NCBI GenBank assembly: GCA_002386405.1
Contig: DGIP01000318.1
Span: 1-37,950 of the forward strand
From: Stenotrophomonas maltophilia
GTDB taxonomy: Bacteria > Pseudomonadota > Gammaproteobacteria > Xanthomonadales > Xanthomonadaceae
Direction of reading: 5' to 3'
DNA: 37,950 nucleotides
Made by a program: the position numbers and the translations under genes. A model generated the notes under the pieces. That model did no database searches, was not told the DNA's origin, and saw only the letters and a list, made by a program, of their open reading frames with translations. This document shows, piece by piece, positions 1-37,950 of the stretch. Each line of letters begins with the position of its first letter. Positions within the stretch are counted from its first letter, which is position 1.

Positions 1-10
1 CGCATCGTAT

Positions 11-31
11 CGCATTAGATTTTCTAACGCG
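11..31. promoter_or_regulatory. Inverted repeat upstream of the metallo-hydrolase operon (possible LysR-type site)
   Basis: The repeat is TTAGA-TTT-TCTAA (15-27), extended outward by CGC/GCG (11-13 and 29-31) with one mismatched pair. It contains the T-N11-A layout common to LysR-family operators. It lies about 75 bases before the chosen start of the first gene, so it would sit in a promoter region. Any regulator gene would be to the left, outside the window. This is pattern evidence only. Confidence 0.35.
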
Positions 32-105
32 ACGTGCAAAACAACTCGTTTGTCGCGCCCCGGCGGGTTGGCCACGATGCCCATCCTGCCAACGGGGTGT
101 CCGTA

Positions 106-927
106 ATGCGAATCCAGGAACTGGCTCCAGATGTGGTGATGTTCGTAGGCGATGAGGTCGAATCGGTTGCCACCGCCTTTGTGGATGGCGACCGGGCGCT
201 GCTGGTCGACGCGCTGGGCAGCGAGGCCGATGCCGCCCGGCTGAAGGAAGTCCTGTGCGGAGAGATGGGGAAGACGGTCCATCTGATTGCCGCCACCCAC
301 TTCATGAGCGACCACATTGCCGGCATGTCGCTGTTTCCCGATGCACTTACCCTCGCGCACCGGCATCACCGCCAGGCGTTTCTTTCCCAGAACCGGCCCG
401 TGCCCGCGCTCTATCGGGAGCCGGACATCGTGTTCGACAACATGGCGCTGCGCTGGGGCCGCCACCAGCTACGCTTCCTGCACAATCCCGGCAAGACCAT
501 GGACCACTTCAGCGTGGATGTGCCCACCGCCGATCTTGTCTGCGTGGGTGACAACATCGTGGGCAACATCGTCTACCTCTCACGCGCGGACCCGGCACTG
601 CAGCGGGCGGCCATTGGCCGCATCCAGCAGTTCGGGCGGAGCAGGGTAGTCGGTGGCCACATGGGCGTGTTCGATGCGCCGGTACTCGACAACGCGCTGC
701 ATTACCTGCGCCGCATGCAGGACATCGTGGTGGACATCCGGCTGACCGCCACGCCGGTGGAAATGGCGGCGCTGATATCGAACATCCGGCTGGAAGACTG
801 CATCGCGCCCGGCGTGGTGCCGACCGCGTTCGAGCGGACATGGCATGGCCACAATCTCGATGTGATCGAGACCCAATCGATCTTCGCGCTGGACGCTGTG
901 CTGGCGGCAAGGGAGCAGGCTGCATGA
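106..927 (+). CDS. Metallo-beta-lactamase-fold hydrolase with altered metal ligands
   Basis: The protein has 273 residues and no obvious signal peptide. The fold is indicated by a degenerate motif H65-x-M67-x-D69-H70 (normally HxHxDH), a later VGD (D149) and a GGH (H185). The usual GHT histidine is replaced by Lys130 in PGKT. At least two of the six classical zinc ligands are therefore changed, so a mononuclear or different metal site is likely, or a non-hydrolytic role. The substrate is unknown. A GTG at 34 would extend the frame by 24 residues, but it has no ribosome-binding site and would crowd the upstream inverted repeat. The ATG at 106 starts with the strand expected for the fold. The stop overlaps the next start (ATGA), so the two genes are translationally coupled. 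Confidence 0.75.
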   Translation: MRIQELAPDVVMFVGDEVESVATAFVDGDRALLVDALGSEADAARLKEVLCGEMGKTVHLIAATHFMSDHIAGMSLFPDALTLAHRHHRQAFLSQNRPVPALYREPDIVFDNMALRWGRHQLRFLHNPGKTMDHFSVDVPTADLVCVGDNIVGNIVYLSRADPALQRAAIGRIQQFGRSRVVGGHMGVFDAPVLDNALHYLRRMQDIVVDIRLTATPVEMAALISNIRLEDCIAPGVVPTAFERTWHGHNLDVIETQSIFALDAVLAAREQAA

Positions 928-1790
928 ATGGCTTCAATCATCGCCGCCGCTTCCTTGTGGGCTGCGCGGGCGCGGCAGGGGCGACGCTGCTTCCTTTCGG
1001 GGTGCTGGCAGCTGCCGCAGTACCGCGAACCCTGCGCGCCCAGCGGCTGGCATGGGCGGGAGTCCGCCTGCAGCTTCCCGACAGCACGCTGTTGATCGAT
1101 CCGCTGGTCAGCCCGGAGGCATGGGGCAGGGCGCTTCCCGACCGCTTGGTGCCGGTGGACGACACCGTGGGCGAAACCCACGTACTGCTCACCCACACCC
1201 ATTCGGACCACTTCGATGGGAGCGCAGTAGCGGCGGCACTCAAGAACGGCGGTGTATTGGCGTACCCCGCAGGCCTGCAGCCCTCACCGTGGCCGCAGGG
1301 CGCGCGTGCCCGCCCCAGTGCGCTGTGGGAGCCGCAGCTGCTGGGTGACTTCACCGCCACGCCGGTGCCGGCGTCGGATGGTTACGGGGATACGCAGGTT
1401 TCGTGGGTGGTCTCGGCCGGCGGGCGGCGCATCTTCCACGGCGGCGATACCCAGTGGCATGGCAACTGGTGGCGCATCGGCCACCAGTTCGGCCCGTTCG
1501 ATGCTGCGTTCCTTCCCATCAATGGTGCGCGGTTCGGCTGGCGCGAGCCGGTCAGCGGGCAGCCGGGCGTGCTCACGCCCGAGCAGGCGGTGGCCGCTGC
1601 GGTTATCCTCGGCGCCAAGGTGCTGGTGCCGATTCACTACGGCATCAGCGGAATGGACAAGTATGTCGAAGTGGATGATCCGCTGGGCAGGGTTCGCCAG
1701 GCCGCACGCGAGCGGGATGTCCATTTGCAGATCATGGAACCGGGCACGTGGCTGCAGTGGCCACTTTCAGGGAGTTCGCATGGAAACTGA
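924..1790 (+). CDS. Tat-exported metallo-beta-lactamase-fold hydrolase (UlaG/NAPE-PLD-like)
   Basis: The product has 288 residues. The N-terminus has a twin-arginine-like RRRF stretch, then a hydrophobic alanine/glycine-rich segment ending near residue 30, suggesting Tat export to the periplasm. The complete motif H91-T-H93-S-D95-H96 is present, followed by GGD (D175) and PIHYG (H238), as in the zinc-dependent L-ascorbate-6-phosphate lactonase/NAPE-PLD-like branch. GGGAG precedes the ATG by about 10 bases, and the start overlaps the upstream stop. The gene overlaps the following gene by 11 bases, so all three form one operon. The substrate cannot be inferred. Unlike its neighbour, this enzyme has intact metal ligands. 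Confidence 0.82.
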   Translation: MNGFNHRRRFLVGCAGAAGATLLPFGVLAAAAVPRTLRAQRLAWAGVRLQLPDSTLLIDPLVSPEAWGRALPDRLVPVDDTVGETHVLLTHTHSDHFDGSAVAAALKNGGVLAYPAGLQPSPWPQGARARPSALWEPQLLGDFTATPVPASDGYGDTQVSWVVSAGGRRIFHGGDTQWHGNWWRIGHQFGPFDAAFLPINGARFGWREPVSGQPGVLTPEQAVAAAVILGAKVLVPIHYGISGMDKYVEVDDPLGRVRQAARERDVHLQIMEPGTWLQWPLSGSSHGN

Positions 1791-2148
1791 AATCCGCCAG
1801 TACGAGGAAGCCCTGCGCGTTGCGATGCTTAGCAGTGACGTGGAGGCCCTGGATTCCCTTATCGCCGACGACCTGATTTTCGTGGGGCCGTCAGGCGACG
1901 TTTTTCACAAGCAGGACGATCTCGCGCTGCATCGTTCCGGACGGCAGAAGCTGACCGTGGCCGAGTGGCAATCCGTGGACATATCCCTGCGGGACCAGGC
2001 TGCCGCAACCTCGGTAACCGCCGAGCTCACCGGGACATTCGACGGCAACGCGTTCTCCGGCCACTTCCGATATTGCCGCTTCTGGGTCAAGACGGCGACC
2101 GGCTGGCAGGTACTGGGAGGTTGCGTTATCGCGCTACCATCGGGCTGA
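1780..2148 (+). CDS. NTF2-like (SnoaL/DUF4440-type) small protein
   Basis: This is a 122-residue protein with the alpha-plus-beta cone pattern of DUF4440/SnoaL-like proteins: an N-terminal helix with repeated E/L positions, the sequence LDSLIADDLIFVGPSG early on, and a C-terminal strand pair around FWVKTATGWQVLGG. Such domains bind small hydrophobic ligands or act as cyclases or isomerases, but many have no known activity. The start ATG is preceded by GGAG at 1771-1774 and lies 11 bases inside the upstream gene, so it is the last gene of a coupled three-gene operon with the two metallo-hydrolases. A shared small-molecule pathway is an inference from this arrangement only. Confidence 0.75.
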   Translation: METEIRQYEEALRVAMLSSDVEALDSLIADDLIFVGPSGDVFHKQDDLALHRSGRQKLTVAEWQSVDISLRDQAAATSVTAELTGTFDGNAFSGHFRYCRFWVKTATGWQVLGGCVIALPSG

Positions 2149-2169
2149 GCCCACCGCTGGACGCACCTC

Positions 2170-3183
2170 ATGACGAAGCTTGGCCTGCTCCTGATCGCGC
2201 TGATGACATCATCCGGGCAGGCCCACGCAGTTCCTTCATGGGGAGCGCTTACGTCCAGTCCCGCCGACACCTCACCGGCCGCGCTCAAGCCCGGCCAGTG
2301 GGTGTGGGGCGGAGACTCCAAAGCGATGGGCCCGATGGCAGTGGTGGTCAGCATCACCGAGCAGCGCGCCTACGTGTACCGCAACGGCCTGATGGAAGCC
2401 GTGTCGACGGTGAGCACCGGCAAGCCCGGTCACGAAACGCCCACGGGTGTGTTCACCATCCTGCAGAAGGACAAGGACCACCACTCCAGCAAGTACAACG
2501 ACGCCGCCATGCCGTACCAGGAGCGCCTCACCTGGGATGGCATCGCGCTGCATGCGGGCGGGTTGCCCGGCTATCCCGAATCGCACGGCTGTGTGCACCT
2601 GCCCACCGAGTTTGCGCGCCTGCTGTTCGGCGCCACCAACATGGGCATGGTGGTGGTGATCGCCAAAGACGGCGTGTCGGATCCTGGGCTGGTGCATCCA
2701 CTGGTCGCCAGCCCGATTGATCCGGGCACGGGCAAGGAAGTGCTGGATGTTCCGCTGGGCACCCAGGAGCAGTACCGCTGGCAGCCGGAGCTTGCACCCA
2801 CTGGCGTGGTGTCGCTGCTGCTCAGCACCAGCGACCGCCGGCTGTTCGCTTACCGTGACGGCAAGGAGATCGGGCGGTCGCGGGTGGATTTCCGTAACGG
2901 CGCTGCGCCGGCCGGAACGCGCGCCTACATGGTCGCCAACAGCAACGTGGCTGCCGGTGAGCCGTCATGGGTTGAGGTGGGCATTCCGGGGGAGGAAGCA
3001 GCAGGGGGCACGGCGCTCAGCCCGGCGGATGAGCAGCGGGTGCTGCTGCCAGACGGCTTCCGCGCCGCGCTCAAGCCGATCCTGCAGCCGGGTGTGGTGT
3101 TGCTGGTGACTGACAAGCACGTGCTCCCCGAAACCACCGGGCCGGCACTGCAGGTGCTCAACGCAGAGCAGCCCGCGCTGTGA
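2170..3183 (+). CDS. Periplasmic L,D-transpeptidase (YkuD family)
   Basis: The protein has 337 residues with a signal peptide (cleavage probably after AHA, about residue 20). The YkuD catalytic domain spans roughly residues 55-165: a strand with VVVSITEQRAYVYRNG, then HAGGLPGYPESHGCVHLP with catalytic Cys141. The family consensus is SHGCxR; here the arginine position is His. A second part (about 190-335) repeats the theme of strands resembling the start of YkuD (LLSTSDRRLFAYRDG) but has no catalytic cysteine, so it may be a degenerate duplicated domain. The expected role is forming 3-3 cross-links or attaching proteins to peptidoglycan. It lies 21 bases after the NTF2-like gene and may be co-transcribed, but the functions look unrelated. 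Confidence 0.85.
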   Translation: MTKLGLLLIALMTSSGQAHAVPSWGALTSSPADTSPAALKPGQWVWGGDSKAMGPMAVVVSITEQRAYVYRNGLMEAVSTVSTGKPGHETPTGVFTILQKDKDHHSSKYNDAAMPYQERLTWDGIALHAGGLPGYPESHGCVHLPTEFARLLFGATNMGMVVVIAKDGVSDPGLVHPLVASPIDPGTGKEVLDVPLGTQEQYRWQPELAPTGVVSLLLSTSDRRLFAYRDGKEIGRSRVDFRNGAAPAGTRAYMVANSNVAAGEPSWVEVGIPGEEAAGGTALSPADEQRVLLPDGFRAALKPILQPGVVLLVTDKHVLPETTGPALQVLNAEQPAL

Positions 3184-3202
3184 GCGGGCTGCCTGCCATT
3201 CG

Positions 3203-3445
3203 CTAGAGCGATGGATTCGGAAGGAAGTGCGCGACCGCTCTCACGACAGCTGCGATGGGCAGTGCAATGGCTACTGCATGCGTGAATCGGTTGCTGGGAC
3301 CGCGCTGCAACGGGATCCACCCTGTCAGTGCAATCGTGCAGAGTGAAAAGACCACCACTGAGGTGCCGGTTGCCATCATCGCCAGGCAGAAGCTGATGAA
3401 TGCGAAAAGTTCTACTACAAGTTCAATATAGGTACGCTGCTTCAT
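3203..3445 (-). CDS. Small two-helix membrane protein, unknown function
   Basis: The 80-residue product has two or three hydrophobic stretches (about residues 8-45 and 55-72) separated by a short polar loop with WIPLQRGPSNR, so it is probably an inner-membrane protein. No strong ribosome-binding site precedes the ATG; a TTGAG lies about 6 bases upstream. It is convergent with the L,D-transpeptidase gene, and an imperfect hairpin (3196-3214) straddles the junction. I do not recognise the family. The length, hydrophobic pattern and absence of a better opposing frame support it as real, but evidence is modest. Confidence 0.45.
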   Translation of the reverse strand: MKQRTYIELVVELFAFISFCLAMMATGTSVVVFSLCTIALTGWIPLQRGPSNRFTHAVAIALPIAAVVRAVAHFLPNPSL

Positions 3446-3540
3446 CGATGCTCAACTATGCGGCCTTGGTCTTCCGTGACCGCATGGGTAGCGGCAAGTC
3501 AATGCTATCACGACGCATTCGCATTTAAGAGGCCTTCGGA

Positions 3541-3855
3541 ATGTCAGTTCTTTATCCCGCAATGCAGCCCGTTCGCGCCGAACTGCGCCTGGATGTGGTT
3601 GATTCTACCGGCAACCCCACGTTTGAAATGCGCCCGGCGGACGCGCGCCCGATGGCGGTTTCGGTTCGAAAGAACAATCTGTGGTTTTCGTTCTGCATCA
3701 ATGACACTACGGTGGTCGCCGTTCTGCCAGGCACCGCCGTTACATGCAACATATCCTTCATCAACCATGTTGATGCGATGCAGGAATTTCCTCGGGGAGC
3801 CTCCGTCCTGTTCGGGGATGGCGTCGCTACCAAGGGCGTGCTGCGGCTGGAGTAG
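3541..3855 (+). CDS. Hypothetical protein, 104 aa, all-beta
   Basis: The start ATG is preceded by GAGG at 3531-3534, about 6 bases upstream. The sequence alternates short beta-strand-like segments (AELRLDVVD, NNLWFSF, TVVAVLPGTAVTCNISFI) and ends with FPRGASVLFGDGVATKGVLRLE. The ending is loosely reminiscent of the third beta-barrel domain of elongation factor Tu (strand, gly-rich turn, xTxGxG strand), but the match is only by eye and too weak to name it. There is no signal peptide. It stands alone between a small minus-strand gene and the lipoprotein gene. The stretch 3856-4027 after it holds no gene I can support. Confidence 0.55.
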   Translation: MSVLYPAMQPVRAELRLDVVDSTGNPTFEMRPADARPMAVSVRKNNLWFSFCINDTTVVAVLPGTAVTCNISFINHVDAMQEFPRGASVLFGDGVATKGVLRLE

Positions 3856-4027
3856 TGCGATGCACTTTCAGCGCAGTCCCGGCAGCGCTGACCGCAAAGA
3901 CCGCACCCGCATTCAGCTACCTGTTTCAGACATTCAGCTTCTTCACAATCCATGTACGTAGTTCAGCGCAATGATTGATCCGGCAGAGGGGGCGCTATTT
4001 ACCCAAGACCCAAGAAGGAGTGCTGGA

Positions 4028-4300
4028 ATGATCATGAACAAGAAGAGTGTGGTGTTGACGCGTACGCTGGGCGTGGCGCTCGTCGCCGCCCTGGGCCTTG
4101 GCGGTTGCGCCACGTATAAGGATGAGTTCGCGACGATCAACTCGCGCCTCGATTCCCTTGATACCAAGGTGAACAGCGCAGCGCAAAGTGCTGAATCGGC
4201 CAACCAGTCGGCTCAGCAGGCTAACCAGCGCCTGGATCAGATTGAAAGCCGTGTGCAGCGTCTGGAAACGGTCCCGCCGAAGCGTCAGCCGCGCGGCTGA
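4028..4300 (+). CDS. lpp: Lpp-like outer-membrane lipoprotein with alanine-zipper coiled coil
   Basis: The protein has 90 residues. The signal peptide (KKSVVLTRTLGVALVAALGL) ends in the lipobox LGGC, giving a lipidated N-terminal cysteine at about residue 23. The mature part is one helix with heptads rich in Ala, Ser and Gln (SAAQSAESANQSAQQANQRL), as in the Lpp/OprI family, which forms trimers in the outer membrane. The tail ends PPKRQPRG rather than in the C-terminal lysine that Braun lipoprotein uses for attachment to peptidoglycan. AAGGAG at 4015-4020 is spaced correctly for the ATG at 4028; the alternative at 4034 would be too far. An L,D-transpeptidase gene follows after the terminator. 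Confidence 0.8.
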   Translation: MIMNKKSVVLTRTLGVALVAALGLGGCATYKDEFATINSRLDSLDTKVNSAAQSAESANQSAQQANQRLDQIESRVQRLETVPPKRQPRG

Positions 4301-4343
4301 TCGCTTCGTCGTACATGCAGTACCGAAGTTTGTAAACCAGGAC

Positions 4344-4380
4344 CCGGTGGCCGTTGATGGCCACCGGTTTCTTTGCTTTA
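4344..4380 (+). terminator. Rho-independent terminator of the lpp-like gene
   Basis: A perfect 9-bp stem (CCGGTGGCC, 4344-4352, pairing with GGCCACCGG, 4359-4367) encloses a 6-base loop and is followed by a T-rich run with few interruptions (TTTCTTTGCTTT). It lies about 44 bases after the stop of the lipoprotein gene, matching a highly expressed monocistronic lpp. Confidence 0.88.
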
Positions 4381-4415
4381 GTCTGTCGTAGCTCCAAGGA
4401 ATTCCCCCCTACACC

Positions 4416-5153
4416 ATGCACATGCACCCCGCTATCCGAGCCACGTGTGGCGCACTGGCGCTGACGCTGGCGTTCGCCGGCCCCGTCCTGGCCCGTGCAC
4501 AGGACCCGGCCGAGCAGCAGCCCGCTGAACAGCCGTCTTCCTCCAACGATCAATTGCCGCCGGATCAGCCGGTGTCCGACACGGTGGTTCAGATCGCCGG
4601 GTGGGTGAAGGCGAGCAGGGACGCAGAAGGTTATCCGTTCGCGGTGATGGACAAAGCCGCAGCGCAGATTTTCGTGTTCGACGGCAATGGCAAGCTGCTC
4701 GGCGCAGCGCCGGGGCTGTTCGGCTCCGCTGTCGGCGATCATGTGGCGCCGGGCATTGCGGGTCTTGCGCTCAAGGAAATTCCAGGCCGCGACCGCACCA
4801 CCCCTGCTGGTCGCTTCATCGGCGGTTATGGCGACTCGCTCGACGCCGGGCGCGTGCTCTGGGTGGACTACGACAGCGCCATTTCCATCCATCCCACGGC
4901 GACCGGCGTTCCGGCCGAACGACGCGTCGAACGCCTGGCGTCCCCATCGCCGGACGACAACCGCGTCACGCACGGCTGCATCAACGTCAATCCGGATTTC
5001 TACACCAGGATCATCCAGCCCACCTTCCAGAAAGGCGGACTGTTCTACATCCTGCCGGACCAGCAGTCCTTGGCTGAGACGTTCCCGGACTTTGCGCAGA
5101 GCCGGGCAACGGCTCAGCACGACGAGGGTGGCGGTAAAGGCGCCTCCAAGTAG
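4416..5153 (+). CDS. L,D-transpeptidase (YkuD/ErfK type), secreted
   Basis: The protein has 245 residues with a signal peptide ending near residue 29 (ARAQD) and a Glu/Gln/Pro/Ser-rich linker to about residue 55. The catalytic domain includes ISIHP, then the signature NRVTHGCINV with catalytic Cys188. As in one branch of this family, the arginine of SHGCxR is absent (here Asn). An AAGGA at 4396-4400 is 15 bases from the ATG, a weak spacing; an ATG two codons later is an equal candidate. Expected function is peptidoglycan 3-3 cross-linking or anchoring of lipoproteins. It sits 35 bases past the terminator of the lpp-like gene. Confidence 0.82.
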   Translation: MHMHPAIRATCGALALTLAFAGPVLARAQDPAEQQPAEQPSSSNDQLPPDQPVSDTVVQIAGWVKASRDAEGYPFAVMDKAAAQIFVFDGNGKLLGAAPGLFGSAVGDHVAPGIAGLALKEIPGRDRTTPAGRFIGGYGDSLDAGRVLWVDYDSAISIHPTATGVPAERRVERLASPSPDDNRVTHGCINVNPDFYTRIIQPTFQKGGLFYILPDQQSLAETFPDFAQSRATAQHDEGGGKGASK

Positions 5154-5168
5154 GATCCAGCCCGACGG

Positions 5169-5197
5169 TTGACGCAAACCGGTTTGCACTGCAAACT
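5169..5197 (+). promoter_or_regulatory. Promoter-overlapping palindromic operator for the membrane protein/wHTH/M23 cluster
   Basis: A perfect 14-bp palindrome, GCAAACCGGTTTGC (5174-5187), is followed after 3 bases by a further GCAAAC half-site (5191-5196). A consensus-like -35 TTGACG (5169-5174) overlaps its left edge. The region ends 30 bases before the start of the membrane-protein gene. The second gene of the downstream unit encodes a winged-helix protein, so autoregulation at this site is a reasonable inference. Confidence 0.5.
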
Positions 5198-5226
5198 CAC
5201 TTCAAGGCCACCCCTTGGAGTGCGTC

Positions 5227-5883
5227 ATGCAATTGCCATCTGCCACCGATCCCTACAGCCGTTTCGAGGAAATGACCCGCGAGTACTCACGGTACTCGCG
5301 AAGCGCGGGCGGCATGTCCGCGATCGCCGGCGGCATTGCCTGCCTGGCCTCCTTCCTTGCCGGCGTCCTCTTGCCCGCCACCATTGAGCTGCGGGCGGTG
5401 CTCATCGCCGTGCCCGTGTTATGGCTCGCGGGCAAGCAGTGGATGGTGCACCGTTACTACCAGCGATTCGGCAAGGTCGAGGAGCAGGTCACGCCGACGG
5501 AGCGCAACTTCCAGCGGTTTTTCATCGCATTTACTGCGGTCATCAGCGCAGCAATCGTGGCGTTCGTGGTGACCCGGTTGCAGCCGATGGGCAACCTGTC
5601 GTGGGACCTGCGTGCGATTGGGTACCTTATGGTGGTAGCGCTGCTGCCGCTCATTGTCTGGCGCTGGCTGCGCACGCCGCTGGAGTTCATCGTGGGGGTG
5701 TTCCTGCTGTGCCAGGCCGCGGTGGCATTCACCGGCCAGACCTATGCGTTAGGCCCCAGCACCGTGATGTTTCCGCTGGCGGCCATTGCATTGGTGGTGG
5801 TGGGGTGGCGCGACCACCAGCGGTTCCTGCGCCTGCAAACGGAAATGCGCGCGTTCGTGGCCGCGCGGAAGCCGCTGCCATGA
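5227..5883 (+). CDS. Polytopic inner-membrane protein, unknown function
   Basis: The 218-residue product has about six hydrophobic segments (near residues 32-53, 57-73, 96-118, 133-150, 155-173 and 180-197), with a basic C-terminal tail. TTGGAG at 5215-5220 lies 6 bases before the ATG and fixes this start over an upstream TTG. No enzymatic or transport motif is visible. The stop overlaps the start of the winged-helix gene (ATGA), so the two are translationally coupled. A membrane protein paired with a small winged-helix regulator is a recurrent bacterial arrangement, but I cannot assign a function. Confidence 0.75.
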   Translation: MQLPSATDPYSRFEEMTREYSRYSRSAGGMSAIAGGIACLASFLAGVLLPATIELRAVLIAVPVLWLAGKQWMVHRYYQRFGKVEEQVTPTERNFQRFFIAFTAVISAAIVAFVVTRLQPMGNLSWDLRAIGYLMVVALLPLIVWRWLRTPLEFIVGVFLLCQAAVAFTGQTYALGPSTVMFPLAAIALVVVGWRDHQRFLRLQTEMRAFVAARKPLP

Positions 5884-6215
5884 CCCAGCTTCCCGACCCC
5901 CGCAGCCTGCTGCAGCTGGATCGCCTGATCCACGAACCGGCGCGCCTGTTGATCCTGTCGATCCTGGCCGGCGCCGAATCGGCCGAATTCGGTTTCGTCG
6001 AGCATCTCAGCGGTTTGAGCAAGGGCAACCTGTCCAGCCATCTAAGCAAGCTCGAAACGGCCGGGCTGGTCGCCATCGATAAATCATTCCGAGGCAAGCG
6101 CCCGTTGACCACCCTGCAGCTTACGCCTGCAGGGCGCCAAGGGTTGGCCGAGTACCGCACGCAGCTTGCGGCCGTCGTCGCAGGCATTCCCGATCCCCAC
6201 AGCACGGATTCCTGA
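5880..6215 (+). CDS. Winged-helix transcriptional regulator (MarR/ArsR-like, HTH_34 type)
   Basis: The protein has 111 residues. It reads as a single winged-helix domain: helices RLIHEPARLLILSIL and FGFVEHLSGLSKGNLSSHLSKLETAGLVAI, with the recognition helix around SKGNLSSHLSKLE, then the wing KSFRGKRPLTTLQLTPAGRQGL. No metal-binding cysteines of the ArsR type and no separate effector domain are seen. It begins inside the stop of the membrane-protein gene, so it probably regulates that gene and possibly itself through the palindrome at 5174-5187. The next gene begins one base after its stop. Confidence 0.8.
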   Translation: MTQLPDPRSLLQLDRLIHEPARLLILSILAGAESAEFGFVEHLSGLSKGNLSSHLSKLETAGLVAIDKSFRGKRPLTTLQLTPAGRQGLAEYRTQLAAVVAGIPDPHSTDS

Positions 6216-6216
6216 C

Positions 6217-7233
6217 ATGACATTGTTCCCGAAATTGACGGCAACGCTGGTTCTATCGCTGATGGCATCCAGCGGACTTGCCGCTACCCAGGACACGCGC
6301 CAGGAAGGCGCCAACATGACCTCGCAGTTCTATCAGGGTCACGTTGATGCGCTGTGGGAGCGGATGACACCGCAGATGCAGGCCGCATTGCAATCGAAAC
6401 AGAGCCTGACGGCGTTGAAAGAACAGGTGCTCGCCGCAGGTGGCGAGGAAACCGACGTAGTCAGCGAAACGGTCAGCACCGATGGCGGGTATGACATCTA
6501 CGTGCGCCAGGTACGATTCGCGAAGAATCCAGCCATCATCCAGATCACCTGGGCATTCGATGCCCAAGGCAAGATTGCGGGCTTCAACATCCGCCCACAC
6601 CAGGCCGGTCCATCGCCGCCCGCGGCCAGCGAGCGTCTCGACTACAAAAACCGCACGCCGTTGCAGTTGCCATTCTCCGACGAGTTCTACGTGTTCTGGG
6701 GCGGGCGCAGCGTCGAGCAGAACTACCATGCGGCGCATGCAAGCCAGCGTTTCGCCCTGGACCTGCTGGTCCTGCAGGATGGCAGTTCACACCGTGCGGA
6801 AGGCAGCCGCAACGAGGACTACTTCTGCTTCGGCAAGCCCATCCTGGCCCCCGCGGACGGCAGGGTAGTGGAGGTGATCGAAGGCGTGGCCGACAACGTG
6901 CCCGGTGAAATGAACCCCGGCCAGCCCACCGGCAACCGCGTCATCCTCGATCATGGCAACGACGAATACTCGGTCCTAGCCCACCTGCGCCAGGGGAGTG
7001 TGCGGGTAACGAAAGGGCAGGTCGTGCGCACCGGCACGCAGCTCGCAGACTGCGGCAACAGTGGAAATTCTTCTGAAGCCCACCTGCATTACCAGCTGCA
7101 GGCCGGACCTGAGTTCGGCAAAGCCACCGCATTGCCCGCGCAGTTCTCCAACTACCTGGCCGATGACAAGCCGGTGTCGCTGGGTGAGCCGGTGAAGGGC
7201 CAGCGCATCCGGCAGGCCACCGTCGCACCGTAG
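6217..7233 (+). CDS. Secreted M23-family peptidase with N-terminal DUF3887-like domain
   Basis: The protein has 338 residues with a signal peptide (cleavage near SGLAA, about residue 23). Residues 35-125 resemble DUF3887 (a domain beginning FYQGHVDALWERMTPQMQ). The C-terminal part is a LytM/M23 domain: ligands H171 and D182 in HAAHASQRFALD, and H289-x-H291 in SEAHLHYQL, preceded by PADGRVVEV and the LDHGNDEYSVLAHL strands. All zinc ligands are present, so it should be an active glycyl-glycine or peptidoglycan-type endopeptidase in the periplasm. It follows the winged-helix gene by one base, so it belongs to the same operon. It ends 9 bases before the convergent LacI gene. Confidence 0.82.
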   Translation: MTLFPKLTATLVLSLMASSGLAATQDTRQEGANMTSQFYQGHVDALWERMTPQMQAALQSKQSLTALKEQVLAAGGEETDVVSETVSTDGGYDIYVRQVRFAKNPAIIQITWAFDAQGKIAGFNIRPHQAGPSPPAASERLDYKNRTPLQLPFSDEFYVFWGGRSVEQNYHAAHASQRFALDLLVLQDGSSHRAEGSRNEDYFCFGKPILAPADGRVVEVIEGVADNVPGEMNPGQPTGNRVILDHGNDEYSVLAHLRQGSVRVTKGQVVRTGTQLADCGNSGNSSEAHLHYQLQAGPEFGKATALPAQFSNYLADDKPVSLGEPVKGQRIRQATVAP

Positions 7234-7242
7234 GGTGTGAGG

Positions 7243-8304
7243 CTAGGGGAGCTGCACCGGCCCTGATACGGAATCGCGGCTGATCAGCTGATGCGCAAGC
7301 ACCTGATTCACGGTAGCGCGCGCCGAGGAGGGCGCGCGCCGGATCTCACGCAGCAGGATGTCGATGGCGGTGTCGGCCATATCCGCCACAGGCTGATGGA
7401 TGGTGGTCAGTTCTGGCCACACCATCGTCGATGCTGACGTATCGTCGAAGCCCACCACCGAAAGATCGCCCGGCACGTCCAGCCCGCGCCGGTGTGCCAC
7501 CGAGACCACGGCCGACGCCATGTCATCGTTGCTGGCGAAGATCGCACTCGGCGGCTGGGGCAGGGCCAGCAGATGCTCGGCAGCCTCCAGCCCGGATCGA
7601 TACGTAAAGAGCCCAGGCTGTACCAGCGTCTCGTCGTAACCAATACCGGCGTCTGCCAACGCATCCCGATACCCCTGCCAGCGTTGCGCGCTGGCAGTCT
7701 GGTTCGGGTCTCCCTTGATGTAGCCGATGCGCCTATGCCCGTGGGCGATAAGATGCGCCACCATTTCCCGGCTGGCATGGCGGTCGTCAATACGCACGCA
7801 GGACACCCTGTCGCTGAACTGGCTGGATGCGATGGAGACAACCGGAACCCCGGCATTGACGAAGATGTCGACGATCGCCTTCGATTCGCACAGGGGCGGC
7901 GGAAGAATCACCCCGGCCACGCTCTCGCACAGTTGCCGTGCCGCCTCCCGCCGGGCATTGGCGCTCAGCCCATCCCACGTAGAGATCGCCAATTGTGCCG
8001 CAGACCGGGTAGACCCGCGCAGCGCGCCCACCAGCAGCTCACGCAGGTAGCTGGAGCTGGGGTTGGTGTAGATCAGTGCGATGCAGGTGTGCTGCGCTGC
8101 GGCCAGGGCGCTTGCCGCCAGGTTGGGCCGGTAATCCAGTTCCAGCACGCTGCGCATGACCCGTTCGCGGTTTTCCTCGCGCACGCTGGAATGGCCATTG
8201 ATTACGCGCGATACCGTCATGGCCGATACGCCGGCATGCGCGGCGACCTCATCGATGGTGACTGCACTGCCTTTGCGACGCACCACTTTCGGGCTGTTTT
8301 TCAA
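7243..8304 (-). CDS. xylR: LacI-family repressor of the xylan/xylose locus (XylR-like), copy 1
   Basis: The protein has 353 residues. The N-terminal helix-turn-helix TIDEVAAHAGVSAMTVSRVING is followed by the hinge helix with NLAASALAAAQ and a periplasmic-binding-protein-like effector domain (TNPSSSYLRELL, PPPLCES, FASNDDMA, VVGFDDTS). I chose the TTG at 8304 because AAAGGAA lies 8 bases upstream of it and the paralogue at 20696-21751 begins at the exactly aligned residue, also TTG. An ATG at 8331 would add 9 residues but has no ribosome-binding site. It is divergent from the TonB receptor, with a perfect xyl-box between them. In Xanthomonas campestris XylR of this family represses xylan genes and is relieved by xylose or xylo-oligosaccharides; the same role here is inferred. 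Confidence 0.85.
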   Translation of the reverse strand: MKNSPKVVRRKGSAVTIDEVAAHAGVSAMTVSRVINGHSSVREENRERVMRSVLELDYRPNLAASALAAAQHTCIALIYTNPSSSYLRELLVGALRGSTRSAAQLAISTWDGLSANARREAARQLCESVAGVILPPPLCESKAIVDIFVNAGVPVVSIASSQFSDRVSCVRIDDRHASREMVAHLIAHGHRRIGYIKGDPNQTASAQRWQGYRDALADAGIGYDETLVQPGLFTYRSGLEAAEHLLALPQPPSAIFASNDDMASAVVSVAHRRGLDVPGDLSVVGFDDTSASTMVWPELTTIHQPVADMADTAIDILLREIRRAPSSARATVNQVLAHQLISRDSVSGPVQLP

Positions 8305-8376
8305 GGAAGCGTTTCCTTTGCTGCGCTGCATGATGACAACCGTGTGACCGGGTGATTAGTCTGCGCCCTGACGCGA

Positions 8377-8390
8377 TGGTAGCGCTACCA
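8377..8390. promoter_or_regulatory. xyl-box operator between xylR and the TonB-dependent receptor
   Basis: TGGTAGCGCTACCA is a perfect 14-bp palindrome. It differs by one base from the xyl-box described for Xanthomonas XylR (TGGTAGCGCTAACA, from memory). It lies 73 bases upstream of the LacI start and 236 bases upstream of the receptor start, where it could control both. A near-identical site occurs at 15182-15195 before xylB. Confidence 0.85.
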
Positions 8391-8466
8391 CTCAGCCAAG
8401 GTAAGGCTCAGCGGGCACCCCCCATATACCAAACGCGTGTTCTGGCAAGCCTGAAAGCGAGTTTGA

Positions 8467-8541
8467 ATCGCAGTGCAGAAAACGCACTGCGATGTTCGGT
8501 GTGGAAGACGGGCATCGCCCGTGCGTGCCCCTTGGAGGGGC
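8467..8541 (+). promoter_or_regulatory. Structured leader RNA of the TonB-dependent receptor (three tandem hairpins)
   Basis: Three inverted repeats follow each other: ATCGCAGTGC/GCACTGCGAT (8467-8476 and 8484-8493, perfect, 7-base spacer), ACGGGC/GCCCGT (8508-8513 and 8517-8522) and GCCCCT/AGGGGC (8527-8532 and 8536-8541). They lie between the xyl-box and the translation start. They could be RNA hairpins acting in attenuation or stability; the first could instead be a second DNA operator. None has a U-tract, so they are not simple terminators. No clear promoter is visible; a TATACC at 8425-8430 is a weak -10 candidate. Confidence 0.45.
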
Positions 8542-8578
8542 GGTACATCCATTCGATCGTATGTCAGAGGGGAGAGTC

Positions 8579-8629
8579 ATGAGCGCTTGTGCTTTCCGTC
8601 GTACCCCAGACCTGAGGGCTCACGCATGA
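8579..8629 (+). CDS. Putative 16-codon leader peptide coupled to the TonB-dependent receptor
   Basis: A short frame encodes MSACAFRRTPDLRAHA. It has a strong ribosome-binding site (GAGGGGAGAG just upstream) and its TGA overlaps the receptor ATG (ATGA at 8626-8629), the classic geometry for translational coupling. It is in a different frame from the receptor, so it is not an N-terminal extension. It could be a true leader peptide that sets receptor translation, or chance. The receptor also has its own GAGGG at 8614-8618 inside this ORF. Confidence 0.4.
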   Translation: MSACAFRRTPDLRAHA

Positions 8630-11600
8630 GCCGGAAGCTGGCGAAACTTACATCCCGGGCCATGTTCACCTTCGTGGGCGGCGTCCTGGTCATCAATCCT
8701 GCATTCGCACAGGACGCCGCAACCCAGGCACCTGCTGCCCAGCAGCAGTCCCAGTCACAGGCCACACCGACCCAGCTGGACACGGTGCAGGTAACGGGTA
8801 TCCGCAACAGCCTCAGCCAGGCGATGGACATCAAGCGCGACTCGGCCGGCGTCGTGGATGCGATCAGTGCCGAGGATATCGGCAAGTTCCCCGATACCAA
8901 CCTGGCCGAATCCCTGCAGCGCATCACCGGCATCTCCATCGAACGTCGTGATGGTGAAGGCGCGCAGGTCACCGCGCGTGGCTTCGGCCCGCAGTTCAAC
9001 ATGGTGACCCTCAACGGCCGCCAGATGCCCGGTGCCGACGCGTTCGGCGCGGCGGGGCAGGTCGCCATCGGCGGTGTGGACGGCGGTACCCGCGCGTTCA
9101 ACTTCGCACAGCTTGCGGCCGAAGCGGTCAATGGCATCGAGGTCTTCAAGACCAGCCAGGCCAACGTGCCCAGCGGCGGTATCGGCGCCACCATCAACAT
9201 CCTCACCGGGCGTCCGTTCGACCATGAGGGCACGGTTGCCAGCGCCGGGGCCAAGATCGTCTCCGACCAGAGCCAGCCGTTCGACAACGACATCACCCCC
9301 GAGCTTTCCGGCATCTTCAGCTACACCAACCCGGACAAGACCTGGGGCGTGGGTGTCAGCGCGAGCTACCAGAAGCGCAAGGGCGGCTCGGTGCAGGCCA
9401 CCAACAACTACTGGAACATCCAGCCGTGGACCGGGACCATGCCCGGCAACCCGACGGTGACCAACGCACCGGCGATCGGCGCGCTGTACGGGCGCCCGAA
9501 CGACCTGCGCTATGCCTTCGCCGATTTCGAGCGTGAGCGCATCAATGGCCAGGCGGTGCTGCAGTTCGCACCGACCGATGCAGTGACCCTGACCCTGGAT
9601 TACACCTACTCGACCAACGAGATCGAAGAGAATCGTGGCGAGCAGGGCATGTGGCTGCAGAACAGCAACTACACCGATGTGGTGTTCGACACCAGCGGCG
9701 CGGTGGCCACGCCCATCTACATCCGCGAAATCTCCGGAACCAAGGACTTCGGGCTCGAACAGCAGCGCAGCATGCAGAAGTACAAGCTGGGTTCGCTGGG
9801 CTTCAATGCCACCTGGAACGTCACCGACCGCTTCAAGCTGAGCTTCGACGGCCACGACTCCAAGAACGAGAGCCGCCCGAACGATCCGCTCACCGGCGGT
9901 GGCTCCATCTTCTCCAGTATCGCCGGTACCAACAACTGCACCACCGGGCCGCAGTGCGGCGGCACCTACGTGCAGGAGATGGTCTGGAACAACGGCCTGC
10001 CGGTAGGCACCCAGGTCTGGTACCCGACCGCTGCCGATGCCATCGCCAAGACCAATGGCGTGGTCAATGGCGGGTTCGTGCCGGGCGAGATCGGCACGCA
10101 GGTGCTTCGCATCAACTCGCAGACCCAGATCAGCGAGATCAAGCAGGGGCGCGTCGACGGTGAGTGGGCCTTCGATGCGGGCCGCTTCCAGTTCGGCGTG
10201 GATTCCAGCAAGCAGACCACCCACCGCATCCAGGCCGCGGAAAACTACAACACCCTGGGCGACTGGGGCGTGGCCAATGTCAACGGCGACGTGGCCAACG
10301 GCCTGATGGACCTGCTGCAGCCGGTGAACATCGTCGGCATGTTCGACGACTTCAACGTCAACAGCTTCAGCGCGTGGCGTGGCGACGCGGGTCGGCTGGC
10401 GCAGTGGGCGGGGCAGTACTACGGCGCCAACCTCGGCGTCAGTCCGCAGAATGCCGCCGACAACCGGGTGGAAGAGAAGACGAACTCGGCGTACATGCAG
10501 ATCGAGCTGGACGGCGACCTGGGCGGCCACCGTACCAACACCCGCCTGGGCGTGCGCTACGAAACCACCGACGTGGTGTCGACCTCCATCATCGCCATCC
10601 CCGAGTCCATCCAGTGGCAGGCCAACAACGACTTCCGCGTGCTGTTGTCCGATGACAAGCAACCCTTCACCGAGAAGACCAGCTACAGCTACATCCTGCC
10701 CAACCTGGACTTCAGCATCGACCTGTTGGACGACCTGAAGGGGCGCATCTCGTTCGGCAAGAGCATCGCCCGCGCGCCGATCGGCAACCTCTATGCCGGC
10801 CCGACCGCACAGCAGCCGTTCGGCTCGGTGTTGATCGATCCGTCCTCCCGGGCCAGCGGCACGGCACAGAACCCGCAGCTGAAGCCGCTGGAATCGGACA
10901 ACCTGGACCTGGCGCTGGAGTGGTACTTCGCTGACGCCAGCTACGTCTCGGTGACCTACTGGAACAAGCAGGTCGACAACTTCGTCGGCAACACCATCGT
11001 GCAGGAAAACCTGTATGGCCTGCGCGACCCGACCTCCGGGCCGGACGCACAGACCGCGCTGGGCTTCCTGACCAGTGGGGCCTGTATCGCCCAGGTGGGC
11101 GCGGCGAACGCGGCGGCCTGCTCGGCCAATGACACCTCGCTGTTCACCGCGTTGGCGTTGCTGCGCAACAACCCGGCCGGGCTGGGTGCCTACAACGGCA
11201 CCGACGCACAGGTGCTGGCCACCGAGGCGGCGTATGACCTGTATGGCACGGCGGCCGACCCGCTGTACCAGTTCAACGTCAACCGCCCCATCAACCAGAA
11301 CCAGTCCAAGCTGCATGGCTGGGAACTGGGCGGGCAGTACTTCTTCGGTGACACCGGCTTCGGCGTGCTGGCCAACTACACCATCGTCAACGGCGACGTG
11401 GGCTTCAACGACGCAGGCGACCCGAACGTCGACCAGTTCTCGCTCACCGGCCTCAGCGACACCGCCAACGCCATGCTGATGTACGAAAAGTACGGCTGGT
11501 CGGTCCGCCTGGCCTGGAACTGGCGCGACCAGTACCTGATCCTGGCCAACCAGGGCGCCAGCCGAAACCCGTACTATGTGGAAGAGTATGACCAGTGGGA

Positions 11601-11763
11601 TCTCAGCGTGGGCTACACGCTGAATGACAACTGGTCGTTCAGCCTCGAGGCCATCAACCTCACCGGCGAGGACGTGCGTTGGCGTTCGCGCACCTCGCAG
11701 ATGATGGTGAAACTGGCTGACCAGGATCCGCGTTACATGCTTGGCGTTCGTTACAGGTTCTGA
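8626..11763 (+). CDS. TonB-dependent outer-membrane receptor (TIGR01782, 'Xanth-Caul' type) for xylo-oligosaccharides
   Basis: The protein has 1045 residues. The signal peptide ends AFA-QD at about residue 28. The TonB-box region LDTVQVTG is at residues 51-58, followed by the plug (EDIGKFPDTNLAESLQRITG, ARGFGPQFNMVTLNGRQMP, SGGIGATINI). The barrel runs from about residue 250 to the C-terminal aromatic motif MLGVRYRF ending in Phe, as expected for BAM insertion. Length and plug motifs fit the large Xanthomonas/Caulobacter carbohydrate TBDRs. GAGGG lies 7 bases before the ATG. The divergent LacI gene, the xyl-box and the downstream xylan operons make xylo-oligosaccharides the likely cargo; binding is not visible in the sequence. 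SapC-, cupin- and halogenase-like genes follow on the same strand. Confidence 0.92.
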   Translation: MSRKLAKLTSRAMFTFVGGVLVINPAFAQDAATQAPAAQQQSQSQATPTQLDTVQVTGIRNSLSQAMDIKRDSAGVVDAISAEDIGKFPDTNLAESLQRITGISIERRDGEGAQVTARGFGPQFNMVTLNGRQMPGADAFGAAGQVAIGGVDGGTRAFNFAQLAAEAVNGIEVFKTSQANVPSGGIGATINILTGRPFDHEGTVASAGAKIVSDQSQPFDNDITPELSGIFSYTNPDKTWGVGVSASYQKRKGGSVQATNNYWNIQPWTGTMPGNPTVTNAPAIGALYGRPNDLRYAFADFERERINGQAVLQFAPTDAVTLTLDYTYSTNEIEENRGEQGMWLQNSNYTDVVFDTSGAVATPIYIREISGTKDFGLEQQRSMQKYKLGSLGFNATWNVTDRFKLSFDGHDSKNESRPNDPLTGGGSIFSSIAGTNNCTTGPQCGGTYVQEMVWNNGLPVGTQVWYPTAADAIAKTNGVVNGGFVPGEIGTQVLRINSQTQISEIKQGRVDGEWAFDAGRFQFGVDSSKQTTHRIQAAENYNTLGDWGVANVNGDVANGLMDLLQPVNIVGMFDDFNVNSFSAWRGDAGRLAQWAGQYYGANLGVSPQNAADNRVEEKTNSAYMQIELDGDLGGHRTNTRLGVRYETTDVVSTSIIAIPESIQWQANNDFRVLLSDDKQPFTEKTSYSYILPNLDFSIDLLDDLKGRISFGKSIARAPIGNLYAGPTAQQPFGSVLIDPSSRASGTAQNPQLKPLESDNLDLALEWYFADASYVSVTYWNKQVDNFVGNTIVQENLYGLRDPTSGPDAQTALGFLTSGACIAQVGAANAAACSANDTSLFTALALLRNNPAGLGAYNGTDAQVLATEAAYDLYGTAADPLYQFNVNRPINQNQSKLHGWELGGQYFFGDTGFGVLANYTIVNGDVGFNDAGDPNVDQFSLTGLSDTANAMLMYEKYGWSVRLAWNWRDQYLILANQGASRNPYYVEEYDQWDLSVGYTLNDNWSFSLEAINLTGEDVRWRSRTSQMMVKLADQDPRYMLGVRYRF

Positions 11764-11769
11764 ACAGGC

Positions 11770-11803
11770 CACGGGTGCCGCTGCTTCGGCAGCGGCACCC
11801 GTG
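11770..11803 (+). promoter_or_regulatory. Perfect 15-bp stem with UUCG tetraloop between the receptor and sapC genes
   Basis: CACGGGTGCCGCTGC (11770-11784) pairs perfectly with GCAGCGGCACCCGTG (11789-11803) across a TTCG loop, an exceptionally stable tetraloop. It begins 6 bases after the receptor stop. There is no T-tract after it, so full Rho-independent termination is unlikely. It more plausibly blocks 3' exonucleases or gives partial termination, so that the receptor is made in excess over the following three genes. Confidence 0.8.
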
Positions 11804-11830
11804 CAGGCTCCTGCAGGGATTGGACTACAC

Positions 11831-12589
11831 ATGCCGCGTTACGAAATGCTCAACAACATCGCCCACCGGGAGCTGCGTGTAGCAACCGGTTTCGGGCCCG
11901 AATTTGGCGACGCGGTTGGCATGGTACCCGCCTACCCGAGCGAGTACGCCGAGCTGCAGCGCGAATACCCGATTTTCCTGCGCAAAGACGCGGCCACCGG
12001 GGAGTGGCAATCGGTGGTCCTGCTGGGTTTCGAGCAGCACGAAAACCTGTACCTGGACGACGGCCGTTGGAATGCCTCCTATCTGCCGGGGGCTGCGGCC
12101 AAGGGGCCGTTCCTGATCGGGTTCCAGGAAAACCGCATCGACGGTGAGCTTACCCAGGAGGCGGTGCTGCACGTGGACCTGGACCACCCGCGCGTAAGCA
12201 ACAGCGCCGGTGAGCCGGTCTTCCTGCCACAGGGGGGCAATACCCCGTACCTGGACCATATCGCCAACGTGCTGCGCGGCATCCACGACGGCCATGCCTT
12301 TGGCGCCGAGATGTTCGCCATGCTCGACACCAAAGGCCTGATCCAACCGATCACCCTCGACGTGCAGATCGACCCGCAGAACCGGGTGGGCGTAAACGGC
12401 CTGCACGCCATCGACCGTGACCGCCTGGCCCAGCTCGACGGTGCCGCGCTGGCCGAACTCAACCGCGCCGGCTACCTGGAAGGCGCGTACCTGATGCTGG
12501 CCTCGCTGCACAACATGCGGCGGTTGATCGCCGAAAAGCAGCGTCGCCTGCGCATGCAGGATGCCGCCGTCGCGACGGGCAGGAACTGA
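11831..12589 (+). CDS. SapC-family protein
   Basis: The 252-residue product matches the SapC family (PF07277) in its N-terminal pattern (VPAYPSEYAELQREYPIFLRKD) and its central LLGFEQHENLYLDDGRWN and PFLIGFQ segments, ending with LMLASLHNMRRLIAEKQRR. No signal peptide or membrane helix is present, so it is cytoplasmic. The biochemical function of the family is unknown; it recurs beside TonB receptors and flavin halogenase-like genes in xanthomonads, caulobacters and sphingomonads. The ATG at 11831 was chosen because upstream in-frame codons lie within the receptor gene and the hairpin. It starts 67 bases after the receptor and ends 3 bases before the cupin gene. Confidence 0.82.
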   Translation: MPRYEMLNNIAHRELRVATGFGPEFGDAVGMVPAYPSEYAELQREYPIFLRKDAATGEWQSVVLLGFEQHENLYLDDGRWNASYLPGAAAKGPFLIGFQENRIDGELTQEAVLHVDLDHPRVSNSAGEPVFLPQGGNTPYLDHIANVLRGIHDGHAFGAEMFAMLDTKGLIQPITLDVQIDPQNRVGVNGLHAIDRDRLAQLDGAALAELNRAGYLEGAYLMLASLHNMRRLIAEKQRRLRMQDAAVATGRN

Positions 12590-12592
12590 ACG

Positions 12593-13612
12593 ATGGCGGA
12601 GGGCGTTGCCATGCGCACCCTCGAAGGCCTGCAGCCCGATGCGCTGCCGCTGGAGGCACTGGTGGCTGCCGGCGAGCCGGTGGTGCTGCGTGGCATCGCG
12701 CGCGACTGGGCGCTGGTAAACGCCGGGCTGCGTTCCACCCAAGAGGCGTTGGCGTACCTGCGTGGTTTCGATGCCGGCCTGCCGGTGCAGTACTCCTACG
12801 GCGGCCCCGAGATCGAGGGGCGCCCGTTCTACAACGACGATTTCACCCGGTTGAACTTCGAGGTCCGGCGCGGACTGCTGACGCAGGTGCTGGACGAGAT
12901 CGCCGACACCTTCGATGCCCCGAAGCCAGCCACCTATTACGTGGCGTCGCTGCTGATCGAGCGTGCGCTGCCCGGGTTTGCGCAGGCCAACGATGCCGGC
13001 CTGGCCGGGCAGGGCATCGACGCCTCGGCCAGCATCTGGATCGGCAACCGGGTCACCGCTTCGTGCCATTACGACACCCCGGACAACCTGGCCTGCTGCG
13101 CCGTGGGCCGGCGCCGGTTCACCCTGTTTCCGCCGGAGCAGATCGGCAACCTCTATCCCGGCCCGCTGGAACCCACCCCGGGTGGACAGGTGGTGAGCGT
13201 GGTGGATTTCGACCGCCCGGACTTCGACCGCCATCCCAGGTTCCGTGACGCGCTCGCCAGCGCGCAGACCGCCGAGCTGGAACCGGGCGATGCCATCTTC
13301 ATTCCCAGCATGTGGTGGCACCACGTGCGCAGCCTCGAGCCGTTCAACGTGCTGGTGAACTACTGGTGGCGCAGCGTGCCCAGCTTCCTGTCCTCGCCGC
13401 TGCCGGCGCTGCAGCACGCGATGTGGGCGCTGCGCGACCTGCCGCCGCGCGAGAAACAGGCCTGGGCGAAGATCTTCGAGTACTACGTATTCGGTCCCGG
13501 TGAGCGCGCAGGGCAGCACCTGCCCGATGCCGCCCGGGGTGAGCTGGCACCGTTCGACGAGACGCAGGCGCGCCGCACGCGCGCGCAGCTGCTCGGTCGA
13601 CTCAACCGCTGA
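12593..13612 (+). CDS. Cupin-like (JmjC/cupin_8) Fe(II)/2-oxoglutarate-type protein
   Basis: The protein has 339 residues. The jelly-roll core has H159-x-D161 in SCHYDTPDN and a distal histidine in MWWHHV (H243/H244, preceded by LEPGDAIFIPS), which are the facial triad of the cupin_8/FIH-like family. The early segment PVVLRGIARDWAL is also typical of that family. A hydroxylase activity on a protein or small molecule is expected, but the substrate is unknown. Two starts compete: ATG 12593 (AGGA 8 bases upstream) and ATG 12611 (GGAGGG about 8 bases upstream); I kept the longer. It lies in the receptor-SapC-cupin-halogenase block, and its stop overlaps an ATG that opens a five-codon frame leading into the next gene. 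Confidence 0.82.
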   Translation: MAEGVAMRTLEGLQPDALPLEALVAAGEPVVLRGIARDWALVNAGLRSTQEALAYLRGFDAGLPVQYSYGGPEIEGRPFYNDDFTRLNFEVRRGLLTQVLDEIADTFDAPKPATYYVASLLIERALPGFAQANDAGLAGQGIDASASIWIGNRVTASCHYDTPDNLACCAVGRRRFTLFPPEQIGNLYPGPLEPTPGGQVVSVVDFDRPDFDRHPRFRDALASAQTAELEPGDAIFIPSMWWHHVRSLEPFNVLVNYWWRSVPSFLSSPLPALQHAMWALRDLPPREKQAWAKIFEYYVFGPGERAGQHLPDAARGELAPFDETQARRTRAQLLGRLNR

Positions 13613-13629
13613 TGGGGGCATCGCTTTGA
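13612..13629 (+). other. Five-codon frame bridging the cupin and halogenase genes
   Basis: The cupin stop TGA (13610-13612) overlaps an ATG (13612) that opens the frame MGASL and stops at TGA 13627-13629. That stop in turn overlaps the TTG start of the halogenase gene (13626). This UGAUG-then-UUGA layout would let terminating ribosomes pass from one gene to the next. It may be coincidental. Confidence 0.25.
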
Positions 13630-15155
13630 ACGCTGCGAACACGACAGAAGGGCGGATCCGCAAGGTGGTCATCGCTGGCGGCGGAACGGCAGGCTGGCTG
13701 GCCGGTTGTGCGTTGTCCCACCAGTTCCGCGAGCAGCTGGACATCACCCTGGTGGAGTCCGAGCAGATCGGCACCGTGGGCGTGGGCGAATCCACCGTGC
13801 CGCCCATCCGCACCTTCCACCGCTTCCTGCAGATCGACGAGCAGGAGTTCCTGCAGGCGGTGGCCGGCACGTTCAAGCTCTCGATCTCGTTCGAGAACTG
13901 GCGTCGCCCCGGCGAGCGCTTCATCCATCCCTTCGGCACCATCGGGCAAAGCACCTGGGCCACCCCGTTCCATCATTTCTGGCTGGACAGCCTGCGCCGT
14001 GGCATGCCCTCGGACCTGGGCGACTTCTGCCTGGAAAGCGTGGCCTCGCGCGGTGACCAGTTCTCGCTGCAGACCCAGCCCCAGGTCAACTACGCCTATC
14101 ATTTCGACGCCGGGCTGTACGCCAAGTTCCTGCGCCGCCGCGCCGAGGCGCAGGGCCTGCGCCGGGTGGAGGGCAAGATCCGCGAAGTACGTCAGCACGC
14201 CCACGACGGTTCCGTTTCAGCGCTGGTGCTGGAAGACGGCCAGGTGATCGAGGGCGACCTGTTCATCGACTGCACCGGTTTCCGCGGCCTGTTGACCGAG
14301 CAGACCCTGCACAGCGGCTATGAAGACTGGAACCAGTGGCTGCCCAGCGACCGCGCCGTGGCCGTGCAGACCGAGTCGGTCAAGCCGCCGGTGCCGTACA
14401 CCCGCGCCATCGCGCACGAGGCCGGTTGGCGCTGGCACATCGCGCTGCAGCACCGGGTCGGTTGTGGGCTGGTGTTCTCCAGCCGCCATATGTCCGATGA
14501 CGAGGCGCAGGCCAAGCTGCTGCGTGACGTGGAAGGCCAGCCGCTGCGCGATCCGTGGCTGGTGCCGTTCCGCAGCGGGCGCCGTTTGAAGGCCTGGAAC
14601 AAAAACGTGGTGGCGCTCGGCCTGGCCAGCGGCTTCATCGAACCACTGGAATCGACCAGCATCCACCTCACCATCAGCGCGGTGGTGCGGCTGATCCAGC
14701 TGTTCCCGTTCGATGGCATCACCCCGACGCTGACCGCGCTGTACAACGATGTCAGCCGCCAGGAAATGGAGCACGTGCGCGACTTCATCATCCTGCATTA
14801 CCACGCCACCCAGCGCGATGAGCCGATGTGGAAGGCCTGCCGCGAGATGGAGCTGCCCGAATCGCTTGAAGTGCGGTTGCGCGCCTGGCGCGAACGCGCA
14901 CACGCCTGGCAGGACCCCGGCGAACTGTTCCGCGTGGATTCCTGGACCAGCGTGCTGATGGGGCAGGGCATCCAGCCGGGGCCACCGCACCCGCTGGCGC
15001 GCGCGATCAGCGATGCCGACCTGCGCACGCTGCTGTCGCGGATCCAGCAGCCGATACAGCAGGCCGTGGCGACGATGCCGTCGCAGGCCGACTTCATTGA
15101 ACGCTACTGCAAGGCGCCGGCAGAGGTCTGGCCGCGGAGCCTGGCCACCGCCTAG
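13626..15155 (+). CDS. Flavin-dependent tryptophan halogenase-like protein (PF04820)
   Basis: The protein has 509 residues, the family's usual length, if it starts at TTG 13626 with a GGGGG run about 7 bases upstream. The FAD-binding motif GGGTAGW is at 18-24, GVGESTVP at 52-59, and the putative catalytic lysine K84 lies in TFKLSISF. The second signature, WxWxIP in characterised tryptophan halogenases, reads W268-R-W270-H-I-A273, with Ala for Pro. GLASGFIEPLESTSIHL near the C-terminal third is the conserved FAD/halide loop. Related enzymes from Xanthomonas have been reported to halogenate free indoles, preferring bromide, but the physiological substrate of TBDR-linked members is unknown. It is the last gene of the receptor block; 26 bases later lies the xylB operator. 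Confidence 0.83.
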   Translation: MNAANTTEGRIRKVVIAGGGTAGWLAGCALSHQFREQLDITLVESEQIGTVGVGESTVPPIRTFHRFLQIDEQEFLQAVAGTFKLSISFENWRRPGERFIHPFGTIGQSTWATPFHHFWLDSLRRGMPSDLGDFCLESVASRGDQFSLQTQPQVNYAYHFDAGLYAKFLRRRAEAQGLRRVEGKIREVRQHAHDGSVSALVLEDGQVIEGDLFIDCTGFRGLLTEQTLHSGYEDWNQWLPSDRAVAVQTESVKPPVPYTRAIAHEAGWRWHIALQHRVGCGLVFSSRHMSDDEAQAKLLRDVEGQPLRDPWLVPFRSGRRLKAWNKNVVALGLASGFIEPLESTSIHLTISAVVRLIQLFPFDGITPTLTALYNDVSRQEMEHVRDFIILHYHATQRDEPMWKACREMELPESLEVRLRAWRERAHAWQDPGELFRVDSWTSVLMGQGIQPGPPHPLARAISDADLRTLLSRIQQPIQQAVATMPSQADFIERYCKAPAEVWPRSLATA

Positions 15156-15181
15156 CGGGGCCACGCTTTGCCGAACGAAAT

Positions 15182-15204
15182 TGGTAGCGCTACCTTTCTA
15201 GAAT
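15182..15204 (+). promoter_or_regulatory. xyl-box within the xylBA promoter
   Basis: TGGTAGCGCTACCT (15182-15195) matches the operator at 8377-8390 in 13 of 14 positions. A -10-like TAGAAT (15199-15204) begins 3 bases after it, so the box fills the -35/-10 spacer, where a bound LacI repressor would block RNA polymerase. No good -35 is seen. Transcription would begin only about 10 bases before the xylB start. Confidence 0.83.
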
Positions 15205-15220
15205 CTACGGGGTGCATGGG

Positions 15221-16714
15221 ATGGATCTGGTTGCAGGAATCGATGCAGGTACGCAGAGCCTGAAAGTGCTGGTCTACGACCCGGCCAAGCGCAGCGTGGT
15301 GGCCAGCGCCAGCGCGCCACTCGAACTGGATAGCGCCGCCGACGGAAGCCGCGAACAACGCCCGGCCGATTGGGTGGCCGCACTGCACACCTGCTTCGCG
15401 GCGATCACGCCGTCGGTACGCGCCCGCATCGCCGCAGTGGCGGTGTCGGGCCAGCAGCACGGCTTCGTGCCGCTTGATGCAACAGGGGAGGTGCTGGCCC
15501 CGGCCAAGCTGTGGTGCGACACCAGCACCTCGGCCGAATGCACGCAGATCATGGACGCGGCCGGTGGCACGGCGCAGACCATTGCGCTGGCCGGCAACCC
15601 GATCCTGACCGGCTATACCGCCTCCAAGCTGCCGTGGACGAAGACGCATCGGCCGGACGCGTACGCACGGCTGGCCACCATCCTGCTGCCGCACGACTAC
15701 CTCAACTTCGTGCTGACCGGGCAGCGGTTCTGCGAATACGGCGATGCCTCGGGCACCGGCTGGCTGGACGTGCGCACCCGCACCTGGTCGCCCGAGCTGC
15801 TGCGCGCGACCGACCCGGACCGCGACCTGAGCGAGTGCCTGCCGCCCATCGCGCCACCGGACGCGTTGTACGACATCGCGCCCGCGGCCGCGAAATCGTT
15901 CGGCCTGCCTGCCACGGTAAAAGTAGCGGTCGGCGGCGGCGACAACATGATGGCCGCCATCGGCACCGGCTGCGTGGTGCCCGGTCGGCTGGCCATGAGC
16001 CTGGGCACCTCGGGCACGCTGTTTGCCTACTCCGACACGCCCGTGGTCGACCCGGACGGCGCTTGGGCGGCGTTCTGCTCGTCCACCGGCGGCTGGCTGC
16101 CGTTGATCTGCACCATGAACTGCACCGTGGTGACCGAGCAGGTGGCCGACGCCTTCGACTTCAGCACCCGCTTCGGCGACGGGCACCTGCGGAACACGCC
16201 GCCCGGCGCGGATGGGCTGGTGATGCTGCCGTTCCTCAACGGCGAGCGCACGCCCGACCTGCCGCACGGCAAGGGCGTGCTGGCCGGCCTGGACACCACC
16301 AACATGACCCCGGCCCACCTGTACCGCGCGGCCATGGAAGGGGCGACCTACAGCCTGAAGTACGGCTACGACGCCTTCGTCCGCGCCGGCATGCAGTTCG
16401 ACCGCATCGTGCTCACCGGCGGCGGCAGCAACAGCGCCGCGTGGCGGCAGCTGGTGGCCGATGTGTTCGGCCTGCCGGTGGACGTGCCCACCCAGTCCGA
16501 AGGCGCAGCCTTCGGTGCCGCATTGCAGGCGCTGTGGGCGCTGGGCCATGCCCGTGGCGATGAGGCCAGCATCGCCGATATCGCCGAGCGCCACGTGGCG
16601 CTCGACCCGCAGCTGTCGGCGCGCCCGGAACCGTCGCGCACGCCCGCCTATGCCACCGCCTATGCGCGCTTCCTGCGCTACCTCGACGCCGTCACGCCGC
16701 TGCAGCGCGGCTGA
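15221..16714 (+). CDS. xylB: Xylulokinase
   Basis: The protein has 497 residues, typical for XylB in the FGGY kinase family. It phosphorylates D-xylulose to xylulose 5-phosphate, feeding the pentose phosphate pathway. The N-terminal phosphate-1 motif [15 protein letters not shown] is at 6-20, [13 protein letters not shown] is the substrate-binding segment, D241 in [14 protein letters not shown] is the catalytic base, and [20 protein letters not shown] is the C-terminal adenosine motif. The ATG at 15221 has GGGG about 8 bases upstream. A GTG three codons earlier is less likely. The gene is the first of the xyl-box-controlled xylB-xylA-GH3 operon, with xylA 41 bases downstream. Confidence 0.95.
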
Positions 16715-16755
16715 TCTCTCTACGCGACACCCCGCACAACGAAAGGAACTGCACC

Positions 16756-18090
16756 ATGAGCACCCAGCCCTACATTGGCGCCAAGGAATACTTCCCCGGC
16801 ATCGGCCGCATCCCCTTCGAAGGCCGCGGGTCGGACAACCCGCTCGCGTTCAAGGTCTATGACGCCAACAAGGTGATCGGCGGCAAGACCATGCAGGAGC
16901 ACCTGCGCTTCGCGGTCTGTTACTGGCACACCTTCTGCAACGCCGGCCACGATCCGTTCGGCCCGGGCACCCGCCATTTCCCTTGGGAAACCGGCTCGCC
17001 GCTGGCCACCGCCGAAGCCAAGGTGGATGCCGCGTTTGAATTCTTCACCAAGCTGGGCGTGCCGTACTGGTGCTTCCACGATATCGACCTCTCGCCGGAT
17101 GCCGACGATGTGGGCGAGTACGAAAAGAACCTCAAGCACATGGTCGGCCTGGCCAAGGAGCGCCAGGACGCCACCGGCATGAAGCTGCTGTGGGGCACCG
17201 CCAACCTGTTCTCGCACCCGCGCTACATGAACGGTGCGTCGACCAACCCGGACTTCGCCGTGGTGGCGCGCGCCGCCGTGCAGGTGAAGGCAGCCCTGGA
17301 AGCCACCGTGGAACTGGGCGGCGAACATTACGTGTTCTGGGGCGGCCGCGAAGGCTATGCCTCGCTGGTCAACACCCAGATGAAGCGCGAGGTGGACCAC
17401 TTCGCCCGCTTCCTCACCATGGCGCGCGACTACGGCCGCAGCATCGGCCTGAAGGGCAACTTCCTGATCGAGCCCAAGCCGATGGAGCCGATGAAGCACC
17501 AGTACGACTTCGACAGCGCCACCGTGGCGGGCTTCCTCAAAGAGCACGGCCTTGAGAAGGACTTCAAGCTCAACATCGAAGCCAACCACGCCACGCTCTC
17601 GGGCCATACCTTCGAACACGACCTGCAGGTCGCCTCCGACCACGGCCTGCTGGGCAGCATCGACGCCAACCGCGGCAACGCCCAGAACGGTTGGGATACC
17701 GACCAGTTCCCGAGCGACCTGTACGACACCGTGGGCGCCATGCTGGTGGTGCTGCGCCAGGGCGGGCTGGAAGGCGGCCTCAACTTCGACGCCAAGGTGC
17801 GCCGCGAATCCACCGACCTGGACGACCTGTTCATCGCCCACATCGGCGGCATGGACGCGTTCGCCCGCGGGCTGGAAGTGGCCCATGGGCTGCTGAACGA
17901 CTCGCCGTGGGAACAGTGGCGCAAAGAGCGTTACGCCAGCTTCGACAGCGGTGCCGGCAAGGACTTCGAGCGCGGCGGGCTCAGCCTCGTTGAACTCGCA
18001 GCACTGGGCGCGAAGGGCGGCGAGCCGAAGCAGATCAGCGGCAAGCAGGAGCGTTACGAAAACCTGATCAACCAGTACCTTCTGCGTTGA
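16756..18090 (+). CDS. xylA: Xylose isomerase
   Basis: The protein has 444 residues, the class II length. It converts D-xylose to D-xylulose in the cytoplasm using two divalent metals. The catalytic CFHDIDL carries H108 and D111; E239 in [10 protein letters not shown] and the segment [17 protein letters not shown] hold metal ligands, and GSIDANRG is also conserved. AAAGGAA lies 8 bases before the ATG. It is co-transcribed after xylB. The following GH3 gene begins 23 bases after its stop, so the operon continues. Confidence 0.97.
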
Positions 18091-18113
18091 GTCCAACCGC
18101 AAGGATGAGCACC

Positions 18114-20678
<2,565 letters not shown>

Positions 20679-20695
20679 CCATGCGCCCAGTGCCA

Positions 20696-21751
20696 TCACC
20701 GCTTGGGCGGGTGCGCGACCGAATCGCGCATTACCAGGCGGTGGGGCAGCACGTGGTCGGTCAGCACGCGGGTGTCGTCGGTGCGGTGGCGGATGCTGCG
20801 CAGCAGGATCTCGATGGCCGCATCGGCCATCGCGGCGATGGGCTGATGCAGGGTGGTGAGCTCGGGCCAGACAGTGGTGGCCGCAGAGGTGTCATCGAAA
20901 CCCACCACGGACAGATCACGCGGCACGTCGAGGCCCTGGCGGTGCGCCACGGAAATCGCGGCAGCGGCCATGTCGTCGTTGCTGGCGAAGATCGCGGTGG
21001 GCGGCAGGGGCTGGGACAGCAGCTTCTCGGCGGCATCCAGGCCCGAACGGTAGGTGTAGTCCCCCTGCTGGACCAGGCTGGGCTCAACCTCCAGCCCGGC
21101 CTCGTGCAGGGCGGTGGCGAAGCCATCGTAGCGACGCGCGCTCGCGCTGAGATCGTTACGGCCGCGGATGAAGCCGATGCGGGTGTGGCCCTGCTGGATC
21201 AGGTGTTCGGTCATCTCCTTGCCGGCGTGGAAGTCATCGATGCGCACGCAGGAAACATCGTCACGCAGGTGCCCCGATGCGATGGCCACCACCGGGGTGC
21301 CAGCCTTCACCAGCTCGGTCACGGCCACCGGCGATTCGCACAGCGGGGGCGGCAGGATCACGCCGTCCACGCGGCCGGCCAGGGCGCGTGCAGCCTTGCG
21401 CTCGGCAACGGGGTCCAGGTTGTCCCAGTAGTGGATGACCAGTTGGATGGCCGCATTGGACGCGCCCCGCAGCAGGCCCACCAGCAGTTCGCGCAGGTAG
21501 GCGCCGCTGGGATTGGTGTAGATCAGCGCAATGCGCGTGTGCTGCGCGGCGGCCAGCGTACTCGCCGCCAGGTTGGGCGTGTAGCCCAATGCCTGCACCG
21601 CACGCATCACGCGCTCGCGGGTGTCGTCGCGCACCTTGCCCTGGTTGATCGCCCGCGACACCGTCATCGGCGACACCCCGGCCAGCGCCGCCACCTCGTC
21701 GATCGTCACGCCACTGGTTTTGCGGCGGACCGATTTCTTCGGCTTGTCCAA
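20696..21751 (-). CDS. LacI-family repressor, paralogue of the first XylR-like protein
   Basis: The protein has 351 residues. It aligns with the repressor at 7243-8304 over its whole length, clearly more than half identical by eye. The HTH is TIDEVAALAGVSPMTVSRAIN, and the effector domain shares TNPSGAYLREL, PPPLCES, FASNDDMA and VVGFDDTSA. The TTG at 21751 has GGGAG 6 bases upstream and aligns with the TTG of the first repressor; a GTG at 21796 would add 15 residues of low plausibility. The near-identical recognition helices (MTVSR core) suggest the two proteins bind the same or overlapping operators. It is divergent from the GH67 operon and convergent with the GH3 lipoprotein gene, with only 17 bases between stops. 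Confidence 0.9.
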   Translation of the reverse strand: MDKPKKSVRRKTSGVTIDEVAALAGVSPMTVSRAINQGKVRDDTRERVMRAVQALGYTPNLAASTLAAAQHTRIALIYTNPSGAYLRELLVGLLRGASNAAIQLVIHYWDNLDPVAERKAARALAGRVDGVILPPPLCESPVAVTELVKAGTPVVAIASGHLRDDVSCVRIDDFHAGKEMTEHLIQQGHTRIGFIRGRNDLSASARRYDGFATALHEAGLEVEPSLVQQGDYTYRSGLDAAEKLLSQPLPPTAIFASNDDMAAAAISVAHRQGLDVPRDLSVVGFDDTSAATTVWPELTTLHQPIAAMADAAIEILLRSIRHRTDDTRVLTDHVLPHRLVMRDSVAHPPKR

Positions 21752-21862
21752 TACGCACTCCCGTTCTTCTTTGTGGCGCTGTGGCGCCCAAAGCACCGCC
21801 TGAGCTTACAAGGTTTGCTGCCCACGCTGCGGTGTCGGCGGCGTGTCGAGCGGTGTCATTGG

Positions 21863-23977
21863 ATGTTGGGAGTTGCGGTGACATTGATGGCCTGCAGCGC
21901 GGGCGTGCGCGCGGAGGACGGCTACGACCTCTGGCTGCGCTACGTACCGCTGGAACCTGCGCTTGCCGCGGACTACCGCGCACAGCTGGGCGCGGTTGCC
22001 GCCCCTGACAGGACGCCCACGCAGCGTGTCGCGCGTGACGAGCTGGTTCGCGGGCTCACGGGCCTGTTGGGCGGCGCGCCCCGGATCCAAAACGAAACTA
22101 CTTTTGGTCAGGTGCTTGCGATTGGTACGCCGCAGTCGTCGGCGTTGGTCGCACCGTTCCGTGACGAGGTCGAGTCGCTTGGCGAAGAGGGCTATCTGCT
22201 CAAGCGCACGCGGCGTGATGGGCGCGAGGTGCTGCTGGTGGCCGCGCGTACCGATATCGGCGTGCTGTACGGCACGTTCCATCTGCTCAGGTTGCTGCAG
22301 ACGGGCACGGCGCTGGATGACCTTTCGGTACGCGAGTCGCCCAAGGTGCGGCTGCGCATTCTCAACCACTGGGACAACCTCGACGGCTACGTCGAACGCG
22401 GCTATGCCGGCCGCTCGCTGTGGGACTGGCAGACGCTGCCGGAATGGAGCGACCCGCGCTACACCGTTTACGCACGCGCCAATGCATCACTGGGCATCAA
22501 TGGCACCGTGCTGAACAACGTCAACGCCAGCGCACAGAGCCTTGCGCCGGACTACCTGGCCAAGGCGGCCGCGCTCGCGGACATGTTCCGACCCTATGGC
22601 ATCCGCGTGTACCTGAGCGCGCGCTTCAGTGCTCCCATCGAACTGGGTGGGCTCAAGACGGCCGATCCGCTCGACCCGGCGGTGCAGCGCTGGTGGCGCG
22701 ACAAGGCCGCCGAGATCTACCAGCGCATTCCGGATTTCGGCGGCTTCCTGGTCAAGGCCAACTCCGAGGGGCAGCCCGGCCCACAGGACTACGGCCGCAG
22801 CCATGCCGACGGCGCCAACCTGCTTGCAGACGCACTGGCACCGCACGGCGGCGTGGTGATGTGGCGCGCGTTTGTCTATGCGCACGACGTACCCGCCGAC
22901 CGTGCCACCCAGGCCTACACCGAGTTCGCCGGGCTGGACGGCGCGTTCCGCCCGAACGTCGTGCTGCAGGTGAAGAACGGCCCCATCGACTTCCAGCCGC
23001 GTGAGCCGTTCCATCCGCTGTTCGGCGCCATGCCGCGCACGCCGCTGATGATGGAGTTCCAGATCACCAAGGAATACCTGGGCTTCGCCACCCACCTGGT
23101 GTACCTGGGACCGTTGTTCGAGGAAGTGCTGCACGCCGATACCCGTGCAGGCGGCAAGCACCTCACCGTGGCGCAGTCGCTCAGCGGTATCGCCGGCGTC
23201 GCCAACATCGGCACGGACCGCACCTGGAGCGGCTCGCACTTCGATCAGGCCAACTGGTATGCGTTCGGTCGCCTTGCCTGGAATCCCGATCAATCGTCCC
23301 GTGACATCGCGGCCGACTGGGCGGCGATGACGTTCTCGCCGGACCTCGCAGTGGTGGAGCCGATCGTCGGAATGATGATGGCCTCCCGCGAGGCCGCGGT
23401 GAACTACATGACCCCGCTGGGCCTGCACCACCTGATGGCGCGCGGCCACCACTACGGCCCGGGCCCATGGGTGGACGGCGGCCCACGCGCGGACTGGACC
23501 TCGGTGTACTACCACCGCGCCGACCGCAACGGCATCGGCTTCGACCGCACCGCGCAGGGCAGCAACGCCGTGGCCCAGTACGCCCCGGAACTGGCCGCGA
23601 AGTACGCCGACCTGACGCAGGTACCGGAGGCGCTGCTGTTGTGGTTCCACCACGTGCCGTGGGACCACCGCATGGCCTCCGGCCGGCCGCTGTGGGACGA
23701 GCTGGTGGGTCGCTATTCGCTGGGCGTACGCCAGGTCGACGCCATGCAGGCCACTTGGGAGAACCTGCGGGGAAGGGTGGATGCACAACGGCACGAACAG
23801 GTCGCCGCCTTCCTCCAGATCCAACGCCGCGAAGCGCAATGGTGGCGCGATGCCAGCATCGCGTACTTCCAATCGATCAGCGGCAGGCCCTTACCAGCGG
23901 GCGAAGCGCCACCACCGCACCCACTGGCGTACTACGAAGCGCTGCAGTTTCCATCGGCACCGGGAGATGGGCGATGA
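21863..23977 (+). CDS. agu67A: GH67 alpha-glucuronidase
   Basis: The protein has 704 residues. It removes 4-O-methyl-glucuronic acid from the non-reducing end of xylo-oligosaccharides. The GH67 catalytic residues are E302 (VKANSEGQP, acid), D376 (NGPIDFQPREP) and E404 (EFQITKEYLG, base); the 28-residue spacing between the last two matches Cellvibrio GlcA67A. The start ATG gives a short signal (MLGVAVTLMACSAGVRAE), consistent with a periplasmic enzyme; LMAC could instead be a weak lipobox. There is no good ribosome-binding site, and an in-frame TTG 13 codons upstream with an arginine-rich n-region is an alternative. It is the first gene of a six-gene operon; its stop overlaps the next start. 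Confidence 0.93.
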   Translation: MLGVAVTLMACSAGVRAEDGYDLWLRYVPLEPALAADYRAQLGAVAAPDRTPTQRVARDELVRGLTGLLGGAPRIQNETTFGQVLAIGTPQSSALVAPFRDEVESLGEEGYLLKRTRRDGREVLLVAARTDIGVLYGTFHLLRLLQTGTALDDLSVRESPKVRLRILNHWDNLDGYVERGYAGRSLWDWQTLPEWSDPRYTVYARANASLGINGTVLNNVNASAQSLAPDYLAKAAALADMFRPYGIRVYLSARFSAPIELGGLKTADPLDPAVQRWWRDKAAEIYQRIPDFGGFLVKANSEGQPGPQDYGRSHADGANLLADALAPHGGVVMWRAFVYAHDVPADRATQAYTEFAGLDGAFRPNVVLQVKNGPIDFQPREPFHPLFGAMPRTPLMMEFQITKEYLGFATHLVYLGPLFEEVLHADTRAGGKHLTVAQSLSGIAGVANIGTDRTWSGSHFDQANWYAFGRLAWNPDQSSRDIAADWAAMTFSPDLAVVEPIVGMMMASREAAVNYMTPLGLHHLMARGHHYGPGPWVDGGPRADWTSVYYHRADRNGIGFDRTAQGSNAVAQYAPELAAKYADLTQVPEALLLWFHHVPWDHRMASGRPLWDELVGRYSLGVRQVDAMQATWENLRGRVDAQRHEQVAAFLQIQRREAQWWRDASIAYFQSISGRPLPAGEAPPPHPLAYYEALQFPSAPGDGR

Positions 23978-25956
23978 GCGGTAAACCGAGGATGGGATGG
24001 ATGTTGGGCAGCGTTCTGGCGTGCTTGGCCGCACCGGCCATGGCGCAGGAAGCCGTGACGCCACTGCTGCACCCGCTATTCCAGGACCATGCCGTCCTGC
24101 AGCGCGACCAGCCGATTCCGGTCTGGGGCCATGCCGCCCCGGACACCACCGTCTCGGTGAAGTTCGCCCGCCAGAGCGCCACTGCGCAGTCAGATGCACA
24201 GGGTCGCTGGCGCATCACATTGAAGCCCATCGCTGCGGGCGGCCCCTATGAAATGCGCGTACGGGCAGGGCAGGCAGACCAGACCGTGAGCGACGTGCAG
24301 ATGGGCGACGTCTGGCTGTGTTCCGGCCAATCCAACATGGAACTGCCGGCGCGGCGCGCGCTCAACGCCGACAGCGAAATCGCATCGTCCACGCACCCGG
24401 ACATCCGTTTGTTCACCGTACCCAAGGCCCCGGCCGTGACGCCCCAGGAGGGGTTCGCCGGACCTGCCTCCTGGCAACCCGCAACACCGGACACCGTGCG
24501 CGACTTTTCCGCTGCCTGCTACTACTTCGCGCGCGAACTGCGGAAGACCATCAACGTACCGATGGGGCTCATCCAGTCCGCGTGGGGCGGCTCGCGGATA
24601 GAGGCGTGGACCAGCGCCGATGCGCTGCGCTCGCAGGGCAGCATGGACGAAGCCCTGGATGTGCTCGCGTTGCATGCCAGCGACCCTGCGGCGGCAAACG
24701 CAGCCTGGGGCAAGCACTGGCAGCAGTGGTGGGAGCAGCGCGACGGCGCCACGCCCGGCGATGCCCCCTGGCAGCCCGACGCCGACCGCACAGGGTGGCG
24801 CCAGGCCCCAGCCCAGCTCGGCGCTTGGGAGCGCTGGGGCGTACCGGCGCTCTCGGCTTACAACGGCATGGTCTGGTACCGCACGCAGGTGAAGCTGAGC
24901 GCCGCACAGGCCGAGCAGGGAGCACGCCTGGAGCTGGCACCTGCCGACGAAACCGACGTGACCTGGGTCAACGGCGTGGCGGTGGGCAGCCAGAACGCAC
25001 CGGGGGATCCGCGCTCGTACCCGCTGCCGCCCGGCCTGCTGAAGGCCGGCATCAACAGCGTGGTCGTCAACGTGCTCGACACCTGGGGCGACGGCGGACT
25101 AGCCGGCCCCGCGGATGCCCACGCCCTGCAGCTGGCCGATGGCACCCGGATCGTTCTGGATTCCCCTTGGCTGTACCGCATAGCCCCCGGCAACCAGGCA
25201 CCGCCACTCGCCCCTTGGCACGCCGCCACCGGCCTTTCCACGCTGTACAACGGCATGATCGCGCCCTTGGGCAGCTATGGCCTGCGCGGCATGCTCTGGT
25301 ACCAGGGCGAATCCAACACCGGCGATGGGGCTGCCTACGCGGACCGGTTGCGCGCGTTGCGCGACGACTGGCGCAGGCAGTTCGGCGCAGAAATGCCGCT
25401 GCTCGTAGTGCAGCTGGCCGGCTATGGCCAGCCGCCCGTGGCCCCGGTGGAAAGCGGCTGGGCGCAGGTGCGCGAGGCGCAGCGGCGCGTTGCCGCAGAA
25501 GACCCGCATACCGGTCTGGCACTCGCCATCGACATCGGCGATGCCTACGACATCCATCCGCCGAACAAACAGGAACTGGGCCGGCGTCTGGCGCGGGTGG
25601 CACGCCATGTGGTCTATGGCGAACGGGCAGTAGCGGCCACCGGTCCGACCGCAGGCAAGGTTTCCCGCACACGGGTGGAGGTGCGCATCGCGTTCGCCGA
25701 TGTCACTGGCACGCTGGTCGCAACGGGTGCCAACGGCCCCATCGGCTTCGAACTGTGCGATGCCGAAGCGAAGCACTGCACCTACGCCGACGCCACGCTG
25801 GATGGCAACGCGGTAGTGCTGAACAGCCTGCAGGCCGCAACCGCCGCCAGCGTCCGCTACTGCTGGGCAGACGGCCCCATCTGCACGCTGCGCGACAGCA
25901 GCGGTGCACCTGCCGGTCCGTTCGAGCTTCCACTCACCCCTGCAGGGGAACCCTGA
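23974..25956 (+). CDS. SASA-family carbohydrate acetylesterase (annotated elsewhere as sialate O-acetylesterase)
   Basis: The protein has 660 residues with a signal peptide ending AMA-QE at about residue 25. The SGNH-like esterase domain (PF03629) is split by an inserted beta-jelly-roll-like region (about residues 240-420). The nucleophile S120 is in CSGQSNMELP, WYQGESN follows the insertion, and D526/H528 are in GDAYDIHPPNK. Known relatives remove acetyl groups from sialic acid, but here the gene lies between GH67 and GH43 in a xylan operon, so acetylated xylo-oligosaccharides are the more likely substrate. GGGAG lies just before the ATG, which overlaps the GH67 stop (ATGA). Confidence 0.88.
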   Translation: MSGKPRMGWMLGSVLACLAAPAMAQEAVTPLLHPLFQDHAVLQRDQPIPVWGHAAPDTTVSVKFARQSATAQSDAQGRWRITLKPIAAGGPYEMRVRAGQADQTVSDVQMGDVWLCSGQSNMELPARRALNADSEIASSTHPDIRLFTVPKAPAVTPQEGFAGPASWQPATPDTVRDFSAACYYFARELRKTINVPMGLIQSAWGGSRIEAWTSADALRSQGSMDEALDVLALHASDPAAANAAWGKHWQQWWEQRDGATPGDAPWQPDADRTGWRQAPAQLGAWERWGVPALSAYNGMVWYRTQVKLSAAQAEQGARLELAPADETDVTWVNGVAVGSQNAPGDPRSYPLPPGLLKAGINSVVVNVLDTWGDGGLAGPADAHALQLADGTRIVLDSPWLYRIAPGNQAPPLAPWHAATGLSTLYNGMIAPLGSYGLRGMLWYQGESNTGDGAAYADRLRALRDDWRRQFGAEMPLLVVQLAGYGQPPVAPVESGWAQVREAQRRVAAEDPHTGLALAIDIGDAYDIHPPNKQELGRRLARVARHVVYGERAVAATGPTAGKVSRTRVEVRIAFADVTGTLVATGANGPIGFELCDAEAKHCTYADATLDGNAVVLNSLQAATAASVRYCWADGPICTLRDSSGAPAGPFELPLTPAGEP

Positions 25957-27644
25957 TGCGCTTGCTGCTTGCCACGCTCCTGCTGCTGTCCGCCGCGCTT
26001 CAGGTGCAGGCAGCCACACCCGCGCCCCCGGTCTACTTCGACTGGTTCGAATACGCCGGCAACGACACCGCGTTCGAGCCGCCGCTGCCCGCAGGCCATT
26101 ACCGCAACCCGATCCTGGCCGGTTTCCACGCGGACCCGAGCATCACAAGCGCTAGCGGGAAGTTCTACCTGGTCAACTCCAGCTTCACCTACTTCCCGGG
26201 CATCCCGGTGTTCGAGAGCGTGGACCTGGTGCACTGGAAGCAGATCGGCAACGTCATCGACCGCCCCTCGCAGCTGGACTTCGATGGGCTCAGCGTCTCA
26301 CGCGGCGTCTTCGCGCCGGCCATCTCGTTCCACGACGGCGTGTTCTACGTGGTCACCACGGCAGTGGACAGCGGCGGCAACTTCATCGCCACCGCCCGCG
26401 ATCCGGCCGGCCCCTGGTCCGACCCGCACTGGCTGCCAGGCATCGAAGGCATTGACCCGTCCCTGTTCTTCGACGAAGACGGCAAGGTCTACCTGCTCAA
26501 CAACGACGTGCCACCTGGCCCACCGCGCTACGAAGGCCACCGCGCCATCTGGATGCAGCAGCTGGATCTGGCGTCGTTCAAGCCGATAGGCCCACGCAAG
26601 GTGCTGATCGACGGCGGCGTGGAGCCGGCCAAAAACCCGATCTGGATCGAAGGCCCGCACATCTACAAGCGCGAGGGCTGGTACTACCTCTCCGACGCCG
26701 AAGGCGGCACCGGCCCGCAGCATTCGCAGGTGGTGCTGCGCAGCCGCGAAGTGTGGGGCCCTTACGTGCCATACCCGGGCAACCCGATTCTCACCCAGCG
26801 CGACCTGCCGCAGGACCGGCCGCTGCCGATCACCAACGCCGGGCACGCCGACCTGGTGGAGGGCCCAGACGGTTCCTGGTGGGCGGTATTCCTGGCCAGC
26901 CGCAACTACGACACCCGCCACTACAACACCGGGCGCGAAACCTACCTGCTGCCGGTGGAATGGCGTGACGGCTGGCCGGTGATCCTGCCGGCCGGCCAGA
27001 CCATCCCGTACGCGGCCAAGGCGCCATCGTGGATGCAGGGCGAGGCAAAACAAGCCCCTTCCACCGGCAACTTCGTAGAACGCAACGAGTTCGACACCGC
27101 CACGCTCGGCAACGACTGGCTGCGCGTGCGCGTCCCAAAACGGGACTGGGCCGACCTCCGCGAGCGCCCCGGTTCCCTGGCGTTGCACCCGCTGCCGGAA
27201 GACCTCGACACGCTACGCAACCCCGCGTTCCTCGGCCGTCGCCAGCAGCACCTCCGCTTCGAGGCCAGCACCCAAATGACGCGGCCAGCAGAAGGCGTAG
27301 CGGCAGGATTGGCCGCCTTCCAGAGCGAAGCGTACTGGTACTTCCTCGGCGTCCGCAGCGTTGGCGAAGAGCGCGTGGTGATCTTCCTGGAAGCGCGTGA
27401 CGGCGGCGGCGCAACAAATACACTCGCGTCGCGCGAAGTGGCAGCGGCAGCCCCGCTGCGCCTGCAGATAAAAGGGGACGGAGGACGTTATGCCTTCGCC
27501 TTCGACACCGGCGACGGGCACGGCTGGCAGACGCTCGCCGATGACGTGGACGGAACGGTATTGAGTACGGATCGTGCAGGCGGCTTCGTTGGCGCGCTGC
27601 TGGGACCATTCGCGCGCGACGAGCGCGCCTTGAGGAGCAAATGA
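25956..27644 (+). CDS. Secreted GH43 beta-xylosidase/alpha-L-arabinofuranosidase
   Basis: The protein has 562 residues, with a signal peptide (about 1-19) and a five-bladed propeller. GH43 residues are D60 (FHADPSI, base), D167 (GIDPSLF) and E232 (IEGPHIY, acid). A C-terminal beta-sandwich (about 360-562, beginning NEFDTATLGNDWLRV) corresponds to the GH43_C2 concanavalin-like domain of beta-xylosidases. It should release xylose or arabinose from xylo-oligosaccharides in the periplasm. The ATG overlaps the esterase TGA by one base (TGATG), with AGGGGA upstream. Its stop overlaps the start of the GH3 gene. Confidence 0.92.
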   Translation: MRLLLATLLLLSAALQVQAATPAPPVYFDWFEYAGNDTAFEPPLPAGHYRNPILAGFHADPSITSASGKFYLVNSSFTYFPGIPVFESVDLVHWKQIGNVIDRPSQLDFDGLSVSRGVFAPAISFHDGVFYVVTTAVDSGGNFIATARDPAGPWSDPHWLPGIEGIDPSLFFDEDGKVYLLNNDVPPGPPRYEGHRAIWMQQLDLASFKPIGPRKVLIDGGVEPAKNPIWIEGPHIYKREGWYYLSDAEGGTGPQHSQVVLRSREVWGPYVPYPGNPILTQRDLPQDRPLPITNAGHADLVEGPDGSWWAVFLASRNYDTRHYNTGRETYLLPVEWRDGWPVILPAGQTIPYAAKAPSWMQGEAKQAPSTGNFVERNEFDTATLGNDWLRVRVPKRDWADLRERPGSLALHPLPEDLDTLRNPAFLGRRQQHLRFEASTQMTRPAEGVAAGLAAFQSEAYWYFLGVRSVGEERVVIFLEARDGGGATNTLASREVAAAAPLRLQIKGDGGRYAFAFDTGDGHGWQTLADDVDGTVLSTDRAGGFVGALLGPFARDERALRSK

Positions 27645-30313
27645 TGACGCGCAGGCCCCTGTTCCGCACGTTGGCGCTCTGCGCCGCCATCACCCTGGCC
27701 ACCGTCGGCCACGCCGCCGCGCCGCAGCCGTGGCTCGACACCTCAGCCAGCTTCGAGACCCGCGCCGCTGCGTTGGTCGCGCAGATGACGCTGGAGGAAA
27801 AGGCCGCCCAGATGCAGAACGCCGCGCCCGCCATCGAACGGCTGGGCGTTCCCGCGTACGACTGGTGGAACGAAGGCCTGCATGGCGTGGCCCGGGCAGG
27901 GCAGGCCACCGTGTTCCCGCAGGCCATCGGCCTGGCCGCCACCTTCGACGTGCCGTTGATGGGGCAGGTAGCCACCACCATCAGCGACGAAGCCCGCGCC
28001 AAGCACCACCAGTTCATCCGCGAGGGCTCGCATGGCCGCTACCAGGGGCTGACCTTCTGGTCGCCCAACATCAACATCTTCCGCGACCCGCGCTGGGGCC
28101 GGGGCCAGGAGACCTACGGCGAAGACCCGTACCTCACCGCGCGCATGGGCGTGGCCTTCGTGCACGGCCTGCAGGGCGATGACCCGGTGTACCGCAAGCT
28201 CGACGCCACCGCCAAGCACCTGGCCGTGCACAGCGGCCCCGAGGCCGACCGCCACCACTTCGACGCCCGGCCCAGCAAGCGCGACCTGTACGACACCTAC
28301 CTGCCGGCGTTCGAGGCGCTGGTGAAGGAAGGCCAGGTGGATGCGGTGATGGGTGCCTACAACCGCGTGTACGGCGAATCGGCCAGCGCCAGCCACTTCC
28401 TGCTGCGCGACGTGCTCCGCCGCGACTGGGGCTTCAAGGGCTACGTGGTCTCCGACTGCTGGGCCATCGTCGATATCTGGAAGCATCACAAAATCGTGCC
28501 CACCCGCGAAGCCGCCGCCGCGCTGGCAGTGAAGAACGGCACCGAGCTGGAGTGCGGCCAGGAATACGCCACGCTGCCGGCAGCAGTGAAGCAGGGCCTG
28601 ATCAGCGAAGCCGAGATCGACGAAGCGGTGACCCAGCTGTTCACCGCGCGGATGCGGCTGGGCATGTTCGACCCACCGGAGCGCGTGAAGTGGGCGCAGA
28701 TTCCCGCATCGGTGAACCAGGCGCCCGCGCACGACGCGCTGGCCCTCAAAGCGGCACAGGAATCGCTGGTGCTGTTGAAGAACGAGGGCGTGCTGCCGCT
28801 GTCACGCGACCTCAAGCGTATCGCCGTGGTCGGCCCCACCGCCGATGACACCATGGCGCTGCTCGGCAACTACTTCGGCACCCCGGCCGCACCGGTGACG
28901 ATCCTGCAGGGCATCCGCGATGCGGCGAAAGGTGTCGAAGTACGCTATGCACGCGGCGTGGACCTGGTGGAAGGGCGCGACGACCCCAGCGCGACCCCGC
29001 TGATCGAAGCAGCCTACCTGCGTCCGTCCGCCGATTCCCCGGAACGCGGCCTGCGCGGCGAGTATTTCCGCACCGCCGATCTTTCCGGCACGCCGGCGCT
29101 GGTCCGTACCGATGCCCAGATCGGCTTCGGCTGGGACCGCGGCTCGCCCACCGACAACCTGCTGGCCCGCGGTGAAGCGGCGCCGGGGCAGGGCATTCCC
29201 AACGACAACTTCAGCATCCGCTGGAGCGGCCAGCTGCTGCCGCCGGTATCCGGCCGTTACCGCATCGAGGCCGCCGCCGACGACGGCTTCCGTCTCTACG
29301 TGGACGGCAAGCGCGTGCTCGACCACTGGGCCAACAGCGACCGCCTGCACGGCGACGGCGTGGACCTGGACCTGCAGGCCGGCCGCGCCTACGACCTGAA
29401 GCTGGAGTACTTTGATGCCGAGCGCGACGCCGGCGTGCGGCTGGGCTGGCGCATGCCCGGTGCAAAACCGCCGTTCGAAGAGGCACTGGATGCCGCCCGC
29501 AATGCCGATGTGGTGGTGTTCGTCGGCGGCCTCACCGGCGATGTCGAAGGTGAGGAAATGAAGGTCAACTACCCAGGCTTCGCCGGGGGCGACCGCACCG
29601 ACCTGCGCCTGCCCGCGCCCCAGCGCGCCCTGCTGGAAGCACTGCACGCCACCGGCAAGCCCGTGGTGATGGTGCTGACTGGCGGCTCCGCGATGGCCGT
29701 GGAGTGGGCCCAGGCGAAACTGCCCGCGATCCTGATGAGCTGGTACCCCGGGCAACGCGGCGGCACCGCCGTCGGCGAAGCGCTGTTCGGCGATACCAAC
29801 CCCGGCGGGCGGCTGCCGGTGACGTTCTACAAGGCAGACCAGGCTATGCCGGTCTTCGACGACTACACCATGGAAGGCCGCACCTACCGTTACTTCCGCG
29901 GCACGCCGCTGTACCCGTTCGGGCACGGCCTGTCGTACACCACATTCGACTACGGCAAACTCCGCCTGGATGCACCCCGCATCGCCGCGGACGGGCAACT
30001 CAAGGTGCAGGTGGACGTGGCCAACACGGGCAAGCGCGCGGGCGATGAAGTGGTGCAGCTGTATGTGCGGCGGGTGGATGCGGCACCGGGTGATGCGCAG
30101 CAGGCGCTGCGCGGCTTCCAGCGTGTCCAGCTGGCGCCGGGTGAACGGCGCACCGTGGCCTTCGATCTGGACGCAACGCAGGCCCTGCGCCAGTACGACG
30201 AAGCGCGGGCGGCGTATGTAGTACCGCCGGGTGCGTACGAGGTCAGGGTAGGCAGCTCCAGTGCCGACGCCCGCGCGCAGGCCCGCTTCACCGTGGAGGC
30301 TGCCCGTGACTGA
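27641..30313 (+). CDS. xyl3A: GH3 beta-xylosidase with PA14 insertion
   Basis: The protein has 890 residues and a signal peptide ending about residue 26. The GH3 barrel carries nucleophile D272 in GYVVSDCWAI, with KHLAVHSGPE typical of the xylosidase branch. A PA14 domain (about residues 470-606, GEYFRTADLSG to LGWRMPG) is inserted in the second GH3 domain, and a fibronectin-III-like domain closes the protein (about 770-890). The PA14 module in GH3 enzymes narrows the active site towards short oligosaccharides. GAGGAG at 27632-27637 is 3 bases before ATG 27641 and 6 before ATG 27644, so translation may begin one codon later. The start overlaps the GH43 stop and the end overlaps the transporter start by 8 bases. 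Confidence 0.92.
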   Translation: MMTRRPLFRTLALCAAITLATVGHAAAPQPWLDTSASFETRAAALVAQMTLEEKAAQMQNAAPAIERLGVPAYDWWNEGLHGVARAGQATVFPQAIGLAATFDVPLMGQVATTISDEARAKHHQFIREGSHGRYQGLTFWSPNINIFRDPRWGRGQETYGEDPYLTARMGVAFVHGLQGDDPVYRKLDATAKHLAVHSGPEADRHHFDARPSKRDLYDTYLPAFEALVKEGQVDAVMGAYNRVYGESASASHFLLRDVLRRDWGFKGYVVSDCWAIVDIWKHHKIVPTREAAAALAVKNGTELECGQEYATLPAAVKQGLISEAEIDEAVTQLFTARMRLGMFDPPERVKWAQIPASVNQAPAHDALALKAAQESLVLLKNEGVLPLSRDLKRIAVVGPTADDTMALLGNYFGTPAAPVTILQGIRDAAKGVEVRYARGVDLVEGRDDPSATPLIEAAYLRPSADSPERGLRGEYFRTADLSGTPALVRTDAQIGFGWDRGSPTDNLLARGEAAPGQGIPNDNFSIRWSGQLLPPVSGRYRIEAAADDGFRLYVDGKRVLDHWANSDRLHGDGVDLDLQAGRAYDLKLEYFDAERDAGVRLGWRMPGAKPPFEEALDAARNADVVVFVGGLTGDVEGEEMKVNYPGFAGGDRTDLRLPAPQRALLEALHATGKPVVMVLTGGSAMAVEWAQAKLPAILMSWYPGQRGGTAVGEALFGDTNPGGRLPVTFYKADQAMPVFDDYTMEGRTYRYFRGTPLYPFGHGLSYTTFDYGKLRLDAPRIAADGQLKVQVDVANTGKRAGDEVVQLYVRRVDAAPGDAQQALRGFQRVQLAPGERRTVAFDLDATQALRQYDEARAAYVVPPGAYEVRVGSSSADARAQARFTVEAARD

Positions 30314-32762
30314 GCACGTCCTGTCGGTACGGGAAAAGCTGGGCTACAGCCTGGGCGATCTCGCGGCGAACCTGATCTTCCAGACGCTCATCACCTACCT
30401 CGCGTTCTTCTACACCGACGTGTACCGGCTGCCGCCGGCCACGGCGGCGACGATCATCTTCGTGATCGGCCTGCTGGGCGCCTTCGTGTTCACCCCGCTG
30501 ATTGGCATTGCCGCCGACCGCACGGCCACCCGGTGGGGCAAGTTCCGGCCATGGATCCTGTGGACGGCGGTGCCCTTCGGCGTGCTCTCGCTACTGGCCT
30601 TCAGCACGCCGCAGCTCGGCGCACAGGGCAAGATCATCTACGCGCTCGGCACCTATGGCCTGCTGATGCTGGTGTACGCGGCCAACAACCTGCCGTACTC
30701 CGCGCTCAGCGGCGTGCTCACCGGCAGCATGGCGCAGCGCAACAGCCTCTCGGCCTACCGTTTCGTGGCGGTGATGATCGCGCAGTTCATCATCCAGGTG
30801 CTGCTGTTGCCGCTGGTGCTGATCCTCGGCGACGGCGACCGCGTGCTGGGCTTCGAGCGGGTGATGACCGTGTTCGCGGTGGTGGGTACCGTGTTCTTCC
30901 TGATCACCTTCGCCACCACCCGCGAGCGCATCGTGCCGGCCAAGGAACAGACTGGCGGGGTGCTGCAGGACCTGTCCGACCTGCTGCGCAACCGCCCGTG
31001 GCAGGTGATGCTGGCCCTCACGATCCTCGTCTTCATCAACCTGGCCCTGAAGGGCGGCACCTACATCTACTACTTCCAGTACTACATGAGCGAGCCGGCT
31101 CTTGCGGGCTTCCTCGACAACACCGGCTTCAACCGCTTCATCGGCGGATTGAACGCCACGCTCAACGGCATGGGGCTGTCCGGCTTCGCGTGGCCGGAGG
31201 ATCCGGCAACCTCGGCGTTCAGCCTGTTCAACGCCTGCGGCATCCTCTGCATGATCCTGGGCATCGGGGTCTCGCGATGGCTGGCCGACCGCTTCGGCAA
31301 GCGTGATGTGTTCGGCGGCGCGCTGCTGGTCTCCACCGTGTTCCTGCTGGTGTTCTACTTCTTCCCGCCCACCGCCGTGGCCGTCGCGTTCGTTTCCTTC
31401 ATGCTGCACGGGTTCTTCTACGGCATCACCATTCCGTTGCTGTGGGCGATGATCGCCGACGTCGCCGACTACTCCGAATGGAAGAACAACCGCCGCGCCA
31501 CCGCCATCATCTTCTCCGCGATGCTGTGCGGCCTGAAGATCGGCCTCAGCATCGGTGGCGCGCTGGTCGCCGGCATCCTGGCGTACTACGGCTACCAGGC
31601 CGGCGCGGAACAGCAGCCCGAGGGCGTGGTCAACGGCATCCGCCTCACCGTGAGCGTCTACTGCTCCATTCCGTTCCTCGTCGCCGTGGCGATGCTGTTC
31701 CTCTACAAGATCGACAAGCGCATGGAAACCCGCATCGAGCAGGACCTGCAGCAGCGCCGCGAGGGCAACAACCTGGGGCACCTGGCGGCCCGTGCCATCT
31801 CCCAGCCGCTGGTGACCCACATCTACACCGCCGATCCGTCGGCCCATGTGTTCGAGGGAAAGCTGTACATCTATCCCTCGCACGACATCGATGCCGGCGC
31901 ACCGTTCGACGATGAAGGGGGGCACTTCGGCATGGAGGATTACCACGTACTGCGCATGGGCAGCCCCACCGGCGAGGCCACCGACTGCGGCATGGCGCTG
32001 CACGTCCGCGACGTGCCATGGGCGGCAAAGCAGATGTGGGCACCAGACGCGGCGCACCGTGACGGCCGCTATTACCTGTACTTCCCGGCCAAGGACGGGG
32101 AGGGCAGGTTCCGCATCGGCGTCGCCGTGGCCGATCGCCCCGAGGGGCCGTTCACCGCCGAACCGGAGCCGATGGCCGGCACGTACTCCATCGATCCGGC
32201 CGTATACGAAGACGACGACGGCGCGCATTACCTCTACTTCGGCGGCATCTGGGGCGGCCAGCTGCAGAAGTACCGCGACAACCGCTACGACGCCGCACAC
32301 GAAGAACCCACCGGCGATGCGCCTGCGCTGGGCCCGCGTGTTGGCCGACTGGAAACGGGCATGACCCAGCTGACAGAGCCCACGCGCGAGGTGATCATCC
32401 TGGACGAGCATGGCCAGCCACTGCGCGCCGATGACCACGAGCGCCGCTTCTTCGAAGGGCCGTGGCTGCACAAGTACCAGGGCAGGTATTACCTGTCGTA
32501 CTCCACCGGCGACACCCATCTGCTGTGCTACGCCATCGGCGACAGCCCGTACGGCCCGTTCACCTATGGCGGCGTGATCCTCAAGCCGGTAGTGGGCTGG
32601 ACCACGCACCACTCCATCTGCGAGGTCGAAGGGCAGTGGTATCTGTTCTACCACGACGCCTTGTTGTCCGGCGGGGTCACTCACCTGCGCTCGGTCAAGT
32701 GCACCCCGCTGCACATGGAAGCGGACGGCAGCATCCGGACTATTGATCCCTATGGCAACTGA
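30306..32762 (+). CDS. GPH-family sugar:cation symporter fused to a cytoplasmic GH43 glycosidase
   Basis: This is a single uninterrupted frame of 818 residues. Residues 1 to about 485 are a GPH/MFS-2 symporter with about 12 membrane segments; motifs include IGIAADRTATRWGKFRPWIL and the DVADYSEWKNNRRATA loop, and the segment ends KIDKRMETRIEQDL. After a short linker, residues 500-818 are a complete GH43 domain: D510 in YTADPSAH (base), D630 in YSIDPAVY and E717 in FFEGPWLHK (acid). A GPH C-terminus is cytoplasmic, so the glycosidase would act on sugar just imported. GGAGG at 30295-30299, 6 bases away, sets the GTG start, which overlaps the upstream stop. No stop or internal ribosome-binding site separates the halves. 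The two domains are usually separate genes. Confidence 0.88.
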   Translation: MTEHVLSVREKLGYSLGDLAANLIFQTLITYLAFFYTDVYRLPPATAATIIFVIGLLGAFVFTPLIGIAADRTATRWGKFRPWILWTAVPFGVLSLLAFSTPQLGAQGKIIYALGTYGLLMLVYAANNLPYSALSGVLTGSMAQRNSLSAYRFVAVMIAQFIIQVLLLPLVLILGDGDRVLGFERVMTVFAVVGTVFFLITFATTRERIVPAKEQTGGVLQDLSDLLRNRPWQVMLALTILVFINLALKGGTYIYYFQYYMSEPALAGFLDNTGFNRFIGGLNATLNGMGLSGFAWPEDPATSAFSLFNACGILCMILGIGVSRWLADRFGKRDVFGGALLVSTVFLLVFYFFPPTAVAVAFVSFMLHGFFYGITIPLLWAMIADVADYSEWKNNRRATAIIFSAMLCGLKIGLSIGGALVAGILAYYGYQAGAEQQPEGVVNGIRLTVSVYCSIPFLVAVAMLFLYKIDKRMETRIEQDLQQRREGNNLGHLAARAISQPLVTHIYTADPSAHVFEGKLYIYPSHDIDAGAPFDDEGGHFGMEDYHVLRMGSPTGEATDCGMALHVRDVPWAAKQMWAPDAAHRDGRYYLYFPAKDGEGRFRIGVAVADRPEGPFTAEPEPMAGTYSIDPAVYEDDDGAHYLYFGGIWGGQLQKYRDNRYDAAHEEPTGDAPALGPRVGRLETGMTQLTEPTREVIILDEHGQPLRADDHERRFFEGPWLHKYQGRYYLSYSTGDTHLLCYAIGDSPYGPFTYGGVILKPVVGWTTHHSICEVEGQWYLFYHDALLSGGVTHLRSVKCTPLHMEADGSIRTIDPYGN

Positions 32763-33594
32763 GCGCGCGTTACCCATCGACGACGCGCAGGCGCCCCTGC
32801 TGTCGGGCTGCCTGCGTTGGTTGCGCGCGGGAAGGCTCGAGGTGGCGCTTGCCCCAGAGGCGGGCGGACGCATCGCTCGCATCCGCCATGAAGGCGTTGA
32901 GTGGCTGGTGGACGAGCAGGAGGGCGGGGCGGCCACTATCGCATGGGGCTGCTACCCAATGGTGCCGTGGGCCGGGCGCATCCGGCACGGGCGCTTCACC
33001 TTCGATGGCAGGGCGTACGCGTTGCCAACGAACTTCGGCGAACACGCCATCCACGGCGTAGGGTTCGCGTTGCCGTGGCAGATCGACAGCATCGCGGCGG
33101 ACAGCGCCTCGCTGTCACTGCAGCTTCCCGAGGACGACTACTGGCCCTTCGGCGGCACCGCAACACAGGTCATACACCTGACGCCGCACAGTCTCGAACT
33201 ACGCCTCGCCGTGCAGGCCGGCACCCAGCCGATGCCGGCGATACTCGGCTGGCACCCGTGGTTCCGCAAGCCGGATCAATTGCTGTTCGAGCCCGACGCC
33301 ATGTATCCGCGAGACGAGGAGGGCATAGCCAGGCTGCCACTGGTAAGCGCATCCCCCGGCCCATGGGACGACTGCTTCATCAACCAGAACGACATAACCC
33401 TGGTCTACGGCGGCCAGCGCCTGACGCTGCAATCCAACACCCACCACTGGGTGGTCTACGACGCCGCCCCACACGCCACCTGCGTAGAACCCCAAACCGG
33501 CCCACCCGACGGGTTCACCCTCGCACCGACCAGACTGGAACCCGGCCAACACCTGGAGCTGACCTTCGAACTCGCGTGGAATACGCCACGATAA
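32752..33594 (+). CDS. galM: Aldose 1-epimerase (xylose mutarotase)
   Basis: The protein has 280 residues without a signal peptide. It belongs to the aldose 1-epimerase superfamily: HAIHGVGF and GWHPWF hold the catalytic histidines, and CVEPQTGPPDGF carries the glutamate base. It interconverts anomers of the free sugar, which would speed delivery of alpha-xylose to XylA after hydrolysis by beta-xylosidases. The ATG overlaps the end of the transporter-GH43 gene by 11 bases; no strong ribosome-binding site is seen, so coupling is likely. It is the last gene of the operon; a MITE-like repeat starts 13 bases after it. Assignment to xylose rather than galactose rests on context. Confidence 0.87.
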   Translation: MATERALPIDDAQAPLLSGCLRWLRAGRLEVALAPEAGGRIARIRHEGVEWLVDEQEGGAATIAWGCYPMVPWAGRIRHGRFTFDGRAYALPTNFGEHAIHGVGFALPWQIDSIAADSASLSLQLPEDDYWPFGGTATQVIHLTPHSLELRLAVQAGTQPMPAILGWHPWFRKPDQLLFEPDAMYPRDEEGIARLPLVSASPGPWDDCFINQNDITLVYGGQRLTLQSNTHHWVVYDAAPHATCVEPQTGPPDGFTLAPTRLEPGQHLELTFELAWNTPR

Positions 33595-33606
33595 CGTCGC
33601 GCCAAC

Positions 33607-33753
33607 GGTAGGGTCGGTTCCCAAACGACCGCCGATAACGGTGATCGGCACGGTAACGCATGACCTCAAATCGAAAGCGCGCGTCCTCCGTTCGAGGTCA
33701 TGCCCTAAAGGGATAATCACCACCCCGGCGGTTGATCGGGATGCAACCCTACC
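33607..33753. repeat. MITE-like repeat, copy A (complete, 147 bp)
   Basis: The element starts GGTAGGGTCGGTTCCC and ends with the imperfect inverted complement (terminal ACCCTACC, 33746-33753), giving terminal inverted repeats of about 16 bp with 3 mismatches. Internal hairpins are GGTCG/CGACC, GCCGAT/ATCGGC and a 10-bp GCATGACCTC/GAGGTCATGC stem. Copies lie at 34242-34340 and 37009-37153. It has no coding capacity. It occupies most of the space after the mutarotase gene. Confidence 0.85.
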
Positions 33754-33824
33754 GGTGGCCCAGCCCGGCACGCGGGGCTATAGTCGGCCGGAAGGCTCGG
33801 CCCAAATCGACTCATGGAAGGTCA

Positions 33825-34298
33825 ATGAACTGGTTCTCACGCCCGCCAAATCAGCCATATCGAAACCTGTTTTTCGCGGCATTCATTGGCGTCCCGGTGG
33901 GATGCCTGATGGCCTCGCTCCATAAAGCCCTCTTCGACGCCACCTCACTTCAGCAGGCGTTGAAGTTCATTGCCTTTGCGTTGCCCACCTCAGTCTCTGG
34001 TTACCTGGTCATGGTACCGCTGCTTGGGGCCTACGGGCTTCCGGCACTCTGGCTGGCCTTGAAGGTCCGCCTCGCCGGGCCGGCGACAGCGTTCGCAGTC
34101 TCCGTTCTCCCTGGACTGCTCGTGTGGCTTAGCGCCAGCCAGAAAGACACGGTTGCCTGGCTGACGCTGGCCATATCCGCAGCCACAGGCGTGGCATTTG
34201 TGGCGTTGGCCTACCGCGACCCCGGCCGGAATTCTGGAACGGGTAGGGTCGGTTCCCAAACGACCGCCGATAACGGTGATCGGCACGGTAACGCATGA
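33825..34298 (+). CDS. Small polytopic membrane protein whose C-terminus is encoded by a repeat copy
   Basis: The protein has 157 residues with four hydrophobic segments (about 18-36, 48-72, 78-106 and 110-130), so it is an inner-membrane protein of unknown function. GGAAGG lies just before the ATG. The last 18 residues (from about 140, reading GRVGSQTTADNGDRHGNA) and the stop codon come from repeat copy B, which begins at 34242. The original C-terminus was therefore replaced or extended when the repeat inserted. The membrane core is intact, so it may still be functional. I do not recognise the family. Confidence 0.6.
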   Translation: MNWFSRPPNQPYRNLFFAAFIGVPVGCLMASLHKALFDATSLQQALKFIAFALPTSVSGYLVMVPLLGAYGLPALWLALKVRLAGPATAFAVSVLPGLLVWLSASQKDTVAWLTLAISAATGVAFVALAYRDPGRNSGTGRVGSQTTADNGDRHGNA

Positions 34299-34340
34299 CC
34301 CGTAATCGAAAGCGCACCGCCTGCGTTCGAGGTCATGCCC
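34242..34340. repeat. MITE-like repeat, copy B (3'-truncated, about 99 bp)
   Basis: It is identical to copy A across roughly the first 59 bases (GGTAGGGT to GCATGACC) and similar to the GGTCATGCCC arm, then similarity stops, so the right-hand third and right terminal repeat are missing. It covers the 3' end of the preceding membrane-protein gene and fills the gap to the convergent DUF6622-like gene. Confidence 0.85.
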
Positions 34341-34348
34341 GGCATGCC

Positions 34349-34876
34349 TCAGCCTGAAACCCGGAGGTCATCCCGCGTCGTTGCTTGACGCCACGCGGCC
34401 ACGTACCGGAGGTACTTACCGATGAAGATCCCGGTGAAACCGCCCGACAGCAGCAGATACGCAGCCCGGAAACCAACATCCCCCGCAAGCGTCGGCGACA
34501 TCGCCAGCGCGGATTCGAACCCGTACTTCACGGCGAACGTCACCAGCAGCAGCGGCAGCAGGCTGTAATCCGCGCTGCGCCACAGCTTCCCGGTTGCCCG
34601 GTTCGCGGTCAGCGTCGCACGGCGGAGCATCATCCAGCCGATGCCCGCACCAGCAGCGATTCCGGCCAGCCACAGCGCCCACGCCTGCCAGAAGGTGCCA
34701 TAGCGGGCACTGATCGACCACAGGCCCCACGCGGTGAACAGGGCAGGCACCACGGCCAGCCGCCCCAGCGTGATCTCACCCGGCTTCATCGCCGCGATGC
34801 CGCGCGTGATCAGGAAGATCAGAAGCGCCCATACCCAGAGCGGGGTGTGCGAAGCAAACTGCTGCAGCATGTTCAT
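34349..34876 (-). CDS. DUF6622-like inner-membrane protein
   Basis: The protein has 175 residues with about five hydrophobic segments. The N-terminal pattern (MNMLQQFASHTPLWVWALLIFLI, then RG and KPGEIT) resembles what I remember of the DUF6622 family, which has no known function. AAGGA is correctly spaced upstream of the ATG on the minus strand. It is divergent from the WG-like secreted protein gene, with a perfect palindrome between them, and convergent with the repeat-tailed membrane protein. Confidence 0.65.
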   Translation of the reverse strand: MNMLQQFASHTPLWVWALLIFLITRGIAAMKPGEITLGRLAVVPALFTAWGLWSISARYGTFWQAWALWLAGIAAGAGIGWMMLRRATLTANRATGKLWRSADYSLLPLLLVTFAVKYGFESALAMSPTLAGDVGFRAAYLLLSGGFTGIFIGKYLRYVAAWRQATTRDDLRVSG

Positions 34877-34963
34877 CGGGGGTCCTTGGCTTGGGGTGGG
34901 TGCCGGCCGTGCAGCGCCGTGCGGGAATGGGGTAATTCTCTCTCTGGGCCGAAACGGAACAAG

Positions 34964-34975
34964 TGACAGCTGTCA
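34964..34975. promoter_or_regulatory. Palindromic site between divergent genes
   Basis: TGACAGCTGTCA is a perfect 12-bp palindrome in the 137-base region between the DUF6622-like gene (minus) and the secreted protein gene (plus). Position and symmetry suit a dimeric regulator. No promoter elements are clear, and no regulator gene is adjacent. Confidence 0.35.
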
Positions 34976-35013
34976 GCCATCGGGGAGTACAGGCTGGCGG
35001 GTACCATAGGGCC

Positions 35014-36951
35014 ATGACGAAGCACGACACGGACGCCACGCAACGATTCCACGCCACAGGCATCGGTCCCGCCAGATATATCCAGCGCATTACCCAGCCG
35101 GCGCTGCTGGCACTGGCCCTCGGCATCGCGCCAGCCTGGGCAGAGGCGCCCCAGGCATTCGTCCTGCAGGCCAGCGGGTTCGAAAGCGGCCTGGTCGCCA
35201 ACGATCAGGGCCGGCTGATCCAGGAGTGGCCGGGGCGGCCGCAGCAGGTTGCCCCCAATCGCTGGCTCGTCGTGGATTTCGAGAGAAGCAGCAGCGTGTG
35301 GTTCGATGACGCTGGCCGGGTGTCATTGAAGGGCCCGTATGTCGAGCTCCGATCCGACACGGCGTTCGAGCGTCACCGGGACGACCCGGACCCAACCTCA
35401 CTGTTCAGCACCTGGTCCAGGGCAGGGACCGCCCTGTTGCGCGCCGATGGAAGCACCTTCGTCGACTGGCAGCCAGGCAGCGGCGAGTGGTCCATCACGG
35501 CGCACCCGCAACGCTACAGCTGGCGCTCGCGGGAAGCAGGCGAACGCATCTTCGATGCGCATGGGCAGCTTCGGATGCAGCTGGCCAAGGGCGAGCTCCG
35601 GGCGGCCGGGCCGTTCCCGGAGCGCACTGAGTATCTGGTCTGCGACCTCAACCCGGGCACACCCTGCGCGCTGCGCGATGAGGCAGGAAAGACGCTGTGG
35701 ACCGAGCGCATCGACAACCTGATTCCGCTCAGCAACGGTAGCTGGCTTGGGCTGCAGGGAAGGGCGTGGCGCCGGCTGGATGCGGGCGGCCAACTGGCCG
35801 GAGATCGCACGCTCATCTACGTGGTGGGCTACTCATCGGCGCGGTCGCGCAGCCCCGCCTCTGAAGACGTGGGCAGCTGGCCGCGCTGGGCAACCGAATA
35901 CCGCGTCATCCGCGAAGACGCAGAAGGCATCTTCGCGAACGAAGCCGACGCCGTGGACGGCCTCATGTACCCGGACGGGCGCTTCATCAAGATCGCGGGT
36001 GCGACCTCCGGCGAGGAGGTTTGCCCAGGCATATGGCGCGCGCGCATGGGCGATGCCGGTGACAAGCTGGTTGGTGCAGACGGCCAGGTGCTTGGGCCAT
36101 TCACCGCCTACGCGTGGAAGGAGGTTGAAGGGCGTCCCGAGCTGCGGCAGGCGATAGCCGAAGACGGGCAGGAAACCCTGGTCGACTGCAGGGGAAAGCT
36201 GCTGGTCCAGACACCGCCGCTCAGCCGCCTGAGCGCAGAGGCCACAGGCTTTTTCGGCACGCTGGACGGCGAATCCCAGCCACGGTTGTGGCTCGACGCC
36301 GCGCTTGGCCAGCACCTGCTGCCAAAGGGCACCTGGATCGACCAGGTCAGCGCTGACGGCGCATTGCTCCTCGTACGCAGCGACGCGGAGGGATCCCGCC
36401 TGTATCACGTAAAGCGCGAGCGTTTCGTGGGCGAGACCATCCGATATGCGGAAGCGCTGCTCCCAAGCGGCGTCGTGTTCCTGCGCGAGGGCTACTACGG
36501 CTTCATCGATGCTGACGGGATCGAGCGGCTGCCAGCTCGCTACACCGCGATAACCCCATGGGGCGAAGATCGCTTGTGGACGTCCCGCTACCTCGCCGAT
36601 GACGCGCCGGGCAGGATCACGACCCTGCATCGCATGGATGGCTCGCCCATCGCCAGCTGGCTCAATGCCTCGATGAACGACAGCCCCATCCTCCGCAGCC
36701 TTCCCAATCAAGGATCGCTGACGGAGCTGATCGGCCCAACCTTCGAAAGGGACGACGGGGAGTACCTCGGCCAGCAATGGGTAGACCGCAACGGCCGCAC
36801 CGTGTTCCTGTCACTGGACTGCCAACGCGGCTCACAAGAGACCGATGGCAGCGTGATCGAACCGCGTACCGGACCCGCGCGACGCCAGGGCACCGATTGC
36901 AAGATCCCGGACGACATCCGAGCCGCGATGACCGCGACCCGCACCAACTGA
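35014..36951 (+). CDS. Secreted protein with WG-repeat-like segments, unknown function
   Basis: The protein has 645 residues with an N-terminal hydrophobic segment ending PAWA-EA (about residue 45), preceded by a long polar n-region. The body is beta-rich with repeated 'W...DG...' units. One clear WG-repeat-like motif (YGFIDADGIERLPARYTAITPWG, shown in part) lies at about residues 494-516, and others are degenerate (LVANDQGRLIQEWP; DAHGQLRMQL). WG repeats form beta-structures whose binding partners are mostly unknown. ATG 35014 was chosen over an upstream GTG because the GTG falls in the palindrome. The ribosome-binding site is weak. It has no operon partner; a repeat copy follows 57 bases after the stop. 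Confidence 0.65.
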   Translation: MTKHDTDATQRFHATGIGPARYIQRITQPALLALALGIAPAWAEAPQAFVLQASGFESGLVANDQGRLIQEWPGRPQQVAPNRWLVVDFERSSSVWFDDAGRVSLKGPYVELRSDTAFERHRDDPDPTSLFSTWSRAGTALLRADGSTFVDWQPGSGEWSITAHPQRYSWRSREAGERIFDAHGQLRMQLAKGELRAAGPFPERTEYLVCDLNPGTPCALRDEAGKTLWTERIDNLIPLSNGSWLGLQGRAWRRLDAGGQLAGDRTLIYVVGYSSARSRSPASEDVGSWPRWATEYRVIREDAEGIFANEADAVDGLMYPDGRFIKIAGATSGEEVCPGIWRARMGDAGDKLVGADGQVLGPFTAYAWKEVEGRPELRQAIAEDGQETLVDCRGKLLVQTPPLSRLSAEATGFFGTLDGESQPRLWLDAALGQHLLPKGTWIDQVSADGALLLVRSDAEGSRLYHVKRERFVGETIRYAEALLPSGVVFLREGYYGFIDADGIERLPARYTAITPWGEDRLWTSRYLADDAPGRITTLHRMDGSPIASWLNASMNDSPILRSLPNQGSLTELIGPTFERDDGEYLGQQWVDRNGRTVFLSLDCQRGSQETDGSVIEPRTGPARRQGTDCKIPDDIRAAMTATRTN

Positions 36952-37008
36952 CAACGACGCGGCGAGCTGGCGCGATTGAATCGCCACTCCCCGAAACGTC
37001 AGGGGCAG

Positions 37009-37153
37009 GGTAGGGTCGGTTCCCAAACGACCGCCGCCAACAATAATCGGCACGGTAACGCATGACCCAGAATCGAAATCCGCTGCCACCGTTCCAGATA
37101 ATGCCCTGAAGGGTAATCACCACCCCGGCGGTTGATCGGGATGCAACCCCACC
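37009..37153. repeat. MITE-like repeat, copy C (complete, diverged, 145 bp)
   Basis: It begins GGTAGGGTCGGTTCCC, like copies A and B, and ends ACCCCACC, with one more mismatch in the right terminal repeat than copy A. The middle hairpin arms have decayed, while the right third (AATCACCACCCCGGCGG...) matches copy A closely. It is the oldest-looking copy. It lies between the WG-like gene and the M48 gene; 36952-37008 before it holds nothing I can identify. Confidence 0.82.
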
Positions 37154-37230
37154 GATGACCTGCGCCGGCAGATGCACACCCGCTAAATAATGTGCACAAT
37201 CCCCCCGGGACCGGGCATGACGCCGGGTAA

Positions 37231-37264
37231 GCTCCGTGCCACGTCCGGGGGGACGGCACGGAGC
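37231..37264 (+). promoter_or_regulatory. Long hairpin in the 5' untranslated region of the M48 peptidase gene
   Basis: GCTCCGTGCC (37231-37240) pairs with GGCACGGAGC (37255-37264); an inner GTCC/GGAC (37243-37246 and 37251-37254) extends the stem past a 2-base bulge to a GGGG loop. It ends 23 bases before the start codon and has no T-tract, so it is more likely a translational or stability element than a terminator. Confidence 0.5.
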
Positions 37265-37287
37265 AGGACAACAGGGGGATGTAGATA

Positions 37288-37950
37288 ATGGATTCGCTCT
37301 ATCCGGCGGGGCCGTCGGCCGTGCCCGCGCAGCTCACCGCACCCAGTTCCGCCTACCGCCGCCATGCATGGCTGGCCGTGGCCGGGCTGCTCAGTTTCGC
37401 CACCGCCTACTTCGCCCTGATGGGCTGGTTCGGCTGGACCGCCTACCGGGTACTCCGCACGATGCTGGCCGGCGACGGCGGCAACACGTTCGCCAGTGTC
37501 CTCGTCGGGGCGTTCGCGCTGTTCCTGGCCGCGTTCATGGCCAAGGGCCTGGTCTTCCTCAAGCGCGGCCAGGCTTCCAGGGAGATGGAGCTCAAGCCGG
37601 CCGACCAGCCCGAGCTGTTCGCCTTCCTGCACCGCCTGGCCGATGAGGCCGGCGCGCCGCGGCCCAAGCATGTCTATCTGTCGCCGCGGGTCAACGCCGG
37701 CGTCTTCTACGACCTCTCGCTGGTCAACCTGCTGCTGCCCTCGCGCAAGAACCTGGATATCGGCCTGCCGCTGGTGAACGCCCTGAACCTGGGCGAATTC
37801 AAGGCCGTGCTGGCCCACGAATTCGGCCACTTCGCCCAGCGCACCATGGCCGTGGGGCGCTGGGTGTACGTGGCCCACCAGATCGCCAGCCAGCTGGTGG
37901 CCCGGCGCGACGCGCTCGACACCATCCTGGCCACCGTGTCGCGCCTTGAC
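37288..37950 (+). CDS. M48-family membrane metalloprotease (partial, 3' end outside the window)
   Basis: The first 221 residues are present and the frame is open to the window edge. Two hydrophobic segments (about 27-52 and 65-88) precede the protease domain; the zinc motif H177-E178-F-G-H181 sits in the conserved context FKAVLAHEFGHFAQ. This fits large M48 peptidases in which the catalytic domain follows N-terminal membrane helices. The ATG at 37288 has AGGGGG about 9 bases upstream. A structured 5' leader precedes it. The substrate and C-terminal domains cannot be seen. Confidence 0.85.
   Translation, partial: MDSLYPAGPSAVPAQLTAPSSAYRRHAWLAVAGLLSFATAYFALMGWFGWTAYRVLRTMLAGDGGNTFASVLVGAFALFLAAFMAKGLVFLKRGQASREMELKPADQPELFAFLHRLADEAGAPRPKHVYLSPRVNAGVFYDLSLVNLLLPSRKNLDIGLPLVNALNLGEFKAVLAHEFGHFAQRTMAVGRWVYVAHQIASQLVARRDALDTILATVSRLD

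Follow-up and report, generated by a model that had tools for sequence, protein, structure and literature searches.

Gene organization of the locus

The window, that is, the whole stretch of 37,950 nucleotides from Stenotrophomonas maltophilia analysed here, carries on its forward strand a run of genes with overlapping ends, in the order GH67, esterase, GH43, GH3, transporter-glycosidase fusion and aldose epimerase-like gene. The genes around the fusion, assigned with Pfam, are as follows.

20696..21796, reverse strand: LacI-family regulator facing the operon
21887..23977, forward strand: GH67 alpha-glucuronidase-like gene (several possible starts; start uncertain)
23974..25956, forward strand: SASA-type esterase-like gene with an export-signal-like start (start chosen by eye)
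25956..27644, forward strand: second GH43 gene, with a GH43_C2 domain (C-terminal, concanavalin-like) and an export-signal-like start (start chosen by eye)
27641..30313, forward strand: GH3 gene with an export-signal-like start (by eye), overlapping the fusion start by 8 bases
32752..33594, forward strand: aldose 1-epimerase-like gene overlapping the fusion end (start chosen by eye)

A xylose isomerase-like gene, a xylulokinase gene, another GH3 gene, a TonB receptor and LacI regulators lie nearby, and by eye four of the neighbouring enzymes (the two GH3 enzymes, the GH43 enzyme and the esterase) begin with export-signal-like sequences. The xylan context proposed in an earlier note on this DNA is borne out by the GH67, two GH3, second GH43, esterase-like, xylose isomerase-like and xylulokinase genes, and judging from this gene content, the setting is a glucuronoxylan operon. 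In X. campestris, a xylan-related TonB locus has been proposed (available part of PMC1790865). Beside the xylan genes, at positions 8473-16714, the window also holds genes for a TonB receptor, SapC, a cupin-like protein and tryptophan-halogenase-like proteins, followed by a carbohydrate kinase.

The whole seven-gene order from GH67 to the epimerase recurs in 8 of the 19 loci printed, four with the fused gene (L010, L011, L012 and L053) and four with transporter and enzyme split into separate genes (L065, L066, L068 and L070). In the fused locus L009 the esterase was not detected; the remaining printed loci hold fewer operon genes, and L016, L019 and L024 hold only the transporter-enzyme pair.

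Architecture of the fusion protein

A single forward-strand frame occupies positions 30306-32762 and comprises 818 codons with zero inner stops; its start codon is GTG, and GGAGG lies ahead of it at 30295-30299. Pfam places both MFS_2, at 266.5 bits against a cut-off of 27, and Glyco_hydro_43, at 97.8 bits against 32.2, in this same protein, in agreement with the single polypeptide claimed earlier. Its parts are listed below; the fused rows are those of the comparison with relatives described further on.

30306..31730, forward strand: transporter part of the GPH family (residues 1-475), with 12 membrane helices (scores of MFS_2 and TIGR00792 exceed their cut-offs; model helices)
30477..30494, forward strand: helix II from G58 to T63, matching the MelB cation-site residues Asp55 and Asp59 (alignment; YagG comparison; roles from the available part of PMC8329300)
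31731..31805, forward strand: linker, residues 476-500 (tail helix and short helix), the fusion site (split-form stop and start absent; dN/dS 0.286; lower pLDDT)
31806..32762, forward strand: GH43_1-type xylosidase domain (predicted), residues 501-818, including the stop codon (Pfam; 6xn0 E 2.5e-169; Foldseek TMt 0.96 to 6xn0)
31833..31835, forward strand: codon of D510, predicted general base (alignment to 6xn0; Asp in 27/27 fused rows)
32193..32195, forward strand: codon of D630, predicted pKa modulator (alignment to 6xn0; Asp in 27/27 fused rows)
32454..32456, forward strand: codon of E717, predicted general acid (alignment to 6xn0; Glu in 27/27 fused rows)

The AlphaFold model of the fusion (mean pLDDT 91.0) consists of 12 long membrane helices and an all-strand C-terminal domain. 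In the join region, the model shows a tail helix at residues 471-487 and a short helix at residues 491-496; residue blocks within 481-500 average pLDDT values of 66 and 73, and the pTM of the whole model is 0.66. When this model was used as a Foldseek query, the top match was 6xn0, and the best transporter matches were MFSD2A and MelB. Membership of the transporter part in the GPH family follows from NCBIfam TIGR00792, which scores 339.4 bits on the fusion against a curated cut-off of 231.35. Together with the 12 helices of the model, this score confirms the earlier description of a complete 12-helix GPH transporter.

GH43 domain and its position relative to the membrane

The residues D510, D630 and E717 align with Asp30, Asp150 and Glu237 of XacGH43_1 (Xac4258 of X. 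citri, PDB 6xn0), where the numbering of the 6xn0 residues takes into account a 20-residue tag offset of the PDB chain, which is our own inference. In XacGH43_1 these residues serve as the base, the pKa modulator and the acid; the enzyme releases xylose from X2 to X6 and is calcium-activated (all from the available part of PMC7809346). The complete GH43 domain with three catalytic acids named in the earlier note is thus recovered in the alignment. The best solved relatives of the domain are 6xn0 and 5glk, which have the same fold and, as structural relatives, place it in GH43 subfamily 1. XacGH43_1 shares with the fusion the subfamily, the triad and 71-72% identity; it differs in being a stand-alone enzyme, and the available part of the PMC7809346 text mentions no transporter. 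Taken together, the domain is probably of the GH43_1 type and is predicted to release xylose from xylo-oligosaccharides.

The topology of MFS proteins puts the C-terminus on the cytoplasmic side. Lys and Arg residues number 25 in the predicted inner loops of the fusion versus 4 in the outer loops. Based on this topology and charge distribution, the GH43 domain would be cytoplasmic, in agreement with the placement of the C-terminus given earlier. The split GH43_1 genes printed start, by eye, without an export-signal-like sequence. On the other hand, cytosolic calcium is low, and a cytoplasmic placement fits poorly with the calcium activation of XacGH43_1.

Transporter part and the missing cation site

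In MelB, the cation is bound by Asp55 and Asp59 on helix II, and the D59C and D59A mutants transport without cation coupling (available part of PMC8329300). This Asp pair is absent in the window protein, where the corresponding residues are G58 and T63 and helix II has zero charged residues. The same holds for the lineage: the Asp55 position is occupied by G, A or S in 118/118 rows, and the Asp59 position by T or N in 116/118 rows, L081 (Prevotellaceae) being one of the two with Asp. Among other long GPH proteins, Asp is kept at the two positions in 44 and 47 of 51, a control set that was picked by length and motif and from which 13 of 64 proteins had been dropped for a missing motif. The best-scoring curated relative, E. 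coli YagG, keeps both cation-site aspartates, and the fusion retains K411, which probably corresponds to MelB Lys377. Of the earlier term "GPH symporter", therefore, the family (TIGR00792) and the 12 helices stand, and the word symporter becomes doubtful because both MelB cation-site aspartates are gone. Since split homologues also lack them, their loss is not tied to the fusion. Coupling to protons or sodium by other residues is possible.

Junction and origin of the fusion

The relatives mostly have adjacent separate genes, and the departure from the two-gene arrangement noted before is real. In the split junctions printed, the transporter ends at a stop codon, which is followed by a short gap and then by a new ATG of the enzyme; the window, by comparison, has one frame instead of the separate reading frames of a two-gene cassette. 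In the eight fused junctions printed, the split-form stop, gap and ATG are all absent; both the tail of the transporter (RIEQDL..RR) and the former N-terminus of the enzyme (LAxxAISQPLVTH) are retained. Fixed landmarks lie 145-148 bases apart in the nearest split rows and 116-148 bases apart across all split Xanthomonadaceae rows; among the 27 fused Xanthomonadaceae rows, the distance is 69-72 bases in 23 and 90 in four. From this shorter spacing relative to the sister split genes, approximately 76 bases were lost at the fused junction, which rules out loss of the stop by point change alone. The fusion therefore originated when two neighbouring genes lost the stop and start that had separated them.

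Three rows were excluded before the trees were built: L001, which is identical to the window, L062, whose transporter frame is broken, and L077, which is truncated by its contig. Of 118 rows, 38 were sampled for a careful tree and 29 for a tree with AU tests. In the careful tree, all 27 fused rows form one clade (support 99/94) beside the split genes of S. maltophilia type; the 29-row tree likewise has a single fused clade for its five fused Xanthomonadaceae rows (96/90). A quick tree of all 118 rows nested five S. maltophilia-type split rows among fused rows (SH-aLRT 81 and 94) and so suggested repeated fusion inside Xanthomonadaceae, which the 38-row tree contradicts. A single origin in Xanthomonadaceae is the preferred reading of these trees, with the caution that the basal P0051 and P0052 have a shorter linker. 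The copies of genus g33 group with the X. sacchari protein P0050 inside the Stenotrophomonas fused clade, and this nesting suggests that the fused gene was transferred between genera.

The linkers are different in three Bacteroidota-type fused proteins, namely, P0053, P0054 (the same as L058) and P0055. One shared origin with them was rejected (AU p 4.7e-5), whereas one origin within Bacteroidota was compatible with the 29-row tree (p 0.28). Because a single clade containing every fused row is rejected, the tree tests indicate a separate fusion in Bacteroidota, and the same two genes have, on this evidence, fused at least twice overall.

Two further observations concern related copies. The S. 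nitritireducens split copy (L074 and L104) groups with Luteimonas and Pseudoxanthomonas and not with other Stenotrophomonas, which suggests transfer. In P0071, a relative of 612 residues, the transporter frame continues beyond its normal end and enters the enzyme gene in a different frame.

Occurrence in relatives and selection

A search of 101 relatives recovered full-length fused genes lacking an inner stop in 12, every one of them from the window's genus. The MFS_2 and Glyco_hydro_43 architecture, for which a search of other genomes had been proposed, was found, likewise full-length and free of inner stops, in 19 of 395 family genomes (12 from the window's genus and 7 from genus g33), while any match at E 1e-60 occurred in 150 of the 395. 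Each of the 19 fused genomes gave one match only at E 1e-60, and hence has no separate close copy of the enzyme. Among the 120 protein clusters listed out of 6830 matching, 54 hold both domains; the names on 7 of these 54 are symporter or hypothetical protein. The 113 loci and the window give 114 locus rows, of which 29 are fused and 85 have adjacent separate genes. Since L001 has the same sequence as the window and L058 belongs to Bacteroidota, 27 fused Xanthomonadaceae rows remain, and these are 25 different sequences because L004/L009 and L011/L092 are identical pairs.

The same open junction is present in other genomes, in some cases in one contig (G043 and G026; G289), and no stop is hidden between the two domains, either in the window or in these relatives. 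The window does come from a draft genome of 348 contigs and 83% completeness, but a stop or frameshift concealed by faulty sequencing or assembly is ruled out by the relatives with the same open fused frame, and we assign it practically no chance. The transporter-glycosidase gene fusion is genuine and conserved, and it is encoded by certain bacteria associated with plants and soil.

Simple Nei-Gojobori counts of our own on 27 of the 29 fused rows (without L001 and L058) gave median pairwise dN/dS values that were low in the enzyme (0.102) and the transporter (0.118) and higher in the linker (0.286); the corresponding medians at nine split loci were 0.119 for the transporter and 0.138 for the enzyme. 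Both halves of the fusion are under purifying selection and, with the catalytic acids kept, both are maintained.

Proposed function and alternative explanations

Based on the results presented above, we consider it likely that the fusion acts as one inner-membrane protein that imports xylo-oligosaccharides and cleaves them in the cytoplasm by a GH43_1-type activity, within a glucuronoxylan operon. The operon hydrolases, which mostly look exported, would trim glucuronoxylan fragments; the GPH part would then carry short xylo-oligosaccharides, the presumed substrate, from the periplasm across the inner membrane. The GH43 domain, tethered on the cytoplasmic face by the linker of about 25 residues, would cut xylose off the incoming chains, and the tether would help through local capture of the sugar delivered by the transporter. 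In this way, the cell may digest sugar chains as they enter; the coupling is putative, and the facing of the two domains is uncertain at a pTM of 0.66. The exported-looking GH43 and GH3 enzymes of the same operon could, against this, consume the oligosaccharides first. Split forms are common and lie in the same operon, and hence the fusion is not required. The observation and the coordinates of the earlier note are thus upheld, and its interpretation is supported in part.

A fusion of nearly neutral effect could quite well explain the same locus, even if we lean away from it: a small deletion would have joined two co-translated genes that already functioned next to each other, and the product, no better than the pair, would persist by descent and transfer. 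The same operon kept in split relatives, a linker of variable length whose evolution outpaces that of the domains, and one origin accounting for all 27 fused Xanthomonadaceae rows agree with this explanation, but the separate joining of these two genes in Bacteroidota and the lack of re-splitting within the fused clade of the careful tree speak against it. Unlikely, in our estimate, is a facilitator with a built-in pull, in which the transporter is not cation-coupled and tethered hydrolysis lowers the inner concentration and draws substrate in. The replaced aspartates of the lineage, the uncoupled transport of the MelB mutants and the retention of both aspartates in YagG point in this direction; however, the aspartates are absent in split homologues also, another residue could couple protons or sodium with K411 kept, and the GPH control set was a selected one. 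We would similarly not expect the broader form of this idea, namely, that a facilitator lacking the cation site and a tethered exo-xylosidase at its exit constitute self-driven uptake, a single-polypeptide vectorial hydrolysis that evolved at least two times.

It is more improbable still that two products are made, with an internal start or a protease cut yielding a free enzyme beside the membrane protein. An in-frame GTG is present at V503 in the window, further start-like codons occur in some relatives, the close relative L089 has a linker GTG with GAAGG 10 bases before it, and order within the join is lowest in the linker; yet none of the eight fused junctions printed retains the split-gene ATG, and V503 lacks a preceding purine-rich site.

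Comparison with known systems

A sugar importer and an intracellular glycosidase are normally two distinct proteins, and B. subtilis xynP-xynB is a two-gene cassette of a GPH transporter and a beta-xylosidase. The E. coli yagG-yagH cassette likewise sets a GPH transporter beside a xylosidase, with 34% identity between YagG and the transporter part of the fusion; the cassette genes are separate, however, YagH is a distant GH43 relative (28% over 169 columns), and YagG keeps the aspartates. MelB, the melibiose transporter, shares the family and the 12-helix fold but has no enzyme domain, and it possesses the Asp55 and Asp59 that are absent in the fusion. Lactobacillar loci also contain two-gene cassettes of a GPH transporter and a beta-xylosidase (available parts of PMC8954004 and PMC12432433). 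A literature search, with subscription journals mostly outside its scope, gave no description of a GPH-GH43 or other transporter-glycosidase fusion. Such fused proteins are already in the databases, and what is new is a variant of the known pairing of GPH importer and cytoplasmic xylosidase.

The fused pair offers a natural test of whether a hydrolase at the transporter exit speeds uptake, with ready controls in the split forms of sister species, whose transporters are approximately 85-87% identical. With the cation site missing, one may ask where this GPH lineage obtains its driving force; if the facilitator explanation were true, a hydrolase placed at the exit of the facilitator would provide a simple means of drawing sugar inward. 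A working example would aid the engineering of xylo-oligosaccharide uptake.

Other in-frame fusions were seen among the database proteins. In GH10-GH43_1 fusions, GH43_1 is joined in frame likewise, the partner being a xylanase domain and not a transporter; in P0122-P0187, GH43_1 occurs in longer proteins with a GH10 xylanase, PF01261 or a deacetylase, and in P0165 with FHA and GGDEF. The GH3-GPH fusions P0194 (1297 aa) and P0202 (780 aa, partial), the two seen, combine the same transporter family with a glycosidase, but the enzyme is GH3 and N-terminal; the GPH part keeps the helix II D-x-x-x-D pair in both. GPH transporters of about 735-760 residues are found among P0196-P0234, some named Sedimentisphaerales and several with an extra PF17963. 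Finally, P0247 has GPH and GH10 in one frame, but the intervening sequence seems to be shifted in frame, so that this is probably not a true fusion and the junction is damaged or misread.
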